From: a virus | IMG/VR virus record: IMGVR_UViG_3300013126_000014 | Span: 53,788 to 117,787 of that record | Direction: 5' to 3' (one strand) | Length of the DNA: 64,000 nucleotides | In this document: positions 1-64,000 of the stretch, in pieces | Layout: each line of letters starts with the position of its first letter | Position numbering within the stretch: the first letter of the stretch is position 1 | Notes under the pieces: model-generated | The model's input: only the letters and a program-made list of their open reading frames with translations | Databases searched by the model: none | Told to the model about the DNA's origin: nothing | Made by a program: the position numbers and the translations under genes

Positions 1-1320
1 ACTGTCTTTATTCGTAAGCAACTTGTATAAGAATTCTTGGTGTTCGCGTACACGCACTAACTCGTTCATAGTAGTGTAGTCAATTTCAGCAAGGGCTGTG
101 TCTTTCATTTCTTCAATCTGTTCAGTATAAGGATCTGTTTCGATACGCTTTGCTTCTAGTTGTGTTTGCAAACTAGCTACAGTTGAGCGATGATGAATGG
201 CGTCTTCTTCTTGGTCGTAAAACACCTTAGGTTGTTGGCCTAGCTCACCTAATTCTTTAAGAGCGTCGTTGTTCTGTATTAATTGAGTTTGTGTGCTCAT
301 GTACTGTAACGCGGCTTCTTTTAATGCTTCTTCTTTGGACTGTAAAACTTCTTCGTGTTTAGTGTCGTGCATAGTTTGACCACAGGCGTAACACTTGTGT
401 TCTTTAAGATCGGCAAGTTCTGTCTCTAATTTAGTAATTGCTTTTTCTTCTTTAATCATATCCTGTTCGCAGCGCAAGATATATTTCTTTAACTCGTCAA
501 TGTCTTTGCGCTTTTGGTTATATGTAGTTAATGCTTTGTGCGCAGAAATTTCACTATCAATATCAATATGCGATAATTCGTTTATAGCTGTTTCTAGTCT
601 AGCAACATCTTCGGTATGTTTATTGCGCCACATGGTCTGTCTACGTTCTAAACTAACAATTTGCTCTTTGATACGCTCGTTAGCTTCCTGAATTGCTTTA
701 ATTTTGTATTCTTCAGCGGTAATAGCATCACGACTTGCTTTTTGTTGTTCTTTTAATGCTTCTGCTTTTTCACTTAGTAATGTAATACCAAGTAACTGCT
801 CAATGATAGCACGCTGGTCACCTGATTTTAAACTTAAGAACGGTTCAGTATAGGTGTTAAGTGCCACAATGTGTTTAAACATATCATGCGTCATGCCCAA
901 CAAACGTTCAATTTCGGCTTGTGTTTCGCGACTGTCGCCCTGACTATTGTCGTCTTTTGATTCTTGTTCGATATCGCCAATATAAAACTTCATTACATTT
1001 GACTTGCGACCGCGCTCAATTTTATAGTCAATACCATTAACTTCAAATTCAATAGTAACTAACATATTTTTGCCGTTAGTTTTATTAATCAAATTATCTT
1101 TGCGTATGTTGGTTAATGCATTACCGTACAAGGCATATGATAGTGCATTAATGATAGTAGTTTTGCCAGTACCATTGCGTGCACCGCTATCATCTCCACC
1201 TAGATCGATGTTCTCACCCAAAACTAATGTTAGATCTTTACGATCAAAGTTAACGGCCTGTGTAGCATTACCTACACTCATAAAATTGCGAACTGTAAGA
1301 TGTTTTATTTTAAAACTCAT
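1..1320 (-). CDS. gp46: Recombination endonuclease subunit gp46 (SbcC/Rad50-like ATPase), partial
   Basis: I translated this frame by hand; it begins at ATG 1320 and stays open to the left edge, so the C-terminal part is missing (about 440 residues visible). The N-terminus carries a Walker A motif (ARNGTGKTT). A long charged coiled-coil-like region contains the zinc-hook motif CYAC near 380-390, as in Rad50/SbcC proteins. In T4, gp46 and gp47 form the nuclease complex that degrades host DNA and resects ends for recombination-dependent replication. The start overlaps the gp47 stop by 4 bases, so the two are probably translationally coupled. Confidence 0.93.
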   Translation of the reverse strand, partial: MSFKIKHLTVRNFMSVGNATQAVNFDRKDLTLVLGENIDLGGDDSGARNGTGKTTIINALSYALYGNALTNIRKDNLINKTNGKNMLVTIEFEVNGIDYKIERGRKSNVMKFYIGDIEQESKDDNSQGDSRETQAEIERLLGMTHDMFKHIVALNTYTEPFLSLKSGDQRAIIEQLLGITLLSEKAEALKEQQKASRDAITAEEYKIKAIQEANERIKEQIVSLERRQTMWRNKHTEDVARLETAINELSHIDIDSEISAHKALTTYNQKRKDIDELKKYILRCEQDMIKEEKAITKLETELADLKEHKCYACGQTMHDTKHEEVLQSKEEALKEAALQYMSTQTQLIQNNDALKELGELGQQPKVFYDQEEDAIHHRSTVASLQTQLEAKRIETDPYTEQIEEMKDTALAEIDYTTMNELVRVREHQEFLYKLLTNKDS

Positions 1321-2333
1321 AGGTGTCTATAGATATCCAATAATAATTTAGGTTCGTAGTGATCTGAGTTAATATTTGTAAGATTATTAGTAACGATAGT
1401 GTCAATACTTTCAAATTGCACGTTACCTAAAACAATATCTTGACCAATATCTGTGTGTTTAACAGGAATCAATGTTAACTCCCGTAAGTTGTATGTACCA
1501 ACAAAAGTTTCTTTAATAAATGTTGCTTCTTCGTAAGTAATATCAATGTCTATATTAACACGGGTGTGCATGTCTTTTAATAATAACGCTTCTGGAGTGC
1601 GCAGAACATCACTTAGATTGTATACACGATATTTGGGCTGATCGGGCCAACTATAGAATTCTGCTTCTTTGCCCCACTCTAAGACCATCATACCTCGCTC
1701 GTCGTCGCCTGCGTCGGCATAATTGTGCGGGAAACAATTACCAATGTAAGTAATATTTTTAGCTGTCTGACGTTTATGAAAGTGTCCGCTGAACACATGA
1801 TCGATATGGCCAAAGTTTTCACTACGCAATTCACCATGCTCTGGCATCTGTACCATAGCATTCATGTAGAAATGCGGCAGTTCGAAGTGCCCAAACATAT
1901 ACTTGGCATTTAGTTTGCCAATGCGCTTATGATCATCACCCACAAGCCAAGGAGCGATGACAACATCGCTATCAACAAACCAATCATTAACAATTCTGAC
2001 ATTAGGTAAGTGCCTTGCCCATTCCACGCTTTGAATATCTCTTTTGTCGCGATAATAAAGATCGTGATTACCAGGAATGAAATAAACAACATCAAAAGCA
2101 TCATTTAATAACTCCAGTGCTCGTAAGCTGTAGTTGAGTGTGACTATGTTAATTGCCGCACGGTTGTTGTGCCAGTCACCTAAGAAGAAACAGGTCTCGC
2201 AACCTTCTTCTTTTGCTTTCAAAATAAACCAACGAACAAAATTTAAACAGTCGTCGTTGTGTGTTTGACTGTTGGACTTTAACCCAAAATGGATATCGGT
2301 AAGAACCGCTGCTTTTTTAAATAAATTTGCCAT
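1317..2333 (-). CDS. gp47: Recombination endonuclease subunit gp47 (Mre11/SbcD-like nuclease)
   Basis: This is a calcineurin-like metallophosphoesterase of about 338 residues and the nuclease partner of gp46. Near the N-terminus it shows a DIHFG motif, then GDWHNN, PGNHD and, in the middle, FGHFE and SGHFHKRQ. These are the metal-binding Asp/His/Asn blocks expected for Mre11-type nucleases. The frame is open up to a TTG at 2369, inside the preceding gene, but the ATG at 2333 (MANLFKK) puts the DIHFG motif in the usual place and has an AGGA upstream, so I chose it. It overlaps gp46 by 4 bases. Confidence 0.92.
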   Translation of the reverse strand: MANLFKKAAVLTDIHFGLKSNSQTHNDDCLNFVRWFILKAKEEGCETCFFLGDWHNNRAAINIVTLNYSLRALELLNDAFDVVYFIPGNHDLYYRDKRDIQSVEWARHLPNVRIVNDWFVDSDVVIAPWLVGDDHKRIGKLNAKYMFGHFELPHFYMNAMVQMPEHGELRSENFGHIDHVFSGHFHKRQTAKNITYIGNCFPHNYADAGDDERGMMVLEWGKEAEFYSWPDQPKYRVYNLSDVLRTPEALLLKDMHTRVNIDIDITYEEATFIKETFVGTYNLRELTLIPVKHTDIGQDIVLGNVQFESIDTIVTNNLTNINSDHYEPKLLLDIYRHL

Positions 2334-2355
2334 AACAATAGTATAACAGTTCCTA

Positions 2356-3906
2356 TTAATTAATTCCAATGATTTTGAGTAATCTTGCTCTGCAGGTTTC
2401 TGTTTTAATCCCGTTTTCCCAAAGCAATCCTCGATAGTGATCGCCGTGTTCGCATATATCTAAAATTTCCTCGTGGGTCATTCCTAGTGCCCTCATATCT
2501 GCGTATCTTGTAAAAAACACATTAACTTTACTAAGATTTGCTTTTTTTACAAAGTCGGCAGCCTCACTAAATGTTAATCCTACGTTAGACACCCATTCTT
2601 TTATGTTAATAAATTTATAACCGTACTTGGCATTATTCGTACTGATAGCACTTGCCCGCTCTAATTTTTTAAGCATAGGAGCGTCGTCTTTAGCAACTTC
2701 GAGGTAGTGCCAAATTACTGCGTGCATAAGGTCTGTGCTTTCTAACCAAGCATCGGTCTCTAGTAGACTTTCTAATGGTTCATGAGGTAATCCAGCAATA
2801 AAAAAACCGTGTATGAGGATTTGATTATCCCATATTTTTTTAAGCATTTCTAACGTTTCAATGATACGTTTTTTACCTACTCCTTTGCCTACACTCTGAC
2901 CTGCCTTGTCATGCAACGTCTCAACTCCAAAACTAGCTGCACGCCATCCGCTATCTAATAGCATCTGCGCCTGATCGGGTCTATTCCAAATTAAATCCAA
3001 TCGTAAATAGCCAGCAAGTTGCGGTTTGAACGGTAGTCGATTCCAGCATTTCTCGTAGAGCTCTTTAACCTTTGTTCGATCGTCGTTGTACAAATCATCC
3101 ATGATAACAAAATTAGTAGTGCCATATTTGTTATACATTTTAGTAATTTCTTCTCGTAGGTAGCTGGGGTTAACATAATTATCAGTAACCCCTTTCATGT
3201 CGTAATTACAAAACGCACATTTAAATGCGCATCCTCGACTGACTTCAATAGGTAGCCATTCGTGTGATTCAATATAGTCAGTGTCAGTGTATTCTATAAA
3301 ACTAAATTTAAAATCAGTTAAATCGTAATCGTCATTTGATGGCAAATCCGTTGTATTAAAATCCCCTCGATCTAATCTTCGAGTGTATTCTAACAGCGCC
3401 AGTTCAGCATTATGTTTGATATATGTTGCTTCGGGTACTAAGTGTTTGGAAGTAAAAAACGGGTTTCTGCTAAGAATACTACCACCAAACACCAACTGGC
3501 ACTGCGGGTTGTATTCTTTAGCGATTGACCAAATATCTCTGAATGTCTCAGTGTCATATATACATCCTAGATATTTCTTTTTATCAATATGGTCAGTATA
3601 AAACCAACTCCAAATTGGATCGTCAATTAGTAACTTATCCTCAGTCCATTGATCATAATATGGTTGATCTTTAATACCTGGAAGCCAGTTTGTACTGAAC
3701 CCTACCCACAACAAATTTTCGCTAGCATACCTGCGCATGACCTGTTCGTAACCTTTGCGAGTCAATGCAGTACAGTTAGGAATTACCTGTACATTGTATC
3801 CGTGGTGCCTTAGGTACGATGCTAGTTTATAAGGCCCGCACGGTCTATTGTACCAATAGATATCATGCGACATTCCTACAAATAGGATAGCCTGCGGCTT
3901 AGTCAT
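2356..3906 (-). CDS. B12-binding-domain-type radical SAM protein
   Basis: A radical SAM enzyme of about 516 residues. Residues 1-180 resemble a cobalamin-binding-like Rossmann domain (start TKPQAILFVG; FGGS near 140-143). The SAM-binding cluster motif follows as C226, C230 and C233 in RGCAFKCAFCNY. It resembles B12-binding radical SAM proteins, which often methylate or rearrange unreactive carbons; the substrate is unknown. I chose ATG 3906, which overlaps the gp55 stop by 8 bases; the frame continues to 3936. It sits between gp55 and gp47, where T4 has no such gene. It could also be a methylthiotransferase-like enzyme lacking its usual extra domains. Confidence 0.85.
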   Translation of the reverse strand: MTKPQAILFVGMSHDIYWYNRPCGPYKLASYLRHHGYNVQVIPNCTALTRKGYEQVMRRYASENLLWVGFSTNWLPGIKDQPYYDQWTEDKLLIDDPIWSWFYTDHIDKKKYLGCIYDTETFRDIWSIAKEYNPQCQLVFGGSILSRNPFFTSKHLVPEATYIKHNAELALLEYTRRLDRGDFNTTDLPSNDDYDLTDFKFSFIEYTDTDYIESHEWLPIEVSRGCAFKCAFCNYDMKGVTDNYVNPSYLREEITKMYNKYGTTNFVIMDDLYNDDRTKVKELYEKCWNRLPFKPQLAGYLRLDLIWNRPDQAQMLLDSGWRAASFGVETLHDKAGQSVGKGVGKKRIIETLEMLKKIWDNQILIHGFFIAGLPHEPLESLLETDAWLESTDLMHAVIWHYLEVAKDDAPMLKKLERASAISTNNAKYGYKFINIKEWVSNVGLTFSEAADFVKKANLSKVNVFFTRYADMRALGMTHEEILDICEHGDHYRGLLWENGIKTETCRARLLKIIGIN

Positions 3907-4783
3907 CAGCACCCCAGCCACCACCGCCCCATTCACCTTGGCGTGTATAACTTGGTGTGTAGTTATTCATTTCTAAAATATCATCACGAATGTTTTGATT
4001 ACGCTTTTCAATATTTAAAACACGGGTAAATGAATTGGTGATTGCCGCTGTGTAATAAGCAAACGGATTTTGTGATTTACTTTCATCAAACTGTAGACCA
4101 ATTTGACTTAGCTGTAGTAATGCTTGACTACGCATTTCGTCGTTGTAAGTGTAACCTCGCCAGTTGCTTCGAGTGGCATATCTCTCACATAACTTGATGA
4201 ACATGTGTGCTAGTTTTGGAGTCATTTGTCCATGGTCTTTACTAAATTGACCCGGATCTAACCCGTCTGTCCAATGACTTTTACCTACGCAGTATGCATT
4301 GCCGTCTTCATTGACTTTAAAGTGTTGGAACGGAGGAAAATTAACTTTAATGTATTTGGCAGGTGCTTTGATACTTACAGACGGGTCATCGTATTCAGTT
4401 TCAAAAATGTCGTCATCTTCTAATTCTTCTTGAAGTTTTGCATTGGCCTTCTTTTGTTTAACTTCGTCGATTGGTATGTGATCCCATGTCATAACACGAA
4501 ATACAACATCTGTTATGGGAATTTTGCTAGCAGGTAGTAAAAACTCATCAAGTTTGCGCTTGTTTCCTGCTAATAGCTCTGCTTCTTGTTGTTCTTTAGC
4601 TAACCGTTCTGCACGCAGTTTGCGTGCTTCATCTAATTTAGATTTCTTTGTAATTTTTTCAATATTATCTACAATGATATCGTAACTAGTGACAGTTAGG
4701 TCACTAAAGGTGCAGTAAGTTAGTTTACTTTTGTGAATCTCTTTAAGAATATCTTTGTTATTTAAATAGTTAACCTTTCGCAT
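3899..4783 (-). CDS. gp55: Late-transcription sigma factor gp55
   Basis: In T4, gp55 binds host RNA polymerase core and directs it to late promoters (TATAAATA). The C-terminal half is strongly conserved with gp55 of marine T4-like phages: an ERYATRSNWRGYTY segment, then DEMRSQALLQ, then FDESKSQNPFAYYTA and ITNSFTRVLNIEKRNQN. This corresponds to sigma region 2. At 294 residues it is longer than T4 gp55 (185 aa) because of a charged N-terminal extension (residues 1-140, Lys/Glu-rich). A Gly-rich tail ends the protein. It is divergent from the baseplate genes, which have putative gp55-type promoters. An AAGGAAAC ribosome binding site precedes ATG 4783. Confidence 0.93.
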   Translation of the reverse strand: MRKVNYLNNKDILKEIHKSKLTYCTFSDLTVTSYDIIVDNIEKITKKSKLDEARKLRAERLAKEQQEAELLAGNKRKLDEFLLPASKIPITDVVFRVMTWDHIPIDEVKQKKANAKLQEELEDDDIFETEYDDPSVSIKAPAKYIKVNFPPFQHFKVNEDGNAYCVGKSHWTDGLDPGQFSKDHGQMTPKLAHMFIKLCERYATRSNWRGYTYNDEMRSQALLQLSQIGLQFDESKSQNPFAYYTAAITNSFTRVLNIEKRNQNIRDDILEMNNYTPSYTRQGEWGGGGWGADD

Positions 4784-4821
4784 TCAGTTAGTTTCCTTTT
4801 ATATACTACTATATTACAGTC

Positions 4822-4829
4822 AATAAATA
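4822..4829 (+). promoter_or_regulatory. Putative late promoter (AATAAATA)
   Basis: AATAAATA lies 26 bases before the first baseplate gene. It matches the T4 late-promoter consensus TATAAATA at seven of eight positions, and a GAGGTAAGG ribosome binding site follows. It sits in the 72-base gap between divergent gp55 and the baseplate genes. The same motif recurs before other structural genes in this window, which supports its function. Confidence 0.6.
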
Positions 4830-4855
4830 CAATAAAGCAAGAGGTAAGGTTAAAA

Positions 4856-5812
4856 ATGGCATTATTTGATTCTATCAAAGGTGGAATTTCGGGCGGGGTT
4901 GGACGACTAGCAGGAAATGTAAAAGATCTATTAGATCCTGCAAATGCTCGACGTGCCATTTCTGGTCTGTTTCCGGGGGGTTCTGTTGGACAAGGGAAAC
5001 AGTCTGCTAGAATAGGATTCCAACAGGGTGGCGGCAGTCCAGTTGATCCATCGGATGATTGGCGAGTACGTATAAGCCTAAGTCCTTCAAATAAGATTTT
5101 TTATAACGACACTAATAATGATCTACTTACTCCGTTGAGCGTAACTGACGGGGTAGTTTTTCCTTATACTCCGAGTATTTCTGTGACACATCAGGCAATT
5201 TATAATCCTGCACAGCTTACACATAGTAATTATGCAGCGCAGTTTTACCAAGGTAGCGAAGTGAGTGACATAACCATCAATGGTGATTTTACTGTACAGA
5301 ATGTTGACGAGGGTAGATATTTACTAGCAGCAATATACTTTTTTAGAAGTGCTACTAAAATGTTTTTTGGTTACGATTCTGCAGGGCAACCTAGCGGTAA
5401 TCCGCCACCGATAGTTTATTTAGACGGCTACGGTGAACACTATTTCCCCCATGTTCCTTGTGTGATTACTAATTTTACACATGTGTTACCAAACGAAGTC
5501 GACTATATTGAAATACCGTTTACTACACAGAAAGTTGTAGATGTCGAATCTTCGCTGCCAACAGAAAGCAATCGAAGTGTGCAGTTGTCGGGCGAAGAGC
5601 AGCAATACGTTCCTAGTTTATTAAAATCAAACAATCCTTCTAGAAAACAACAGGGATTTCAGGTCACAACAAAATTAACAAGATTGCCTACGAATAGTTC
5701 GGTCAGCATCACCCTACGACCAGTATATAGCCGTAAGAGTCTGCATGAAAAATTTAATCTGCATGATTTCGCCTCAGGAAAACTAATTAAAGGCAGCGGA
5801 GGGTTCCTATAA
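4856..5812 (+). CDS. Baseplate tail-tube cap/initiator protein (gp48/gp54-like)
   Basis: A 318-residue protein with a Gly-rich N-terminus (residues 1-65) and a beta-rich core (VFPYTPSISVTHQAIYNP, GDFTVQNVDEGRYLLAAIYF, YGEHYFPHVPCVITNF). I recognise this core from the tail-tube-associated baseplate proteins of marine T4-like phages, annotated there as gp48. Its length is close to T4 gp54. These proteins cap the baseplate dome and start tail-tube polymerisation. It lies directly upstream of gp53 (1-base overlap) and downstream of a putative late promoter. I cannot decide between gp48 and gp54 without alignment. Confidence 0.75.
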   Translation: MALFDSIKGGISGGVGRLAGNVKDLLDPANARRAISGLFPGGSVGQGKQSARIGFQQGGGSPVDPSDDWRVRISLSPSNKIFYNDTNNDLLTPLSVTDGVVFPYTPSISVTHQAIYNPAQLTHSNYAAQFYQGSEVSDITINGDFTVQNVDEGRYLLAAIYFFRSATKMFFGYDSAGQPSGNPPPIVYLDGYGEHYFPHVPCVITNFTHVLPNEVDYIEIPFTTQKVVDVESSLPTESNRSVQLSGEEQQYVPSLLKSNNPSRKQQGFQVTTKLTRLPTNSSVSITLRPVYSRKSLHEKFNLHDFASGKLIKGSGGFL

Positions 5813-6117
5813 TGGCACAGGTAGAATATAGCAAATTGAGTCCATATTATGGTACTACGGTATACGGCAACTTTTTAGATGTAGCAACTGATAGACAAAT
5901 ACCCAAAGATCCAAGTGATGTGTTGTATACTATAGATAAGCCATATGACAAGCGTCCCGATCTATTAGCAGACGACATATACGGCGACAGTCGATTGTGG
6001 TGGGTATTTGCCGTCAGAAACCCAAACACCTTACAAGATCCTCTGTTTGATTTTACTGCGGGTACAGTTATATACATTCCAAAAAAAGAAGCTATAGTGT
6101 CGGCGTTAGGGCTTTAA
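5812..6117 (+). CDS. gp53: Baseplate wedge subunit gp53
   Basis: A 101-residue protein with the conserved YDKRPDLLADDIYGDSRLWW segment (residues 46-65) followed by VFAVRNPN and a C-terminal PKKEAI. This is the LysM-like fold typical of short T4-type gp53 proteins. In T4, gp53 clamps the wedge to the hub late in baseplate assembly. The start overlaps the preceding stop by one base (TAATG). It is shorter than T4 gp53 (196 aa), as is usual in marine relatives. Confidence 0.9.
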   Translation: MAQVEYSKLSPYYGTTVYGNFLDVATDRQIPKDPSDVLYTIDKPYDKRPDLLADDIYGDSRLWWVFAVRNPNTLQDPLFDFTAGTVIYIPKKEAIVSALGL

Positions 6118-6120
6118 TTA

Positions 6121-9066
6121 ATGGCAATAATATATAAACAACAGACTGTTGCCGGCGGCGAGCTTGGTGGTGATTGGCAGGTACTCGGTGGGTATAATGA
6201 TGCAACTAGAGTCATTACCGTACAAGTAATCACATCATCTGGTAAGGTTTTATACCAAGGAACATCAGTGGGTGCGATCAATGCAGATATCGATGCTGCC
6301 ATTGATTTTTCTCGAAACAATCCCATTGACGGTATTGATCCTTCGGTTGAACTTGCGTTCTTTAAATCCACACAAGCCGCAGTATCAACGATATACAATG
6401 ATCTACAAACACAATACAAAACAGAAACTGCGCCTGCCAACACCGCACAGGCGCCTGTACCTGCACAACCGCAGCAAGATGCAGGTGCTGTAACTAGCGC
6501 CGAACAGCAACGATTGTCAGATGCAAATTCAACATCAGACAGCACGGTAGAAAATGCCGGAACAAACTCAGAAGCTAATAATAGTGAAAAATTAACATTT
6601 AAAGATGTTAGTGTTGAAGGTGCTAGATACAGAGAAAATCCTCTTCATGCGTATCCAAGTTATACCTACAGTTTGAGTCTACATTTATTATCTTCTGAAG
6701 AATTTAATAAAATGGTCGAAACGCAGGAATATAGACCTAGTAATGTGCTGATATCAAGTGCTGGGAGATATAATAACGTAGAGGGAAAAGGATCATTTAA
6801 AAGAAATACATGGTTCAACGAAGATTTTTATTTTGAGGATCTTTCAATTACTACAGTAATCGGGTTAGGCGAAACTAACCGAAGTACTAACGCAGTGGAT
6901 ATAAAATTTACAATAGTTGAACCCTACGGATTAACATTGTTAGATCGAATTGTAGACGCTAGTAATCAACTTGGGATAGAGAACTATCTACAAAATCCCT
7001 ACATGCTACAAATTGATTTTTATGGGTGTGACGACAACGGGAACATTATTAGTCCAATACCTGATATTACTAAAAACATTCCCATGCAAATACGTACCTG
7101 CTCTGCCAGTGTTACTACAAAAGGTAGCGAGTATAGTATTACAGGTACACCATTCTCTCATCAGGCATTCGATCAGCGGGTACAAGAGTGTCCAATTAAT
7201 GTTGAAGTAGCATCACGCACAGTTGAAGGATTTTTTAAAAGTACAACAGACGGCGCTGAAGAACTATCTAGACGTATATCTAAGGATAGAGAAGAAAGGG
7301 AAGAATACAGAAAATACCGCCAGGACGTAGAAGAACGTGCGGCAATGAACAATCAAGTATTGCCATTAACATCAGTCACCGAAAGACTGTCAAGAGATCC
7401 TGTGTATAGCACAAGTAGTTTAGCTGATGCAATTAACGCTTACTATATTAGTTTAGAAAATAACCTCAAATTGGTATCTGATCGAATAAATTTTGTGTTC
7501 CACCCTGATATAGCAAAAGCTACAATAGTTGATGCAATGCCTGCACCAAGTGATCGACCAATGAATGCCACAGACCTTATCAGAGCAATTAGGGGAAATG
7601 CAGGTATCAATGTTGGTGCATTCAATGAGAATGAAGTTAAAACACCAGTTAGCTATGGTTCTAGTATTGAAGCCGTAATAGCCAGAGTTATAAGAAACAG
7701 CTCATACATACGCGACCAACTTGCTATACTTGAAGGTGAAAAAGACGTTGAAAAGTATAATAACTTAAAAGAGAAAAATAAAACAGCAAACTTAGAATGG
7801 TTTAAAATAGTACCAGTGCTAAAATTACGAGGTTACGATCCCTTTACTAATACATTTGGGAGAGAAATTACCTATTATGTGGTCCCCTACACTATAAAAA
7901 ATATCAGATTAGACGATGCACCAAAGGGCAAAGCCACACGAAATGATGCTGTAAAATTTTACAATTACATTTACACTGGCTCTAATATAGATATTTTAGA
8001 TTTGAAAATAGATTTTAATGCAGTGTATTATACCAGCATAACCGCTTTTCGATCAAACTACTTAAGTGCGTCTGGGATATCTGATTATTTTGACACAGGA
8101 AACAGTTGTGAAGTGGCAAAACTGCCGCCACCTGGGACAACTTTGCAACCAACCCAAAGATTTTACAAGCTACCCGATCAACGTGACATAACCTCAGTAC
8201 GTAGTAAAACAGCAGCAGAAATAGCTGCTGCAGACCTAGAAAGATCAATCATGACAGAACCTATAGCAGACATGTTAAAAGTAGATCTTTCCATATTAGG
8301 TGATCCGGAGTTTATTAAACAGGACGATTTGTTTTATCCTCCTACGCTTGACGAAAACGGTAATCCAGTTAGAGAATTTGAAACTCCTATTACTAAAAAC
8401 GGAAGCATAAAAACAGATCAAGGTGAAGTATACGTACTATTGATAATTAAAACCCCAACTGATATTAATGATGAAACAGGTATGATGAGTTTTGGAGAAC
8501 GGGCATATACTAGCGGATTTTCTGGATTATACAGAGTGCATGTTGTTGAGAACGAATTCAATCGCGGAACATTTAAACAAAAACTAACATTAGTGCGACA
8601 ACCCGAACAAGATGGCGAACAAAGTGCGCAAAGCGCATTGGAAAGGGTTAAAGATTGGAAAGAATATCCTACAGGATCGGGAGATATTGCACCACCTGCA
8701 GGCAACAAACAAGAAGATGCTGTTGCAGTAGACGACACTACAAATCAACCAGCTGTTGACCCAGCGCCGGCGCTTGATCCCACCCCTGATGCGGCACAAA
8801 AAGATTTAGCTAATATCAGAAATAGTGCGCCCGAAGTACCTATCAATCAACGTAATGAGCCGCAAGCTGTTCCGCCCGGTCCATTGACTGAAAGGGCGTC
8901 TCTTGAAGCACAACATAAGGCTATTCAACAAGAAATATATAGCATTGTCACTAAAACCGGTGTTAGCTCTCAGCAACGTGCTGCCGATAACGCACGAATA
9001 ACAGTTCTTAACCAACAAGCGGCTGAGGTTGTTAGTAAATTAACAGCAATCGGCGCATGGAAATAA
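6121..9066 (+). CDS. Large baseplate-hub-region structural protein
   Basis: A 981-residue protein between gp53 and gp5. Residues 1-80 form a small N-terminal domain. A Pro/Ala/Gln-rich linker spans about 100-150. The core (160-900) includes YPSYTYSLSLHLLSSEEF and a WFNEDFYFEDLSITTVIG segment. A second low-complexity acidic/proline linker follows near 860-910, and the end is helical. I recognise the core as a type found next to gp5 in marine T4-like phages. Its position suggests a hub or hub-accessory role (the place of gp27), but no catalytic motif is visible and the exact T4 counterpart is not clear. Confidence 0.7.
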   Translation: MAIIYKQQTVAGGELGGDWQVLGGYNDATRVITVQVITSSGKVLYQGTSVGAINADIDAAIDFSRNNPIDGIDPSVELAFFKSTQAAVSTIYNDLQTQYKTETAPANTAQAPVPAQPQQDAGAVTSAEQQRLSDANSTSDSTVENAGTNSEANNSEKLTFKDVSVEGARYRENPLHAYPSYTYSLSLHLLSSEEFNKMVETQEYRPSNVLISSAGRYNNVEGKGSFKRNTWFNEDFYFEDLSITTVIGLGETNRSTNAVDIKFTIVEPYGLTLLDRIVDASNQLGIENYLQNPYMLQIDFYGCDDNGNIISPIPDITKNIPMQIRTCSASVTTKGSEYSITGTPFSHQAFDQRVQECPINVEVASRTVEGFFKSTTDGAEELSRRISKDREEREEYRKYRQDVEERAAMNNQVLPLTSVTERLSRDPVYSTSSLADAINAYYISLENNLKLVSDRINFVFHPDIAKATIVDAMPAPSDRPMNATDLIRAIRGNAGINVGAFNENEVKTPVSYGSSIEAVIARVIRNSSYIRDQLAILEGEKDVEKYNNLKEKNKTANLEWFKIVPVLKLRGYDPFTNTFGREITYYVVPYTIKNIRLDDAPKGKATRNDAVKFYNYIYTGSNIDILDLKIDFNAVYYTSITAFRSNYLSASGISDYFDTGNSCEVAKLPPPGTTLQPTQRFYKLPDQRDITSVRSKTAAEIAAADLERSIMTEPIADMLKVDLSILGDPEFIKQDDLFYPPTLDENGNPVREFETPITKNGSIKTDQGEVYVLLIIKTPTDINDETGMMSFGERAYTSGFSGLYRVHVVENEFNRGTFKQKLTLVRQPEQDGEQSAQSALERVKDWKEYPTGSGDIAPPAGNKQEDAVAVDDTTNQPAVDPAPALDPTPDAAQKDLANIRNSAPEVPINQRNEPQAVPPGPLTERASLEAQHKAIQQEIYSIVTKTGVSSQQRAADNARITVLNQQAAEVVSKLTAIGAWK

Positions 9067-9089
9067 TGCAACTATTGGAATAACAAAAA

Positions 9090-11183
9090 ATGGCAATTGA
9101 TCATAGAATAGGTACAAAAGTTAGTAAATCACTGCGCAGAGAAGACACTCCTGCGATTAGGGTAGATCCGTATCCGTATATAGGGGTAGTAAAGAACAAC
9201 TATGATAGTATACGCAGTGGTCGCCTGCAGGTGTTTATTCCTGATTTTGGCGGCGACGAGAACAATCCAAAAAATTGGCGTACAGTAAATTATGCTAGTC
9301 CGTTTATGGGCTATACCAATGTCCCTAAGGATTCTGGAACTACTAATTCATTTCAAAACGCAGCACATACCTACGGTATGTGGATGGTACCTCCGGATAT
9401 TGGTGTAGAAGTTATTGTTATCTTTGTTGGCGGAGATCCTCTCAGAGGGTTTTGGATCGCTTGCGTAAACAGTAATCTCAGCCATTACATGGTACCCGGG
9501 CTAGCGGCAAGTCAAAATGTTCAAGCAGATACTGCAGATGCTGGGTTTAAAGCAGGCAAAGTTAAAGATGCTAGTTACCCAGTTGTAGAGTTTAACGAAA
9601 ACGATCCCAAAGCTGTACACACTCCGGACTGGACATCAAACCCAAGACCTGTCCATGAGGTCCAAGCTGCTATATTAAGAAAACAAGGTTTAGATAGAGA
9701 CACTGTACGAGGTACTATTACTAGTAGTAGCCAACGCGAGAGCCCAAGTCATGTGTTTGGTATTAGTACTCCAGGTAGACCAATTAACGATCCTGCAGAT
9801 GATCCAAATTTTGAAAATAAAGTTAAATCTGGCGATTTAACCGCAGACGATTATGCAGTTAGAGCTAGAGCGGGCGGGCACACACTAGTTATGGATGATG
9901 GGAGTATTGGTCGACGAGATCAATTGTTTAGATTACGATCTGCTAGAGGTCATCAGATTATGATGCACGACACTAGCAACACCTTCTATATGGCCAACGC
10001 AGATGGGACTGTGTGGATAGAAATGACACAAGATGGCAGATTGGAGGTATATAGCTCTGGCAGTATTAGTTTAAGATCGCAAGGTTCGTTGAATTTACAC
10101 GCCGATAGTAATATCAATATTGATGCAGGCGGCAACTTCAACGTGAGATCCGGTGGCAAGGTTCAGTTTAATAGCCAAAGTTTAAATGTTATCACTGACG
10201 GGGCTATTACAGTTGCCGCCGGCGGCACTGTAGGTATTAACACTACAGGTGCTTTTAATGTGCAGTCGACGGGCATTAGCCTTGACGCCAATAGTGCAAA
10301 ACTAATACTCAATGGTCAAATCTTTGAAAACTCAACCGCTGGTGTTAATGTAAATCGCCCTACCCCAATAAAAGTAAATAATCTGTCAGATACGGTATTA
10401 GACAAAACAACAGGAACATACAAAATAGTACCTGGCGCATTGAATACTATTGTAACTGTAGCGCCAACACACGAGCCGTTTTCCTTGCATGCCACACGAC
10501 CGGAACCAGCACCACCTGCATCTAAAGTAGGAACGCAGCCTCAGGAATTTACAGGATCTAACGATGTTACTAATACCTTAGACGGTAAAGCAGTTAATAA
10601 TGCAGTTCCAGAAAAATATATTCAGATGCAGCTCGATGCGTTACCACCGCAGGGCAGCATAGGACCATTAGACAAAGATGATTTAACGGCATATTTTGCA
10701 CAGATGGGCTACAGCGAAAGCACATTTAGTTACAAGACGCAATTACCAGGTAGTCAATATCTAGGCAAGTATCAAATTGGTATCATTGCACTTAAAGATG
10801 CTAAATTGATTAAAGACAATGTAACCTCAGCTAGTCAACTTGACATAGCTAGCAACTGGATTGGCGGAGAAGGCAAACCTTCGAGTAAAGAAGAATTTTT
10901 AAATACCCCAGATCACCAAGAGCGGGCCATGTGGACTATTACAAACAACAACTATGGATACCTAATAGCCAACGGCGGAATTACTAGTGAAATGTCTAAA
11001 GAAAAAGTTGCAGGCATGCTAAGTGCAGCACATTTAGTAGGCCAAGGGCCGGCTGCTACTTGGAGGAAAAGCGGAGCAGATGCAAATGATGCAAACGGTA
11101 CAACTGCTAGCGATTACTTTAGTCGAGGTAAGTGGGCGTTGACCACATACGGTCCTAAAATAGATAGTCTACGCAACGGATAA
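9090..11183 (+). CDS. gp5: Baseplate hub spike gp5 with C-terminal lysozyme/transglycosylase-like domain
   Basis: A 697-residue tail spike. Residues 25-135 form the OB-fold domain of gp5/VgrG proteins (PYIGVVKNN, GRLQVFIPDFGG, GVEVIVIFVGGDPLRGFWI). Residues 330-415 are a repetitive VgrG-like beta-helix (LNLHADSNINIDAGGNF and similar strands). Residues 506-697 look like a peptidoglycan-cleaving domain: SESTF with candidate catalytic Glu543, GKYQI, and AAHLVGQG, matching the order of soluble lytic transglycosylase motifs. T4 gp5 has its lysozyme between the OB and helix domains; here the enzyme is at the C-terminus. It would pierce the outer membrane and open peptidoglycan. Confidence 0.87.
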   Translation: MAIDHRIGTKVSKSLRREDTPAIRVDPYPYIGVVKNNYDSIRSGRLQVFIPDFGGDENNPKNWRTVNYASPFMGYTNVPKDSGTTNSFQNAAHTYGMWMVPPDIGVEVIVIFVGGDPLRGFWIACVNSNLSHYMVPGLAASQNVQADTADAGFKAGKVKDASYPVVEFNENDPKAVHTPDWTSNPRPVHEVQAAILRKQGLDRDTVRGTITSSSQRESPSHVFGISTPGRPINDPADDPNFENKVKSGDLTADDYAVRARAGGHTLVMDDGSIGRRDQLFRLRSARGHQIMMHDTSNTFYMANADGTVWIEMTQDGRLEVYSSGSISLRSQGSLNLHADSNINIDAGGNFNVRSGGKVQFNSQSLNVITDGAITVAAGGTVGINTTGAFNVQSTGISLDANSAKLILNGQIFENSTAGVNVNRPTPIKVNNLSDTVLDKTTGTYKIVPGALNTIVTVAPTHEPFSLHATRPEPAPPASKVGTQPQEFTGSNDVTNTLDGKAVNNAVPEKYIQMQLDALPPQGSIGPLDKDDLTAYFAQMGYSESTFSYKTQLPGSQYLGKYQIGIIALKDAKLIKDNVTSASQLDIASNWIGGEGKPSSKEEFLNTPDHQERAMWTITNNNYGYLIANGGITSEMSKEKVAGMLSAAHLVGQGPAATWRKSGADANDANGTTASDYFSRGKWALTTYGPKIDSLRNG

Positions 11184-11199
11184 CAAGGTAAATATTATT

Positions 11200-11577
11200 A
11201 TGGCAAACTTTTATCGCGGATTTAGTACAGTTGGTCGAAATAAAAAATTTCGCCTAACTGACCTTGAATTAATCAAACAGGATCTTATTAATCATTTTCA
11301 CATTCGTAAAGGCGAAAAGTTAATGAATCCAAAATTTGGTACAGTGATATGGAATCTAATTCATGAGCCGCTGACTGAAGAGCTAAAAAGTGTAATCATT
11401 GAAGATGTTAATAATGTAGTTAATTACGATCCTCGTATCAGTGTTGATAATGTAGTAATTACGGAATATGAGCAGGGCATTCAAATTGAAATAGAGCTTC
11501 GATATCTTCAAACAAATCAAATCAATTCAATGTTACTACAGTTTGACAACCAAGCAAATACTCTAACTGTGCTGTAA
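11200..11577 (+). CDS. gp25: Baseplate wedge subunit gp25
   Basis: A 125-residue GPW/gp25-family protein. It has the typical RKGEKLMNPKFGTVIWNLIH segment around residues 45-65, followed by EPLTEELKSVIIEDV, the region of the conserved EPR-type core motif. In T4, gp25 links the wedge to the sheath and hub and initiates sheath assembly. It follows gp5 with a 16-base gap and precedes gp6, the usual order in marine T4-like phages. No promoter is evident directly before it, so it is probably read through from upstream. Confidence 0.93.
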   Translation: MANFYRGFSTVGRNKKFRLTDLELIKQDLINHFHIRKGEKLMNPKFGTVIWNLIHEPLTEELKSVIIEDVNNVVNYDPRISVDNVVITEYEQGIQIEIELRYLQTNQINSMLLQFDNQANTLTVL

Positions 11578-11599
11578 TAATCTACGTACTTTTTCCTAA

Positions 11600-11607
11600 A
11601 ATAAATA
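11600..11607 (+). promoter_or_regulatory. Putative late promoter (AATAAATA) before gp6
   Basis: AATAAATA lies in the 50-base gap between gp25 and gp6, one mismatch from the T4 late consensus. It is followed after two bases by TTATAATAGG, an arrangement also found at 31256-31273. The AGGA part serves as the gp6 ribosome binding site. Confidence 0.6.
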
Positions 11608-11627
11608 CATTATAATAGGAAATCAGT

Positions 11628-14600
11628 ATGGCTATTACCACAAGACAATCAAGTTTATTAGTTGCTGAAGATTGGACTAAGATCTATCAGACGTTCCGTA
11701 ACGCAGACTTTCAGAGTTACGATTATGAAACTTTACGCAAGTCCATGATCGATTACTTACGAACATATTACCCGGAAGATTTTAACGACTTTATCGAATC
11801 AAGCGAATTTATCGCTCTTATTGACTTAGTTGCATTCTTAGGACAATCGTTGGCATTTCGCGGCGATCTTAATGCACGAGAAAATTTCATTGATACAGCA
11901 CAACGTCGCGACAGTATTTTAAAACTTGCACGACTAATTTCCTATAATCCCAAACGTAATATTCCAGCTAGTGGATTCTTAAAGATTCAAAGCATTTCTA
12001 CTACAGAAGATGTCTACGACAGCAACGGATTTAATTTAAACGGAGTAGTCATCGATTGGGCAGACGCTGCCAATGATAACTGGCAGGAACAATTTACTGC
12101 TATAATGAATTCGGCGTTGGTTTCTAATCAAGTTATTAGTAAACCTAGCAATAGTCAACTAATCAACGGAATCACTAACGACGAATATCAGATTAACCTA
12201 GCACCAAATTTGACCGGTACTTTTGCTTTTCAAAGTTTAGTTGAGGGCAGTCAGATGAGCTTTCAGGCAATTAGTGCATCTAGCGCAGGTCAAACCTATG
12301 TATACGAAGTGGCACCAAAACCAAACCGTGCATTTAATCTTTTGTACAAAAATGATAATCTAGGCAACTCAAGCAATAATACTGGTTTCTTTGTCTACTT
12401 TAAACAGGGCGAACTTAAATCTCAAGATTTTATATTTGAAGAAAGTATTCCTAATCGTGTATTTGACATTAGTGTAAACAATATTAACCATTCGGATGTT
12501 TGGTTATATCAACTTGACAGCAACGGCAATCCTAGCACACTGTGGAATCAGGTATCATCAGTTGGCGTGCGTAACGTAATCTATAACAAAGAAACAGATA
12601 AAAATATCTATCAAGTAAACACACGTGCCGGTGACCAAATTAGTCTTGTATTTGGTGATGGGAGTTTTGCTAATAACCCACAAGGCAGTTTTAGAATTTA
12701 CTATCGTGTTAGCAATGGATTGGAATACAAAATAACACCTGACGAAATGCAGAATATTAGTCTATCATTAAACTATGTAAGTAGAGTTGGAAGGATTGAA
12801 ACATTAACTATTACTTCTAGTTTGCAGTACACTGTGGCAAATAGTTCAGGTAGAGAAACAGTAGAAGATATTAGACAAAAAGCACCGCAACAATATTACA
12901 CACAAGATCGTATGGTGACTGGTGAAGATTACAATGTTTTGCCATATACCTTGTTTAGTAATGTGTTAAAGGCCAAGGCAGTAAATCGCACAAGCTCGGG
13001 GGTGAGCCGTTATCTAGACGTAGTAGACAGTACAGGAAAATATTCAAGTACTAATATTTTTGCACAAGACGGCCTGCTATATCGTAATGAAACTGAAAAA
13101 ACTTTTAGTTTTGAGTATGTTAACAAAAACGACATCTATAGAGTTATATTAAATCGAATTAAACCTTTAGTGCAATCACAAGAAGCACTACAGTATTTTT
13201 ATGCCTTTTACCCATTGATCGATATAAACAACGCCTACTGGAATTTAAGTTCTACAGTTGCCAATGGTAGCACTGGATACTTGTACGATCCTGATGAGAA
13301 TACCATTCAAATTGGTAACATTGTGGCTAGTAATTTTAAGTACATCAAGGCAGGCAGTATTGTTAAATTTTCAGCAGGTGTAGGTAATTACTTTGATGCG
13401 CAAAATACTATTAACACAGGAACACCAAGCAAAAGCGGCGACAAGTACTATATCTATGCGGCCATTCAGCAGGTTATAGGTGATGGTACCAATGGCGGAT
13501 TAGGAAATCTAGCCAATGGCAGTGGCCCAATAATTATCAATGAGGTTGTGCCGCAAGGAGCAATCGCAGATCAAATCTATGCAGTATTCAATAATGAATT
13601 TTCAATCTCATTGATCGAAACTATGGTGGGGTATATTCAAGCATTTGAAGATTTTGGTCTACGTTATGATCATAACACCACTCAGTGGGAAGTAATACGT
13701 CCGCAGGATTTAAGTACAGGCAAATTTAGTTTTGATTATGTAGGGGACACCTCTAGTCAACAACTTGACTCAAGTTGGATGATACGTTTTAAGACCGTGG
13801 GGCAAACTTACACTGTGGTATATCGCGGGTTGGAATACATTTTTGAAAGCGTAAAAGAAACTAACTTCTATTTTGATGATGCGGTTAAAGTTTATGACCC
13901 AAACACTGGGTCAACGATTAACGATCAAGTAAAAGTACTAAAAGTCAATAGTCAGCCCGACAGCGCAAGTCCGTTGGCCCTTGATTATGTTTGGTACATC
14001 TACAAAAACATTACTGAAATCGATGGATACGAAAATCCTAATAAGATTTTAGTAACATTCCCAGATAGTGATAATGACGGCATACCCGACAATCCCGAAC
14101 TGTTTGAGTTGATTGTTGCTCCTGAAATTAACGCTGAAGAGAAATATGTGTATTTCCAAAACACTTACGGATATGACAATTATGTTATACAAACTCCAGT
14201 GAACAATACAACTGTTAATAGTCAATACAGTACGTTGCGAGATGCTCAGATCGCAGCTACTCTATATCAAAATGGTCAGCTATTTTATATTGCACCAGAA
14301 AATGCGTTTTATCAATTGAATGTTAGCGGTGCAACGTATACATTAAATGTAACCACAGAGTATACTGCAAAAAAAGGTCGACAAGATATATATTTCCAAT
14401 ACAGACACAACAGTCCTAACTACAGACGTATTGATCCAAGTCCAAACAATATCATTGACCTGTATTTGTTAACTAAGCAATATTCAACTGATTATACCGC
14501 TTGGATTAGAGATACTAGCAGTACTATTACACAGCCAGTAGCACCAACAGGCGAGGAATTAAGTTTAGAGTTTAGTAACCTTGAAAAATATAAATCAGTT

Positions 14601-15011
14601 AGCGATACTCTAATTTATAATCCTGCTAAATTTAAACCAATTTTTGGAGACAAAGCCGAGCCTGCACTGCAAGCCACATTCAAAGTTGTAAAAAACCCTA
14701 GTGTTGTTGTCAGCGATAACGATGTAAAAACTAGTGTAATTAGTGCTATCAATGCATACTTTGAAGTTTCAAATTGGGACTTTGGAGAGACCTTTTATTT
14801 TAGTGAATTGAGCGCATACTTACATCAAGTGTTAGCGCCAAATATTGCTAGTATTATCATTGTACCTGCTAGCGAAGCGGGCGCATTTGGGGGGTTATTG
14901 CAAGTTAATGCAGAATATAATGAAATTATTATTAGCGCAGCAACTGTAGACAACGTACAAATAATTTCAGCAATTACCGCGGCGCAGATCAACCAATCTG
15001 CAACGGCTTAA
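11628..15011 (+). CDS. gp6: Baseplate wedge subunit gp6
   Basis: An 1127-residue baseplate protein. Its N-terminal 120 residues carry the gp6 signature seen in T4-like phages: LRKSMIDYLRTYYPEDFNDF, SSEFIALIDLVAFLGQSLAF, then RGDLNARENFIDTAQRRDSI. In T4 (660 aa) gp6 dimers form the inner iris of the baseplate and drive its change of shape on infection. The C-terminal region (about 960-1110) resembles the gp6/BaseplateJ closing domain (KVVKNPSVVVSDNDVKTSVI). The protein is nearly twice the T4 length, with extra beta-rich domains in the middle, as in cyanophages. Confidence 0.92.
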   Translation: MAITTRQSSLLVAEDWTKIYQTFRNADFQSYDYETLRKSMIDYLRTYYPEDFNDFIESSEFIALIDLVAFLGQSLAFRGDLNARENFIDTAQRRDSILKLARLISYNPKRNIPASGFLKIQSISTTEDVYDSNGFNLNGVVIDWADAANDNWQEQFTAIMNSALVSNQVISKPSNSQLINGITNDEYQINLAPNLTGTFAFQSLVEGSQMSFQAISASSAGQTYVYEVAPKPNRAFNLLYKNDNLGNSSNNTGFFVYFKQGELKSQDFIFEESIPNRVFDISVNNINHSDVWLYQLDSNGNPSTLWNQVSSVGVRNVIYNKETDKNIYQVNTRAGDQISLVFGDGSFANNPQGSFRIYYRVSNGLEYKITPDEMQNISLSLNYVSRVGRIETLTITSSLQYTVANSSGRETVEDIRQKAPQQYYTQDRMVTGEDYNVLPYTLFSNVLKAKAVNRTSSGVSRYLDVVDSTGKYSSTNIFAQDGLLYRNETEKTFSFEYVNKNDIYRVILNRIKPLVQSQEALQYFYAFYPLIDINNAYWNLSSTVANGSTGYLYDPDENTIQIGNIVASNFKYIKAGSIVKFSAGVGNYFDAQNTINTGTPSKSGDKYYIYAAIQQVIGDGTNGGLGNLANGSGPIIINEVVPQGAIADQIYAVFNNEFSISLIETMVGYIQAFEDFGLRYDHNTTQWEVIRPQDLSTGKFSFDYVGDTSSQQLDSSWMIRFKTVGQTYTVVYRGLEYIFESVKETNFYFDDAVKVYDPNTGSTINDQVKVLKVNSQPDSASPLALDYVWYIYKNITEIDGYENPNKILVTFPDSDNDGIPDNPELFELIVAPEINAEEKYVYFQNTYGYDNYVIQTPVNNTTVNSQYSTLRDAQIAATLYQNGQLFYIAPENAFYQLNVSGATYTLNVTTEYTAKKGRQDIYFQYRHNSPNYRRIDPSPNNIIDLYLLTKQYSTDYTAWIRDTSSTITQPVAPTGEELSLEFSNLEKYKSVSDTLIYNPAKFKPIFGDKAEPALQATFKVVKNPSVVVSDNDVKTSVISAINAYFEVSNWDFGETFYFSELSAYLHQVLAPNIASIIIVPASEAGAFGGLLQVNAEYNEIIISAATVDNVQIISAITAAQINQSATA

Positions 15012-15043
15012 ATACTATATAACAGTTAGGATCAAGTAATAAC

Positions 15044-18000
15044 ATGGCACTAAGAAAAACCTTAAAGTTTTTACCTGAAATATTTCAAACCGATGCAAAT
15101 GATAAATTCTTGTCGGCTACGTTGGATCAATTGATATCAGAACCAGAGTTAAAAACCGTCAATGGCTATATTGGTAGAAAATTTGCACCCACATATAAGT
15201 CTAAAGATAGTTATGTCACTGAAAACACATCAGATCGACAAAATTATCAACTTGAGCCAAGTGTTGTTGTTCGAGATGAACAATCTAATATAACATTTTT
15301 TAGCAGTTATATTGATCTATTAAACAAGATCAAGTACTATGGCGGTATTACAAATAATCATAGTCGATTATTTAATAATGAATTTTATAGTTTTGATCCT
15401 GGTGTTAGTTATGATAAGTTAATTAACTTTACACAATATTATTGGTTACCCAATGGTCCCGATTCTGTTGCTGTAAACACCTCTGGGGTAGCAACTGAAG
15501 AAACCTTTACAGTTACTCGAAACCCTACGACAGAAACATATACCTTTACAACTTCTACAGGTTTGGTGTCTGATACTCTTACATTAGCACGTGGTGGTAC
15601 ATATTATTTTGTAGTCAACCAACCGGGGGTTCCATTTTGGATACAAATTGAACCCGGAGTGGATGGAAAATTAAACGCTACACCTACTATTAGTAATCGA
15701 GAAGTGCTGGGTGTAACAAACAACGGAACTGATGAAGGGACTATTACTTTTATAGTGCCGCAGAGTGATGCACAAGATCGTTTCCTGACCATGGGAACGG
15801 TATTCAATGTTGACTATGCTACTCCATTTTATTCATTACCCTATAATAATCTGCACAATAAATTGCGTAGCCAATTTCTTAACGCATATCCTCAGTATGC
15901 TGGTATTACCGGTAACCTGGATGGAAAACATTTAGTTTTTGTTGACCAAACTTTGGCTACCAACTTTGGCGAGGAAGCATGGACCGCAGAAGAAGTATTA
16001 GATTTAGATCTTAACCCTATTTTAGGATGGGGCGAAGGTGACGTAGTTCCAGTCAACCAACGAAATGGTGTATGGAAGATAATATTAGTTGATGTTGGTG
16101 TTGATAATGATCCTTTAATTAGATTAGTGCCAGTACAGGATATTGAAGTAGACGAAAAAGTTTATGTTAAGTATGGATTGGGGAATGCTAATCGAGAATT
16201 TTACAAAGAATCGGACGGATTTTTATATAGAGTCCCAGTAATATCAACAGTACAAGATACTTTATACTTCCAAGATGCTGTTAAAACTAACATGTACGGT
16301 GATTTAAAAATCATTGAATATGCAGGTTGGAATATTGATGTAGAACAAGATATTTTAGGTAAAAAAACATATACAAGTCCGAATGGCGTCAAATTTACCA
16401 GTGGCCTTAAAATTGAATTTGGATCTGATGTAACCCCAACTAATTATCAAAATAAACAATACTATGTAGAAGGTGTGGGCGACGCAATTCGGTTGGTAGA
16501 CGTCACATTATTAGTAACACCAGAGCTATATAACGATGAACTAGAGTTAAATTATCCAGATCAGTCATTTCCTGATTATGTTACAATCAATAGAAGTGCC
16601 TTAGATTTAAATGCTTGGTCACGCAATAATCGTTGGTTCCATCGAGATGTTATTACTGCTACCGCTAGGTACAATAATACTATCCCAGTATTTGACCAAA
16701 CTTTGAGAGCACAACGACCAATTGTTCAATTTGAGGGTGATTTTCAGCTATATAATTATGGTCGAATCGGTAAGCGTCACATTGATGTGCTTGACTTAAC
16801 TACCACCGATGCATTTAACCAACTTGAAGGTGAAATTTTTGACGTAGCTTTAGGAACTACATTGTTTGACGGTATGCGAATTTTATTTGCCGCTGATAAT
16901 GATCCATTGGTTCGAAATAAAATTTACGTATTAAATTTAGTAGAATATGAAGAAGGAACCCCAGGCGACCCAGTTTTACGTATTAAACTCAACATAGCTG
17001 AGGATGGTGAAAATTTAGAGTGGGATAGTGTAGTAGTACTACAAGGACAGTATAAAGGTAGCCATTGGTGGTTTGATGGTACCAATTGGAATGAAAGCCA
17101 ACAAAAGACCGGGTTAAATCAAGATCCGTTATTTGAAGTACACACTCAAACTGGTGTAAGTTTGTCCACCTATCCTCGCAGTTCTTTTGCAGGAACTAAG
17201 ATATTTGGATATAAGAGACCAACAACTGGCACTGAAGACAGTATACTAGGATTTGCACTAAGCTATCGAAATTTTGGAACTCAAGGAGACATAGAATTTC
17301 AAAACTATTTTGATACTGATACCTTTAATTATGTGATAGATCAAGAAAGTTATACTCCGCATATTAATACAGGATTCTTAGTAAAGATTATTGATAGAAA
17401 TACTGTAGCGCACCGCAACATGTGGAAAACCGTAGTTGAAGAAAGCAAGCAGTATCAAATTCTTAATTACAGTTACACAAACTCAAATACGTTTATTTTA
17501 GATGTTATTCCTAATCCAAATGAAGCATCTATACCGTACTTAAAAGTCTACGTTAATAATCAACGACTAAATCCATCTAACTGGGTCTTTGACAGCGCAA
17601 ATAACTCTGTTACAGTTAATGTGATCTTATCTACAGACGACCGTATAGACATTTTAGTATACAGTGAACAAGTTAGTACCCGTGGTAACTATGAAGTCCC
17701 ACCTAATTTAGATTTAAATGCACAAAACGTTGATATAGATTCGTTAACATTAGGCCAGCTTCGTAACCATTTAGTTTCATTAAGTCAAAATAGTAAAGAT
17801 CTAATAGGCGAAGTTTTGGCCGCAAGTAATCTTCGAGATCTTGAAGTTAAGTCGCAAGGCGGTAATATCTTACAGCACAGCGCCGGCGTTCCGTATGCAA
17901 GTTTATTTTTATTAGATGATACAGCAAATTTCGTTGACGCGGTTCGATATACCCAACGCGAGTATGCTAAATTTAAAAATAAATTTTTAGAATTAAGTGC

Positions 18001-21000
18001 AAGTCTGACAGGAATTGACCCTACCAATCCTGCTGCAAGCGTGGATTTGATCTTAACAGAAATGAACAAGATTAAAAACTCAACATTCCCATGGTTCTAT
18101 AGCGACATGGTACCGTACGGTCCTTTAAAAACAATAGTAGCAGACGGTTATACTGTGTTTGACCCCACTGTACGATCTTATGAAATAACCAACGTCTTTA
18201 ATAGTCAACAATTGAGCAACAAGGCTGTATTAATATACTTAAATGACGTTCAGTTAGTAATAGGTAATGACTACACCTTTGATACAGATCGCCCGGCTAT
18301 TACGTTCAACGATAATCTTGAATTGGCTATAGATGATGTTATTAAAATTGTTGAGTATTCAAACACCGATGGTAATTATATCCCTGAGACCCCAACTAAG
18401 TTGGGGCTGTATCCTAAATTTGTTCCTGAGATATTTTTAGATGATACCTATAGAGATCCAATAAATGTAATCAGAGGGCACGATGGCAGTGTAACTCCGG
18501 CATTTGACGACTACAGAGATAATTTTATACTTGAGCTAGAGAAACGAATTTACAATAACATTAAATTGCCCGAAACAGAGTTGCCAAGAGAAATCTATAA
18601 TGTTATCCCTGGCAAATTTAGAGACAGCGATTATACAATATCTGAATTTAATAGTATTCTATCAGGTAGCTTCTTAAGCTGGATTGGTAATAATAGATTA
18701 GATTATTCAAGCAACGAAACATTTGAAAGCAATGATCCGTTCACATGGAATTACAGTCGATTTGTTGATAGAATCGATGGCGAGCCTCTGCCAGGTAGCT
18801 GGAGAGCATGTTTCCAATATTTCTACGACACCGACAGTCCCCACTTAAGACCTTGGAAGATGTTGGGCTTTAGTAGTAAACCAGACTGGTGGGAAGGATA
18901 TTACGGCCCTGCACCGTACACCGGTGGGAACACTTTGCTGTGGGATGATCTAGAAGTTGGACGCATTGTAGACGGTGATCGTGCTGGTACAGACGCAAGA
19001 TTTGCTCGTCCGGGTTTGAGTCAGATTATACCTGTAGACGAAAACGGCGGGTTGATTAGCCCCGCAGGGATCTTAACAAAAGCATTTAATAGTAGTAACG
19101 CCGCTACGGCCTGGGCGGTAGGCAATCAAGGACCAGTTGAAACTGCATGGCGCAGAAGCAGCGATTATCCTTATGCAATACAAATTGCAATGGCTTTGGC
19201 AAAACCTGCAAAATATTTTGGGCTGTTTATTAATGCATTTAATTACAGTAAAAATAATGATTTAGACCAATACCTAACCGCAGAAAATCACCACTTAGTT
19301 CAATCTGCAATTAATATCAATGGCGACCGCAGCGGTGGAGTTGTTGTTCGGTCTGCAGGTTATCTAAATTGGATCGCAAACTATCTAACCAATATGGGGG
19401 TTAATCCAGTTGAAAAGATTAGTTCGATGTTGACAAATTTCACAGTAAATCTGGCCTACAAAATGGCTGGGTTCACCGACCAAAGCTATGTTCAAGTATT
19501 GGCCGAACAAAGTAGTCCAAGCAGTACCAATGATAGTGTAGTTGTACCCGCAGAGAACTACAAGGTTCATTTATATAAATCAACCCCAGTGGATCGTATA
19601 AATTACAGTGCGGTGATTGTTGAAAAAACAACAAATGGATTCACTGTTCGCGGGTATAATTTATTAAATCCGTATTTTACAATTATACCAAGCACAGTTA
19701 ACAGTAACGCAACTAAGATCAAAGTACTTGACAGTGAAGGGGTAGTGTATTTTGACTATAAACCAATTAAGTTAACTGTTCCATACGGTTACGAATTTAA
19801 AAATCAACAACAGGTTGTTGACTTCTTAATAAGCTACGAAAGATTTTTAATTGCTCAAGGGTTTGTATTTGCAGAAATAGACGAAGCTCTTGCAGAAGTA
19901 CGAAACTTTAAGTTGAGTGTTAAAGAATTCTTATTTTGGGCTCAACAAGGTTGGACTACCGGTAGTGTACTGGTGTTAAGTCCTGCAGGCGAAAATATAC
20001 GATGCAACACTTCCGGTGCAATAGTTGATGGGATCCAAGATGATCAATATACAACAAAAGTATTAGATCAAAACTTTAAATTAGTTAAGAATAATAACTA
20101 TAACGTAATGCGTAGCCCTACGGAATTTAAGCTATCGCTTACTAACGATCAAGTTGTTGGTTTTGTAGATTTAAATCTAGTACAATACGAACATGTATTG
20201 ATATTTGACAATACTACGGTATTCAATGATATTATATATAAACCAGAGCTTGGTAACAGACAATATCGATTGAAACTAATAGGACAAAAAACTGATAATT
20301 GGGATGGAAGTTTATATGCACCAGGATTCTTATATAACTCAGGAGAAGTAGATGCATGGCAGTCTGGCAAAGATTACTTAAAAGGTGATCTGGTAGAGTT
20401 TAAAGATCAATTCTATGTGGCTTTAAATAATATTTCTGCAGCAGATGATTTTAAATTTTTAGATTGGAAGTTGGCTGATTACGGGCAGGTTCAAAAGGGA
20501 TTACTAAGCAATTTCTCAAGCATAGCAGTGAAATCACAAAGTTATTACGATCCGTATGGATATTTCAATGATGCAGACCAAGTTAAGTATAGTCACGGGT
20601 TAATTGGATTTAAACCTCGACAATATTTAGATGATCTTGGAGTCAACGAAACTAGCCAAATTGAATTTTATAAAGGGTATATTAGACAAAAGGGAACACC
20701 TAATGCATTTGACGCATTAACTCAAGCGCAGTTTAATAATCTTGCCAGTGATATTAATTATTTTGAAGAATGGGCAGTGCGCATAGGTGAGTACGGTGCA
20801 GTTGACACAAATCCGTACATTGAAATCCCATTGGACGAAAAAGCGTTTTCAGTTAACCCAGCAACTGCTGAATTTGTATACGGCACACGTCGCAACGAAG
20901 GTGACGGCGTTACGATCTTTAATAGCAGCCAACTTTATAGATTAACAGACCAGTACAATGGTAATATAGCATTAAATCGCGATAATAACAGCGACTATAG

Positions 21001-24000
21001 CAACGATATTCTAACAGCAGGATATGTTAACATAGATGATGTCGACGCCACAATCTTTGATCTGTCAGAATTTTCAATGTTGAACGATAGATTAGACATA
21101 ATTGGCAATGGATATAGTATATGGGTGGCTAAAGATTACACTCAAGATTGGAATGTATATCGTGTCACTGAAACGGATAATGATGTAATCTTCTTAACTA
21201 ATGCATTAGATGGATACATCACATTTACAACCAATTTACCTCATGGACTTTTGGTCAATAGCATATTTATGGTTAGAAATTTTAACGCTGCGTTCGACGG
21301 TTTCTATCAGGTAAATTCAGTGGACGATCTGACTAGAGTAACAGTGTCATACGCTGGGGATACTTCTGAGTTGTCAGAATTAAATGGTCGCGGGACACTG
21401 TTTGTACTGGATAGTTTGCGATTCCAATTTATGGAAGAGGCACGAAAATATGTTCCTCCACATGGTTGGAAAGAAGGAGAGAAGATCTGGATTGACTTAG
21501 ATGCTCCGACTAGTTTTGTCCAAGGGCAACCATACGAAACAGGCAATAACCTGTGGAAAGTTTATGAAAAACGTATGCCATGGAATCTGAAACAGCAATT
21601 AACCAAAGGCGAAGAAGAATATGCTGCAAATGATGGGTTTGGCACTAGTGTAAAACTAAGCGCAGATGGGTTAATTGCTGTTACTGGTAATCCCCTTTCT
21701 GGTTCTACTGGTACAGTTAGCACGTTTGCTAAAAATTCAACTAATGAATTTATACAGACATTTACTATTGTTCCGGATACTGGGAATGTATCAGAGTTTG
21801 GAACTAGTATTGACCTATCTACTAATCGAATCGCAGTGGGCGCACCGGGCAGCAATAACGACAATGGTTACGTATATGTTTATAAAAAACTACAGGATGT
21901 AGCATCGTACGATCGATCACAAGTGATCGTGGGTAACTTATCTGCATCTGGTGATCGATTTGGCTTTAGTGTAAGTTTAGACGAATTTGGCGAATGGTTA
22001 TATGTTGGTGCTCCAGGAAATGACAAAGTATATATTTACGGATTGAATAAGAGTGTCACTGAGCGAGAACACGTAGAGTCTGTTAATAATTTAAATATCC
22101 TTTCGTTAAGCGCAAACATCACTGCAAATATTGGTGACCATATTACTCAACCTACTACAGGTGCTGATCTAATAGTTACGGCAAATGTGTCTAATGGAAG
22201 TAATGTAGAAGTAAGTGCATTAACTAATATTGTCACTGGGGTAAGTTCTGGCAACATCCAGATTGTAAATGTTAACATACACGGTGACCCTATAGCGATC
22301 ACCAATGTAGCAATTTATCCTACTGCTACATATACTTCGTCGACTCGAAATTCTATTAGTCTTTCATTCACCCCCGATGTTGCAGATGATGCAAATAGTC
22401 TACTAGTAACTAGCAGAGAGCGTACATACATACCAAATGTTGACTATACACTTAGTGGAACAACAGTAACATTTTCAGCTAATATAGAACAAAATGATAT
22501 TAGTATCAAGCAAGCACCATATTACTCATTGGTATCAACAGTACAGGGCGCCGCGGGTAGCGAATTTGGATATGTAGTTGACAGCAGTTATGACGGAGCA
22601 CAACTTGGGGTTGGTGCACCAAACGAAACAGTTAACGTAGGTATAAGAACTGATGGAATTAAAGTTGCTATACCAGTAGGCACGGCAACTGCGAATATTG
22701 TTAGTTATACTGAGTATGTTGGAGCAGGCGCAGTATTTATATACGATCGTGTAATTGAAGCATTTGAAAGCACAGGCAATCAAGATTATACTACAAACGG
22801 TACTATCGGAGCAGTGCATAAGGTTACAATTGATAACATTGAAATTCCATTTAGTGAGTACCAAACATCGTTCACTACCCCATCACTGGCAAATAACGTA
22901 GTTAGATTTATTACTCCACCAGACGTTGGTAAAGTTGTTTATATAGAAACTAACGAAATTAACCTACTAGAGAAATTAATAGGTATCGACAGCCTTGAGG
23001 GCGGCCTAGAAGCTATTCAGAGCGGCGCAAGATTTGGTACTAGCTTGACAATCTGTTCAAACAACTGTGCATTTTACATTGGCGCTCCGTATTACAACAA
23101 CGGCACAACATACAACACTGGCGCAGTTTGGAAATTCCATAGTAGAGGTCGGTTATATGGTACTAACACAGGCTACGCAATTAACCCAACATTTGCTCCA
23201 AACGATACAATCCGATTAGATAACTTTGAAGTTCGAGTTAATCTTGGATTAAGCGGAAACATATCAGTGACCACTGGTGATTTTATTACACAACCTAGTT
23301 CAGGCGCAAACGTTGCTGTCACTGAGGATACCTCTGGAAATTATATTAAAATTTCAGATTACGCCGACGCTAATGTATTTGTTGTTGGTTCTGGAAACAT
23401 CTACGTGAATGGTGCTGATGCTAATGTAACTGTACGATCAACAAGTTTAGATGAATTTGTTGAAGATATTAATTCAGCTGATTTACTAGGCATTACCGCA
23501 ACAAATGAAGGCGGTAAATTAAGAATTGACTCAGACAAAACTGTGGCCAAAAACTTGTTACGTATTCTATCTGGTAGAAACATATCAGCGAACCCACAAG
23601 GCGTATCAAATGTTTACTCGTCGGCTGAACTAGCGGTATTTGCGTTCATGCAGATTATTATCAATCCGTACAACTCAACTAACGAGTATTTTGGTAATAA
23701 AGTTATTTTGGCAAGAAACGCTTATATGTTGGTAATTGGTAGCGAGCGTGGTACCACTAAAAAATATACAACATTTGACGATGCAACTACTACATTGGAT
23801 AGCGATTCTACTGCGTTCTTTGACAGCATCAAAGGCAGCGGTAGTGTATACATTTATGAATTATACGATGATCCTCGAGACGAGGTTGAAAATCCAGGGC
23901 GATATGCTTTTGCACAGCAACTCAACCCAGGTGATCTAAATCCGGGCGATCGATTTGGAGCCGCAGTTGATATCGTAGGAGACACAATTATTGTAAGTAG

Positions 24001-27000
24001 TCCAGGCGACGATACTACATTGACTGATGCAGGAAGTGTATACATATTTGAAAATCCTACTAGAACCAGAGGTTGGAACTTAATAAGATATCAACAACCT
24101 AAAGTTGATACAGATAGTGTGAATCATATTTTCTTATACAATAAAAATGCTAATACCATTTTAACTAACTTAGAATTCATTGATCCAGCTAAAGGAAAAA
24201 TACCAGGGTTAGCAGAACAAGAAATTGACTATAAAACAGCTTACGACCCTGCCAAATACAATCGAGGATCCAATCCTCGAACAGCGGTTAATTCTGATCT
24301 GTACTGGGGCGCTGAACAATTAGGGCAAGTTTGGTGGGATTTAGATCGTGTTCGATATATTGACTACGAACAAGATTCGTTAACATATCGTTCTATTAAT
24401 TGGGGTAGATTGTTCCCAGATAGTACTATAGAAATTCTTGAGTGGGCCGAAAGTGATGTCTTACCTAGTCAATATGTTGATACATACCCAAATCGAGGCG
24501 TACCTAAATACCAAGACGATAGTGCATACGTTGAAGTGAGTTATGTTGATAGTTTAACTAATAACATTACAAGTAAGTATTATTTCTGGGTGGGCGGAAG
24601 AACTGATCTGGACACTGTGACTGCTCCAAATCGTCGATTACCGTTAACAGTAATTTCCTCATTGATAGAAAATCCTAAATCGGCTGGTGTTGCTTATGCT
24701 GCTATTGTGCAGAATAATGCTGTGATTTTATATAACGTAGGCTCATACCTAAGTGCCAGCGATACTATTTTACATCTTGACTACGAAGTTGTTAAAAATA
24801 ACAGTATAATTCACAGTGAATATGAACTGATACAGAAAGGTAATGCTTTAAGTTTTGTTCCGGCTAAAATATTAAACAAATTGATTGATAGTTTAAGCGG
24901 CATTGATGCCGCAGGCGCAGTGGTTCCGGACCCTAAATTAAGTGTAGCAGATAGATTGGGGGTCGGATTCCGCCCACGACAAAGTATGTTTGTTGATCGG
25001 TTAGCTGCTATGAACGATTTAGTTCAGTATGTTAACGGTATTTTAATTAAGAAACCAATTGCAAGACAATACGATTTAACAAAACTGAATTCTGCAGAGC
25101 CTATGCCCAACGCAAAACTTGGTGAATACGACCAACTAGTGGCCACAGAAGAGGCATTGGCTTATATTGATGTTACAAATCTACCTGTAGGCTACAAAAT
25201 ATTAATTGAGACGGATACTACTCAGGACAATTTATGGGTACTATACACCTTAAATCAAGATTTAGTGTGGGAAATTGCCCGAGTACAATCATATAAAACA
25301 AACCTGTATTGGGAATATGTCGACTGGTACGCAGAAGGATATGATAATACTATACAAGTGGACTATGCAGTTACTACTATTATTGATGCACTGAAATTGC
25401 AGGCAGAACCAGGCAGTGAAATTCTTGTTCGTGTTGAACTAGGCGAAACTGGCGGCTGGAATATCCTTGTTGTTAACGACCAAGGCGGATTTGATGTTGT
25501 GGGTATTCAAAACGGTACCATACAACTTAAATCAAATCTTGGGGACTTTGCTAACAATGAATTAGGATTCAGTAATCAAGGGTTTGATGTTAACCGATGG
25601 GATCAAAACCCAAACGTTGAGATTCGTTATATTATTCAAGCTCTTCACGAAGACATTTTTATTAATGAACTAGGCGCAGAAACTAATAAGCTGTTCTTTG
25701 TAATGGTTAACTACCTATTCGGCGAACAAAAATATGTAGATTGGATCTTTAAAACTAGTTTTATTAGCGTAACGCACAGTCTGAGAGAATTAAATCAATT
25801 CCCTAATTACATTAAAGACAATCAAACCTACTACCAAGATTATATCAATGAAGTTAAACCTTACTCGACTAAAATTCGAGAATATTTAGTTGGCTACAAC
25901 AGTTTAGACCTCTTTGAAGGTAGTGTAACTGATTTTGATCTGCCTCCATACTACGATACTGATACTAAAATATTTAGAAGTCCAAGCGGTGAGGAAGTAG
26001 TTAAAGATCAAGCACTATGGCAAACTGATGTATACAGCCAATGGTACCAAAATAGAAATAATACTGTAGTAAGTATATTAGTTGAAGATGGCGGTAGTGG
26101 TTACACAGATGAGCCAATTATAACTATTATTGGCGGCGGTAGTGGTGTAACTTCAGCAACCGCAAGAGCTGTAATTGATTTTGACACTGGAGCAGTAACC
26201 AACATCATTGTTACTAATCCGGGCAGCGGATACTTTGTAACTCCAACAGTGATAGTCAATGGATCAAGTACGGTTCCGGCACGTGCATATGCAGTGTTGC
26301 AAAATAACCAAGTTAGAAACATTAACACTACGTTAAAATTTGATCGTATTTCTTATACTAGCAGTGTAATAGATTGGTCTGCAAATACCTCCTTAACAGC
26401 AAACACTATAGTAAGCTATAATGGGGTAGGATATAGAGTTAATGCAAATATTACAACCGGTAGTAGCTTCAATCCTGACAATTACACAAGAGTAAATGCT
26501 AGCGAGTTTGACAATGCTAATGACCGTATCATGGCATATTATGCACCAAGTGACACAATGCCTGCTCGAGATCTAGGGCAACTACTAAAAGGCATAGATT
26601 ACCCTGGGGTACAGGTAACGGGATTAAATTTTGATCAACAACCTGGATATGATGGTGCTGGCGGCTTTGACAAAATATTATTTGACAATGTTCAATATGA
26701 CGAAGATGGTAACCCTATATTGGGCGACAGCACTGTAGATACATTAATCAGTAGTTTATATACTGATTCTACTCTAGGAACACGAGCAGAGGATATCAAT
26801 TTAGATGGCGGAGAATACGTAGATGCTTATTCAAGTCATGCCCCGGAAGAACTTATCCCAGGGATTGTTTTTGATACCTTAGATATTCAAGTGTATACTA
26901 AAGTTGATTCTAACGTGAATGTGTTAGGTTACAGAATATTCAATAATATGGTAAGAAATGAAAGCTTCTTGCGTATATCCAATGCGTTCTCAACATTGTT

Positions 27001-28012
27001 GGCGCAGGACTTATTGATCACAGATACTGAGATTAAAGTCATTGATGCATCCAAATGTCCAGAACCGAGTCCAGGAACTGCTACACCTGGGGTGGTATTT
27101 GTTGGGGCAGAACGCATTACATATTTTGTGAGAGATTTAACAACTAACACATTGAGCCAACTGCGACGTGGTACACAGGGTACTGGAACTCCGGCGGTGC
27201 ATGCCGAGTTTACTAAAGTGGTTGATGCTAGCCTAAATCAAGTAGTACCAAGTGTTACTAAAGGTAATGTTACATACACAACAACTACCTCAATTAATGC
27301 AACTAAATCTCCAAGTTTCAAACTGAAACTAACTGGCAATATTACGGCAAATGTTGGGGATGTGATTACTCAGGCAACTAGCGGTGCAAATGTTAGGGTA
27401 GTGGGTACTGATTGGGAAGATAGCGATACAATTTGGTATACTAGAAACTCAAACAACCCATTTGAATTTACAGATATTCAATTGCAGTTTAGCGCCAACT
27501 TGACAATATTTGCTGGAGACATCGTAACACAAGAATCTTCTTCTGCAAATTTAACTGTGATCACTACTGTATACGACACTGCTAATGTTATTCTGCGTTA
27601 CAACTCACTCGAAACACTTAATGTTAGTGGAGGCAATCTGTTAGTAAACGGTGTTGACTCTGGTTATACCGCTATTACAATATATGCCGATCCTGTAGCT
27701 ACAAGTAATTTAGCAGTCAACGGCATATATACAACTGACATTTATCCAGTTAGCAGAACTATTCTTGGATCGGTGAATCAAAACGGCAATGTAACTGTGG
27801 GCGCAAACGCTACTTTAGCGACAACAAGTATCTGGTACAATTTAGGTAATGGCACTACAACAAATACCGACGGAGCAGGATTTGATGGAGCAACCACTGA
27901 ACAAGTTGACTTCCTGAGGGAATACCCAGCAACCTATACCATTGGTATAGTCTCTGAAGATGCGGTAAATATATTATCTACTGAAGATGATGAAATAATT
28001 ATTGAGGAATAA
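15044..28012 (+). CDS. Giant baseplate wedge protein, gp7-like, with embedded beta-propeller
   Basis: A single 4322-residue frame directly after gp6, at the position of gp7 in T4 (1032 aa). The N-terminus (MALRKTLKFLPEIFQTDAND and a YYGGITNNHSRLFNNEFYSF segment) resembles the first protein after gp6 in marine T4-like phages, which I take as gp7-like. Residues about 2196-3002 contain seven FG-GAP-like units (FGxSV...GAP...G.VYIY), the signature of an integrin-alpha-type seven-bladed propeller. Four copies of a 'GNITANxGDxITQxxSGAN' module occur, two between blades and two near the C-terminus. GSGY repeats lie near residues 3680-3740. No frameshift or stop interrupts it. It could be a fusion replacing gp7, gp8 and gp10. 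Confidence 0.8.
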   Translation: MALRKTLKFLPEIFQTDANDKFLSATLDQLISEPELKTVNGYIGRKFAPTYKSKDSYVTENTSDRQNYQLEPSVVVRDEQSNITFFSSYIDLLNKIKYYGGITNNHSRLFNNEFYSFDPGVSYDKLINFTQYYWLPNGPDSVAVNTSGVATEETFTVTRNPTTETYTFTTSTGLVSDTLTLARGGTYYFVVNQPGVPFWIQIEPGVDGKLNATPTISNREVLGVTNNGTDEGTITFIVPQSDAQDRFLTMGTVFNVDYATPFYSLPYNNLHNKLRSQFLNAYPQYAGITGNLDGKHLVFVDQTLATNFGEEAWTAEEVLDLDLNPILGWGEGDVVPVNQRNGVWKIILVDVGVDNDPLIRLVPVQDIEVDEKVYVKYGLGNANREFYKESDGFLYRVPVISTVQDTLYFQDAVKTNMYGDLKIIEYAGWNIDVEQDILGKKTYTSPNGVKFTSGLKIEFGSDVTPTNYQNKQYYVEGVGDAIRLVDVTLLVTPELYNDELELNYPDQSFPDYVTINRSALDLNAWSRNNRWFHRDVITATARYNNTIPVFDQTLRAQRPIVQFEGDFQLYNYGRIGKRHIDVLDLTTTDAFNQLEGEIFDVALGTTLFDGMRILFAADNDPLVRNKIYVLNLVEYEEGTPGDPVLRIKLNIAEDGENLEWDSVVVLQGQYKGSHWWFDGTNWNESQQKTGLNQDPLFEVHTQTGVSLSTYPRSSFAGTKIFGYKRPTTGTEDSILGFALSYRNFGTQGDIEFQNYFDTDTFNYVIDQESYTPHINTGFLVKIIDRNTVAHRNMWKTVVEESKQYQILNYSYTNSNTFILDVIPNPNEASIPYLKVYVNNQRLNPSNWVFDSANNSVTVNVILSTDDRIDILVYSEQVSTRGNYEVPPNLDLNAQNVDIDSLTLGQLRNHLVSLSQNSKDLIGEVLAASNLRDLEVKSQGGNILQHSAGVPYASLFLLDDTANFVDAVRYTQREYAKFKNKFLELSASLTGIDPTNPAASVDLILTEMNKIKNSTFPWFYSDMVPYGPLKTIVADGYTVFDPTVRSYEITNVFNSQQLSNKAVLIYLNDVQLVIGNDYTFDTDRPAITFNDNLELAIDDVIKIVEYSNTDGNYIPETPTKLGLYPKFVPEIFLDDTYRDPINVIRGHDGSVTPAFDDYRDNFILELEKRIYNNIKLPETELPREIYNVIPGKFRDSDYTISEFNSILSGSFLSWIGNNRLDYSSNETFESNDPFTWNYSRFVDRIDGEPLPGSWRACFQYFYDTDSPHLRPWKMLGFSSKPDWWEGYYGPAPYTGGNTLLWDDLEVGRIVDGDRAGTDARFARPGLSQIIPVDENGGLISPAGILTKAFNSSNAATAWAVGNQGPVETAWRRSSDYPYAIQIAMALAKPAKYFGLFINAFNYSKNNDLDQYLTAENHHLVQSAININGDRSGGVVVRSAGYLNWIANYLTNMGVNPVEKISSMLTNFTVNLAYKMAGFTDQSYVQVLAEQSSPSSTNDSVVVPAENYKVHLYKSTPVDRINYSAVIVEKTTNGFTVRGYNLLNPYFTIIPSTVNSNATKIKVLDSEGVVYFDYKPIKLTVPYGYEFKNQQQVVDFLISYERFLIAQGFVFAEIDEALAEVRNFKLSVKEFLFWAQQGWTTGSVLVLSPAGENIRCNTSGAIVDGIQDDQYTTKVLDQNFKLVKNNNYNVMRSPTEFKLSLTNDQVVGFVDLNLVQYEHVLIFDNTTVFNDIIYKPELGNRQYRLKLIGQKTDNWDGSLYAPGFLYNSGEVDAWQSGKDYLKGDLVEFKDQFYVALNNISAADDFKFLDWKLADYGQVQKGLLSNFSSIAVKSQSYYDPYGYFNDADQVKYSHGLIGFKPRQYLDDLGVNETSQIEFYKGYIRQKGTPNAFDALTQAQFNNLASDINYFEEWAVRIGEYGAVDTNPYIEIPLDEKAFSVNPATAEFVYGTRRNEGDGVTIFNSSQLYRLTDQYNGNIALNRDNNSDYSNDILTAGYVNIDDVDATIFDLSEFSMLNDRLDIIGNGYSIWVAKDYTQDWNVYRVTETDNDVIFLTNALDGYITFTTNLPHGLLVNSIFMVRNFNAAFDGFYQVNSVDDLTRVTVSYAGDTSELSELNGRGTLFVLDSLRFQFMEEARKYVPPHGWKEGEKIWIDLDAPTSFVQGQPYETGNNLWKVYEKRMPWNLKQQLTKGEEEYAANDGFGTSVKLSADGLIAVTGNPLSGSTGTVSTFAKNSTNEFIQTFTIVPDTGNVSEFGTSIDLSTNRIAVGAPGSNNDNGYVYVYKKLQDVASYDRSQVIVGNLSASGDRFGFSVSLDEFGEWLYVGAPGNDKVYIYGLNKSVTEREHVESVNNLNILSLSANITANIGDHITQPTTGADLIVTANVSNGSNVEVSALTNIVTGVSSGNIQIVNVNIHGDPIAITNVAIYPTATYTSSTRNSISLSFTPDVADDANSLLVTSRERTYIPNVDYTLSGTTVTFSANIEQNDISIKQAPYYSLVSTVQGAAGSEFGYVVDSSYDGAQLGVGAPNETVNVGIRTDGIKVAIPVGTATANIVSYTEYVGAGAVFIYDRVIEAFESTGNQDYTTNGTIGAVHKVTIDNIEIPFSEYQTSFTTPSLANNVVRFITPPDVGKVVYIETNEINLLEKLIGIDSLEGGLEAIQSGARFGTSLTICSNNCAFYIGAPYYNNGTTYNTGAVWKFHSRGRLYGTNTGYAINPTFAPNDTIRLDNFEVRVNLGLSGNISVTTGDFITQPSSGANVAVTEDTSGNYIKISDYADANVFVVGSGNIYVNGADANVTVRSTSLDEFVEDINSADLLGITATNEGGKLRIDSDKTVAKNLLRILSGRNISANPQGVSNVYSSAELAVFAFMQIIINPYNSTNEYFGNKVILARNAYMLVIGSERGTTKKYTTFDDATTTLDSDSTAFFDSIKGSGSVYIYELYDDPRDEVENPGRYAFAQQLNPGDLNPGDRFGAAVDIVGDTIIVSSPGDDTTLTDAGSVYIFENPTRTRGWNLIRYQQPKVDTDSVNHIFLYNKNANTILTNLEFIDPAKGKIPGLAEQEIDYKTAYDPAKYNRGSNPRTAVNSDLYWGAEQLGQVWWDLDRVRYIDYEQDSLTYRSINWGRLFPDSTIEILEWAESDVLPSQYVDTYPNRGVPKYQDDSAYVEVSYVDSLTNNITSKYYFWVGGRTDLDTVTAPNRRLPLTVISSLIENPKSAGVAYAAIVQNNAVILYNVGSYLSASDTILHLDYEVVKNNSIIHSEYELIQKGNALSFVPAKILNKLIDSLSGIDAAGAVVPDPKLSVADRLGVGFRPRQSMFVDRLAAMNDLVQYVNGILIKKPIARQYDLTKLNSAEPMPNAKLGEYDQLVATEEALAYIDVTNLPVGYKILIETDTTQDNLWVLYTLNQDLVWEIARVQSYKTNLYWEYVDWYAEGYDNTIQVDYAVTTIIDALKLQAEPGSEILVRVELGETGGWNILVVNDQGGFDVVGIQNGTIQLKSNLGDFANNELGFSNQGFDVNRWDQNPNVEIRYIIQALHEDIFINELGAETNKLFFVMVNYLFGEQKYVDWIFKTSFISVTHSLRELNQFPNYIKDNQTYYQDYINEVKPYSTKIREYLVGYNSLDLFEGSVTDFDLPPYYDTDTKIFRSPSGEEVVKDQALWQTDVYSQWYQNRNNTVVSILVEDGGSGYTDEPIITIIGGGSGVTSATARAVIDFDTGAVTNIIVTNPGSGYFVTPTVIVNGSSTVPARAYAVLQNNQVRNINTTLKFDRISYTSSVIDWSANTSLTANTIVSYNGVGYRVNANITTGSSFNPDNYTRVNASEFDNANDRIMAYYAPSDTMPARDLGQLLKGIDYPGVQVTGLNFDQQPGYDGAGGFDKILFDNVQYDEDGNPILGDSTVDTLISSLYTDSTLGTRAEDINLDGGEYVDAYSSHAPEELIPGIVFDTLDIQVYTKVDSNVNVLGYRIFNNMVRNESFLRISNAFSTLLAQDLLITDTEIKVIDASKCPEPSPGTATPGVVFVGAERITYFVRDLTTNTLSQLRRGTQGTGTPAVHAEFTKVVDASLNQVVPSVTKGNVTYTTTTSINATKSPSFKLKLTGNITANVGDVITQATSGANVRVVGTDWEDSDTIWYTRNSNNPFEFTDIQLQFSANLTIFAGDIVTQESSSANLTVITTVYDTANVILRYNSLETLNVSGGNLLVNGVDSGYTAITIYADPVATSNLAVNGIYTTDIYPVSRTILGSVNQNGNVTVGANATLATTSIWYNLGNGTTTNTDGAGFDGATTEQVDFLREYPATYTIGIVSEDAVNILSTEDDEIIIEE
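22105..22315 (+). repeat. GNIT-GD-ITQ module, copy 1 of 4
   Basis: Encodes SANITANIGDHITQPTTGAD, then a variable strand, GNIQIVNVN and GDPIAITN. It is similar to the stretches near 23245-23430, 27326-27420 and 27487-27720. It interrupts the propeller between blades 3 and 4. The copies differ at DNA level, so this is an old duplication of a small beta module. Confidence 0.65.
23245..23430 (+). repeat. GNIT-GD-ITQ module, copy 2 of 4
   Basis: Encodes SGNISVTTGDFITQPSSGAN followed by GSGNIYVNGADANVTV. It lies between propeller blades 5 and 6, in a place comparable to copy 1. Confidence 0.65.
26080..26250 (+). repeat. Paired GSGY beta repeats in the gp7-like protein
   Basis: Two units encode GGSGYTDEPIITIIGGGSG and PGSGYFVTPTVIVNGSS, separated by about 40 residues. 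The GSGY-x-x-x-P-x-V/I-x-I pattern is common in phage tail proteins and probably forms short beta-solenoid rungs or a small binding domain. Confidence 0.55.
27326..27720 (+). repeat. GNIT-GD-ITQ module, copies 3 and 4 in tandem
   Basis: Copy 3 (from 27326) encodes TGNITANVGDVITQATSGAN; copy 4 (from 27487) encodes SANLTIFAGDIVTQESSSAN followed by GGNLLVNGVD and ADPVATSN. The second half of copy 4 matches the corresponding part of copy 1 (GDPIAITN). They lie near the C-terminus of the giant protein, outside the propeller. Confidence 0.62.
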
Positions 28013-28014
28013 TA

Positions 28015-29091
28015 ATGACAATTAAAATTAGTCAACTGGGGAATGTTACAACGGTATTAGGCAATGTACTAATGCCTCTGGTAGCAAACGTTGCAGGAAC
28101 CCTTACTACTGTCAAAGGCAATGTTGATCAAGTTAAAACATACATTTTAGGTACTATAGAATCTGATTTGGCAAATTTAACAGCAAATGCAGGGTCACAG
28201 GCGGATAGTATTTCATCATTGACAGCTAACGCCGCAGTGCAGGCAGGATTAATTGCTGATCTATCAGCTAATGCTGCAGTGCAAGCAGGGCTACTATCGG
28301 GATTAGAAGCCAACGCAGCATCTCAATCAGGATTCATTGCTAATTTATCTAGCGGGACTGCAACATTTGGTAATTTAGTACCAAGCGCAAATGTAACATA
28401 TAGTTTAGGTAGCCCATCAGCCCAATGGAAAGATTTATATCTAAGTGGCAGTACCATTTACATTGGTGGCGCTGAAATTAGTATTAGTGGTGGTACAATT
28501 CAAACTACCTTACCAATATCTGCAGATATTACAGCAAACACGTTGACAGTAGCCGACACACAGCTTACATTCAGTCAAGGTAGTTACATAGATGAGACCG
28601 AAGTTGCAGGACAACCGGGAGTATATGGCCTAGCACTAAACAGCCCAGATGACGGTATTGTGGGAATGAACGCATTAGATTCCAATGCCACAGTAACTTC
28701 AAGTGTTATTGTGAGTAATGTAAGTGTACAGGTTAATGTACAAAATACTAGCGACACTGCAAACGTACACGTGTGGGCTTATTTAGAAGACGGGTCGTTA
28801 TTGTGGCCCGACCTTACAGTGCAGGCCACTGCATTTACAGCAGAGTATGTAACAGCTATTACTGATACAGAGGCAAATGTATCAGTATTGCAAGGAAATG
28901 TAGCAGCGCATGATGTTCGGCTTGGTAACCTTGAGGTCAATGGTGCAAACATTCTGGTTGACATTTCTACTTTACAAAGTAATGTAGAATTTACTATGTC
29001 AAATCTTACTCATTGGACTAGCAACGTAACTACTATCAATGATGCGTTAAACCAATTAGCTGAAAGAGTTTGGAATTTAGAAAATCCTTAA
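28015..29091 (+). CDS. Tail-fibre/baseplate-associated repeat protein
   Basis: A 358-residue protein that starts two bases after the gp7-like stop. Residues 55-110 contain four 14-residue repeats of the form L-[TSE]-A-N-A-x-x-Q-[AS]-x-x-x-x-x, probably a trimeric coiled coil or helical stalk. Next comes a segment found in many marine phage fibres (YSLGSPSAQWKDLYLSGST; residues 128-146). A second coiled-coil-like part lies at 285-355 (LQGNVAAHDVRLGNLEV and similar). There is no cysteine-rich or enzymatic motif. Its place after the baseplate genes suggests a fibre or fibre-attachment protein. Confidence 0.65.
   Translation: MTIKISQLGNVTTVLGNVLMPLVANVAGTLTTVKGNVDQVKTYILGTIESDLANLTANAGSQADSISSLTANAAVQAGLIADLSANAAVQAGLLSGLEANAASQSGFIANLSSGTATFGNLVPSANVTYSLGSPSAQWKDLYLSGSTIYIGGAEISISGGTIQTTLPISADITANTLTVADTQLTFSQGSYIDETEVAGQPGVYGLALNSPDDGIVGMNALDSNATVTSSVIVSNVSVQVNVQNTSDTANVHVWAYLEDGSLLWPDLTVQATAFTAEYVTAITDTEANVSVLQGNVAAHDVRLGNLEVNGANILVDISTLQSNVEFTMSNLTHWTSNVTTINDALNQLAERVWNLENP
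28177..28344 (+). repeat. Four tandem 42-base (14-residue) repeats
   Basis: Four in-frame units begin at 28177, 28219, 28261 and 28303, encoding LTANAGSQADSISS, LTANAAVQAGLIAD, LSANAAVQAGLLSG and LEANAASQSGFIAN. The spacing is exact and codon choice varies, so the repeat is kept at protein level. A 14-residue period fits two coiled-coil heptads. Confidence 0.8.
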
Positions 29092-29102
29092 AATAGCAGA
29101 TT

Positions 29103-29255
29103 ATGAACGAAATAAATAAGAATATAGATCAACAAACACAAACTCCAGAAGTACAGGAGAAACAGCCCGATGAGCGTGGCGGTATCTATGTGCAAGGGCA
29201 TGTTAAAATATTTGACCCAGAATCTGATGAAGTTTACGTAAATGGACGAGCATAA
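29103..29255 (+). CDS. Small conserved-looking structural-region protein (50 aa)
   Basis: A short frame from ATG 29103 to TAA 29255. The N-terminal half is Gln/Glu-rich and polar. The C-terminal half reads GHVKIFDPESDEVYVNGRA. That tail closely resembles the start of the next gene's product (GMVKIFDPVSGEIFVDKKNA), which argues that it is a real gene related to its neighbour. It lies between two structural genes in the same direction, 11 bases after one and 3 bases before the next. Function unknown; an accessory fibre or baseplate peptide is possible. Confidence 0.65.
   Translation: MNEINKNIDQQTQTPEVQEKQPDERGGIYVQGHVKIFDPESDEVYVNGRA
29111..29118 (+). promoter_or_regulatory. Possible late promoter (AATAAATA) inside a small gene
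   Basis: An AATAAATA motif identical to those before gp6 and the first baseplate gene. It lies within the first codons of the 50-residue gene, so it could only serve the genes after it. It may be chance, because AAT and ATA codons are common here. Confidence 0.3.
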
Positions 29256-29258
29256 CAA

Positions 29259-29867
29259 ATGAATTTAATGAATTTAGACATTATAGGTATGGTAAAAATA
29301 TTTGATCCTGTTAGTGGTGAAATATTTGTTGATAAAAAGAATGCAATCCATTACGAAAATATGAGTGAGGCTATTGCATATAGTTTAGGAAATAAAGGAA
29401 CTAACTTTATTACAGAAATGCATTTTGGCAACGGCGGCACAACTGTTGACCCTACTGGTGTTATTACATACTTGCCTACCAATACTAATGTGCAAAATGC
29501 AGACTTGTATAGTCCGCAGTACTATAAAATAGTCGATGATACAAATGCTGCAAATAGCGATCCTCTCCGTAATAAGGTTGCTATTACCCATACTCCTGGT
29601 CAGATCTATTCAGACATCATTGTTAGTTGTCTATTGGACTATGGCGAACCTAATGGCCAAGCAGTTTTTGATAACAGTCAAGATTTAAATGGACAATTTG
29701 TATTTGATGAGATTGGGTTAAAAGGCTACAGTACAACAGGTGAGGGTCTAGGAAAATTATTAACTCATGTGATTTTTAGCCCTGTGCAAAAATCATTAAA
29801 CAGATTGATACAGATCGATTATACTGTGCGAATTCAAACATTAACTAATTTGAGTGCAATTACATAA
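29259..29867 (+). CDS. Conserved structural protein of the tail-fibre region
   Basis: A 202-residue protein. It opens with the KIFDPVSGE segment shared with the small gene upstream, then DKKNAIHYENMSEAIAYSLG, a run I have seen in structural-region hypotheticals of marine T4-like phages. The rest is beta-rich (FGNGGTTVDPTGVITYLP, HTPGQIYSDIIVSCLLDYGE, VFDEIGLKGYSTTGEG). The fold fits a fibre-hinge or receptor-binding accessory domain. No enzymatic motif is visible. ATG 29259 could instead be ATG 29268 (MNLDI), a three-residue difference. Confidence 0.65.
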   Translation: MNLMNLDIIGMVKIFDPVSGEIFVDKKNAIHYENMSEAIAYSLGNKGTNFITEMHFGNGGTTVDPTGVITYLPTNTNVQNADLYSPQYYKIVDDTNAANSDPLRNKVAITHTPGQIYSDIIVSCLLDYGEPNGQAVFDNSQDLNGQFVFDEIGLKGYSTTGEGLGKLLTHVIFSPVQKSLNRLIQIDYTVRIQTLTNLSAIT

Positions 29868-29878
29868 TAGGATAAAAA

Positions 29879-31252
29879 ATGTCATACGTAATAAACAAAA
29901 CAAACGGCACAGTATTAGCGACAGTATTAGACGGAACTATTAATACTAGTGCTAGTAGCCTAACATTAGTCGGAAGAAACTACAGCAACTACGGCGAAGT
30001 AATTGGTGAAAATTTTGTTAAGCTGTTGGAAAATTTTGCTTACAATATTGCGCCAAGTAATCCGCTAGCAGGGCAGTTGTGGTGGGATAGCGGAAACAGC
30101 CTACTAAAAGTTTATACTGGCACATCATTTAAAATTGTAAGTAGTTGTACAGCACAAACAACAGCACCTACTACCACTGTAGCTGGCGATTTGTGGTGGG
30201 ATACTGCCAACGATCAATTGTATGTTTACAACGGTACAACGCCGTACAGTGCAGATGGATGGATTTTAGTTGGCCCTGGCTATAGTAAGGTTAACGGAAA
30301 GAGTGGTGCTATCTGGGAACAGATTACAGACACTACCAGCTCAACACACAGCGTTGTGGTGATGTATGTAGACGGTACACGCACAGGAATCATTAGCGAA
30401 GATAGTGAATTTACGCCAAATGTTGCAATCTCGGGGTTCTCAACGATTCGACCTGGTTATAACATGAGTTCTATAGGTACATTCCACGGAACTGCTAACA
30501 ATGCTAGTTATCTTGGTACACAGCCTGCTGCTAATTATTTCCGCAACAATATTGACAATAGTGGCACTGGTACATTAAGTGTTGTAAATGATTCTGGCAT
30601 TAAAGTTGGTGCTGGATTGGATTTAGAACTTTCAGTTTCGGGTACTGATGCGCAGATTAAAAATATCACCAGTGGCGGCGATATTGGTGTGTACGCAAAT
30701 GTTAGTGGAACTAGCACTAGAGTTTTGTACATTAATGGCGCCGACGGTACTATTGAAGTAGCAGATGACCCATCAACAGACCTAGGTGTTGCTACTAAAC
30801 AATATGTAGATGATAGTTTTGCTAATAGCCCTGTTCTCGGTGGTGTACCAACGGCCCCAACAATGCCAGTTGATACAGCAAACTTGTCTATTGCTACTAC
30901 AGATTTTGTTATTAACAATTCTGGGTTCCTTAAAAATAAAATATACCAAGGGAATAGCTATATTGAAATCCTTGACAGCGGCACTGGCAGTGCCAATGTT
31001 GTAATTGATGGCATAAGTGTAGCTACTGCTAGCGCATCAGGTATGAATTTACGCAATGGCGCTACAGCAATTACCCAAACACAAGTATACAACGGTTCAG
31101 GAAATACCACAGTGGCAACGACTCAATATGTTAAGACTGCTACAACCTGGTGGGGCGGCAGTGCTAAATTTGTGAGCACAGATGCACCAAATCCTGGAGT
31201 AAATGATGTGGGTTCCAATGATGGAGATTTTTGGTTCCAGCGTGATGCATAA
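29879..31252 (+). CDS. Tail fibre-like protein A (paralogue of the next gene)
   Basis: A 457-residue protein. Its first 200 residues are homologous to those of the protein encoded at 31284-32738: VLATVLDGTINTSASSLTLV, GENFVKLLENF, GQLWWDSGNSLLKVYTG, GDLWWDTANDQLYVYNG. The GxLWWDxxxxxLxVYxG unit occurs twice. The middle is repetitive beta structure, and the end (TTQYVKTATTWWGGSAKF, GSNDGDFWFQRDA) differs from its paralogue. Such proteins form fibres or decorations in marine T4-like phages. An AGGA lies 8 bases before ATG. Confidence 0.72.
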   Translation: MSYVINKTNGTVLATVLDGTINTSASSLTLVGRNYSNYGEVIGENFVKLLENFAYNIAPSNPLAGQLWWDSGNSLLKVYTGTSFKIVSSCTAQTTAPTTTVAGDLWWDTANDQLYVYNGTTPYSADGWILVGPGYSKVNGKSGAIWEQITDTTSSTHSVVVMYVDGTRTGIISEDSEFTPNVAISGFSTIRPGYNMSSIGTFHGTANNASYLGTQPAANYFRNNIDNSGTGTLSVVNDSGIKVGAGLDLELSVSGTDAQIKNITSGGDIGVYANVSGTSTRVLYINGADGTIEVADDPSTDLGVATKQYVDDSFANSPVLGGVPTAPTMPVDTANLSIATTDFVINNSGFLKNKIYQGNSYIEILDSGTGSANVVIDGISVATASASGMNLRNGATAITQTQVYNGSGNTTVATTQYVKTATTWWGGSAKFVSTDAPNPGVNDVGSNDGDFWFQRDA

Positions 31253-31255
31253 CCA

Positions 31256-31263
31256 GATAAATA
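31256..31263 (+). promoter_or_regulatory. Putative late promoter (GATAAATA)
   Basis: GATAAATA lies in the 31-base gap between the paralogous fibre-like genes. As before gp6, two bases and TTATAATAGG follow. The repeated composite argues that this is a true late promoter joined to a ribosome binding site. Confidence 0.58.
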
Positions 31264-31283
31264 ACTTATAATAGGTAAAAGAG

Positions 31284-32738
31284 ATGGCATATACAATTAC
31301 TACAACTGCTGGTACCACACTAGCAACAATCGCAGACGGTACAGTTAATACTAGTACCACAAGTTTAACCCTAATTGGTAAAAACTATGCAGGTTACGGT
31401 GTTTTCTTAAATGAAAACTATATCAAACTTTTAGAAAATTTTAGCAATACTACTGCACCAACAGCGGCACTACAAGGCCAGTTGTGGTACGATAGAGGGC
31501 AAAATGTATTAAAAGTATATGACGGAAGCCTATGGAAACCAATTTCAAGTTCTGCAGCAAGTAACACCGCTCCGACTTCAGCAGTTACAGGCGATTTGTG
31601 GTGGGATACAGCTAATGCACAACTAAAAGTATGGAGTGGCAGTGCTTGGGTTACTGTAGGACCTGCATATACCAGCACTTCGGGTACTTCAGGCGCAGTT
31701 GTAGAAACTATCTTAGATAGCAGTGCTGCTAGCCACGTAGTTGTTAAATTTTATATCTCAAACACCACTGTAGGTATCTTAAGTAAAGATGCTACCTTTA
31801 CTCCACAAACTAGCATATCTGGGTTTATAACAATTAAACCTGGTTTTAATTTGATCAGTTCTAGTACCATTACAGGTAGCCAATTTACGGGTGATTCTAG
31901 TAACGCACTGTTATTAAATGGTAACCCTGCAACATCTTTCTTGCGCAGCGATACTAATACTAGCACAGCATATAGTATTCAAGCAGCAAGTTTAGCAGTT
32001 GGTAGTGATTTAACTATAGCTAGTGCTAACAGTGCAGTTAGTTTAACAAACGCAACGTTAAACAGTTCATTGGATTTCTACGTTAACAAAGGTGGCGTTA
32101 ATACTAAAGCTATCGGTATTACAGGATCTACAGGCGCAGTTACATTGTCTGGCGCATTGGTTGCAAGCTCAACCGCTAGTGTTACAGGAAACTTAACAGT
32201 TGCAGGTTACAGCAATCTTCAAGGTATAACAGTAATTAGCAATTCGCTATTACCAAGTGCGAACGCTACAATTAATATTGGTAGCACATCTTCAAGATTT
32301 GCAAATGTATATGCAACCAACTTAGTCGGAACGGCAATTACTGCTAACTATGCCGACTTGGCTGAACGTTTTGAAGCAGATGTACCGATGGTACCGGGCA
32401 CTGTAGTTGAAATTGGTGGGGTTAAAGAAATCACAGCCGCTGTTCAGGAATTAAGCGATAATGTGTTTGGGGTTATAAGTACATTACCCGGTTTCTTATT
32501 AAATGGCAGTGCAGGAACAAATGAAACGCACCCGGCAGTTGCAGTAAATGGGCGTGTACCTGTGCGAGTAGTAGGCCGTATTAACAAGGGCGACCGATTA
32601 GTGAGCGCAGGCAATGGACTAGCTCGTGCAGCTTCTAAAGGTGAATACACTCCTTTTAACGTAATTGGGCGTGCTTTACAAACTAAAGTATCAACAGGTG
32701 AAGGCACCGTTGAAGCTATTGTCAAATTGAATAACTAA
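31284..32738 (+). CDS. Tail fibre-like protein B with C-terminal ADLAE-type domain
   Basis: A 484-residue paralogue of the preceding fibre-like protein, with the same N-terminal units (TLATIADGTVNTSTTSLTLI, GQLWYDRGQNVLKVYDG, GDLWWDTANAQLKVWSG). The C-terminus (about 345-484) is a separate domain starting ITANYADLAERFEADVPMVP and including VEIGGVKEI, NVFGVISTLPGFLLN and GRVPVRVVGRINKGDRLVSA. It resembles the C-terminal Peptidase_G2/intramolecular-chaperone-like domains of phage spikes. This may allow folding or self-processing of the fibre; I see no certain catalytic residues. Confidence 0.72.
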   Translation: MAYTITTTAGTTLATIADGTVNTSTTSLTLIGKNYAGYGVFLNENYIKLLENFSNTTAPTAALQGQLWYDRGQNVLKVYDGSLWKPISSSAASNTAPTSAVTGDLWWDTANAQLKVWSGSAWVTVGPAYTSTSGTSGAVVETILDSSAASHVVVKFYISNTTVGILSKDATFTPQTSISGFITIKPGFNLISSSTITGSQFTGDSSNALLLNGNPATSFLRSDTNTSTAYSIQAASLAVGSDLTIASANSAVSLTNATLNSSLDFYVNKGGVNTKAIGITGSTGAVTLSGALVASSTASVTGNLTVAGYSNLQGITVISNSLLPSANATINIGSTSSRFANVYATNLVGTAITANYADLAERFEADVPMVPGTVVEIGGVKEITAAVQELSDNVFGVISTLPGFLLNGSAGTNETHPAVAVNGRVPVRVVGRINKGDRLVSAGNGLARAASKGEYTPFNVIGRALQTKVSTGEGTVEAIVKLNN

Positions 32739-32749
32739 GGAAATCAAAT

Positions 32750-33712
32750 ATGTCATATGCATCGGGCGGATTAATTGAAGCCACGGACTACAACAACTTA
32801 GCATGGGGAGGCACCCAAGGAACATACACCTCAAGCCCGACTAACATCGCTTATGTAATGGGTGTAGGTAATGGCGTATTTGGCTACGGACAAGATGTTA
32901 GTGCTATTAATACAGTTTCGGCTGCAGGAACAGTTACGGCAACGCAATGGAGTGGGTTCTTAACTACTTTAAATAAAGCATTAGGACACCAAAGTGGCAG
33001 TGGCGCACAGATTTCAGTCGATCCTGCTATTACCGCAGGTAACACGATTACTTACTTTGGTAGTATAGCCACGGCAGTGGGCACAATTAACACCAACAAA
33101 GCATTATTTGATTCACAAGGATCTACAACAACTGGCTCAACTCAATCTTGGAATCCAACTGCGGCAGCCGCATCGGCTCTGTCAGCCTTTCAAGACATTA
33201 ACGTAGCATTTAGTAGTGCAAATGCTGCACGATATTTCTTTAATGCAGGTGGCCAAATTAACTTTGTAGTTTCAGCAACAGACAATGCTGGAACAAGCCG
33301 AAGCCAAGCACTTCGTGATATGATTAACAGCGCAGGGGGCATCACTGCATTCCAAAACACAACCAATGGCGGTCGAAGCGGGTCCGGTGGCACCGCAGTT
33401 ACTAACAATACAAGTTTTGGTTACAGAGATTTAGTGTTTAATACTCCACAAACTATTGTAAATATGGATGTTGCGGGTACATATAGTGCGCACGATGTTC
33501 AATTACAATTATTCGCTAACGATAGCAACACAACCAATGGTAGTATTACTAGCAGTGTTGCATTTAGATTATCTCTATATGCTGCAGCAGATGATGCATT
33601 TGGCGGCGATGTTAATCTAACAGTTAGCGTGCGTGCAGACATTGTATATCCAGAGACAACCTACTTGTCAGACGCATGGGGCACACCAACAGTAACTTTT
33701 GATAATACATAG
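32750..33712 (+). CDS. Structural protein at the end of the tail module
   Basis: A 320-residue protein rich in Ser, Thr, Asn, Gly and Ala. It begins YASGGLIEATDYNNLAWGG, a pattern seen in phage fibre or decoration proteins. The middle contains a helical part (AAAASALSAFQDINVAFSSAN) and a RSQALRDMINSAGGITAFQN segment. The C-terminal part is beta-rich (VRADIVYPETTYLSDAWGTP). It starts 11 bases after the previous gene behind a GGAAA ribosome binding site and ends just before a strong hairpin terminator. Function beyond virion structure is not readable. Confidence 0.62.
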   Translation: MSYASGGLIEATDYNNLAWGGTQGTYTSSPTNIAYVMGVGNGVFGYGQDVSAINTVSAAGTVTATQWSGFLTTLNKALGHQSGSGAQISVDPAITAGNTITYFGSIATAVGTINTNKALFDSQGSTTTGSTQSWNPTAAAASALSAFQDINVAFSSANAARYFFNAGGQINFVVSATDNAGTSRSQALRDMINSAGGITAFQNTTNGGRSGSGGTAVTNNTSFGYRDLVFNTPQTIVNMDVAGTYSAHDVQLQLFANDSNTTNGSITSSVAFRLSLYAAADDAFGGDVNLTVSVRADIVYPETTYLSDAWGTPTVTFDNT

Positions 33713-33741
33713 TTGACAGATTAACTAAAATCTTGTATAAT
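33713..33741 (+). promoter_or_regulatory. Perfect-consensus sigma70 promoter
   Basis: TTGACA at 33713-33718 and TATAAT at 33736-33741 with a 17-base spacer: both boxes and the spacing are ideal. It begins the base after the fibre-gene stop. A start site near 33748 would give a leader of about 40 bases without a clear Shine-Dalgarno sequence. It is placed to drive the following twelve-gene accessory run with unmodified host polymerase. Confidence 0.85.
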
Positions 33742-33772
33742 ATAGGTAAGTTTTTCTAACTTACCTATTTTT
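33742..33772 (+). terminator. Intrinsic terminator hairpin overlapping the promoter start site
   Basis: ATAGGTAAGTT (33742-33752) pairs perfectly with AACTTACCTAT (33758-33768) around a five-base loop, followed by TTTT. This 11-bp stem and U-tract would stop transcripts from the tail genes. Transcripts begun at the overlapping promoter start inside the first arm, so they cannot form the full hairpin. Confidence 0.8.
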
Positions 33773-33788
33773 ATGGCTATATAATTAT

Positions 33789-34097
33789 ATGATTGATCAA
33801 TTAGTAGAACAGATTAAACAGTCAACGAACTACCAAACTAACAAGCGTATTTTACGCGAAAAAATTCAGACTGACCTCCACGTTGCGTATAATGGTGGCT
33901 TATTTAAAGTTACCCCTGAATTGATATCTTTTTTGTCAGTTTGGGAAGCCGATGACTTATTTTTAGAAGATACTTATCAAAATCCTATTAAAGTTAGTAG
34001 AATAGAATTTTTATCATTGTGTAAGCAACATTACCAAACAGCTATGAATAGTTGGAACATACAATATGAAGAACTTAAACGCATTAGAAAAATCTAA
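33789..34097 (+). CDS. Small conserved phage hypothetical protein
   Basis: A 102-residue, mainly helical, charged protein. The central segment TDLHVAYNGGLFKVTPELIS and the following WEADDLFLEDTYQNPIKVSR look like a conserved family that I associate with marine T4-like phages, but I know no function. It is the first gene after the perfect sigma70 promoter, so it should be among the most highly expressed early products. Its 3' end overlaps the next gene by 32 bases. A DNA- or RNA-polymerase-interacting early protein is possible but unproved. Confidence 0.6.
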   Translation: MIDQLVEQIKQSTNYQTNKRILREKIQTDLHVAYNGGLFKVTPELISFLSVWEADDLFLEDTYQNPIKVSRIEFLSLCKQHYQTAMNSWNIQYEELKRIRKI

Positions 34098-34881
34098 AGG
34101 TGTTATATTATTTGCGTTTAACACTGAAACTATTGACTATGTTAAAATTGCAGATCGCGCAGCTCAATTAGTGCACCGCACCCTTGGTTTGCCTGTTACT
34201 TTGGTAACAGATCAAAATGTCGTTACTGGACATATTGATCAAATAGTTATAATTAAAAATACTCTACAAAACTTTCGAGTTGGGTATGCTGGCGGCACAC
34301 AATGGCGTAATGGGAATAGATATCGGGCATATGATCTAAGCCCGTACGACGAAACTATACTGATCGATAGTGATTATCTAATGTTAGATCAAACACTATT
34401 AACCATGTTAGACTCTACTTTAGATTATAGACTTATACATGAGAATCAAACACCCGACCATTATATGACTAATAGCATGGGCAATACTAGTTTAGATTAT
34501 GTTTGGGCAACAGCGATTACATTTAAACGTACAGAACGTAGCCGCCTACTGTTTGAATTGGTCGGACGTATACAGCGAAACTATGAATACTATCGTTGTC
34601 TGTATAATATACAACAAAGAAACTTTCGCAACGATTATGCGTTTGCTATTGCACACAATATTTTGAACGGATACACCTTGGCTAAAGATCAAAGCATGCC
34701 AATTACTATGCTAACTATAGAAAATACCGTGCAGGCAATAGAACTAAGAACTAATAATTTAGTAGTACGGCAACCAGGTTATGCACATGTATTACCAAAA
34801 CAAAATCTACATATCATCGACAAGGACTATTTGCTTAGTGAAAACTACGGCAAATTTATAGACATTATATGTCAAAATTAG
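34066..34881 (+). CDS. GT-A-type glycosyltransferase-like protein
   Basis: A 271-residue protein with the layout of a nucleotide-diphospho-sugar transferase: an N-terminal Rossmann-like half (GVILFAFNTETIDYVKIADR, LPVTLVTDQ) and an acidic DxD motif, D101-S-D103, in ETILIDSDYLM. DxD motifs bind the metal and sugar nucleotide in GT-A enzymes. It resembles the next gene product (PYDETILIDSD against PFKETIKLESD), so the two are paralogues. It overlaps neighbours on both sides. The acceptor is unknown; a virion or host-surface glycan is likely. Confidence 0.65.
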   Translation: MKNLNALEKSKGVILFAFNTETIDYVKIADRAAQLVHRTLGLPVTLVTDQNVVTGHIDQIVIIKNTLQNFRVGYAGGTQWRNGNRYRAYDLSPYDETILIDSDYLMLDQTLLTMLDSTLDYRLIHENQTPDHYMTNSMGNTSLDYVWATAITFKRTERSRLLFELVGRIQRNYEYYRCLYNIQQRNFRNDYAFAIAHNILNGYTLAKDQSMPITMLTIENTVQAIELRTNNLVVRQPGYAHVLPKQNLHIIDKDYLLSENYGKFIDIICQN

Positions 34882-35717
34882 AACAGCAAGGGTTTCTAAC
34901 CATAGCACAGAATAACGATACTACAGATTATCTGCGACTTGCTTACGCACAGGCGTTAAGCATTAAATTAACTATGCCTGGCAGTAAGTATGCTGTTCTA
35001 GTTGATGCCGTAACTATGTCTCAAGTAACTAACAAACATCGCAAGATATTTGATTACGTAATTGAACTACCTATAGACGATGCTGTTGATCAGCAGTGGA
35101 AATTGGCCAATGAATGGCAGGCCTGTGCTCTGACACCATTTAAAGAAACTATTAAACTTGAAAGTGATATACTGTTTACACGTAGCATCGAACATTGGTG
35201 GACTATATTCCGTTTAAGAAATATTGTAATTAGTTTAGGATGCAAAGATTTTCAAGGCAATCCTGCTGCTAGTAGAAATTATCGTAAGGTGTTTGACGAT
35301 AATAATCTACCAGATGTATACACAGGATTAATGTATTTTAGATACAGTAGTGAAGCATATGAATTTTTTGAAATAGTTAAAGCCTGTTTTCGACATTGGG
35401 ATATAGTGTCAGCACAGTTGAAGAACTATAGAGACACACAACCAACCACGGATCTAGTTTATGCTGTAGCTGCAAATCGCATGGGTTTGGAAACTTGTAC
35501 GTTGCCCAGCTGTGATTTTATTAACTTTACGCATATGAAAAACTCAATCAACCTCTGGCCAGAATCTATTCCGTGGTCTGAAATAGTGTTAACAGAAATT
35601 GATAGCCCAATGTTGCGTGTGAATAATACTAATCAATATTACCCATTTCACTATCAGGATAAGGCTTGGATCACAGATGAATTAATAGAGAGATATGAAA
35701 ATGAGCTCAGAATCTGA
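34869..35717 (+). CDS. Glycosyltransferase-like protein, paralogue of the preceding gene
   Basis: A 282-residue GT-A-like protein. It shares with its neighbour the DTTDYLRLAYAQAL start, the SKYAVLVDAVT strand and the acidic motif, which here is E98-S-D100 in KLESDILFTRS. ExD can replace DxD in some families, so activity is plausible but the change is notable. The C-terminal half is helical with aromatic patches (WDIVSAQLKNYRDTQPTTDL). It overlaps the previous gene by 13 bases and the next by 17. The two proteins might act as a pair on one acceptor. Confidence 0.6.
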   Translation: MSKLEQQGFLTIAQNNDTTDYLRLAYAQALSIKLTMPGSKYAVLVDAVTMSQVTNKHRKIFDYVIELPIDDAVDQQWKLANEWQACALTPFKETIKLESDILFTRSIEHWWTIFRLRNIVISLGCKDFQGNPAASRNYRKVFDDNNLPDVYTGLMYFRYSSEAYEFFEIVKACFRHWDIVSAQLKNYRDTQPTTDLVYAVAANRMGLETCTLPSCDFINFTHMKNSINLWPESIPWSEIVLTEIDSPMLRVNNTNQYYPFHYQDKAWITDELIERYENELRI

Positions 35718-36054
35718 ATTTTTGGCAGCACTACTGGCATTGCAACCTATAGTCGAAGAACCTATAGAATATAGAATTTATTATAATGAAAATGGGCGGA
35801 TAACTCAATGCAGCTTGCGAGGGCATCCTAAAGACGGTAACTATCTAGTCGTTACCGCTGAAGAGTATAACAACTATTTTCGCTATACTGTAGTAGAAGG
35901 TAGGCTGAAAAGAATTGACGTCGAGCATAACTTTCATGTAAAATTAACAAAGGCAGATTGCGGATATAAAGTAGTTAAAAATCACGCCGGTATCTTAATT
36001 GAACCAAATGAAACCTATAAGTATATAGAATATTATGACAACAGAAATAATTGA
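35701..36054 (+). CDS. Small hypothetical protein of the accessory operon
   Basis: A 117-residue acidic, beta-rich protein (EYRIYYNENGRITQCSL, GNYLVVTAEEYNNYFRYTVV, VEHNFHVKLTKADCGYKVV). No motif is recognised. I chose ATG 35701 over the ATG at 35695, which adds two residues; both lie inside the preceding gene. It overlaps the following glycosyltransferase-like gene by 20 bases. Its place between two sugar-transfer-like genes suggests a partner or an acceptor-binding protein, but that is only context. Confidence 0.55.
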   Translation: MSSESEFLAALLALQPIVEEPIEYRIYYNENGRITQCSLRGHPKDGNYLVVTAEEYNNYFRYTVVEGRLKRIDVEHNFHVKLTKADCGYKVVKNHAGILIEPNETYKYIEYYDNRNN

Positions 36055-36931
36055 CGTAGCAGATTTAGATTGTATATATCTGAGTTACGATGAACCTAAA
36101 AAAGAAGAGTTCTGGGTGCAAATACAAAATATTGTACCTTGGGCAAAACGTATAGACGGAGTTAAAGGAAGTGATAGAGCACACAAAGCTGCTGCTTCGG
36201 CAAGCGACACTGAGCGGTTTATTCTTATTGATGGGGACAATATTCCTGATCCTAACTTTTTTAATTTGCAGCTTGGTCTTAATAGCACTAACCGTGACTG
36301 TGTGTTTCGTTGGCGTGCAAAGAACGCGATCAATGGTCTACAGTATGGCAATGGCGGGTTGAGCTGCTGGACCCGTGCATTTGTACAGACTATGCAGACA
36401 CACGAAGCTAGTGATGGATCAGCTGCAAATGATGTAGAGTTTTGTTTCTACCCAAACTATTGGGCCATGCATGACTGCTATTCAACAACCTATCCCGACC
36501 AAAGTCCATTTCAGGCATGGCGGGCAGGTTTCCGCGAAGGTGTTAAGATGTGTTTAGATCGTGGAACAAGACCTAATTTATCAGAGTTTGAACAACGTGT
36601 ACACAGTCGCAACTATGATCATTTATGTATTTGGCAGACCGTGGGTGCAGATGTTGAGAATGGCTTTTGGGCTATATATGGCGCACGTCTTGGGACGTAT
36701 ATGACAATGTTAGAAGATTGGGATTATCGTAAAGTGCAAGACTTTGATGCGCTTGCATCGCTGTGGAATGTGTACAATAATGCACAACCTGAGCACTGTA
36801 CTAATATTGGCAACGAACTGCGAAACAAATTGGGTTTGCCTATAGTAGATATGGACCCAGAAGAAAGTAAATTTTTTAAACACCATTACAAGAGTAATTT
36901 CCGTAATCGAGGAATAATGACACGTGAGTAA
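36035..36931 (+). CDS. Glycosyltransferase-like protein with DGD motif
   Basis: A 298-residue protein with a GT-A-like core: KGSDRAHKAAASASDTERFI leads into LIDGDNIPDPNF, where D66-G-D68 is a good DxD metal motif. Then come WRAKNAINGLQYGNGGLSC and, later, FQAWRAGFREGVKMCLDRG. These same blocks recur in the C-terminal half of the protein at 53551-54876, so the two are paralogues; this one keeps the DGD. The family is related to those with a QYGNGG loop in phage surface-sugar clusters. It overlaps the radical SAM gene that follows by 8 bases. Confidence 0.62.
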   Translation: MTTEIIDVADLDCIYLSYDEPKKEEFWVQIQNIVPWAKRIDGVKGSDRAHKAAASASDTERFILIDGDNIPDPNFFNLQLGLNSTNRDCVFRWRAKNAINGLQYGNGGLSCWTRAFVQTMQTHEASDGSAANDVEFCFYPNYWAMHDCYSTTYPDQSPFQAWRAGFREGVKMCLDRGTRPNLSEFEQRVHSRNYDHLCIWQTVGADVENGFWAIYGARLGTYMTMLEDWDYRKVQDFDALASLWNVYNNAQPEHCTNIGNELRNKLGLPIVDMDPEESKFFKHHYKSNFRNRGIMTRE

Positions 36932-38324
36932 AAGCGTGTTTATGTCGGCAGCAGAACAAATGAAGGACCAGTTAGGACCGGCACTCTGCCTGGCCAAGTG
37001 GCAACAAGTTAGTCTACATTTGGGCACCGGTATGACTAATAGTTGTTACCATCCACCGTTGCATGAAATTGATCCTACTCCTTTACTAGCCAATCCTAGT
37101 GCGTTACATAATACATCTTACAAAAAATCTCAACGTATTATTATGTTAAAGCAAGAACGCCCGGGGGAATGCAGTTATTGCTGGAGTGCAGAAGACAACG
37201 GGCACTTGAGTGATCGACACTATCGCAGCGGTGAGCCATGGGCCGCAGAACACTTTGACACGATTGTAAACAGCCAAGGCAACGAAGATGTTACACCAAG
37301 TTATGTTGAAGTAAACTTTAGTAATGTATGCAACCTTGCGTGTTCGTATTGTAGTCCGCAGTATTCTACAGAATGGGCAAAGGATGTAGAACGTTGGGGC
37401 GCATATCCTACGAGCAATAAACATAATGATCCGGTTTACTTCCAAGGTCGTCGCAAATCCATTCCGAATCGTGAACACAACCCATATTTAGAAGCATTTT
37501 GGCGTTGGTGGCCCGAATTATATCCTAAATTAAAACACTTCCGTATGACCGGCGGTGAACCTCTTATGGATAAAAACACACACCGCGTGTTTGATTACAT
37601 TCTAAACAGTTTACCAAACAAAGAGCTACATTTAGATGTTACTAGTAACTTTAGTGTAGTTCCTGAGCTGTTTAACCCTTACTTAGAAAAAGTCAAACAA
37701 TTATGTGAAGGTGATTATGTTGAACATTTTATGCAGTATGTAAGTTTAGACAGTGGCGACCCGATGCAGGCCAGTTATATTCGCAGAGGTATGGGCAATC
37801 ATCGCGTAAACACATACGTCCATCGTTACTTAACACAGATACCTAACCGTAACAGTTTAACCTACATTATTACAATGAGCAACTTAAACATTTTAGGGTT
37901 AAAACGCTTACTTGAGCATATATTAGAATTACGCCAGCTACACAGTCACACCTATCAACGTGTTTGGTTTGATACACCGTTGTTACGTAGCCCAACATGG
38001 CAAAGTTTACAAATACTCCCACAAAGTTATTGGGAGATATTGGAAGATAGTGTTGTTTTTATGAAACAAAATCAGATGTCCGAAGAAAGTTTTGTAGGAT
38101 TTAAAGACTACGAAATACAGCGCATGGAACGTAACCTAGCATGGATGCGTCAAGGACGAGAGTTGGAACCCACATATATAGAACAACAACGGGCTGACTT
38201 TTACCGTTTCTTTAGTGAATATGATAAACGCAGCGAAACACAGGGAATAACAAGTTTCTTAGAAACTTTTCCTGAGATGAAAGATTTTTGGCAAGAGTGC
38301 AAATGGCATGCAGAAAATTCCTAA
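36924..38324 (+). CDS. Radical SAM protein with N-terminal auxiliary cysteine domain (subfamily CxAKW)
   Basis: A 466-residue radical SAM enzyme. The core motif C136, C140, C143 (NVCNLACSYC) and FRMTGGEPLM are unmistakable. Before the core lies a 100-residue domain with C22 (CLAKW), C41 (SCYHPP), C83 and C86 (ECSYCW, followed by SAEDNG). This has the shape of a twitch/SPASM-type auxiliary Fe-S site, moved to the N-terminus. The start is GTG 36924, overlapping the previous stop by 8 bases. SPASM/twitch enzymes usually modify peptides or small molecules; the substrate is unknown. It is closely related to the enzyme encoded at 39414-40778. Confidence 0.85.
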   Translation: MSKSVFMSAAEQMKDQLGPALCLAKWQQVSLHLGTGMTNSCYHPPLHEIDPTPLLANPSALHNTSYKKSQRIIMLKQERPGECSYCWSAEDNGHLSDRHYRSGEPWAAEHFDTIVNSQGNEDVTPSYVEVNFSNVCNLACSYCSPQYSTEWAKDVERWGAYPTSNKHNDPVYFQGRRKSIPNREHNPYLEAFWRWWPELYPKLKHFRMTGGEPLMDKNTHRVFDYILNSLPNKELHLDVTSNFSVVPELFNPYLEKVKQLCEGDYVEHFMQYVSLDSGDPMQASYIRRGMGNHRVNTYVHRYLTQIPNRNSLTYIITMSNLNILGLKRLLEHILELRQLHSHTYQRVWFDTPLLRSPTWQSLQILPQSYWEILEDSVVFMKQNQMSEESFVGFKDYEIQRMERNLAWMRQGRELEPTYIEQQRADFYRFFSEYDKRSETQGITSFLETFPEMKDFWQECKWHAENS

Positions 38325-39441
38325 GACATTTTGTCCTGCCAAATGGGAAGAGATACATGTTAACTTTGGGTTTAATTATGTGTTTGCTTGCTGTAAAGCA
38401 ACACCGATCCGATTTGTTAACAACATCAATGAAGTACTTGGCCCACAACGGCAAAATTTACTAAATGATATACAGGATCCTAGTTGTAATTATTGCTGGT
38501 CGATGGAAAATCAAGGTCATGCGAGTCGCCGGCACGATTACCTGTCAAAGAACAACAACGATATTTCTATCTATAGGGAAAATAAATCTAAAACTAAGAT
38601 GGTGGAAATTAGTTTAGGGAACGAGTGTAATTTTCAATGCGGATATTGCAATCCTAAATTTAGTAGCCAATGGGAAAGTGATGTTAATTCAAAAATATAT
38701 CCAGTATTTACTGATAGATTTTTTTATGCGTTAGATGAAAAAAATAAAAATACAATCGTTGATACAGTAAATTGGTTGTCTGAGGTTGAAGATCTAGATA
38801 CGTTATCTATTGTTGGCGGCGAACCTTTATTGAATAAAAACTTTTTTAAGATAATTGAAAAAGTTAAATCAAATAAATTGGGATTTGCGACTAATTTATC
38901 TTGTAGCCAATTAAAAATAGATCAAGTATTAGAATTAGCAAATCATTACAGCGATATCAGCTTAAGTGTAAGCATAGATTCTACAGGCGAGCTAGCAGAA
39001 TTTACTCGTTACGGCATGAACTGGGATACTATGCGGGATAATTTGTTATACCTTGTGACTAACAGCCCTAAGAATGTAAAAATTAATTTATTATCTCTTA
39101 TGACAAGTTCTACCATAAGAGGACTCAAAGAGATGACTCTCTTTGTTGAAAGACTGTATAATATTAATAACAATCTTGTTTGGCAATTATTTGATTGCAG
39201 AGATCCAAAGATACATAGCATGTTAACGTTACCAACTGAGATGAAACCAGAAATACTTAAACAGTTGGATATAATAAACACAATGCCAAACACTGAATTT
39301 GCAGAATTGGTTCAAAATAGTATTATTAATAGCAAATTTAATAGAACTATGTATAAAGAATTACAGGAATTTACTAATGAATTTAGCCAACGTAAAAATA
39401 TAGAGGTACCAGAATGCCTAAAAGACCTCAAGAAACCTTAA
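38308..39441 (+). CDS. Radical SAM protein (subfamily CxAKW), short form
   Basis: A 377-residue member of the same subfamily as its two neighbours. N-terminal cysteines: C9 (FCPAKW), C28-C29, C60 and C63 (SCNYCW, then SMENQGHASRR). The radical SAM core is C107, C111, C114 (NECNFQCGYC) with the GGEP motif in LSIVGGEPLL. Base composition looks more AT-rich than in the flanking genes (many AAA, TTA and ATT codons), which may mean a different origin. It overlaps the genes on either side by 17 and 28 bases. Likely a sequential or partner reaction in one pathway. Confidence 0.84.
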   Translation: MQKIPKTFCPAKWEEIHVNFGFNYVFACCKATPIRFVNNINEVLGPQRQNLLNDIQDPSCNYCWSMENQGHASRRHDYLSKNNNDISIYRENKSKTKMVEISLGNECNFQCGYCNPKFSSQWESDVNSKIYPVFTDRFFYALDEKNKNTIVDTVNWLSEVEDLDTLSIVGGEPLLNKNFFKIIEKVKSNKLGFATNLSCSQLKIDQVLELANHYSDISLSVSIDSTGELAEFTRYGMNWDTMRDNLLYLVTNSPKNVKINLLSLMTSSTIRGLKEMTLFVERLYNINNNLVWQLFDCRDPKIHSMLTLPTEMKPEILKQLDIINTMPNTEFAELVQNSIINSKFNRTMYKELQEFTNEFSQRKNIEVPECLKDLKKP

Positions 39442-40778
39442 TAGAGTATAAAGAACGAGTAATTGATAGTAAGAGTGCTAGCTTCTGTGGTGCTAAGTGG
39501 TACAATGCTACTATCTGGTTGGGTAGCGGGCAGACTACTAGCTGTCACCATCCCTTGCCACATGCGATCAACGTACAAGAAATTACTTTTAATCCTAAGG
39601 CTATTCATAACACCAAGGAAAAGAAAGAACAGCGTCGTCAAATGCAAGTAGGTGAGCGACCAGGTGGGTGCGAATACTGCTGGAAACTAGAAGATGCACG
39701 TGCATCAAGTGATAGAATTTATAAAACAATTATCTACGATGATGTAGATTTAGACTTAGCATACAACACGGATCATAATGAAGACATCAATTTACAAACT
39801 TTGGAAATCGCATTCGACAGAACTTGTCAGTTTGCTTGTAGCTACTGTAACCCTGCTTTTAGCACTGCCTGGGTTAGAGATATTAAGCGCAATGGAGCCT
39901 ATGAACATCTCGTATCTGACGGACGCAATCACTTTACTCACCCTCATGATAGTAGTCAACTTTTTTCACCTGATGAGATTAACCCTTATGCTGAGGCGTT
40001 CTTTGCGTGGTGGGAATCAGACTTACACAAAACCTTAAAAGAATTACGCATCACAGGCGGCGAACCTTTAATGAGTCCGTACCTGTGGCGATTGATTGAT
40101 TGGTTTAAAGCAAATAGAGGCAAAAGCACTACAAGATTGGCAATTAACAGTAACCTAGGATTTGAACGTGAAAAACTTGAAAGATTATTGGAAGCATGTG
40201 AAGGCATTGAGCTTGACATTTATACAAGCAACGAATCATGGGGTCGCCATGCGGCTTATATACGCGATGGGTTGGATTGGAGTCAATGGGTTAATAATGT
40301 ACATTATCTCCTTGAGTCTAAACAGTTGCGTGGACTCCACGTTATGTGTACCATCAATGCCCTATGCTTATTCTCACTAACAGACTTGTTATGGGAAATT
40401 GTTGCACTAAAGAAAAAATACGGTAAAGATTCAATTAATTTTACCCTAAACATCTTACGCTTCCCAAGTTTTCAAAGCCCGCTGATCGTACCCATCGAGT
40501 TTAGACTAGAAGCTTGTCGCAAACTAAAACACTTGTTTGATAATACATATCAAATAGGCAATGCAGCATCTACAGATCAATTACATGAGTTTGAACGTGA
40601 ACATATTGTTAGATTAATAACATATCTCAAAGACGTAGATACGCCACATAGTGGAGCACTAAGTAAGGAAATCTTACAGCGCGACTTTAAAAACTTCTAT
40701 CAACAATACGACCAGCGTCGCGGTAAAGACTTTAAATATACTTTTCCAGAACTAAAAGATTGGTACGACACACTTTGA
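39414..40778 (+). CDS. Radical SAM protein (subfamily CxAKW)
   Basis: A 454-residue enzyme most like the one encoded at 36924-38324. N-terminal auxiliary cysteines are C25 (FCGAKW), C44 (SCHHPLPH), C86 and C89 (GCEYCW, KLEDAR). The core motif is C138, C142, C145 (RTCQFACSYC, then NPAFSTAW), with LRITGGEPLM. The paired His after C44 (CHH, against CYH in the paralogue) may be a non-Cys cluster ligand. The product ends with the KDFKYTFPELKDWYDTL pattern shared with the other paralogue (FLETFPEMKDFW). Same operon, overlapping both neighbours. Confidence 0.85.
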   Translation: MPKRPQETLIEYKERVIDSKSASFCGAKWYNATIWLGSGQTTSCHHPLPHAINVQEITFNPKAIHNTKEKKEQRRQMQVGERPGGCEYCWKLEDARASSDRIYKTIIYDDVDLDLAYNTDHNEDINLQTLEIAFDRTCQFACSYCNPAFSTAWVRDIKRNGAYEHLVSDGRNHFTHPHDSSQLFSPDEINPYAEAFFAWWESDLHKTLKELRITGGEPLMSPYLWRLIDWFKANRGKSTTRLAINSNLGFEREKLERLLEACEGIELDIYTSNESWGRHAAYIRDGLDWSQWVNNVHYLLESKQLRGLHVMCTINALCLFSLTDLLWEIVALKKKYGKDSINFTLNILRFPSFQSPLIVPIEFRLEACRKLKHLFDNTYQIGNAASTDQLHEFEREHIVRLITYLKDVDTPHSGALSKEILQRDFKNFYQQYDQRRGKDFKYTFPELKDWYDTL

Positions 40779-42085
40779 GCAAACAAGACGAGTATTACAA
40801 GAATCACAACTATCACACACGTAAACCAGTTTACATCAGTGAGGATGAACTACGAGCAGACCAGTTAGATCGACTGACTAAAAGTGATACGTTCTGCATG
40901 ATACCTTGGATTCACATGCACGCCTTTCCTGATGGACGTGCTTACCCTTGCTGCCTGAGTGATGACAAATATCCAATTGGTAACTTTAAACAAGATACTA
41001 TGGCTACTGTTTGGAATCAAACGGCATATAAACAGATGCGTGTCAACATGCTAAGTGAAAAGCACTGCAAAGAGTGTACTAAATGTTACGAGCAAGAAGC
41101 CGCAGGATTTATGAGTATGCGCAACAGTACCAATAAAAACTTTGGACATCATATTAACCTGGTTGATCAGACATTGGCAGACGGGTCACAGCCGGAGTTT
41201 AAATTGCGATACTACGACATACGTTTTAGTAACTTGTGTAACTTTACATGCCGCACCTGCGGCGGATGGTTTAGTTCGAGTTGGTACACAGAAGAAGAGG
41301 CACTATATGGAAAACGAAACTATCCTAAAGTGTTATTTGCCGGTCGCACTGAGTTAGACATGTGGGAGCAAATGGAGCCACATATTCCTTATTTAGAGCA
41401 AATTTACTTTGCCGGCGGCGAACCACTAATGATGGATGAACACTATCGTATTCTAAAAGAATTAGTCAAACGTGAAATGTTTGATGTTAAATTAATCTAC
41501 AACACAAACTTTAGCCGCTTACATTTAAAAGATGACAATGTGCTTGACTACTGGAAGTTGTTTAAGAATGTTAGTGTTGGCGCTAGTTTAGATGGTATGG
41601 ATGCAGTAGGTGAATATATACGCAAAGGCACTAAGTGGGATCAGATTGTTCGCAATCGTGAACAAATGCTGTTAGTGACACCCAACACTGACTTTTATGT
41701 TAGTTCAACAGTTAGTTTGTATAATGCTCTTCATGTGCACCACTTTCATCGTTATTGGGCAGATCGAGGATTAGTAAAACCACAAGACTGGAATATTAAT
41801 ATCCTGCAGGGTCCCAACCGTGATCGTATTGATGTATTACCTGCGGTGTACAAAGAATTAGTAAACGAACAAGTTACTGAACATATTAATTGGCTACAGC
41901 CGCAGGATCATTTAAAACGTGCTACTAGTGGCTATGAAGGTATGTTAAATTTTATGAATGCTACTGATAATAGTCATTTATTAAATGAGTTTTTCCGTGT
42001 TAATGACATACACGATAAGTATCGTAATGAATCATTTGAACAAGTATTTCTAGAATTAATAGATTTGAGATCCTATGCTACCTGA
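40775..42085 (+). CDS. Radical SAM protein with SPASM-like N-terminal domain (subfamily CxxPW)
   Basis: A protein of about 436 residues. N-terminal domain: C41 (CMIPWIHMHAFPDGRAYPCC), C59-C60, then C98, C101, C104 (CKECTKCYEQEAAG). The CxxPW...CC...CxxC-x3-E layout is that of a SPASM auxiliary cluster, here before the core rather than after it. Core: C155, C159, C162 (NLCNFTCRTC) and FAGGEPLM. There is no suitable ATG near the front; TTG 40775 overlaps the preceding TGA (TTGA), and TTG 40760 is also possible. Close relative of the products at 42075-43289 and 47725-49032. Confidence 0.85.
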   Translation: MSKQDEYYKNHNYHTRKPVYISEDELRADQLDRLTKSDTFCMIPWIHMHAFPDGRAYPCCLSDDKYPIGNFKQDTMATVWNQTAYKQMRVNMLSEKHCKECTKCYEQEAAGFMSMRNSTNKNFGHHINLVDQTLADGSQPEFKLRYYDIRFSNLCNFTCRTCGGWFSSSWYTEEEALYGKRNYPKVLFAGRTELDMWEQMEPHIPYLEQIYFAGGEPLMMDEHYRILKELVKREMFDVKLIYNTNFSRLHLKDDNVLDYWKLFKNVSVGASLDGMDAVGEYIRKGTKWDQIVRNREQMLLVTPNTDFYVSSTVSLYNALHVHHFHRYWADRGLVKPQDWNINILQGPNRDRIDVLPAVYKELVNEQVTEHINWLQPQDHLKRATSGYEGMLNFMNATDNSHLLNEFFRVNDIHDKYRNESFEQVFLELIDLRSYAT

Positions 42086-43289
42086 AAAAATTTGTATGCT
42101 ACCTTGGATTAGTATTGAAACTAGTCCTATAGGCACAGCTCGACCTTGTTGTCTTGCAATTGACGAGATAACCAAACCTGATGGTACTAAGTATAATCTC
42201 AGAGAAAATACCTTAGAAGAAATATATCACAGTGACTATATGCAGAGTCTTCGGCAAGAGTTTCTTACAGGCAACAAACCTAAAACTTGCCAACGTTGCT
42301 GGGACGAAGAATCTGCAGGTCGTACAAGTAAACGTATTAACAGTCGTATTAGATTGAAGGAATACTATGACGGCATCGATTGGAATAATCTTAACCCTGA
42401 TCAGTTGTGGTTTATTGATCTTAAGTTAGGCAATATTTGTAATCTAAAATGTCGTATTTGCGGGTCCTGGAGTAGTAGCAAGTGGGTTAACGAAGAAATA
42501 GATTATTCAGGAGGTAACCGAAAGGAGCATCTGGCTTATAAATTTCTTCAATTGGGTGCATGGCCTAGGGAAAGTCCTGCGTTTTGGGACAACTTACGCA
42601 CTCTGCTACCTGACATTAAATATTTTGAGTTTACCGGCGGTGAACCGTTTCTTATTCAACAACATTTTGATCTATTAGAGTATGCTGTTAATCATGGTTA
42701 CGCTGAGAACATTGAAATTCATTACAATACTAACGGTACCGTCTTTCCTGAGCAATATCATATATGGAGCCACTTTAAACATGTTGAGGTGGCATTCTCA
42801 ATTGACAACACTGGTGAGAGATTTGAATATGAAAGATATGGTGCTAAATGGGATGAAGTACAAGAAAACATTAAAAAATTTGAAGAGTTGCGCCTGGCAG
42901 TGCTTAAAGAGTTTAAATACAAAAAAATAACCAGCCAATTATGCACAACTGTAAATGTGCAGAATGTCTACTATTTGCCTGAAATTTGCGAGTGGGTTTT
43001 GACGCAGACGTTTGACCATGTGTATTTTAACATGCTGCACGAGCCTTGGTATATGAATATTGGAAAGATGACTAGCGCAGCTAAACAGTTGGTTATTAAC
43101 AAATTAAACACCGCTAAAATTGATCCTAAATATCGTATGGAGATCATGCGTATAGTTAAATTTATAGAAAATGGCGAAACAACAGATGGGAAAGAGTTTG
43201 TGGCGCGGATGAAATTGGCCGATGATTATAGAAAACAAAGTTTTTTAAATAGTCACCCCGAAGTTGCGTTAGCTATGGGTTATGAGTAA
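42075..43289 (+). CDS. Radical SAM protein with SPASM-like N-terminal domain (subfamily CxxPW)
   Basis: A 404-residue radical SAM enzyme. N-terminal cysteines are C7 (CMLPWISIETSPIG), C25-C26 (RPCCLA), C72 and C75 (CQRCWDEESAGRTSKR). The core motif is C122, C126, C129 (NICNLKCRIC) with FTGGEPFL. The segment LEEIYHSDYMQSLRQEFLTG is the linker seen in SPASM-type domains between cluster ligands. It overlaps the previous gene by 11 bases and the next by 8. Of the three CxxPW enzymes it is the shortest, with almost no leader before C7. The substrate is unknown; a peptide, nucleotide or sugar acceptor cannot be distinguished. Confidence 0.86.
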   Translation: MLPEKICMLPWISIETSPIGTARPCCLAIDEITKPDGTKYNLRENTLEEIYHSDYMQSLRQEFLTGNKPKTCQRCWDEESAGRTSKRINSRIRLKEYYDGIDWNNLNPDQLWFIDLKLGNICNLKCRICGSWSSSKWVNEEIDYSGGNRKEHLAYKFLQLGAWPRESPAFWDNLRTLLPDIKYFEFTGGEPFLIQQHFDLLEYAVNHGYAENIEIHYNTNGTVFPEQYHIWSHFKHVEVAFSIDNTGERFEYERYGAKWDEVQENIKKFEELRLAVLKEFKYKKITSQLCTTVNVQNVYYLPEICEWVLTQTFDHVYFNMLHEPWYMNIGKMTSAAKQLVINKLNTAKIDPKYRMEIMRIVKFIENGETTDGKEFVARMKLADDYRKQSFLNSHPEVALAMGYE

Positions 43290-44214
43290 ACTAATTTTAA
43301 AAGCCGACAGCTGGTGCACAGCTAATGCATTTTATCTTGAAGAATTGTATAGATCAAAATTTGAGGTGACTACAGATCTTAACAGTGATGGTATCATATA
43401 CGCAGACTGGAAAGATTATAAATGGGCAGTTGAATTAAATCGTCCGGGTATAATTGATCATCTATGGGATCCTATGGAGCAGGATCCGCAGATAAAAGAT
43501 AATGAAAACTTAAAAGTTCTGCGCAGCGACGGGTGGTTTGATTTAGTCAATGAACCACTGTGGTATACCGCATTGGGGTTAGATGAATTCACTGCATCGT
43601 GTGAAAATACTAAAACATTTTTAATGTTGATGAATATTAAAAAACCCCATCGAGACCAAATATGGAATAGTATCAGACCTTATCTAAACAATGCAATATA
43701 CAGTTATCATGGACGAGGTATTCCAGTCACAGGCAGTATTGATATTGATGTTGGTATTGGCAATTGGCAACGTCACGTTAATCCGGATTGGTACAATTTA
43801 ACAAAATTTAGTTTAGTAGTAGAAAGTCAATTACTTAAACACAATGACAATACTCCAGTGGATCCTAGTGAAAAATCTCTTAAACCGTTTGCATTTAAAC
43901 ACCCTATGATAGTTTGGGGCCCCCCTTTGACATTGTCTTGGTTGCGGTCGTGGGGTTTTGAAACATTTGATAATTGTATCGACGAAAGGTATGACCTAGA
44001 GTTTGACAATGCTAAACGACTGTCGATGATAATAGAGGAAGTAAAAAGATTAATTAACACCCCAAAGGATTACTTCAACACCGCGGAAACACGCCGCAGA
44101 TTTGATATAAATTACAATAGGTTTTATAACTTAGATTGGGCACGCCAACAACTAGAAGAAAGAGTTTTTGTAGTCATAAAAGAACACGGAGCAAAGTATG
44201 GTAAATGTTTTTGA
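43282..44214 (+). CDS. Putative glycosyltransferase, fucosyltransferase-10-like C-terminal segment
   Basis: A 310-residue protein. The C-terminal third carries SEKSLKPFAFKHPMIVWG (about 196-213), then LSWLRSWGFETFDNCIDE. This resembles the donor-binding part of GT10/GT-B-type transferases found in phages and giant viruses (EKxxKPxxxxxPxIVxG...LRxxGFxTFD). The N-terminal two-thirds is unfamiliar and Trp/Asp-rich. It lies between a radical SAM and an oxygenase gene with overlaps of 8 and 17 bases. If the assignment is right, it transfers a sugar that may first be changed by the neighbouring enzymes. Confidence 0.5.
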   Translation: MSKLILKADSWCTANAFYLEELYRSKFEVTTDLNSDGIIYADWKDYKWAVELNRPGIIDHLWDPMEQDPQIKDNENLKVLRSDGWFDLVNEPLWYTALGLDEFTASCENTKTFLMLMNIKKPHRDQIWNSIRPYLNNAIYSYHGRGIPVTGSIDIDVGIGNWQRHVNPDWYNLTKFSLVVESQLLKHNDNTPVDPSEKSLKPFAFKHPMIVWGPPLTLSWLRSWGFETFDNCIDERYDLEFDNAKRLSMIIEEVKRLINTPKDYFNTAETRRRFDINYNRFYNLDWARQQLEERVFVVIKEHGAKYGKCF

Positions 44215-44980
44215 TAATGTAATATCCCCTACTGAAATTTCGCAGTTGCTTGACTATTTTAACATAGTCGATGACAGAATTGATGCACGACCTGATGTAA
44301 CTAGTAAGCATCCGCAGTGGGGTGTTGACCATTGGCCTCAATTGATAGTAGAACGTATATTAGATCAAATTTTAGATAAAACATACTCAGTAGAAGAAGT
44401 GATTTTTAATCAATCTAAAATTAGTTTTGGTGTACATGCAGACAGTGGAAGTCTGAATCAGCGCATCTATAAAGCTATATTAATTCCATTGGAAATTACC
44501 AACGGTAGCGGAACTGTATTTTTTGACAACCATTGGCCGTATGCTAGTGCTAAGTTTACACGTCAAAAATTTGATCCTATGATTTATACTGTATTTGACA
44601 GTAACGACGATCCTGTTAGGATTAATCTATTAGAGTTTTTACTTGATAGAGATATTAATAAATTTCCAAATTATACAGATGAATATATATCTAATTTAAT
44701 CTCTACTAGAAAAAATAGTACAGGGTATTCCAAAACAGATATTAGGATAAATGATTACGACAAAATCATTGGATATAACCCTAATCAAAATTTTGATCAA
44801 GATATTCATAGACAATATATCAATCATGTTGATATCAATGATTTAACGGGTCTAAGTTTAGACAAGATTATTCCGTGGGTGCTTGGTAACGTTATTGTGT
44901 TTGATCGTACACAATTACATTGTGCAACGAGCGGCCATAAGTCTAAGACAGGAATAACAATTTTTACTAATCTAGTCTGA
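44198..44980 (+). CDS. 2-oxoglutarate/Fe(II)-dependent oxygenase-like protein
   Basis: A 260-residue protein with the facial-triad pattern of non-haem Fe(II) dioxygenases: H80-x-D82 in FGVHADSG and H241 in RTQLHCATSG, followed by HKSKTGITIF, where Lys250 could bind 2-oxoglutarate. The segment AILIPLEITNGSGTVFFDN is the expected double-stranded beta-helix part. The distance between the second Asp and the distal His is long (about 160 residues) because of a polar insert at 120-215. Such enzymes hydroxylate peptides, sugars or bases. It is the last gene of the plus-strand run and overlaps a convergent gene by 14 bases. Confidence 0.72.
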   Translation: MVNVFDNVISPTEISQLLDYFNIVDDRIDARPDVTSKHPQWGVDHWPQLIVERILDQILDKTYSVEEVIFNQSKISFGVHADSGSLNQRIYKAILIPLEITNGSGTVFFDNHWPYASAKFTRQKFDPMIYTVFDSNDDPVRINLLEFLLDRDINKFPNYTDEYISNLISTRKNSTGYSKTDIRINDYDKIIGYNPNQNFDQDIHRQYINHVDINDLTGLSLDKIIPWVLGNVIVFDRTQLHCATSGHKSKTGITIFTNLV

Positions 44981-46841
44981 TATCACATTTCCAATATCTA
45001 TTTTTTCGTTGGTAGTGATATGCTTTGTGAATAAATTCTGTGTCGTTAGTGATGCTTTTATCCCAATGGTCAATGGTGATTGAACTAGCATGGTATCCAG
45101 TGGCTAATTTTAAGATTATAGGATCAACAGTTATGTGTAATGGGTAACTAGTTCTCCAATCAACGCACATGTCTAAATTAAATTTAACCAATTCGTGAGA
45201 CATTTTAAAATTAAATTGACCGTCAATGAACTCAATTAGCTCGTTGGCTAATTGTTGCCGATTTCTATGAAAGACAATGCAACTAGCAGATTTATATTCC
45301 CAGTAAACTCCGTTGATGTAGGTCCCCCAAAAGCCGCCAGCTTCAAAAACTTGTTTAATACCTTGTTCAGTTATGTAATGTTGCTCCCAGAGTAGCCCTT
45401 GCTTACGGTTAGTAATATATTCTATTAACAAACGTACTACTTCGGTATGTGAAATATTTTCATGTTTAGTTAACGCTTCGATAATATAATGCCCCCAACC
45501 ATAGTAGTATAGTAGAATAGTCCAAAAACTTAACATGTGGCCTTGTATCATTTCATCAAAGTTAACAGTGTTTGTGGCATAGACTGCATCAACATTTTCT
45601 ACTATATAGTTCTCATCGTCGGTGATTTCTAACCAAAACACATCTAGCGGAACTTGCTTGTATTTTAGCTTATTCTTTTCTATGTAATCGGGCCGAGCCA
45701 TTGGCGCATTCTTTGTAATAACCAATGGGTGGACCATCAAAAAATCTTTTTGACCATAGTTAATCAACTGTTGAATACTGGCCTGTAAAGAATCTAAGGT
45801 CTCATGTGGCATAGGCCATATAAGTTCACTATAGGTAGGAATGTTTTCTTTCTGGTAATTAGTAAGATTATCTTTAATTACATCATTGGATAGATTGAAT
45901 CTTTTTGTTGCTACAAGTGTTTCTTCGTTAAGACTTTGCATAGAGAATGTAATACCCTTAAACAACTTTGTTCCGGCTTGTTTATCTAGCATAGCAATTT
46001 CAAAGATGCGTTCACTATGACTTTTGGCCCATGTAACGTCCCAAAATTTTGGATACCCATAGGTTAACTTAGTGTCAATCACATGTTTGGTTATTTCAAC
46101 ATCACGAGGCAGCATACCCCAATTACTATCACAGACAGCAACGTATTCTATTTTATTTTTGCCCATCCAAGTAATTTCTTCACGTATCCTATCCATGTCA
46201 AATTTGGTAATCTTGTTCCAGTAGTCTTCACCTATGTCACAGAATGTACACTGATACGGGCAGCCACGAAGTGTTTCAAATGTCACCTGCCATTGCACCT
46301 TGTCTGTGCGGCGTCTGATTATTTCGTTGTAGAATCCTGTTAGTATAGGACTTGGTATATCATCTACTTGTCTAAATCGAGTTAGTGGGGCAATTCTATT
46401 AGTTCTGGTAATAACGTGTGGTATATTATTTGGCCTAGGGTATTGTCTAAGAATTTCTCTAAACGCATATTCACCTTCGCCGAGTACTGCTATGTCAAAA
46501 TACGGGTTATTTGTAAAAAAATCTAAATCGTATTTGCTGACCTGCGGACCACCTACAACTATTAAACAATTGGGGTACTTAGTTTTAATAGCTTTGGCTA
46601 GCTCAATATTGTATTCCCAGGTCCATACATAACAACTTAGTGCTACCAACTTAGGGGTGTTAAGGCTGTTAACAACTTGTTTAATTGGTAGTTTTTCGTA
46701 TATAACATCTTTTAGTTCCCAATTTTGAGTAATTTCTAAGTCTTGCTGAGCATATGCCCATAGGTACCCTACCGCTAAAGGCAAAAATTTATTTGGCCCA
46801 TAACTATCAGCGACTTGAACTAGGTAAAGATTGTTTTTCAT
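44967..46841 (-). CDS. B12-binding-domain radical SAM protein
   Basis: A 624-residue enzyme with an N-terminal cobalamin-binding-like Rossmann domain (PLAVGYLWAY near 21-30, VVGGPQVSKYD at 95-105, VLGEGEYAFREIL at 119-131) and a radical SAM domain with C194, C198, C201 in RGCPYQCTFC. This is the standard order of B12-dependent radical SAM methylases and related enzymes. The C-terminal 200 residues hold a further helical domain rich in Trp and Tyr. It is on the minus strand, convergent with the oxygenase gene, and its start overlaps the stop of the radical SAM gene at 46838 by 4 bases. The substrate is unknown. Confidence 0.85.
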   Translation of the reverse strand: MKNNLYLVQVADSYGPNKFLPLAVGYLWAYAQQDLEITQNWELKDVIYEKLPIKQVVNSLNTPKLVALSCYVWTWEYNIELAKAIKTKYPNCLIVVGGPQVSKYDLDFFTNNPYFDIAVLGEGEYAFREILRQYPRPNNIPHVITRTNRIAPLTRFRQVDDIPSPILTGFYNEIIRRRTDKVQWQVTFETLRGCPYQCTFCDIGEDYWNKITKFDMDRIREEITWMGKNKIEYVAVCDSNWGMLPRDVEITKHVIDTKLTYGYPKFWDVTWAKSHSERIFEIAMLDKQAGTKLFKGITFSMQSLNEETLVATKRFNLSNDVIKDNLTNYQKENIPTYSELIWPMPHETLDSLQASIQQLINYGQKDFLMVHPLVITKNAPMARPDYIEKNKLKYKQVPLDVFWLEITDDENYIVENVDAVYATNTVNFDEMIQGHMLSFWTILLYYYGWGHYIIEALTKHENISHTEVVRLLIEYITNRKQGLLWEQHYITEQGIKQVFEAGGFWGTYINGVYWEYKSASCIVFHRNRQQLANELIEFIDGQFNFKMSHELVKFNLDMCVDWRTSYPLHITVDPIILKLATGYHASSITIDHWDKSITNDTEFIHKAYHYQRKNRYWKCDIRLD

Positions 46842-47671
46842 TTAAATGTTACAGTTGCTAAATGATCCACGCTAGCAACTTCGGGGCACATTCTGCAGAT
46901 TCTGTGCGGCGATCCAAAGTTGTCAACGAAATTATTGATTTGTTCTATCGTAGAATCAAAGTTAATTGAACTATCACTTAGGTTAGTATACGGTTCCCAG
47001 GCAGTATTACAATTATTTCCTAGCTTGTCTAATAAGTTTGGTAGTAACCCGCTTGTACTACATTTATAAATTACCCCATTGTACAGTAATGGGCACTGGG
47101 TTTGGCAGCAGACACTAAATGCGCGACTAGGATCTGAATTGTGAGGTATAATATCAGGAAAACTGCCTTGGTAACTTTTTGTAAATCGGACAGGGCGATT
47201 TATTTGTAGTTTAAAACTGCCTGACGCCCATCTATTAATACCGTATTCTGTAACAGGAGTCCAAGAATAACGTTTAAATATTTTGTCAATGACATTGGTA
47301 ATTTTGTTGTCTTCTACATGTACAGTTATCTTAAGTACGGAATTACCAATGTCATTTAGTAAATCTACCACATCAAAATGTTTGTCTAATAGCAATCCGT
47401 TTGTGGTAAATCTTAATTGACTGTTGGGCATTAAGTCTCTGCACCCCCGTATCCATTCTCGTACTTCTGGATTGATCAGGGGTTCACCCCCTATTAAACC
47501 AAAATCAGGAATAGTGAGTTTTTCTAACCATTTGGCTAGATCATCTGCACCCTGCTCCCAAGGAACGTACCCGCTAAACTTTAAATCTGAATAATTTGTA
47601 CACCCAAGGCAACTTAGATTACAGACTTGAGTCAGCATTGTCTCTAAAAACGGTAGTGTTGCTGTAGTCAT
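46838..47671 (-). CDS. Radical SAM protein, short, with C-terminal cysteine cluster
   Basis: A 277-residue enzyme starting at ATG 47671 (a TTG at 47686 would add five residues). The core is at the very N-terminus: C17, C21, C24 (QVCNLSCLGC) and IGGEPLINPEV near 60-70. The C-terminal part has CCQTQCPLLYNGVIYKC and CRMC, which look like ligands of a SPASM-type auxiliary cluster in the usual C-terminal position. So it belongs to a different branch from the six enzymes with N-terminal clusters. It is co-transcribed with the B12-type radical SAM gene, divergent from the plus-strand radical SAM gene at 47725. Confidence 0.83.
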   Translation of the reverse strand: MTTATLPFLETMLTQVCNLSCLGCTNYSDLKFSGYVPWEQGADDLAKWLEKLTIPDFGLIGGEPLINPEVREWIRGCRDLMPNSQLRFTTNGLLLDKHFDVVDLLNDIGNSVLKITVHVEDNKITNVIDKIFKRYSWTPVTEYGINRWASGSFKLQINRPVRFTKSYQGSFPDIIPHNSDPSRAFSVCCQTQCPLLYNGVIYKCSTSGLLPNLLDKLGNNCNTAWEPYTNLSDSSINFDSTIEQINNFVDNFGSPHRICRMCPEVASVDHLATVTFK

Positions 47672-47724
47672 TGTAATATTTAACAAAAAAGTTAATACCT
47701 TAAATTTTTAATTAAATATCTAAT
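47672..47724. other. Divergent intergenic gap between two radical SAM genes
   Basis: This 53-base AT-rich gap must hold the start signals of both divergent units. I see no close match to TTGACA or TATAAT with correct spacing on either strand, and only TTAAATA-like stretches. Neither gene has a clear ribosome binding site. Confidence 0.4.
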
Positions 47725-49032
47725 ATGACGTTCAATTCAAAAAAACCAGACACGCTGTGTTTAGCGCCTTGGGTACACACTTATCTAAGTCCCCAAACTG
47801 AGCGCAGGATGTGCTGCGCTAGTCGAGAGCCTGCGCAGAACTTTAAACAGTATATTGATACTGAATCTGGCACAGGAAAATATATTCCCATTACCTTAGA
47901 TGAACACTGGAACAGCGAACATATGAAGAGTGTTCGACGGCGCATGATGGCTGGCGAGACTTTACCAGAGTGCGAGGTATGCAACGACAAGTTGCTCAAT
48001 ACAGCCGTTTACCGTAGTTATTTTGATAGTATGTTTGGTCATAAGTATGAGTATGTAATGCAGAATACTGGTGCTGATGGCAGTACTAGTGTTTTTCCAA
48101 TAAGTTGGGATTACCGTTTTAGTAATTTATGCAATTTCAAATGCCGCATGTGTGGTGATATGTTGAGCAGTGCTTGGGAGTCAGAACAACGCCAACATAA
48201 TATGATCAATTGGTCTAATCCAAAAAATAATTGGATGAGGCCCGAAGTCAAGAAACAAATTGAAGAATTCCAATCAACACAGATTGAACAAGAGTTCGCA
48301 CGTGCAGTCGAGAACCATCAAGTAGAAGAAGTATATTGGGTTGGCGGAGAACCCTTAATGTACGAACAACACTGGCGTTATATGAAACGTATAGTGGAAT
48401 TGGGCGATGGTAAAAATGTTTACGCAAGATACAATACAAATCTTAGTCGTGTCACTTATGGTGGCATCAACCTTTATTCCGATATTCTTGATAATCTACG
48501 TGACTGGCAAATTTGTGCAAGCCTCGACGGCACAGGACCAATTGGCGAGTATATTAGAACAGGACTTGACTACACTTCGTGGCTTGAGAATTTCAAGCAA
48601 GGAGTTAAAAAATCAACTCACCGACGTCAAATGCGAATTGACTTTACTCTCACACTTCCGGGAATGTTCGAAATCCAAAGAATTGCCCGCCTTGCTGAAG
48701 AGTTGGAAGTAGATGTCTTAGCTAAAGTGGTCTTCAGTTTCTCTCCAGACATAATTATGAGCCCGCTAGCATTGCCTAAACACATACTACATCCTTGGAT
48801 AGATGAGATACTAGAGGACTTGTTCAATCCTGCACTAAGAGATTTATTATTGCAGTTAAAAACACGACCTACGTTTAAAGAACAATGGCCTGATAATTAT
48901 TGCAGACCTCTTGCAGAAGGCAAGCAACGTGTGCTACAATTAGAAAGAATACGACAAGATAAAATTACATTAGAAGATATTGTCAGATTTAGAAAAGATG
49001 TTTATGCTTGGTACAGATCAATCCCAAATTAA
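47725..49032 (+). CDS. Radical SAM protein with SPASM-like N-terminal domain (subfamily CxxPW)
   Basis: A 435-residue enzyme related to the products at 40775-42085 and 42075-43289. N-terminal ligands: C12 (CLAPWVHTYLSPQTERRMCC), C30-C31, C83 and C86 (ECEVCNDKL). Core: C136, C140, C143 (NLCNFKCRMC) with WVGGEPLMYEQHW and YNTNLSRV. The YNTN-x-SR segment is shared with the product at 40775-42085 (YNTNFSRL), so these two are the closest pair. It opens the second plus-strand run. Its gene overlaps the unknown gene downstream by 35 bases, implying joint translation. Confidence 0.85.
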   Translation: MTFNSKKPDTLCLAPWVHTYLSPQTERRMCCASREPAQNFKQYIDTESGTGKYIPITLDEHWNSEHMKSVRRRMMAGETLPECEVCNDKLLNTAVYRSYFDSMFGHKYEYVMQNTGADGSTSVFPISWDYRFSNLCNFKCRMCGDMLSSAWESEQRQHNMINWSNPKNNWMRPEVKKQIEEFQSTQIEQEFARAVENHQVEEVYWVGGEPLMYEQHWRYMKRIVELGDGKNVYARYNTNLSRVTYGGINLYSDILDNLRDWQICASLDGTGPIGEYIRTGLDYTSWLENFKQGVKKSTHRRQMRIDFTLTLPGMFEIQRIARLAEELEVDVLAKVVFSFSPDIIMSPLALPKHILHPWIDEILEDLFNPALRDLLLQLKTRPTFKEQWPDNYCRPLAEGKQRVLQLERIRQDKITLEDIVRFRKDVYAWYRSIPN

Positions 49033-50176
49033 AGTTACATTACGCAATCCATTGGATCAAAACGATCTAATAGATTATTATATTGTCCCTAACAACACCC
49101 AATTGGCACGAGATTGGGTTTTAGCACTTAAAAAAATACTGCAAAACGGTAATCTATTAGAAAAAAATTACTGCTTTATGGGATTTCCAAAAACAGCTCG
49201 TACATTGGAGTATCTCTGTGACGAGTTAAATCGTAGTATAGAAACTATTAACAACTTTAATTTCACACAGCACGGATTGGAAAATTATATTATTGAAGAA
49301 TGGTTCCATCCTAACGTAGTAAGGTTCCCTCCGACTTACCCAATCGAAGGATCAATGATCGAACCTGGCACGTTAGATGGCAATCGCAGAGCTGAAATAG
49401 GTTTATATGCCAAGCACACAGTTCTTAATCAACTACATAATCATTTTGAAAAGCTTCAAGGAACAGTTGATCATCTGAGTCTATATTATAAAGTTGCAGA
49501 CTATGAAACAAAATACGCAATTCGCCAACTGAATATTATTTGTCATGAGATGGAAAGTTTAATTCTGAGTCAACGTAAGTTGGCTAGTACTCCCGAGTGG
49601 GTCAGACCTAGTCAGATTACTACGTTCCTGCACGCTGATCGTTACGAACTCAAAGATGAGCATAGGCAGGGATTCATTGACAATAGTTATGATCGAAAAT
49701 TTGGTCACGTTTATATGCACTGGACGCAAATTGGTAAAACACTTATGGAGGTATTCCGCGATGAGGGAGCGCCTAGGTTAACAGACACAGTTTGCGAAGC
49801 TATTACACATTTAAAATTTTACAGTGGAGAATTTGATGTAGAATGGGGTAAGAGTGTGACTAGAAAAGATAAGTTTCCTTGGGTAGAAAAACTAGCAACA
49901 GAGTTCACTGCTTGGTTGTTAGATAATAATTTAAATCCCAACGACCCTGCACTAAGTCTTGGGTATTTGCCCTTGGGACATGTCGATTTAAAAACTAGTT
50001 TTGGGACTGAAGACATGCTTGACATATGGGAGATATTAGGAAATCATTTAGATATCTATAGTATCGAAATAGACGGAGTCGGGCAGGTTTATAACTATTG
50101 TTGGACAGATTTGGATTACAAAAATAAACAGATTGATATGATGAGACCGGGATATGATTTTAGTAGCAGGCGGTGA
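48998..50176 (+). CDS. Unknown protein following a radical SAM gene
   Basis: A protein of about 392 residues whose start overlaps the preceding radical SAM gene. I chose ATG 48998, but ATG 49004 is equally good and TTG 48980 is possible. No family is recognised. The N-terminal 65 residues look like a small beta domain. The centre is helical and rich in His, Glu and Tyr (HTVLNQLHNHFEKLQGTVDH, then NIICHEMESLI), and a TTFLHADRYELKDEHRQGFI segment follows. Near the end come LGYLPLGHVDLKTSFGTED and IWEILGNHLDIYSIEIDGVG. The clustered His/Glu could bind metal; this is inference. It may be the partner or substrate carrier of the adjacent enzyme. Confidence 0.6.
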   Translation: MFMLGTDQSQIKVTLRNPLDQNDLIDYYIVPNNTQLARDWVLALKKILQNGNLLEKNYCFMGFPKTARTLEYLCDELNRSIETINNFNFTQHGLENYIIEEWFHPNVVRFPPTYPIEGSMIEPGTLDGNRRAEIGLYAKHTVLNQLHNHFEKLQGTVDHLSLYYKVADYETKYAIRQLNIICHEMESLILSQRKLASTPEWVRPSQITTFLHADRYELKDEHRQGFIDNSYDRKFGHVYMHWTQIGKTLMEVFRDEGAPRLTDTVCEAITHLKFYSGEFDVEWGKSVTRKDKFPWVEKLATEFTAWLLDNNLNPNDPALSLGYLPLGHVDLKTSFGTEDMLDIWEILGNHLDIYSIEIDGVGQVYNYCWTDLDYKNKQIDMMRPGYDFSSRR

Positions 50177-50975
50177 TAGTTTTGTATACGGTTCGGAATT
50201 AAAAGACCAAACTAATGGCCCTAGTTCTAGTACCTACGCCGCATTATTGGCAAAAAGTATTTCTGCTGAATATATCTGTACAGCTTGGCCGGGCAATGCT
50301 AACAATGCAATTACCAGAATGACTATGTCTGCATGCCAGAAAAACAAAAATAATGATATATTTGTAATTGTAACTTGGACATTTACGCAGCGATTTGAGT
50401 TTAGATTTAATTACAACACAAAACAATCTATTAGTCCGTGGTATAGTATTAATAGTTGGACTATTAAAGATGATTCAACAGTGTTGAATTATTTTTGGAA
50501 AAAAGATCGCAAGATTGAACAGTGTCAGCTTGAACATCTCAAAAACGCAAGATTGACCGGAGTTGCTGATTTCGCTAAAGAATTTTATTTGCATGTTGGT
50601 GATAGTGAATACTATGAACTATATAGTAGTTTAAAAGAGATAGTATTTTTGCAAAACTATCTCAAACTAAACCAAATACCGTATATGTTTTTACCAGCAG
50701 ATGTGTGTTTTTTAAATCATGAAAACTATTTGCGAAGTCGAGATCAATACCTTGCTGATTTATATGAACAAATAGAGTGGGACAAGTGGTTTTTCTTTCC
50801 AAAAGGAACAAGAGCAAACGAAACTAGCGGGCATCGAGGATTTTACCAATGGGCAGCAGAAAGCGGGTATTCCATAGGAACTACGCACCCATTGGAACAG
50901 GCACACTATGATGCGCATTTACTAATGCAGGAGAAATTCAATGAATTGGTTGTTAAAAATTATCAATCGTGTTAA
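50154..50975 (+). CDS. SGNH/GDSL hydrolase-like protein 1
   Basis: A 273-residue protein with the block I motif GGDSFVYG (catalytic Ser9) at the N-terminus and a C-terminal THPLEQAHYDAHLLMQEKF, which fits the block V His region. The middle has GNANNAITRM, a plausible block II/III Asn. SGNH hydrolases are esterases or acetyl-esterases, often acting on carbohydrates or acyl groups. It is a paralogue of the product at 51039-51674. Its gene overlaps the preceding one by 23 bases and contains the start of a 33-residue micro-ORF. Confidence 0.72.
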   Translation: MILVAGGDSFVYGSELKDQTNGPSSSTYAALLAKSISAEYICTAWPGNANNAITRMTMSACQKNKNNDIFVIVTWTFTQRFEFRFNYNTKQSISPWYSINSWTIKDDSTVLNYFWKKDRKIEQCQLEHLKNARLTGVADFAKEFYLHVGDSEYYELYSSLKEIVFLQNYLKLNQIPYMFLPADVCFLNHENYLRSRDQYLADLYEQIEWDKWFFFPKGTRANETSGHRGFYQWAAESGYSIGTTHPLEQAHYDAHLLMQEKFNELVVKNYQSC

Positions 50976-51042
50976 ATTAGAAATAAGATATAGAAAAAAA
51001 CTAAAAGAATTACGAAAAAGAGACCCTTTTATATACAAATGA
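50941..51042 (+). CDS. 33-residue basic micro-protein
   Basis: A frame from ATG 50941 to TGA 51042. It starts inside the end of one SGNH gene (35-base overlap) and ends in an ATGA overlap with the start of the next, so it fills the 63-base gap exactly. The product begins MNWLLKIINRVKLEIRYRKK and ends RKRDPFIYK: a short hydrophobic, then strongly basic amphipathic helix. The exact coupling at both ends argues for real translation. It might bind membranes or nucleic acid; no function is known to me. Confidence 0.62.
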   Translation: MNWLLKIINRVKLEIRYRKKLKELRKRDPFIYK

Positions 51043-51674
51043 AAAGAATATTAGCAGTAGGCGATAGTTTTACATACGGAGCAGAGTTGAAAGAGTTAAC
51101 TTCTGCTTGGCCATCATTGTTGGGTAAAAAATTAGGATATGCAGTGGATAATTACGGGCTACAAGGCGGTGGCAACCAACAGATGGTGCGCACAGTAGTC
51201 CAGCACTCCGATCAACATGAAATAATAATCATTGCATGGAGTCACTACGCTAGGATGGAGTTTGCTGATGGTTGCGGTGTTTTTGATGTGTGGCCTGGTA
51301 GTAGAGGATTAGAGTTTGCGGGAGAAACTGCACACAGAAAGGATCTACTAAAATACATTAATCTGCATCATAATGATCATTATCTGTACAAACAATATCT
51401 TCTCAATATTATTTTATTACAAAATTATCTAAAATCAAAAAATAAAAAATATATCATGTTAGACACGTTTGGAAATTTAGAACTTCGTAAACAGTTTTAT
51501 AACTTTTCTAATCTGGTTGATTCAACTTTTTATTTAGGTTGGCCCAATGAAACAATGATGGAATGGACTTATGGTTGCCCACAAGGACCTGGCGGACATT
51601 TCTTAGAAGAAGGACATGCTGTAGTAGCAGAAAAAATCAATGAACATATTAGGAATCTCGGCTGGATTTCATGA
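51039..51674 (+). CDS. SGNH/GDSL hydrolase-like protein 2
   Basis: A 211-residue protein with the complete SGNH layout: GDSFTYGAEL (Ser10) at the front, GLQGGGNQQM as block II/III, and GGHFLEEGHAVVAEKI near the C-terminus carrying the block V His. It is shorter than its paralogue at 50154-50975 but shares the xVGDSF(T/V)YG(A/S)ELK(E/D) start. Likely an O-acetyl or other ester hydrolase acting on a sugar or lipid. Its start overlaps the micro-ORF stop by 4 bases, and its end overlaps the carbamoyltransferase gene by 35 bases. Confidence 0.78.
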   Translation: MKRILAVGDSFTYGAELKELTSAWPSLLGKKLGYAVDNYGLQGGGNQQMVRTVVQHSDQHEIIIIAWSHYARMEFADGCGVFDVWPGSRGLEFAGETAHRKDLLKYINLHHNDHYLYKQYLLNIILLQNYLKSKNKKYIMLDTFGNLELRKQFYNFSNLVDSTFYLGWPNETMMEWTYGCPQGPGGHFLEEGHAVVAEKINEHIRNLGWIS

Positions 51675-53139
51675 CGCGGCGGTAACCGCAATCGTAGACG
51701 ACAAAATTGTTTTTGCTGGGCACAGTGAACGCTACAGCAAGCGTAAACATGACAGTAACTTACATCCTGACTTAATTAAAGACGCATTAAACTATCTTGG
51801 TCACGTAGATCAAATTGCCTACTACGAAAGACCATGGGCTAAATGCACACGTCAACTATACGCAGGACAATATTACGATGCTCTCCATCCTTACAATTTA
51901 AAAGATTGGTTGTATAAAAATGTCCAATGGTCGGGCCTACATAGTTTAAAGATTGAAAACTATAATCATCACCTAAGTCATGCGGCTGCCGGTTTCCAAA
52001 CAAGTCCATTTACAGATGCTACAGTAGTGGTAATTGATGCCATAGGTGAGTGGGATACTATTAGTATCTGGTCAGCGTATTATGATGACAGCACTGGTCG
52101 TGCTGAATACAAAAAGCTATGGGGACAAAAATATCCCCATAGCATTGGCCTAATGTATTCGGCCTTTACTCAGAGCGTGGGGTTGAAACCCTTAGATGAA
52201 GAATATATACTAATGGGAATGGCAGGTTGGGGCAAGCCATTAAATTGGTTTCAAGCAGACAATCTTAAGGCCAGTTTAATAGAAGACGATGCTGCATTAA
52301 TTTTTAAACATAATCTACACATTGGCCTACCAGGAAAGATTCAAGGTAATTGGTCAAACGAAGATACCGCACGTGCAGCACAGGAACTCGCAGAAGATTT
52401 AATAGCAACTGTGATGGGCAAAGCTCGAGATCTAGGCCTTAGTGATAATTTGGTCTACTCGGGCGGAGTGGCACTTAACTGTAGTGCTAATAGAATACTA
52501 GGAGAATACTATGATAACATTTGGATTATGCCTAATCCTGGCGATGCTGGCAGTAGCCTTGGCGCGGCTGCAATGGCGTATGGCAGAAGATTGGTTTGGG
52601 ATAATGCTTTCTTGGGTCATGATATTAGTGGCCCTTACCCTGTTAAAGATATCATTTCCGAGTTGGCTACTAATAAAATTGTTGGGGTAGCCAGTGGTCG
52701 AGCAGAGTTTGGCCCTAGAGCATTGGGTAATAGAAGTTTATTAGCGGACCCTAGAGGTTCAGAAATAAAGGATACTGTAAATGAAATCAAACGTAGACAA
52801 AAGTTTAGACCTTTTGCACCTGTCATACTTGAAGAGCTTGCACGTGATTATTTTGATATGCCTGTGGGCTGGGATCGTAGCCCTTACATGCAGACAGTGG
52901 CTCATTGCCGTCGTCCTAGCGAGTTTCCCGCTATTGTACATGTGGATGGCACATCGCGTGTACAAACAGTACCAAAAGATGGTTCGGGAATCAGACAACT
53001 CTTAGAACAATGGTATGTATGGACAGGTTGTCCAATGTTGCTTAACACTAGCTTAAACATCAGAGGGGAACCAATGGTCAATGATCGTAAAGATGCAGAT
53101 AGGTTTGAACAGTTATACGGAGTACGAGTATTATCATGA
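51640..53139 (+). CDS. Carbamoyltransferase of the NodU/CmcH/TobZ family
   Basis: A 499-residue protein that transfers a carbamoyl group from carbamoyl phosphate, through carbamoyl-adenylate, to a hydroxyl of a sugar or similar acceptor. N-terminal domain: NILGISAGFHDAAV, SERYSKRKHD, the HHLSHAAAGF His cluster (H110, H111, H114) and VIDAIGEWDT (D133). The second half carries YSGGVALNCSANR and the YrdC-like/C-terminal signatures GRAEFGPRALGNRSLLADPR and KFRPFAPVILEE, then LNTSLNIRGEPMV. Length is a little under the usual 550-600. Related enzymes occur in cyanophages. It is coupled to an SGNH gene and to dCMP deaminase (ATGA overlap). Confidence 0.92.
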   Translation: MNILGISAGFHDAAVTAIVDDKIVFAGHSERYSKRKHDSNLHPDLIKDALNYLGHVDQIAYYERPWAKCTRQLYAGQYYDALHPYNLKDWLYKNVQWSGLHSLKIENYNHHLSHAAAGFQTSPFTDATVVVIDAIGEWDTISIWSAYYDDSTGRAEYKKLWGQKYPHSIGLMYSAFTQSVGLKPLDEEYILMGMAGWGKPLNWFQADNLKASLIEDDAALIFKHNLHIGLPGKIQGNWSNEDTARAAQELAEDLIATVMGKARDLGLSDNLVYSGGVALNCSANRILGEYYDNIWIMPNPGDAGSSLGAAAMAYGRRLVWDNAFLGHDISGPYPVKDIISELATNKIVGVASGRAEFGPRALGNRSLLADPRGSEIKDTVNEIKRRQKFRPFAPVILEELARDYFDMPVGWDRSPYMQTVAHCRRPSEFPAIVHVDGTSRVQTVPKDGSGIRQLLEQWYVWTGCPMLLNTSLNIRGEPMVNDRKDADRFEQLYGVRVLS

Positions 53140-53558
53140 AAACAAAATATCAACAGGCACACATGCAGGCCGCACATATCTATGCCGGGCTTAGTCACGC
53201 ACGTAGATTAAAAGTTGGCGCACTTATCGTCAAAGACGATAGAATCATATCAATTGGCTACAACGGTATGCCTGGCGGTTGGGATAACAACTGCGAAATA
53301 GAAACAGAAGATGGATTACTTAAAACTAAACCGGAGGTATTACATGCGGAAACGAACGCTATTGCGAAACTTGCTAGGAGCAGTGAGTCTGGTCTCGGCT
53401 CAACTTTATTTGTTACACATAGTCCTTGCCTCGATTGCGCCAAAATCATCTATCAGTCAGGTATTAAGCATGTCTACTACGCAACTGATTACAGGGATGA
53501 TAGTGGGATCACTTTTCTTCGCAATTCCGGCATCCAAGTAGATCAACTAGATGTTTGA
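53136..53558 (+). CDS. Deoxycytidylate (dCMP) deaminase
   Basis: A 140-residue zinc deaminase with H70-A-E72 (LHAETNAI) and S-P-C98-L-D-C101, the Zn site and catalytic Glu of cytidine/dCMP deaminases. The GYNGMPGGWDNNCE segment is typical of dCMP deaminases, including T4 Cd. It converts dCMP to dUMP, the substrate of thymidylate synthase, which is encoded about 5 kb away on the other strand. Its start overlaps the carbamoyltransferase stop (ATGA) and its end overlaps the next gene by 8 bases. No allosteric insert of the T4 enzyme (193 aa) is evident. Confidence 0.9.
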   Translation: MKTKYQQAHMQAAHIYAGLSHARRLKVGALIVKDDRIISIGYNGMPGGWDNNCEIETEDGLLKTKPEVLHAETNAIAKLARSSESGLGSTLFVTHSPCLDCAKIIYQSGIKHVYYATDYRDDSGITFLRNSGIQVDQLDV

Positions 53559-54876
53559 CGTTTTTATCATGGACATGGGAGGTAATGATACCAATGTATA
53601 CGACCTTGTACAGCGTTTCCCGCACGCTCGAGTAGTAAGATACTACGATAATCACTTAAACACGTTAAAACGCTGTATTTCGCGTTGTAGAACCCCATAT
53701 GCCTGGGTTATTTCCAGTGTTTGCGACTATACAGACTTTGATTTTGACTATAGGGCACGACCATGGGAAGCATATCAGCTACACTGCTGGGCTAGTGGCA
53801 CAGAAAAGTTTGGTGATACATTCCTTGTAAATGTTGCTGAGTTTAAACAACAAAAAGACATCGAATTACTAGAGTGGTATAAGGATGTTAACTGGCACAC
53901 ACCCGGAGTACCGCGCCTAACTCCGCCTGTGGTTACATACACTAGCGATAACCTGGTTGATGTAGTGCGTGCTACAAAGTTTGACACTCCCTACATACTA
54001 TTCAAACGTGATGTAGACTCTACACCCAATTTTGAGCCCATTTTATGGCGAGATCGTGCTGTACACACTTTTAACAGAGCAAACAGTGTATCACTAGTGC
54101 CGCGCGAAATTTCAGCGCATTTAGCAACACAAATCTACGATTTTCCGCACATAATCAAGCAAAAATCGCAGATTTTGGCCTCAGATCCGCTTGATATTAT
54201 CTATATCAGCAACGGCGAACCTAACGCAGAACAGTGGTATAATCACTTGTTATCAACAATAAGCAGGGGCAATTACACCAATTGGATACGTAGAGTCAAG
54301 GATGTTAATGGTCGAGTAAACGCATATAAAGCCGCCGCTGAGGCCAGCCAAACTGATTGGTTTTTTGCTGTGTTTGCTAAGTTAGAAGTAGTGGACTCAT
54401 TTGATTGGTCGTGGCAACCAGATTACTTACAAGAGCCTAAGCACTATATTTTCAATAGTCGCAATCCTGTAAATGGTTTAGAGTACGGCCATATGGGTGT
54501 TATTACCTACAATCGAAGATTAGTACTTGACACAGTTGAACATGGCCTAGACTTTACTCTAAGCAAACCACATGCTGTGGTCCCTGTGTTAAGTGCTACT
54601 GCACACTACAATACCACACCTGAACTAACCTGGCGCACAGCCTTCCGCGAAGTTGTAAAACTCAAAGACGATGCGGTGCGGAATGACAGTGTTGAAAGCC
54701 GGCATAGATTAAAAACTTGGCTACACAAAGCTGAGGGTGATCACAGTGAGTGGAGCTTAATAGGTGCGCATGATGCTGTTGAATATTACAACAGTGTTGA
54801 AGGCAATTACGATAAACTAATGCTTAGTTTTGAGTGGGTATGGCTAACAGATTACTGGACTAAGAAATATTCTTAA
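53551..54876 (+). CDS. Two-domain glycosyltransferase-like protein, DxD motif not conserved
   Basis: A 441-residue protein. Residues 215-400 match the protein encoded at 36035-36931: NAYKAAAEASQTDWFFAVF, NPVNGLEYGHMGVITYNRR, TWRTAFREVVKL. At the place of its DGD motif this protein has FAKLEV (about 275-280), so metal binding may be lost. Residues 1-200 look like a second, diverged copy (RCRTPYAWVISSVCDYTDFDFD against ASQTDWFFAVFAKLEVVDSFDW). It may be a non-catalytic partner or use another mechanism. It is the last gene of this run and overlaps the convergent aminotransferase by 17 bases. Confidence 0.58.
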   Translation: MFDVFIMDMGGNDTNVYDLVQRFPHARVVRYYDNHLNTLKRCISRCRTPYAWVISSVCDYTDFDFDYRARPWEAYQLHCWASGTEKFGDTFLVNVAEFKQQKDIELLEWYKDVNWHTPGVPRLTPPVVTYTSDNLVDVVRATKFDTPYILFKRDVDSTPNFEPILWRDRAVHTFNRANSVSLVPREISAHLATQIYDFPHIIKQKSQILASDPLDIIYISNGEPNAEQWYNHLLSTISRGNYTNWIRRVKDVNGRVNAYKAAAEASQTDWFFAVFAKLEVVDSFDWSWQPDYLQEPKHYIFNSRNPVNGLEYGHMGVITYNRRLVLDTVEHGLDFTLSKPHAVVPVLSATAHYNTTPELTWRTAFREVVKLKDDAVRNDSVESRHRLKTWLHKAEGDHSEWSLIGAHDAVEYYNSVEGNYDKLMLSFEWVWLTDYWTKKYS

Positions 54877-55984
54877 TTACACTGTCAACAATATGTTCTA
54901 CTTCAGCATCCATTAGTTCTGGATAGATAGGTAAACTAAGTGCAGTCTTACAAAAATCCTCAGCACCATTTAGCACGCCTAAATTAAAGTCAACACCAAA
55001 TATAAAACTCACAGGCTCTAGGTGTAGGGGTTTGCTGTAGTGTATCTTTGTTTCGACTCCGTCGTCATCTAAACGAATTTTTAATCTACCACGATTGGGA
55101 GCATTGATAACAAACTTGTGCCAAGCATGTTCCACACGATTGTCTACAGTAGGTATATCGACTATACCGCTGAGCTGATCTTGATAGTATTCGGCGATTT
55201 GTCGTCTGCGAACCTGCCACTGATCAAAGTATTTTAATTTGACCAACATTTGAGCACAATCACTTTCACTCATTTTACTGTTAGTTCCAGTCATGTGGTG
55301 ATCATCAAATTTGCCATTGTCTCGTAAGTTTCTGACTACTTCGTAAAAGTTGTAATCATCTGTGAGTACCATGCCGCCACTACCGTAGTTGTTTAGATTT
55401 TTGGTAGGATCAAAACTTAAGACACTTAGGTCACCTAGTTTGCCGCTGGGTACGCCACGCCAATAGGCGCCAAAACTCTGTGCTGCGTCTTCAATGATAT
55501 GTACATCATTTTCTGCCCATAGTGTTTGATAGTGTAAGAGTTGGTCGTAGTCAACAATGTTACCAAATAGATTAACATACATTACAGCATGAAGTTCATC
55601 TGCTGATACTGGAATTTTATTTAGGTCAATGAGCCCTGTGCGAGGATCGACATCACAGAACACAGGATCAAATCCTGCTTCGAGTACTGCGTTAGCTGTG
55701 GCAATGAAACTAACTGAGGGAATAAGAACTTTATGTCGAGTGTCTCGATCGCCCCAATCAACACTGCGTAGACTAAAGATAAGACCTTGAGTACCACTAC
55801 CTACAGCCACAGCATACCTACGTTCGGTCATCTTAGCTAAGGTTTTTTCAAACAGGTCAGTGTAATAGCCGTCGAGAACTCGACCTGACTTGTATACAGT
55901 GTCAGAAGCCGCCAGAATCTCCTCGCGAAGGTTGCGGTATTGTCTATCTATCCCAAAGAACGGGATTCTTGATGTACCACTCAT
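54860..55984 (-). CDS. DegT/DnrJ/EryC1-type sugar aminotransferase
   Basis: A 374-residue PLP enzyme. Features are AVGSGTQGLIF near 60-70, VLIPSVSFIATANAVLEAG (86-104), the IEDAAQSFGA motif (165-174) that holds the PLP-contacting Asp, and the PLP lysine K195 in SFDPTKNLNNYGSGG. These enzymes aminate keto sugars bound to a nucleotide, making amino sugars for glycans. The gene overlaps the epimerase gene upstream by 41 bases. Together they can form a nucleotide-sugar pathway feeding the glycosyltransferase-like proteins nearby. Confidence 0.92.
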   Translation of the reverse strand: MSGTSRIPFFGIDRQYRNLREEILAASDTVYKSGRVLDGYYTDLFEKTLAKMTERRYAVAVGSGTQGLIFSLRSVDWGDRDTRHKVLIPSVSFIATANAVLEAGFDPVFCDVDPRTGLIDLNKIPVSADELHAVMYVNLFGNIVDYDQLLHYQTLWAENDVHIIEDAAQSFGAYWRGVPSGKLGDLSVLSFDPTKNLNNYGSGGMVLTDDYNFYEVVRNLRDNGKFDDHHMTGTNSKMSESDCAQMLVKLKYFDQWQVRRRQIAEYYQDQLSGIVDIPTVDNRVEHAWHKFVINAPNRGRLKIRLDDDGVETKIHYSKPLHLEPVSFIFGVDFNLGVLNGAEDFCKTALSLPIYPELMDAEVEHIVDSVIKNIS

Positions 55985-56906
55985 AATATTTTCTAAAGCC
56001 TTCTTCTACCCCAACTTTGGGAGCATAGCCTAGGTCTTGTTGTGCTCTACTGATATCTAGTCGACCACGTTTAGGAAAACTTAAATCTCGATCGGCACAG
56101 ATTAAATCGCCTTTACCTGCAATATTAATAGCAAGCTCTGCGGCTTCTTTTAATGTCCACATGCGATCATCGCTACGTGTGATATTGTAAATGCCCTGAG
56201 CATTTTCTTTAGTTGCAGCAAGTGCGATACCCATGGCAGTATCTTCAACGTAGGTAAAATCAAGTACTTCAGTGGCGCCATTTACTTTAAGTGTTTCGCC
56301 GCGCATAGCTTTAGTCATAAACTTGCTAACAACACGATCCTCTACGTCCCATTCACCATACACAGCACTAGGACGAATAATAACATGCTCAAAGCAACCA
56401 CGGCGGCTGTAATCTTCTACAAGTTTCTCACCCATATATTTCATAATACCATACTGCCCAATTGGGTTACACAGGCTGTTTTCTGTGACATCTGTTTCAA
56501 AGTCGCCATAGACCATACTAGAGCTAATATAAACAAACTTGCGAATATTATGTTTTTTACTAAGTTCTAATAGATTAATTAATCCCGTTGCCATAACTTC
56601 GCTGGCTATTGCTGGATCTTGTTCTACTACCTTTTGTCGAGGATAACTAGCCAAATGAATTACACAGTCAAATTCATAATTCATAAACAGGCTGTTTAGT
56701 TTATTAGCATCTCGGATATCAACTTTATATGTTTCGCTGATGTATCTCTTTTGTCGGGCAGACGTCAGATAAGTTATTTCATTAGCAGGAATAAATCCGT
56801 AGTTAGTAAATGCATCCACAACACTACAATCGTGTCCTTGCTGTTCTAAGAAACGTGTCACGTTGTGTCCGATAAAACCTGCCCCACCTGTAATCAAATA
56901 CTTCAT
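55944..56906 (-). CDS. NAD-dependent epimerase/dehydratase (nucleotide-sugar SDR)
   Basis: A 320-residue extended short-chain dehydrogenase. GGAGFIG (7-13) binds NAD; a Ser-rich YISSSMVYG strand (126-134) and Y152-G-I-M-K156 form the catalytic site; the C-terminus has FPKRGRLDISRAQQDLGYAP, typical of GalE/RmlB-like sugar enzymes. I chose ATG 56906, which lies one base after the stop of the upstream gene and gives the standard N-terminus; the frame itself extends to 56939. It probably provides the keto sugar for the aminotransferase, but whether it is an epimerase or a dehydratase cannot be told. Confidence 0.92.
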   Translation of the reverse strand: MKYLITGGAGFIGHNVTRFLEQQGHDCSVVDAFTNYGFIPANEITYLTSARQKRYISETYKVDIRDANKLNSLFMNYEFDCVIHLASYPRQKVVEQDPAIASEVMATGLINLLELSKKHNIRKFVYISSSMVYGDFETDVTENSLCNPIGQYGIMKYMGEKLVEDYSRRGCFEHVIIRPSAVYGEWDVEDRVVSKFMTKAMRGETLKVNGATEVLDFTYVEDTAMGIALAATKENAQGIYNITRSDDRMWTLKEAAELAINIAGKGDLICADRDLSFPKRGRLDISRAQQDLGYAPKVGVEEGFRKYYEWYIKNPVLWDR

Positions 56907-56907
56907 G

Positions 56908-57549
56908 TTAGTCCCAAAGTGCGCGATAGTATTTGCCAAACAAGCGCAGGCCGTTGTTGATGCGATCGTGGTGAGCTTTAAGTCCTTTGCGGTCTACTTT
57001 GATCTTACGAATCTGTGTGTTAAGATCATCGTTGGGATTATCTGCAAGTGTGTGGTTATAGAACTTACTATCACCATCATCGTCAATGATTTGTTCATGT
57101 GCCCAGATCATTTCATCCATGACCCAATCCCATCGACGGAAATGGTTGCCATCTGTGTCCCATGAATTCTTTTTAGCCTTTTGTGCTGACTTGGTTGTGC
57201 TACGTAATTTAGGAGGGACATCTTCGTCATCGACTAGTGGAGCACCGTGTTTAACTGCCTTAAGTTGTTTAAGCATAGGTACAGCAACTAGACTTAGGGT
57301 ATAATCTAAACTCCAAGTATCATAATTATCAATGTGGATTTTAATTGTACGAGTACGTTTACTATAAATCCAAGAACAAGCATCTGCTACCCATGTCTTA
57401 GCTAACCAGTCGCCCATCTTATCTGACAGACGATAGTCCCAACGTTGGGCTAATTTATCTTCAGGGTATTTTTCTTGCCAGAAGAATAATGCTTCTACAA
57501 GTTGATATGGACCCCACCAGTGTAAATACTTGCCGATCTTAACTTTCAT
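56908..57549 (-). CDS. Conserved phage hypothetical protein (213 aa)
   Basis: A 213-residue Trp/Asp/Lys-rich protein starting MKVKIGKYLHWWGPYQLVEA and containing TIKIHIDNYDTWSLDYTLS, RRWDWVMDEMIWAHEQI and a KAHHDRINNGLRLFGKYYRA end. I recognise the pattern from hypotheticals of marine T4-like phages; no function is known to me. It lacks signal, membrane segment or catalytic motif. It belongs to the early minus-strand run between thyA and the sugar genes. Its start overlaps the small AbrB-like gene by 11 bases. Confidence 0.7.
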   Translation of the reverse strand: MKVKIGKYLHWWGPYQLVEALFFWQEKYPEDKLAQRWDYRLSDKMGDWLAKTWVADACSWIYSKRTRTIKIHIDNYDTWSLDYTLSLVAVPMLKQLKAVKHGAPLVDDEDVPPKLRSTTKSAQKAKKNSWDTDGNHFRRWDWVMDEMIWAHEQIIDDDGDSKFYNHTLADNPNDDLNTQIRKIKVDRKGLKAHHDRINNGLRLFGKYYRALWD

Positions 57550-57712
57550 TGCTTTCTTCCTTTTTAACTAAGACCCAACCATCACCTTCTGGACGCCAAC
57601 AAATAATATCACCTACTTGCCATCCTAGTTCCGCAACAAGTTCATCTGGAAATGGCAAATATTCTTCGCCATTTTCGTCTAATTCAACACGTACTGTGTA
57701 ACGGTTACTCAT
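57539..57712 (-). CDS. 57-residue AbrB/MazE-like swapped-hairpin protein
   Basis: A frame from ATG 57712 to TAA 57539. The product begins MSNRYTVRVELDENGEEYLP and continues FPDELVAELGWQVGDIICW and DGWVLVKK. The pattern P-x-x-L-x-x-x-L-G-W-x-x-G-D-x-I is that of SpoVT/AbrB-type DNA-binding hairpins, as in MazE antitoxins. ATGA overlap with the upstream stop and an 11-base overlap downstream support translation. It could be a small transcription regulator; without a toxin partner it need not be an antitoxin. Confidence 0.68.
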   Translation of the reverse strand: MSNRYTVRVELDENGEEYLPFPDELVAELGWQVGDIICWRPEGDGWVLVKKEESNES

Positions 57713-58032
57713 TTCCAATCCTCATTATGATGGTTAAAGAATCTTAAACAATAATCTGTATATTCGCTTTCACTCAGGTCAGCATAGAAGCGAACCTGTT
57801 TAAACCAGTCAATGGTGTTATTATCGATGTCAAAGTCTAACTTGACACCGTTTCTTTCTGCCCATTGATACCGATCGGTTTTACTAAATTCTTCTGCAGC
57901 CTTCATATACATATCTTGGAAGTTAATGTTAATAACTTCATTAATATGCAATCTATAACTGTGTAGTCTGACTCTATGAGGTCTCTCAAACCGCCATTGG
58001 GGCTTTGATTGAGTTGAGGCTTGTATATCCAT
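57709..58032 (-). CDS. Small conserved phage hypothetical protein (107 aa)
   Basis: A 107-residue basic-then-acidic protein with RPHRVRLHSYRLHINEVINI and FSKTDRYQWAERNGVKLDF segments, and an aromatic C-terminus (FYADLSESEYTDYCLRFFNH). It overlaps the end of thyA by 47 bases if ATG 58032 is used. A downstream Met at residue 41 would avoid the overlap but would drop the conserved-looking RPHRVRLH part, so I keep the long form with doubt. No domain is recognised. Confidence 0.6.
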   Translation of the reverse strand: MDIQASTQSKPQWRFERPHRVRLHSYRLHINEVININFQDMYMKAAEEFSKTDRYQWAERNGVKLDFDIDNNTIDWFKQVRFYADLSESEYTDYCLRFFNHHNEDWK

Positions 58033-58819
58033 CTAGTCTAAAGTCTTTCATAGTAAATTGAGTAATATCTTTTACATCAGGATTAATCCACAATGTGGGA
58101 GCAGGTAGTGGTTCACGGCTTAGTTGTTCTCGTACCTGCTCTACGTGATTCAAATAGATATGAGCATCACCGAGTACGTGAACGAACTCGCCTACCCCTA
58201 GGCCACATACCTGTGCAATCATATGGGTCAATAGTGAGTAGCTAGCAACATTAAAAGGAACACCTAAGAACATGTCGCAACTGCGCTGATACATTTGACA
58301 CGATAACTTGTTGTCTGCACTTACATAAAACTGGGCGAAACAATGGCAGGGTGGAAGGGCCATCGAGTCTAACTCTGACGGGTTCCAAGCTGTGATAATG
58401 TGTCGTCTGCCAGAAGGGTCTTGTTTAATACCTTCTACTAGTTTCAGCAGTTGATCAACGCCCCCAAAGTCTCGCCACTGTACACCGTAGACTCGACCTA
58501 GGTCACCTTGGAACTTGGCTTTAGGTAACCAATAGGGTGCTAGTGCATTGTCAGTCCAGATGGTGCGTTTATCTTCTTCACTTGATCCATGTAGGATTTC
58601 TGCTAGTCTACGTTCGTCACTCGAACCTTCAATGAACCAAAGTAGTTCACTTAGGCAGGCCTTAAATGCCAGCTTCTTAGTAGTAACAGCCGGAAAGCCC
58701 TGTGACAGATCATAGCGTTGTTGCATGCCAAATAAGCCAATAGTACCAACTCCTGTGCGATCTTCTCGTACAGTGCCGTGATTTAATACATGATGTAATG
58801 CGTCGAGATAAATTTTCAT
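57986..58819 (-). CDS. thyA: Thymidylate synthase (ThyA type)
   Basis: A 277-residue folate-dependent thymidylate synthase, methylating dUMP to dTMP. The signatures are ready to see: VREDRTGVGTIGLFG (17-31), FPAVTTKKL, ELLWFIEGSSDE, RRHIITAWNPSELDSMALPP, the catalytic C158 in PPCHCFAQFYV, QRSCDMFLGVPFNVASY and HVLGDAHIYLNHVEQ. Length matches ThyA of T4 and bacteria. Many marine T4-like phages use ThyX instead, so the ThyA form is worth noting. It has its own sigma70-type promoter inside the end of the DHFR gene. Confidence 0.97.
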   Translation of the reverse strand: MKIYLDALHHVLNHGTVREDRTGVGTIGLFGMQQRYDLSQGFPAVTTKKLAFKACLSELLWFIEGSSDERRLAEILHGSSEEDKRTIWTDNALAPYWLPKAKFQGDLGRVYGVQWRDFGGVDQLLKLVEGIKQDPSGRRHIITAWNPSELDSMALPPCHCFAQFYVSADNKLSCQMYQRSCDMFLGVPFNVASYSLLTHMIAQVCGLGVGEFVHVLGDAHIYLNHVEQVREQLSREPLPAPTLWINPDVKDITQFTMKDFRLDGYTSLNSIKAPMAV

Positions 58820-58825
58820 TTTATT

Positions 58826-58854
58826 AGTATAGCAGAATTAGTTGAGATTGTCAA
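58826..58854 (-). promoter_or_regulatory. Sigma70-type promoter for thyA
   Basis: Read on the minus strand, TTGACA (58854-58849) and TATACT (58831-58826) are 17 bases apart. The first box lies in the last codons of the DHFR gene. A start near 58820 would leave almost no leader before the thyA ATG at 58819, so a slightly earlier start or leaderless translation is implied. Confidence 0.68.
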
Positions 58855-59347
58855 CTCTGAAGAACAATTCTCTATCCCAAATTTCGTATGTGCAATCTGG
58901 TGTAGGTTTAACTGATCGTATGCGAAACGCCGCCAAATATCGATCCAACTGCAAACGAGTATCACACCAATAGTTGCCCTTCATACGAGATAAAATTACA
59001 CGATCGACAATATCGGCTGTGTTCTCGTACACCTGTTTACCGCCAATGATGTAAATATCTTTGCTAGGAAATTGACGTTGCAATGATAGAACCTGCTCAT
59101 TAATATCACCGGAGATTCTACGCACTTGATAATTTGTAATAGGATTATTAGTAACTACTACATTAACACGATTGGGCAGGGGCTTTGGCATTTTAGGATC
59201 GTCCCACGTGTTACGCCCCATGACTACAATGTGCCCTTCGGTGTGCTGTTTGAACCATTTTAGATCTTCTTTATTGTGAGGCCATGGCAAGGTACCTCTA
59301 TTACCAATACCGCCAGTATTGGTGCTAGCTAATATAGAAATAATCAT
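58838..59347 (-). CDS. folA: Dihydrofolate reductase
   Basis: A 169-residue DHFR. It starts MIISILASTNTGGIGNRGTL, with the PW of LPW, then EDLKWFKQHT, VVMGRNTWDD, VNVVVTNNP and the IIGGKQVY segment that binds NADPH. DHFR regenerates tetrahydrofolate used up by thymidylate synthase. In T4 the frd and td genes are also neighbours. The start overlaps the upstream stop by 4 bases (ATGA), and the thyA promoter lies in its last codons. Confidence 0.95.
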   Translation of the reverse strand: MIISILASTNTGGIGNRGTLPWPHNKEDLKWFKQHTEGHIVVMGRNTWDDPKMPKPLPNRVNVVVTNNPITNYQVRRISGDINEQVLSLQRQFPSKDIYIIGGKQVYENTADIVDRVILSRMKGNYWCDTRLQLDRYLAAFRIRSVKPTPDCTYEIWDRELFFRVDNLN

Positions 59348-59694
59348 AGATCTTTTAGTACCTTGTCTGTCTCTGGTTGAATAGTTTTCACTACACTATC
59401 AATGTCGATGAAGAAATCAACGTTTTCAATGTATTGATCCAAATCATGGAATTTAGCATTCAATAATTCTTCAATTGCATCTGGATCGTTGCCGTCTTCT
59501 AATAGTTGTTTAATGTCAATGCTAAGATCAGTGCCGTCGATTAATTTAACAACAATTCGTTGTAGAACATCGACAGGCACTTCCTTTTTATCAACATCAT
59601 TTACAATATCTTGCCAACGCCGTTTATCATTTAAGACAACTTTTTTGGCTCGACTACGCTGTGGCTTTTTTGGTTGTTTTGGTTGTTCTGACAT
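59344..59694 (-). CDS. Conserved phage hypothetical protein (116 aa)
   Basis: A 116-residue protein with a basic N-terminal tail (residues 1-27, Lys/Arg/Pro/Gln-rich) and an acidic helical body (WQDIVNDVDKKEVPVDVLQR, LIDGTDLSIDIKQLLEDG, YIENVDFFIDIDSVVKTI). The pattern resembles short hypotheticals of marine T4-like phages. The basic tail could bind nucleic acid, but no known domain is visible. It overlaps the gene upstream by 41 bases and DHFR by 4. Confidence 0.65.
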   Translation of the reverse strand: MSEQPKQPKKPQRSRAKKVVLNDKRRWQDIVNDVDKKEVPVDVLQRIVVKLIDGTDLSIDIKQLLEDGNDPDAIEELLNAKFHDLDQYIENVDFFIDIDSVVKTIQPETDKVLKDL

Positions 59695-60313
59695 TTTTCG
59701 CCTTTGCTGGGGTCATTTCTTTTGCTTCTTCTTTTAAGCGTTTGGCTTCTGCTAGTAAACTTTTAGCTTCAGCTTCCATGCGGGTAGCTTGTTCTAATCG
59801 TTGACGAGCAATATCAGCGTCAGATAATACATCTGTGCTAGTTGTATTTACTTCAGATGCTGTGGTCTTTTTAGCAGCATTTTTAGCTGTAGTTTCAGTA
59901 AGTTCTTTATTACCGCGCATACCTTGACTAGCATCGAGATCAGCTAGCTTTTTAACAGCATCTTCGCCACCTTCCATTTGTCTAAGAATGTCATTTAGTT
60001 CATCTAAACGGCAGCTGCTATTGGCATTGGGGGTTACAATAACCTGTATTGTGGGAACCTTTTTCATGTAACCTGCCTTGTGTATAGCAGTTAGGCAATT
60101 ATTACCGTCGGCCATGGTATGACGGAATAATGCATCACCTAGGTCTTTAGCCTGTTGTCCAATTGGACTTTCGAGAACTTCCATAATTTCATCGTGTAAT
60201 CGACTAGGGATAGTTTCAGAATAAACCACCAAGGCCATATGATCTTCGTCGGGAACTTGACGGAAGATAATTGCTACTTTTTTATTGTTGTGTCTACCAA
60301 CATGTTTCATCAT
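59654..60313 (-). CDS. Conserved phage hypothetical protein with helical Lys/Ala-rich tail
   Basis: About 219 residues. The first half (KKVAIIFRQVPDEDHMALVV, PSRLHDEIMEVLESPIGQQA, FRHTMADGNNCLTAIHKAG) is a compact domain I recognise from marine T4-like phages without a known function. The second half is a long charged helix (ARQRLEQATRMEAEAKSLLA) with a basic Lys/Thr/Ala end. The frame offers ATGs at 60319, 60313 and 60310. A strong GAGGAG lies 2 bases before the first and 8 before the second, so 60313 is the better start. Confidence 0.68.
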   Translation of the reverse strand: MMKHVGRHNNKKVAIIFRQVPDEDHMALVVYSETIPSRLHDEIMEVLESPIGQQAKDLGDALFRHTMADGNNCLTAIHKAGYMKKVPTIQVIVTPNANSSCRLDELNDILRQMEGGEDAVKKLADLDASQGMRGNKELTETTAKNAAKKTTASEVNTTSTDVLSDADIARQRLEQATRMEAEAKSLLAEAKRLKEEAKEMTPAKAKNVRTTKTTKKATA

Positions 60314-60315
60314 AA

Positions 60316-60573
60316 TCATTTCTCCTCAGATTGTGCTTGTTCTTGGTCAGCACCGGCAGGAGAAATAGCACCTACGCTTTGTAAAAAAGCAATAAGTTTG
60401 TTGTATAGTGCGCCAACTGATTCCATTTCTTCAGCACGGTAAGCACCGCGTTGACTTGTTACTTGAATAATTTGAGCCACAGAAATCAAATCTTGAAGAT
60501 TCAAATTTGGTGCTGTGGATGGTTCAGACGCTGGTGTGTCAGCTTGAACGGTTTGTGTTTCGTTGTTTGCCAT
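60316..60573 (-). CDS. Small conserved phage hypothetical protein (85 aa)
   Basis: An 85-residue protein with a polar, low-complexity N-terminus (Thr/Ala/Pro/Ser) and a helical core NLQDLISVAQIIQVTSQRGA followed by YRAEEMESVGALYNKLIAFL, then an acidic Gln/Glu tail. I know this pattern from marine T4-like phage early genes, function unknown. A GGAG ribosome binding site precedes ATG 60573, and a 62-base gap separates it from the upstream gene, so a transcription start here is possible. Confidence 0.68.
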   Translation of the reverse strand: MANNETQTVQADTPASEPSTAPNLNLQDLISVAQIIQVTSQRGAYRAEEMESVGALYNKLIAFLQSVGAISPAGADQEQAQSEEK

Positions 60574-60635
60574 TTATAAAAATCTCCATTGGGGACAGTT
60601 TTATTTAACTATACTTAACCCGATGGAAAAATTTC
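60574..60635 (-). other. 62-base intergenic gap with weak promoter-like sequence
   Basis: On the minus strand it contains AAGTATAGTT and TTAAATAAA, possible -10 or late-promoter-like pieces, but no good -35 box. The GGAG ribosome binding site for the downstream gene is clear. Confidence 0.35.
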
Positions 60636-60923
60636 TTACCAAATTGGTTGAGGATTAATTTGAGGAAGGAATAAACTGAAGTAACTAGCTTCGCTAGGTA
60701 ATTCAAAACCTACAATTAGTTGACGTTGGAATTGAACTCCGCTATTAGTTACGTCATGATAGCCTAGATAAAAACGCCCTGTAAGATTTTCGTAGACCCA
60801 ATTAACAATTTCGTTTTCGTTAACAAAAGGGTCAAACTCTACACGTTCAAAATGTGGTGGGCAGTGGTCTAACTTCCGAAGACCAAATACATTTAAGGGA
60901 TTAACTTCGCCGTGTTTAAGCAT
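60636..60923 (-). CDS. Small hypothetical protein (95 aa)
   Basis: A 95-residue aromatic-rich protein: VFGLRKLDHCPPHFERVEFD, IVNWVYENLTGRFYLGYHDV, VQFQRQLIVGFELPSEASYF. The predicted strands and the ENLTGRFYLG segment suggest a small alpha/beta fold. No motif or family is assigned. Its ATG overlaps the upstream stop by 8 bases, and it is the last gene before the 62-base gap. Confidence 0.62.
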   Translation of the reverse strand: MLKHGEVNPLNVFGLRKLDHCPPHFERVEFDPFVNENEIVNWVYENLTGRFYLGYHDVTNSGVQFQRQLIVGFELPSEASYFSLFLPQINPQPIW

Positions 60924-61158
60924 CTCTTAATATACTAAATGTTTTAATTTTTGCGTAATGTTCATCGCGCTGTTGTTTAGTTACGGCAGTGTTAAGTTCG
61001 CAAAATCCACAATCTATTGGGACTCCTTTTTTAATACTGCTAGCTAAACTCCAACACATCATTAGGTCTTCTGTGTGCTGTTCTAGTGTTTGGTACAGAC
61101 AACATTTAGGAATGTTAGCTTCATACAGTTCTGCTGTAAGAACAATCTTTTCACTCAT
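60916..61158 (-). CDS. Small cysteine-containing hypothetical protein (80 aa)
   Basis: An 80-residue protein starting MSEKIVLTAELYEANIPKCC. It holds five or more cysteines (KCCLYQ, MMCWSL, DCGFCELN), and a CxxC in the DCGFC area, so it may bind a metal. I chose ATG 61158, where the frame overlaps the upstream stop by 8 bases (ATGAGTGA); an earlier start at 61167 is possible. Nothing further can be assigned. Confidence 0.62.
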   Translation of the reverse strand: MSEKIVLTAELYEANIPKCCLYQTLEQHTEDLMMCWSLASSIKKGVPIDCGFCELNTAVTKQQRDEHYAKIKTFSILRDA

Positions 61159-61291
61159 CACGACCACGGAACACTAGTAACCAACTCCGACGAAGTTCTT
61201 TAGCGCATAAGATTGGATGACGCACCCACATCCAAGTGACTACTAAAGGCACAGCGATGACGGCTAGAGGAATAAGAATCCATTTATTCAT
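61151..61291 (-). CDS. 46-residue single-pass membrane protein
   Basis: Frame from ATG 61291 to TGA 61151. It begins MNKWILIPLAVIAVPLVVTW, a clear single membrane helix directly at the N-terminus, followed by a basic cytoplasmic-type tail (RHPILCAKELRRSW, RGRDE). Both ends overlap neighbouring genes by 8 bases, which supports it as a real gene. T4-like phages carry many such small membrane proteins, which often act on the host envelope; the function here is unknown. Confidence 0.65.
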   Translation of the reverse strand: MNKWILIPLAVIAVPLVVTWMWVRHPILCAKELRRSWLLVFRGRDE

Positions 61292-61625
61292 CTTTGACCA
61301 CTTCTAACTTAGGTTTAGTTTTAAGTTTGGTTACATTCTTTGGCTTGTCGCTACCTGCTGGGCGGTAGTGACTAGACACTTCTACAATAGGAAATACCCA
61401 AGCATTCTCTTCTGCGCTATCTCCAAACCAATAGTCTAGGAGTTTGCGACCAAATCCTCGCTTGTTGGGCACTGCCATAACTACTAGCTTACCTGCTAGT
61501 TCGTTATACTGTTCGTTAGTGATATACTTGTTCTTCAACAGATAGCTGAGTGTATCCTGTGTTGCTCCAGATAATTGCTCTGCTAAATCTGTCGGACTAT
61601 AACTAAAACTTTGATAAACTGACAT
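61284..61625 (-). CDS. Small hypothetical protein (113 aa)
   Basis: A 113-residue protein. The N-terminal half is helical (SPTDLAEQLSGATQDTLSYL, KYITNEQYNELAGKLVVMAV), and a basic patch (PNKRGFGRKLLDYWFGD) precedes a C-terminal beta part and a Lys-rich tail. The KYITNEQYNEL run resembles a small helical DNA-interacting or protein-binding domain, but no family is recognised. It starts at the base where the upstream stop ends and overlaps the membrane-protein gene by 8 bases. Confidence 0.62.
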   Translation of the reverse strand: MSVYQSFSYSPTDLAEQLSGATQDTLSYLLKNKYITNEQYNELAGKLVVMAVPNKRGFGRKLLDYWFGDSAEENAWVFPIVEVSSHYRPAGSDKPKNVTKLKTKPKLEVVKDE

Positions 61626-62008
61626 TACATACTCTCCTCATTATCTACCCACAGTACTGGTTGCCAACCTAAACTACCTAAGTCAGCACGTATTTCATTA
61701 GTGACTGTGCCTTCACTTACATAACCTAGTGTGCCGTCAGCATCACCGTTACCTAATCCTTCGCCAATACCAGAACAGTACCAACTTAGGTAATCACCTT
61801 TACCTTGTAGTCCTGCTACAATACCACCACTTGACCGCCAGGTACATGACCATAACTCATCTTTAAGTACAGGCCACATTTCTGTTTTTTGCCACCGCAT
61901 ATTACACATAGCTGCATACAAGTTCTGCGCATAGCGATCACTCTTAACCTTGGTCATTATCAAGGCACTATTTCGCATGTCCTCTTCTAGGTCGTGCTCA
62001 ATCCGCAT
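61625..62008 (-). CDS. Conserved-looking hypothetical protein (127 aa)
   Basis: A 127-residue protein: a helical N-terminus (RIEHDLEEDMRNSALIMTKV, DRYAQNLYAAMCNMRWQKTE) followed by a Trp-rich part (LKDELWSCTWRSSGGIVAGL) and a Gly-rich SGIGEGLGNGDADGTLGYVS that ends in VTNEIRADLGSLGWQPVLWV. I associate this arrangement with marine T4-like early genes, function unknown. It overlaps the 42-residue gene upstream by 11 bases. Confidence 0.65.
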   Translation of the reverse strand: MRIEHDLEEDMRNSALIMTKVKSDRYAQNLYAAMCNMRWQKTEMWPVLKDELWSCTWRSSGGIVAGLQGKGDYLSWYCSGIGEGLGNGDADGTLGYVSEGTVTNEIRADLGSLGWQPVLWVDNEESM

Positions 62009-62126
62009 TTTTTTCAGCTTCTGCTCGAATAATATGCTCTACAAACCGCATAAGGAAAGTCTCATGGACATATTCCATATTATACAACTTAGCAATTTCC
62101 AAAATGTCCGCTCTAGTTAGTTTCAT
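61998..62126 (-). CDS. 42-residue small protein
   Basis: Frame from ATG 62126 to TGA 61998, product beginning MKLTRADILEIAKLYNMEYV and continuing FLMRFVEHIIRAEAEK. Probably a small helical hairpin. It overlaps the upstream gene by 14 bases and the downstream one by 11 bases, consistent with the packing of the whole run. Function unknown. Confidence 0.58.
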   Translation of the reverse strand: MKLTRADILEIAKLYNMEYVHETFLMRFVEHIIRAEAEKNAD

Positions 62127-62253
62127 TGCGGTGTTTGCGTTTTCGGGTGTATTTTGTTCTATCACGTTCTACCTTTGCTTTAAATGGTAAGTTGTTGTTG
62201 TACAATGCCTGATGCCTGCGTATGTTCATTTTAATTTTCTTGGTATTTTTCAT
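62113..62253 (-). CDS. 46-residue basic small protein behind a strong promoter
   Basis: A frame from ATG 62253, beginning MKNTKKIKMNIRRHQALYNN and ending VERDRTKYTRKRKHRNETN. It is extremely rich in Lys and Arg, so nucleic-acid binding is likely. The open frame continues upstream to 62298, but that part crosses the promoter and the ATG at 62253 follows the -10 box by only 7 bases. It would therefore be a leaderless or nearly leaderless first gene of the transcript. Confidence 0.62.
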   Translation of the reverse strand: MKNTKKIKMNIRRHQALYNNNLPFKAKVERDRTKYTRKRKHRNETN

Positions 62254-62260
62254 TGTAGTA

Positions 62261-62289
62261 ATTATACAGTCAAAAGACCAAAATGTCAA
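62261..62289 (-). promoter_or_regulatory. Perfect-consensus sigma70 promoter (minus strand)
   Basis: Read on the minus strand, TTGACA (62289-62284) and TATAAT (62266-62261) with a 17-base spacer. Both boxes and the spacing are ideal. As in the promoter at 33713, TG lies directly before TATAAT. It starts at the end of the 76-residue gene and would drive the genes down to thyA. Confidence 0.85.
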
Positions 62290-62290
62290 G

Positions 62291-62521
62291 TTATACAATC
62301 TTTCCTAACACTGTGTGAATTAATTGATCTAAGAGGTACTCGTAGTCTTGCTTACGTACATGTCTAGCCATGTAAAGCTCTTGAACTAACTCGTTACCAC
62401 TAGGACCAGCCCATTTAGTGCGAGTAGATGCCTTGCGACGTTTAAGTTCGTCAATTAGATCCTCAGTTTCAAAATCATCTAAGTCTACCCATGCTTCTGC
62501 TTCAACGTTAATATATGGCAT
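62291..62521 (-). CDS. Small hypothetical protein (76 aa)
   Basis: A 76-residue acidic-to-basic protein: MPYINVEAEAWVDLDDFETE, then LIDELKRRKASTRTKWAGPS and a C-terminal helix KQDYEYLLDQLIHTVLGKIV. The VDLDDFETEDLIDELKRR part looks like a surface helix with regular charge. I recognise related short frames in marine T4-like phages, without function. Stop and start overlap by one base with the gene upstream; the sigma70 promoter begins two bases after its stop. Confidence 0.65.
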   Translation of the reverse strand: MPYINVEAEAWVDLDDFETEDLIDELKRRKASTRTKWAGPSGNELVQELYMARHVRKQDYEYLLDQLIHTVLGKIV

Positions 62522-63033
62522 TATTTGCTCTCCAATTCTTTAAGAAAGTCTTCGGCTAGTTTATGTGAAGTAGGTGTTAAACCATCCCATGCCATGCCCC
62601 CTGCACCTTTGTATCCGGGATCATCACCAGCACTAGTCCAACTTGGTCCCCACATAGGTTTTGGACCGTTTGGATTAGTGCCAATCCAAGGGCCTGTACT
62701 GGGGCTAGTTACTGGCGCCCAAGGATTAGTTGGCGGACTATATGGTTGATATGGCTCTGCTCTAGGAGTAGGCATGCGGTTTCTTAGATCCTGTACTTCA
62801 TCCTCTAAGCGGCCTAAACGACGATTTAAGTTACGCATGTCGTCTAGCATACGTTCAAATGGGCCCATAACTTTTTCTTGCGGGCGTTCTGCTGTACATA
62901 GCACAGTAATAGTCAATAACGCACGCAAGGCGTCCTTAATGCGTTGATCATCTGACTCTAAGGCTGTGTCAAATATCTCAACGATTTGTTCTAAATCAAA
63001 GTCTTTCTGATCTTTTTCACGTCCTGAACTCAT
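62521..63033 (-). CDS. Hypothetical protein with coiled coil and proline-rich tail (170 aa)
   Basis: A 170-residue protein. Residues 1-55 are helical and acidic; 60-92 form a coiled coil (FERMLDDMRNLNRRLGRLED); 93-135 are Pro-rich with PYSPPTNPWAPV; the last 30 residues (AWDGLTPTSHKLAEDFLKEL) form another helix. The layout suggests a structural or scaffold-type early protein, perhaps multimeric. No family is recognised. It overlaps the gene upstream by 4 bases. Confidence 0.6.
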   Translation of the reverse strand: MSSGREKDQKDFDLEQIVEIFDTALESDDQRIKDALRALLTITVLCTAERPQEKVMGPFERMLDDMRNLNRRLGRLEDEVQDLRNRMPTPRAEPYQPYSPPTNPWAPVTSPSTGPWIGTNPNGPKPMWGPSWTSAGDDPGYKGAGGMAWDGLTPTSHKLAEDFLKELESK

Positions 63034-63272
63034 AGTTTATCCTCGTGTCTAACATTATAAATGTTAACATCAACGGCATAGCCTAGCAAGCCTACCATAA
63101 GGAATACACCCCTATGATCACCCCTAAAGTTGATGCGCCCGTCAATCATAATCCAACTGTGTGTAGCATACAGGTTAAGTTCCCAAGCCCAGTTTTTAGT
63201 AAACTTGCCCCATAAACCTTTGAGAATTTGCCAACGATCACTGCGCCAATTTAAGAAAAATGTAAAACTCAT
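63030..63272 (-). CDS. Small hypothetical protein (80 aa)
   Basis: An 80-residue aromatic-rich protein: FTFFLNWRSDRWQILKGLWG, ELNLYATHSWIMIDGRINFR, GVFLMVGLLGYAVDVNIYNV. It has alternating hydrophobic strands and resembles small hypotheticals of marine T4-like phages (the NWRSDRWQ... and DHRG... parts). No clear membrane segment, though GVFLMVGLLGYAV could be one. Overlaps neighbours on both sides by 4 bases. Confidence 0.62.
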   Translation of the reverse strand: MSFTFFLNWRSDRWQILKGLWGKFTKNWAWELNLYATHSWIMIDGRINFRGDHRGVFLMVGLLGYAVDVNIYNVRHEDKL

Positions 63273-63544
63273 TTACTAATCCTTTTCCGAGTTTCTGCTT
63301 GTTCTTTACTAAAGTTCTCGCGGTACTCTTTGTAGGTCTTTTTAAAGTAAAAGAAAGGCCAAAATACCACACTGCCTACAGCATAGATAATACCCATTAA
63401 AAATGCCGCTATAACAAATCCAATATTAATAACAGGGCTTACTATCATCCAAAAGGCAAACTGCCAAGCTGTTAGTGGCTTACCGTCAGCTCGTTCACAG
63501 TAAAACCACCAACCATAATCAACCAGTGTACTTGTTTTATACAT
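63269..63544 (-). CDS. Small two-helix membrane protein (91 aa)
   Basis: A 91-residue protein with hydrophobic segments at about 28-50 (FAFWMIVSPVINIGFVIAAF) and 50-68 (MGIIYAVGSVVFWPFFYF), followed by a charged C-terminal tail (KKTYKEYRENFSKEQAETRK). It is likely an inner-membrane protein with a cytoplasmic tail, possibly acting in host takeover or superinfection control; this is only context. It begins two bases after the upstream stop. Confidence 0.68.
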   Translation of the reverse strand: MYKTSTLVDYGWWFYCERADGKPLTAWQFAFWMIVSPVINIGFVIAAFLMGIIYAVGSVVFWPFFYFKKTYKEYRENFSKEQAETRKRISK

Positions 63545-63546
63545 TA

Positions 63547-63849
63547 TTAATGCCTTGTATTATTGAACGGAAATTTAACAAATCCGTTGTCATCAAAACC
63601 ATATTCCTCGTCTAGTTCATGGGCCTTGTTTGCTAAATCTTCTGCTAGCTCGGCAGAAGTATCGTATCCTAGCTCATCGAGATCAACCAGAGTGGACTTT
63701 TCTAATAATTCTCCGCTCTCGGCAAGTTCTTTAATATGAGCCACTAGCTCGTCCAACTCTTCTTGGGTGCCTTCAAAGTCATCGAAGCAACCTTCTGCAA
63801 ATACAATTTTCATTGGTTTACCTTCACCGTCTTTATCTTGATCGCTCAT
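63547..63849 (-). CDS. Small acidic conserved phage protein (100 aa)
   Basis: A 100-residue strongly acidic protein with IVFAEGCFDDFEGTQEELDE as the characteristic block (residues 15-34), then helical ELDELVAHIKELAESG and AELAEDLANKAHELDEEYGF. I recognise the EGxFDDFEGTQEEL pattern from short proteins of T4-like marine phages; function unknown. Its charge could mimic DNA. ATGA overlap joins it to the gene upstream. Confidence 0.68.
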   Translation of the reverse strand: MSDQDKDGEGKPMKIVFAEGCFDDFEGTQEELDELVAHIKELAESGELLEKSTLVDLDELGYDTSAELAEDLANKAHELDEEYGFDDNGFVKFPFNNTRH

Positions 63850-63998
63850 TTTGCCTCCATCTCCTTAAGTACACCTTCTAAGAATTGATTAATTTCTTTA
63901 GCTAAGGGATTACCTGCTTTACGTAGCTCTTGTTCAGCTTGTGCTAAAAACATACATGCTACGCGAAATTCTAAACTAGTACTACGTGGATCTGCCAT
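63846..63998 (-). CDS. Small hypothetical protein at the right edge (50 aa)
   Basis: A frame from ATG 63998 to TGA 63846, beginning MADPRSTSLEFRVACMFLAQ and ending EGVLKEMEAK: a short helical hairpin. It overlaps the next gene by ATGA. A start beyond the window edge cannot be excluded, so the N-terminus is uncertain. Confidence 0.55.
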   Translation of the reverse strand: MADPRSTSLEFRVACMFLAQAEQELRKAGNPLAKEINQFLEGVLKEMEAK

Positions 63999-64000
63999 TG

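What the first reader, a model, noticed from the sequence alone, without database searches (positions are those of the whole stretch)
21630..24050. Integrin-like seven-bladed propeller inside a baseplate protein
Seen: seven FG-GAP-like units, the number that closes an integrin-alpha type propeller. Known: FG-GAP propellers bind ligands and often calcium. Inference: a receptor- or polysaccharide-binding head carried on the baseplate wedge.
Basis: partly seen in the sequence, partly recalled or inferred. Interest (0 to 1): 0.65.

Follow-up and report, generated by a model that had tools for sequence, protein, structure and literature searches.

The report
Integrin-like propeller in giant phage baseplate protein
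A very large tail-base protein of an uncultured giant phage carries, plugged into one exposed hairpin, a seven-bladed ring shaped like the head of human integrins; the ring is conserved across a whole lineage of environmental phages and missing from their cultured cousins, so it is probably a binding or docking head that these phages added to their tail base.

Summary
Residues 2193-3017 of a 4322-aa virion protein (window 15044-28012) contain seven FG-GAP units (Pfam FG-GAP_2, 2.5e-24; shuffles give 0.07 on average). AlphaFold2 with 47 relatives gives a confident model (pLDDT 84, pTM 0.85) whose best matches are integrin alpha propellers (Z 36-39, rmsd about 2.5 A). The refutation test was therefore passed. 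Calcium loops are absent. The protein is the RaK2/CBB/PA5oct-type giant virion protein encoded just after gp6, the T4 gp7 position; orthologues are mass-spectrometry-proven virion proteins, but a gp7 fold was not shown. The propeller is a clean insertion into a beta-hairpin: a relative on a 353-kb contig has the hairpin empty, one carries a YHYH domain there, and six cultured relatives lack it. It is inherited mainly vertically and diverges little more than its scaffold (56% versus 62-63% identity). One face of blades 4-6 is strongly conserved, the opposite face is not. Cyanophage S-MbCM6 has an FG-GAP propeller inserted in its own gp7-position giant protein, absent from siblings. Best reading: a peripheral integrin-type head docked on the baseplate that binds a surface ligand or another tail part; glycan binding is untested.

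The parts
15044..28012 (+). Giant virion (baseplate-region) protein, 4322 aa, orthologue of RaK2 ORF070 / CBB_236 / PA5oct gp355 / Atu_ph07 gp180
   Evidence: (phrog_10938)
21572..24070 (+). Inserted seven-bladed integrin-type (FG-GAP_2) beta-propeller, residues about 2177-3009
   Evidence: insertion limits
21554..21571 (+). Left arm of the host hairpin, W-K-V-Y-E-K (residues 2171-2176)
   Evidence: alignment with empty-site relative L137; hairpin strands 365-369 / 374-379 in the L137 model
24071..24106 (+). Right arm of the host hairpin, GWNLIRYQQPKV (residues 3010-3021)
22097..22297 (+). Small 'GDxITQxxSGA' beta module in the blade-3 C-D insert
23240..23440 (+). Second copy of the module in the blade-5 C-D insert; absent at the same place in L003/L004
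23048..23068 (+). TICSNNC, A-B loop of blade 5, with two cysteines invariant among close relatives
23774..23818 (+). Blade-6 B-C loop with conserved FDxxTTxxDxxSTxF motif, disordered in the model
26375..26482 (+). CBM_5_12-like carbohydrate-binding module in the C-terminal third
   Evidence: 9.3e-7 for the whole protein, above cut-off
11628..15011 (+). gp6-like baseplate wedge subunit, directly upstream
   Evidence: phrog_10646, phrog_219
11200..11577 (+). gp25-like baseplate wedge subunit
9090..11183 (+). gp5-like hub and tail lysozyme
5812..6117 (+). Baseplate wedge subunit (gp53-like)
   Evidence: phrog_7145

Best explanation
In an uncultured RaK2/PA5oct-related jumbo myophage, a closed seven-bladed integrin-alpha-type FG-GAP propeller has been inserted into a beta-hairpin of the giant virion protein encoded next to gp6 at the gp7 position. 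Because the ring enters and leaves at one place, it should hang from the scaffold as a head on two strands, one per copy of the protein (inferred; six per baseplate if the protein has gp7's copy number). The conserved face of blades 4-6 (A-B loops and the short C-D loop, including CxxxC) is probably the side that docks on the baseplate. The variable opposite face, equivalent to the ligand face of integrins, and the variable small beta modules hung on the C-D loops probably make contacts. The most likely job is binding: a widely shared host-surface ligand such as a glycan, or else another tail component. Shown: predicted fold, clean insertion, clade distribution, virion nature of orthologues. 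Inferred: docking face, copy number, ligand binding.
For: Fold: pLDDT 84.1 and pTM 0.85; integrin alphaM/alphaL/alphaX/alphaV Z 36-39, rmsd 2.4-2.7, 332-360 residues; the profile also finds integrin alpha-6 at 1.3e-7 by sequence. Clean insertion: backbone homology to six cultured phages stops at residues 1944-2052 and resumes at 3011-3032; L137 reads KWAVYKKGVYSWAQYRTQVDSVD, the hairpin without the ring, and its model has strands 365-369 and 374-379. The slot takes other domains: YHYH in L136 (6.6e-28). Tree: 84 of 92 rows have the propeller, fewest changes 3. Virion protein: CBB_236, detected by MS in PMC5259590, identity of the gene checked; PA5oct gp355 marked ESI-MS/MS. Conserved face: blades 4-6 bottom loops 0.41 bits versus top 1.34, P = 1.8e-6. 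Parallel: S-MbCM6 has an FG-GAP insertion in its gp7-position protein, absent in siblings.
Against: No ligand is known and no binding was tested. No Ca loops. The propeller is only slightly more divergent than the scaffold (56% versus 62-63%), which is not what a host-range tip usually does. A gp7 fold was not found for the scaffold. In blades 1-3 the bottom loops are slightly more variable than the top ones and over all blades there is no difference, so the docking face concerns half the ring only, and the face test was made after looking at the per-loop values. Top and bottom faces were assigned from strand order, not measured on coordinates.
Confidence: 0.6

Rival explanations
1. Structural docking platform: the propeller does not touch the host but holds another virion component (short tail fibre, whisker or tailspike) on the baseplate rim, as Kelch and other propellers do in protein-protein binding.
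For: Slow divergence and vertical inheritance; strongly conserved blades 4-6 surface; conserved flexible blade-6 B-C loop motif in 99 of 115 rows versus 8-9 expected; tail-fibre-like genes follow at 29879-32738.
Against: The ring is dispensable in evolution: empty in L137, replaced by a YHYH domain in L136, absent in the six cultured relatives examined. A required docking part should be lost less easily.
Confidence: 0.3
2. Host-range receptor-binding head under diversifying selection, swapped between phages, as first proposed.
For: Slot holds different domains in different phages; variable small modules, 1 to 9 copies per protein; variable top face.
Against: Within the clade one gain and two losses explain the tree; no close pair with a grossly divergent propeller on a conserved scaffold (largest gap 0.45 versus 0.68).
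Confidence: 0.08
3. Enzymatic propeller (for example a lyase or glycosidase that degrades host polysaccharide).
For: Some seven-bladed propellers are lyases; phage baseplates often carry depolymerases (own knowledge).
Against: No enzyme family hit in Pfam or NCBIfam above cut-off; the structural matches listed are integrins; the invariant cysteines are in an A-B loop, not at the central channel entrance.
Confidence: 0.04
4. Assembly artefact or a chance run of FG-GAP-like words.
For: Single metagenomic contig.
Against: More than 80 contigs with the same arrangement; shuffles.
Confidence: 0.01

Closest known systems
Integrin alpha-subunit head propeller (FG-GAP / FG-GAP_2, seven blades)
   Same: Seven blades and a whole-ring structural match, Z up to 39; large domain inserts in a propeller (compare the alpha I domain).
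   Different: No Ca loops; inserts are in C-D loops of blades 3-5, not between blades 2 and 3; about 17-22% identity; no beta subunit.
RaK2 / CBB_236 / PA5oct gp355 / Atu_ph07 gp180 giant virion proteins
   Same: Orthologous scaffold (about 23-40% identity by segment), same gene order after gp25 and gp6.
   Different: The six examined have no FG-GAP blade at this site; the gap there is about 90 to 1420 aa of other sequence.
Synechococcus phage S-MbCM6 7022-aa gp7-position virion protein
   Same: An FG-GAP_2 propeller (1.8e-40) as a clean 402-aa insertion absent from S-IOM18 and S-SM1; also YHYH and LamG domains.
   Different: Its scaffold has no detectable sequence relation to the window's; the propeller is closest to a free-standing S-TIM5 virion protein, so the insertion looks independent.
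Free-standing phage FG-GAP proteins (S-TIM5 gp54, Vibrio phage nt-1 ORF127)
   Same: FG-GAP_2 repeats in phage proteins; S-TIM5 gp54 is annotated as a virion protein.
   Different: Separate genes of about 400 aa, not baseplate insertions.
CBB_552 Kelch propeller
   Same: A beta-propeller detected in the virion of a RaK2-like phage (PMC5259590).
   Different: Kelch family, separate gene.

Membership tests
Integrin-alpha-type FG-GAP propeller | FG-GAP repeats over Pfam cut-off | tested here: met
   FG-GAP_2 85.7 bits versus 23; 47 of 47 relatives match
Integrin-alpha-type FG-GAP propeller | Seven blades in a closed ring | tested here: met
   Seven units; whole-ring match of the predicted model to integrin propellers, model residues 1-818
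Integrin-alpha-type FG-GAP propeller | DxDxDG-type Ca loops in A-B hairpins | tested here: not met
   None in the window; not conserved in relatives. So it has the integrin propeller fold but is not a Ca-binding integrin-type domain
Integrin-alpha-type FG-GAP propeller | Ligand binding on the top face with a beta subunit | not testable with these tools
   Needs experiment
RaK2-like giant virion structural protein | Sequence homology over the scaffold and same gene order | tested here: met
T4 gp7 baseplate wedge protein | Gene directly after gp6 in a baseplate operon | tested here: met
   S-IOM18 protein in the same position is annotated 'similar to gp7'
T4 gp7 baseplate wedge protein | Sequence or fold similarity to gp7 | tested here: inconclusive
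   No profile hit to gp7 in PDB sequences; the modelled scaffold piece matched only an 80-aa barrel; most of the scaffold was not modelled

The most novel reading that the evidence does not exclude
Giant gp7-position baseplate proteins of aquatic myophages act as scaffolds with plug-in slots. An integrin-type head has been inserted at least twice independently (jumbo clade and S-MbCM6), interchangeable with YHYH and other domains, giving a ring of integrin-like heads around the baseplate that makes the first, general contact with host surfaces.
Probability: 0.35. Interest if true: 0.7.

Novelty: new variant of a known kind. Interest (0 to 1): 0.52.

Why it matters
FG-GAP propellers are the fold that animals use to grip ligands in integrins. 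A 2024 paper (PMC11467894) still treats them as almost unknown in viruses, and I found no phage baseplate example in the held literature. Here one is a lineage-wide feature of uncultured jumbo phages, in a defined slot with an empty-site relative and a cultured cyanophage parallel, so its role can be tested directly in S-MbCM6.

Tried and rejected
Ca loop search: negative. FG-GAP_3 (PF13517) in the own record: no match. Direct PDB phmmer of single sequences: no useful match; a profile was needed. tblastn of the propeller in cultured phages at 1e-5: no match; weak hits only when relaxed. Relatives in bacterial and archaeal genome contigs: none; plasmids with the N-terminal part: none. A 7-row flank alignment was too diverged to scan with. 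gp7 fold identification failed: the L137 scaffold model (pLDDT 76, pTM 0.63) gave only an 80-aa barrel shared with the UBA1 FCCH domain and phage endosialidases/tailspikes, Z 8-10; absence of gp7 from those lists is not evidence against it. A LamG domain in SCTP-2's slot looked likely by eye but Pfam found nothing, so it is not claimed. The domain in P-RSM4's slot is unidentified. A hypervariable receptor tip was rejected as first choice because.

Full report
Check of the observation. The window is the last 64 kb of a 117.8-kb viral record. ORF 15044-28012 (+) encodes 4322 aa. Pfam finds FG-GAP_2 in it (78 bits for the protein, 86 for the domain alone), and this ORF is the only place with FG-GAP_2 in the 117.8-kb record. 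A blade profile places seven units at residues 2193-3017. A strict blade motif occurs seven times there and nowhere else in the protein; 2000 shuffles averaged 0.07 and never exceeded 2.

Fold. I collected relatives from viral contigs and folded the window domain with 47 sequences: pLDDT 84.1, pTM 0.85. VIA-align places integrin alphaM, alphaL, alphaX, alpha6 and alphaV propellers at Z 36-39, rmsd about 2.5 A, 332-360 residues, spanning model residues 1-818. The sequence profile finds integrin alpha-6 (1.3e-7) and alpha-4 on its own. The stated refutation, a fold that is not a closed propeller, did not occur. TM-scores in the Foldseek run are low, which I attribute to the inserts. DxDxDG loops are absent. 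Inserts sit in the C-D loops of blades 3, 4 and 5, and include a small GDxITQxxSGA module whose copy number varies from 1 to 9 per protein among those relatives that have it.

What protein carries it. Upstream genes are gp53-, gp5-, gp25- and gp6-like, and the giant gene follows gp6, where T4 has gp7. Its scaffold is orthologous to giant virion proteins of RaK2, CBB, PA5oct, Atu_ph07, Phosso and SCTP-2. CBB_236 (identified as the orthologue) was detected in virions by mass spectrometry (PMC5259590), and the PA5oct record marks its orthologue ESI-MS/MS. No gp7 similarity was demonstrated, so 'baseplate wedge' rests on position.

A plug-in slot. Homology to the six cultured relatives examined stops at residues 1944-2052 and resumes at 3011-3032. 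They have about 90 to 1420 aa of other sequence there and no blade. An uncultured relative on a 353-kb contig, L137, has the two arms of the hairpin joined directly (KWAVYKK-GVYSWAQYRTQVDSVD), and its model shows two strands there. L136 carries a YHYH domain at the slot. On a tree of the flank (92 rows) the presence of the propeller needs three changes, for example one gain and two losses; the root is not fixed and several branches are weak. The sample was taken by similarity, so frequencies are not those of nature.

Constraint. Among 39 close rows the mean identity is 62% (N flank), 56% (propeller) and 63% (C flank). In blades 4-6 the bottom loops (A-B and short C-D) have 0.41 bits of entropy against 1.34 for top loops (P = 1.8e-6); blades 1-3 show the weaker opposite (P = 0.02), and all blades together show no difference (P = 0.14). 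These contrasts were chosen after inspection of the per-loop table and neighbouring residues are not independent, so the P values are indicative only. The long blade-6 B-C loop, unfolded in the model, keeps a TxFDxxSTxF-like motif in 99 of 115 rows against 8-9 expected; this regular expression was loosened after two stricter versions.

Parallel in cyanophages. S-MbCM6 has a 7022-aa virion protein between gp6 and gp9 with FG-GAP_2, YHYH and Laminin_G_3. Residues 4433-4834, which hold the propeller, are missing from S-IOM18 and S-SM1, which have 14 aa there and 63-64% identity before it; P-RSM4 has other sequence. The S-IOM18 protein is annotated as similar to gp7. The S-MbCM6 propeller is closest to the free-standing S-TIM5 protein (47%) and its scaffold is not detectably related to the window's, so this looks like an independent insertion.

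Interpretation. A ring whose ends meet, placed in a hairpin of a baseplate-region protein, is best read as a projecting head. Its conserved side is probably docked and its other side free for contacts. Whether the contact is a host surface or another virion part is open; I lean to adhesion because the slot is emptied or refilled with other domains in relatives, but the slow evolution keeps the docking reading alive.

Novelty. FG-GAP propellers in phage proteins exist in annotations (S-TIM5, nt-1, S-MbCM6), and propellers in phage virions are known (Kelch in CBB; phi11 and SU10 among the papers listed). I found no paper describing an integrin-type propeller in a phage baseplate (open-access library only). 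This is a new variant of a known kind.

Noticed in passing
window 2356-3936 (-), 36924-49032: Cluster of at least six radical SAM proteins (one with B12-binding, one with SPASM) near the tail genes, with a carbamoyltransferase at 51640-53139; Atu_ph07 and Phosso also carry radical SAM genes beside the same giant gene.
   Followed up: partly
window 22097-22297, 23240-23440 and residues about 4093-4230 (27320-27733): A small GDxITQxxSGA beta module inserted several times in the giant protein, 1-9 copies in relatives, precisely absent at one place in L003/L004; no Pfam name.
   Followed up: partly
window residues 3672-3760 of the giant protein (26057-26323): GxGYTxxPxV repeat region that matches many copies in S-MbCM6 and in the slot of Atu_ph07.
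   Followed up: no
L137 model residues 247-330 (window about residues 2040-2125): Barrel domain just before the slot resembles the UBA1 FCCH domain and a barrel of phage endosialidases and tailspikes, Z 8-10.
   Followed up: no
L180 (Sinorhizobium phage Phosso): A separate 11-kb gene with FG-GAP-like blades far from the baseplate genes.
   Followed up: no

What the first reader, a model, noticed from the sequence alone, without database searches (positions are those of the whole stretch)
36924..49032. Six radical SAM paralogues with the auxiliary cluster placed before the core
Seen: the products at 36924, 38308, 39414, 40775, 42075 and 47725 each have a Cys-rich domain (Cys-x2-Lys/Pro-Trp ... 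Cys or CysCys ... CxxC-x-x-x-E/D) 40-75 residues before the CxxxCxxC core. Known: SPASM and twitch domains usually follow the core. Inference: this is a permuted SPASM/twitch architecture in two subfamilies (CxAKW and CxxPW). A phage locus with this many related radical SAM enzymes would be a new multi-step system.
Basis: partly seen in the sequence, partly recalled or inferred. Interest (0 to 1): 0.85.

Follow-up and report, generated by a model that had tools for sequence, protein, structure and literature searches.

The report
Five-enzyme radical SAM cassette in phages
A large uncultured water phage carries six related radical enzymes whose extra iron-sulphur domain sits at the front instead of the back; that layout is already a named family, but five of the six form a fixed set shared by dozens of phages and by relatives of predatory bacteria, probably to build an unusual sugar coat.

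Summary
All six ORFs carry four invariant N-terminal cysteines (C-x18-C ... CxxC) 43-50 residues before CxxxCxxC. The N-terminal domain is homologous to the C-terminal twitch domain of BtrN: a profile of that domain alone hits only BtrN in the PDB, and its four cysteines fall on the four cysteines of BtrN's twitch stretch. So 'permuted twitch' is right, but not new: all six score above the cut-off of NCBIfam NF033640, 'N_Twi_rSAM'. Many-radical-SAM phages are also known (Campylobacter phages with 11-12; a TARA T4-like contig with 12).

What I could not find described is the unit. Five of the six (not 38308) form an ordered cassette next to tail-fibre genes, each in 54-60 of 60 phage loci, with glycosyltransferase-like genes and often a carbamoyltransferase. 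Starting instead from the neighbouring glycosyltransferase-like gene, 48 of 48 complete loci carry N-twitch enzymes. Each of the five phage clades has its own Bdellovibrionota sister; one Bacteriovoracaceae contig holds all five types.

Most likely function (inferred): sequential radical chemistry on a sugar or glycan that decorates the virion or the host surface. No substrate is known. No cultured phage searched carries the cassette.

The parts
36924..38324 (+). N-twitch radical SAM 1 (CxAKW type), core member; 466 aa, GTG start
   Evidence: NF033640 286.5 bits against cut-off 170; C22,C41,C83,C86 + C136,C140,C143 in 56/56 orthologues
38308..39441 (+). N-twitch radical SAM (CxAKW type), accessory member; orthologues in 5 of 60 loci (8 of 48 in the second set)
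   Evidence: NF033640 190.7 bits
39414..40778 (+). N-twitch radical SAM 2 (CxAKW type), core member; AF2 model pLDDT 92.8, pTM 0.90
   Evidence: NF033640 289.9 bits
40760..42085 (+). N-twitch radical SAM 3 (CxxPW type), core member; AF2 model pLDDT 95.3, pTM 0.91; fused to the next gene in 4 phages
   Evidence: NF033640 395.8 bits; PF13186 SPASM at residues 46-109, E 1.4e-12
42075..43289 (+). N-twitch radical SAM 4 (CxxPW type), core member
   Evidence: NF033640 343.5 bits; PF13186 at residues 7-76, E 7.4e-8; extra invariant C290 in 54/54
47725..49032 (+). N-twitch radical SAM 5 (CxxPW type), core member, the most conserved (median 74% identity)
   Evidence: NF033640 287.6 bits; extra invariant C264 in 53/53
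36035..36931 (+). GT2-like (GT-A, DxD) partner gene, tightly linked to N-twitch genes in phages and bacteria
   Evidence: Profile match to GT2 proteins over the DxD region, prob 65.8%, E 5.7e-5; Pfam Glyco_tranf_2_3 below threshold; linkage
34066..34881 (+). Glycosyltransferase-like (GT-A, GT8-like) gene, in 50 of 60 loci
   Evidence: Profile homology to 34869, hhalign prob 98.1%
34869..35717 (+). Glycosyltransferase-like (GT8, glycogenin-like) gene, in 50 of 60 loci
   Evidence: Profile hit to glycogenin-1, E 0.001
35695..36054 (+). Conserved small protein of unknown function, 119 aa, in 37 loci
33789..34097 (+). Conserved small protein of unknown function, 102 aa, in 49 loci
31284..32738 (+). 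Tail-fibre-like protein next to the cassette (phage tail/structural PHROGs; weak Peptidase_G2)
48980..50176 (+). Conserved protein of unknown function downstream of enzyme 5, in 51 loci
50154..50975 (+). SGNH-hydrolase-like protein (GDSF and C-terminal H motifs by eye; DUF6071 below threshold)
51039..51674 (+). DUF6071 protein with a weak GDSL hit
51640..53139 (+). Carbamoyltransferase (Carbam_trans_N and _C; Nol-like PHROG), in 47 of 60 loci
54860..55984 (-). DegT/DnrJ/EryC1 sugar aminotransferase
   Evidence: PF01041 E 2.4e-82
55944..56939 (-). NAD-dependent nucleotide-sugar epimerase/dehydratase
   Evidence: PF01370 E 1.5e-44

Best explanation
Shown: the six are N-twitch radical SAM enzymes (NF033640). 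The twitch domain, which normally follows the radical SAM barrel, precedes it here. Five of the six form a conserved, ordered module with a GT2-like gene, two GT8-like genes and often a carbamoyltransferase, next to the tail-fibre genes. The same five types occur in Bdellovibrionota. Inferred: each enzyme cleaves SAM at the CxxxCxxC cluster and takes a hydrogen atom from its substrate; the four-cysteine auxiliary cluster, fully ligated as in BtrN, takes the electron from the substrate radical (an oxidation). The five act on successive positions or intermediates of one sugar or glycan, which the glycosyltransferases assemble or attach, and the carbamoyltransferase and SGNH-like protein modify further. 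The product most likely decorates the tail fibre or virion, or the surface of the infected host.
For: Architecture. Conserved five-gene order. Independent entry through the GT2-like gene: 48/48 complete loci carry N-twitch genes, 3-8 each. Entry through baseplate gp6: 12 of 17 contigs of at least 44 kb. Genes overlap by 8-28 nt as in one transcript. Fusions of enzymes 3 and 4 in L024, L036, L039, L041. Tree: five clades (97-100), each with its own Bdellovibrionota sister; L075 holds all five types. Bacterial linkage: the GT2-like family is in 9 of 129 genomes, all 9 among the 63 with N-twitch genes (P = 0.001), and 11 of 18 copies lie within 8 kb of one. It is also fused to another radical SAM protein in one Oligoflexia genome. 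Sugar context. Best PDB fold match of 39414 is the sugar-nucleoside enzyme BlsE.
Against: No substrate or product is known for any NF033640 member that I could find. The glycosyltransferase assignment of 36035 and 34066 rests on weak profile matches and a DxD motif. The best PDB fold match of 40760 is the peptide enzyme SkfB. Carbamoyltransferase and SGNH-like genes vary between phages. The Pfam tally of bacterial neighbours was partly hand-picked and has no background control. The genome of the L075 bacterium lacks the GT2-like gene altogether, so the five enzymes can exist without it.
Confidence: 0.5

Rival explanations
1. Protein or peptide modification: the five enzymes install crosslinks, epimers or other changes on a virion protein such as the neighbouring tail fibre, as SPASM/twitch enzymes do in RiPP pathways.
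For: Several characterised SPASM/twitch enzymes act on peptides (PMC6231123); the cassette follows tail-fibre-like genes; SkfB, CteB and SuiB are among the best fold matches of 40760.
Against: No gap in the cassette can hold a precursor gene; no RiPP equivalog comes near its cut-off; the fixed partners are glycosyltransferase-like.
Confidence: 0.25
2. Host-surface remodelling: the module alters host LPS or capsule during infection to block superinfection, rather than decorating the virion.
For: This was proposed for the glycosyltransferases in the host-recognition cluster of pelagimyophages, where radical SAM cassettes also vary (PMC7029224); bacterial N-twitch genes sit near GT2 and polysaccharide genes.
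Against: The cassette lies in the structural block after the baseplate and tail fibres, which suggests late expression; expression data are absent.
Confidence: 0.17
3. DNA hypermodification: the enzymes and glycosyltransferases modify phage DNA bases.
For: Glycosyltransferases and carbamoyltransferases are known from phage DNA modification (own knowledge); ThyA and dCMP deaminase genes lie nearby.
Against: ThyA and dCMP deaminase look ordinary; no base hydroxylase was found among the genes examined; the module sits with tail genes, and its relatives are in bacterial chromosomes.
Confidence: 0.06

Closest known systems
NCBIfam NF033640 N_Twi_rSAM (twitch domain-containing radical SAM protein)
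   Same: All six score 191-396 bits against a cut-off of 170, over nearly the full profile, twitch first and core second.
   Different: Nothing in architecture. The family name covers single proteins; the five-gene set and its partner genes are not part of it.
BtrN (2-deoxy-scyllo-inosamine dehydrogenase, butirosin pathway)
   Same: Twitch homology, E 3e-4 for the domain alone and 1e-7 for the full profile; the four cysteines coincide.
   Different: BtrN carries the twitch after the core; here it is before. Substrate unknown here.
Campylobacter phages CP220 and CPt10 (11 and 12 radical SAM genes, an exchangeable five-gene module)
   Same: T4-like phage with a block of several radical SAM genes (PMC2853527).
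   Different: The only CP220 stretch matched by 42075 covers the core region, residues 97-271, not the N-terminal domain.
Pelagimyophage host-recognition cluster; T4-like TARA contig with 12 radical SAM genes
   Same: Glycosyltransferases and radical SAM cassettes beside tail fibres (PMC7029224); many radical SAM genes (PMC5332604).
   Different: Those cassettes were described as variable; here the order and types of five enzymes are conserved over dozens of phages. Their protein families were not compared here.

Membership tests
NF033640 N_Twi_rSAM | Full-length profile score above the curated cut-off (170 bits) | tested here: met
   286.5, 190.7, 289.9, 395.8, 343.5, 287.6 bits
NF033640 N_Twi_rSAM | Twitch domain N-terminal to a CxxxCxxC core | tested here: met
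Twitch domain of BtrN type | Four cysteines that together ligate one auxiliary cluster | tested here: met
   By alignment only: all four coincide with the four Cys of BtrN residues 167-239; BtrN's twitch gives four Cys ligands (PMC6231123). Cluster content not testable here
Twitch domain of BtrN type | Domain located C-terminal to the radical SAM core | tested here: not met
   It is N-terminal in all six
SPASM domain, two-cluster form | Seven-cysteine motif CX9-15GX4C-gap-CX2CX5CX3C-gap-C | tested here: not met
   CX12GX4C and CX2C are present in the CxxPW type, but CX5CX3C and the last Cys are absent
SPASM homology (PF13186) | Pfam score above the gathering cut-off (21.5 bits) | tested here: inconclusive
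   Met by 40760 (48.1) and 42075 (33.0); 47725 has 17.9; the three CxAKW proteins have no hit
RiPP maturation system | Precursor peptide gene near the maturase | tested here: inconclusive
   Genes overlap, leaving no room inside the cassette; the conserved small genes 33789 and 35695 cannot be excluded
Glycosyltransferase family 2 (gene 36035) | GT-A core with DxD-type motif, significant profile match | tested here: inconclusive
   hhalign E 5.7e-5, prob 65.8%; Pfam below threshold; no PDB match

The most novel reading that the evidence does not exclude
A portable assembly line of five non-redundant N-twitch radical SAM enzymes, exchanged as a set between jumbo T4-like phages and Bdellovibrionota, that works with a dedicated GT2-like enzyme to build a previously unknown radical-modified glycan on the virion or cell surface.
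Probability: 0.3. Interest if true: 0.8.

Novelty: new variant of a known kind. Interest (0 to 1): 0.56.

Why it matters
I found no characterised member of the N-twitch family. A fixed set of five orthologous enzymes, in the same order and tied to a glycosyltransferase-like gene in two unrelated kinds of genome, gives a defined system in which its chemistry could be worked out. If the product is a sugar, it would be a phage-encoded radical route to unusual glycans; if it is a protein, it would be multi-enzyme radical modification of a virion. It also links phages of open water to relatives of predatory bacteria, in which this family is strongly expanded.

Tried and rejected
Scan of genomes with the six-paralogue alignment: no stretch conserved enough; repeated with orthologues of 40760. 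Measuring cysteine distances in the AF2 models: coordinates are not released, so convergence rests on the BtrN alignment. Recent in-phage duplication as the origin of the six: rejected, each core clade is older than the phages sampled. Campylobacter-phage relation: only the core region matches. Cultured phages: best matches are Vibrio phages K566/K567 at about 24%, and the GT2-like gene finds nothing. Structure of the GT2-like gene by PDB profile: no credible match. Gene 48980: no function found. Literature on N_Twi_rSAM by name: none in the library. Amidinotransferase-like neighbours in bacteria (L113, L135, L334) were seen by eye, but the two that were scanned gave no Pfam hit, so they are not used.
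Full report
Observation. The six ORFs exist and each carries the described cysteines. Only these six of the 77 window ORFs of at least 80 aa match the combined N-terminal plus core pattern, and none of 12,000 shuffles does. Between orthologues the seven cysteines are conserved in every sequence aligned at the position (54-56 per core gene), and they stay invariant across 50 sequences down to about 18-20% identity. The domain ends 43-50 residues before the core.

What the domain is. Pfam SPASM (PF13186) hits the N-terminus of 40760 and 42075 above its cut-off and 47725 below it. A profile of the family matches BtrN residues 183-257, its twitch, with profile positions 7-79. A profile of the N-terminal domain alone finds only BtrN in the whole PDB (E 3e-4), and its four cysteines fall exactly on the four cysteines of BtrN 167-239. 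BtrN's twitch fully ligates a [4Fe-4S] cluster with four cysteines (PMC6231123, PMC9012708). The motif CX12GX4C of the CxxPW type fits the SPASM consensus CX9-15GX4C, while the second half of SPASM is missing. The domain is therefore a one-cluster twitch placed before the core. AF2 models are confident (40760: pLDDT 95.3, pTM 0.91; 39414: 92.8, 0.90). PDB fold matches with low TM-scores (0.3-0.4) fit a shared radical SAM barrel with a differently ordered domain, but coordinates could not be inspected.

Is it new? No: NCBIfam NF033640, 'N_Twi_rSAM, twitch domain-containing radical SAM protein', is this architecture, and all six pass its cut-off. Predicted structures of uncultured phage proteins with the same overall fold are in BFVD (best TM 0.92). 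Phages with many radical SAM genes are also known (PMC2853527, 11-12 genes; PMC5332604, 12 genes; PMC7029224, cassettes at the host-recognition cluster).

The unit behind it. The window is part of a 117,787-base IMG/VR virus record with T4-like late genes (sigma factor, baseplate hub, baseplate wedge). Its gp6 is nearest to jumbo phages of the Atu_ph07 and 121Q/PBECO4 kind, below 40% identity. Sixty viral loci found with 40760 show one order: tail fibre, 32750, 33789, 34066, 34869, 35695, 36035, 36924, 39414, 40760, 42075, 47725, 48980, SGNH-like genes, carbamoyltransferase. The five radical SAM types are each present in 54-60 loci, at median identities of 50-74%. The sixth gene, 38308, is accessory (5 loci), as are 43282, 44198, 44967-46841 and 46838-47686. 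Enzymes 3 and 4 are fused in four phages. Starting from 36035 instead of a radical SAM gene, 48 of 48 loci with 10 kb downstream have 36924, 47 have 39414 and 40760, and all have at least three N-twitch genes; later genes fall off the end of the locus more often. Starting from baseplate gp6, 12 of 17 contigs of at least 44 kb have N-twitch genes above cut-off, mostly five or more, and several of the rest are fragments. No cultured phage in the collection has the cassette; Vibrio K566/K567 have three to four distant N-twitch places.

Relatives in bacteria. A genome scan finds single N-twitch genes in many Bacteroidota and clusters in Bdellovibrionota. In the tree each of the five phage types is one clade (SH-aLRT 97-100), and each groups with its own Bdellovibrionota sequences; the Bacteriovoracaceae contig L075 has eight N-twitch genes covering all five types. 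The five types therefore diverged before these phages, and the set is shared across the phage-bacterium boundary. The tree is a short search with SH-aLRT only and is rooted at the midpoint, so the direction of transfer is open. In the order of L075, 63 of 129 genomes have N-twitch genes above cut-off, often ten or more matches, against 0 of 14 control genomes.

The partner. The 36035 family has no Pfam or PDB match above threshold. A profile comparison with GT2 proteins aligns its ..AHKAAA..S....ILIDGDN.. segment with the GT2 DxD region (E 5.7e-5, prob 65.8%), so it is called GT2-like. In the 129 bacterial genomes it occurs in nine, all among the 63 with N-twitch genes (hypergeometric P 0.001), and 11 of 18 copies lie within 8 kb of a listed N-twitch gene (P about 1e-9 under a rough uniform model). 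The genomes are related, so these probabilities overstate the independent evidence. In the Oligoflexia genome of L070 the domain is fused to another radical SAM protein. The pairing is thus seen twice, in phages and in bacteria.

Mechanism. Shown: architecture, conservation, module, linkage. Inferred from established chemistry of the families: SAM cleavage at the CxxxCxxC cluster; a fully ligated low-potential auxiliary cluster acting as electron acceptor, as proposed for BtrN; net oxidation of the substrate. Inferred from context: the substrate is a sugar or glycan. Two GT8-like genes (34869 matches glycogenin, E 0.001; 34066 is its homologue), a carbamoyltransferase, a DegT aminotransferase and a nucleotide-sugar epimerase stand in the same region. 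Bacterial neighbours include GT2, epimerase, carbamoyltransferase and DegT genes (no background control). Whether the product sits on the virion or on the host is not decided by sequence; position beside the tail fibres favours the virion. Group-specific invariant cysteines outside the clusters (42075 C290, 47725 C264, 39414 C318) could be hydrogen donors, which is a guess.

Verdict. The conserved five-enzyme module with its GT2-like partner, shared with Bdellovibrionota, is the part worth following.

Noticed in passing
L075 6046-18042; genomes G001-G131: N-twitch radical SAM genes are strongly expanded in the order of Bacteriovoracaceae bacterium UBA6144: 63 of 129 genomes above cut-off, many with ten or more matches.
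   Followed up: partly
L024 10016-12526, L036 9968-12511, L039 9992-12514, L041 10001-12538: Orthologues of 40760 and 42075 are fused into one protein of 837-848 aa in four phages.
   Followed up: partly
L231 1480-3384 (same gene in L244 16389-18293): An Oligoflexia protein fuses another radical SAM protein, with a SPASM-like tail by eye, to the GT2-like domain of gene 36035.
   Followed up: partly
window 44967-46841 and 2356-3936: Two B12-type radical SAM genes: 44967-46841 matches the KedN5 family below cut-off (224 of 700 bits) and passes the B12-binding Pfam cut-off; 2356-3936 matches PhpK-type P-methyltransferases below cut-off and B12-binding only weakly.
   Followed up: no
window 43282-44214 and copies in 36 loci: A fast-evolving family (20-40% identity), often in several copies per locus and inserted between the core enzymes; motifs look like GT10 by eye, with no Pfam match.
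   Followed up: partly
window 15044-28012: A 4,322-aa virion structural protein (PHROG 10938) precedes the tail-fibre genes.
   Followed up: no
L113 11173-12258, L135 7502-8617, L334 7715-8785: Proteins that look like glycine amidinotransferases by eye (two scanned, no Pfam hit) lie next to bacterial N-twitch genes; Campylobacter phages CP220/CPt10 also pair radical SAM genes with a putative glycine amidinotransferase.
   Followed up: partly
L069 14019-18421 (Vibrio phage K566): An isolated jumbo Vibrio phage carries a small block of annotated radical SAM genes related to the N-twitch family at about 24% identity; with its close relative K567 it is the nearest match found among cultured phages.
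   Followed up: partly
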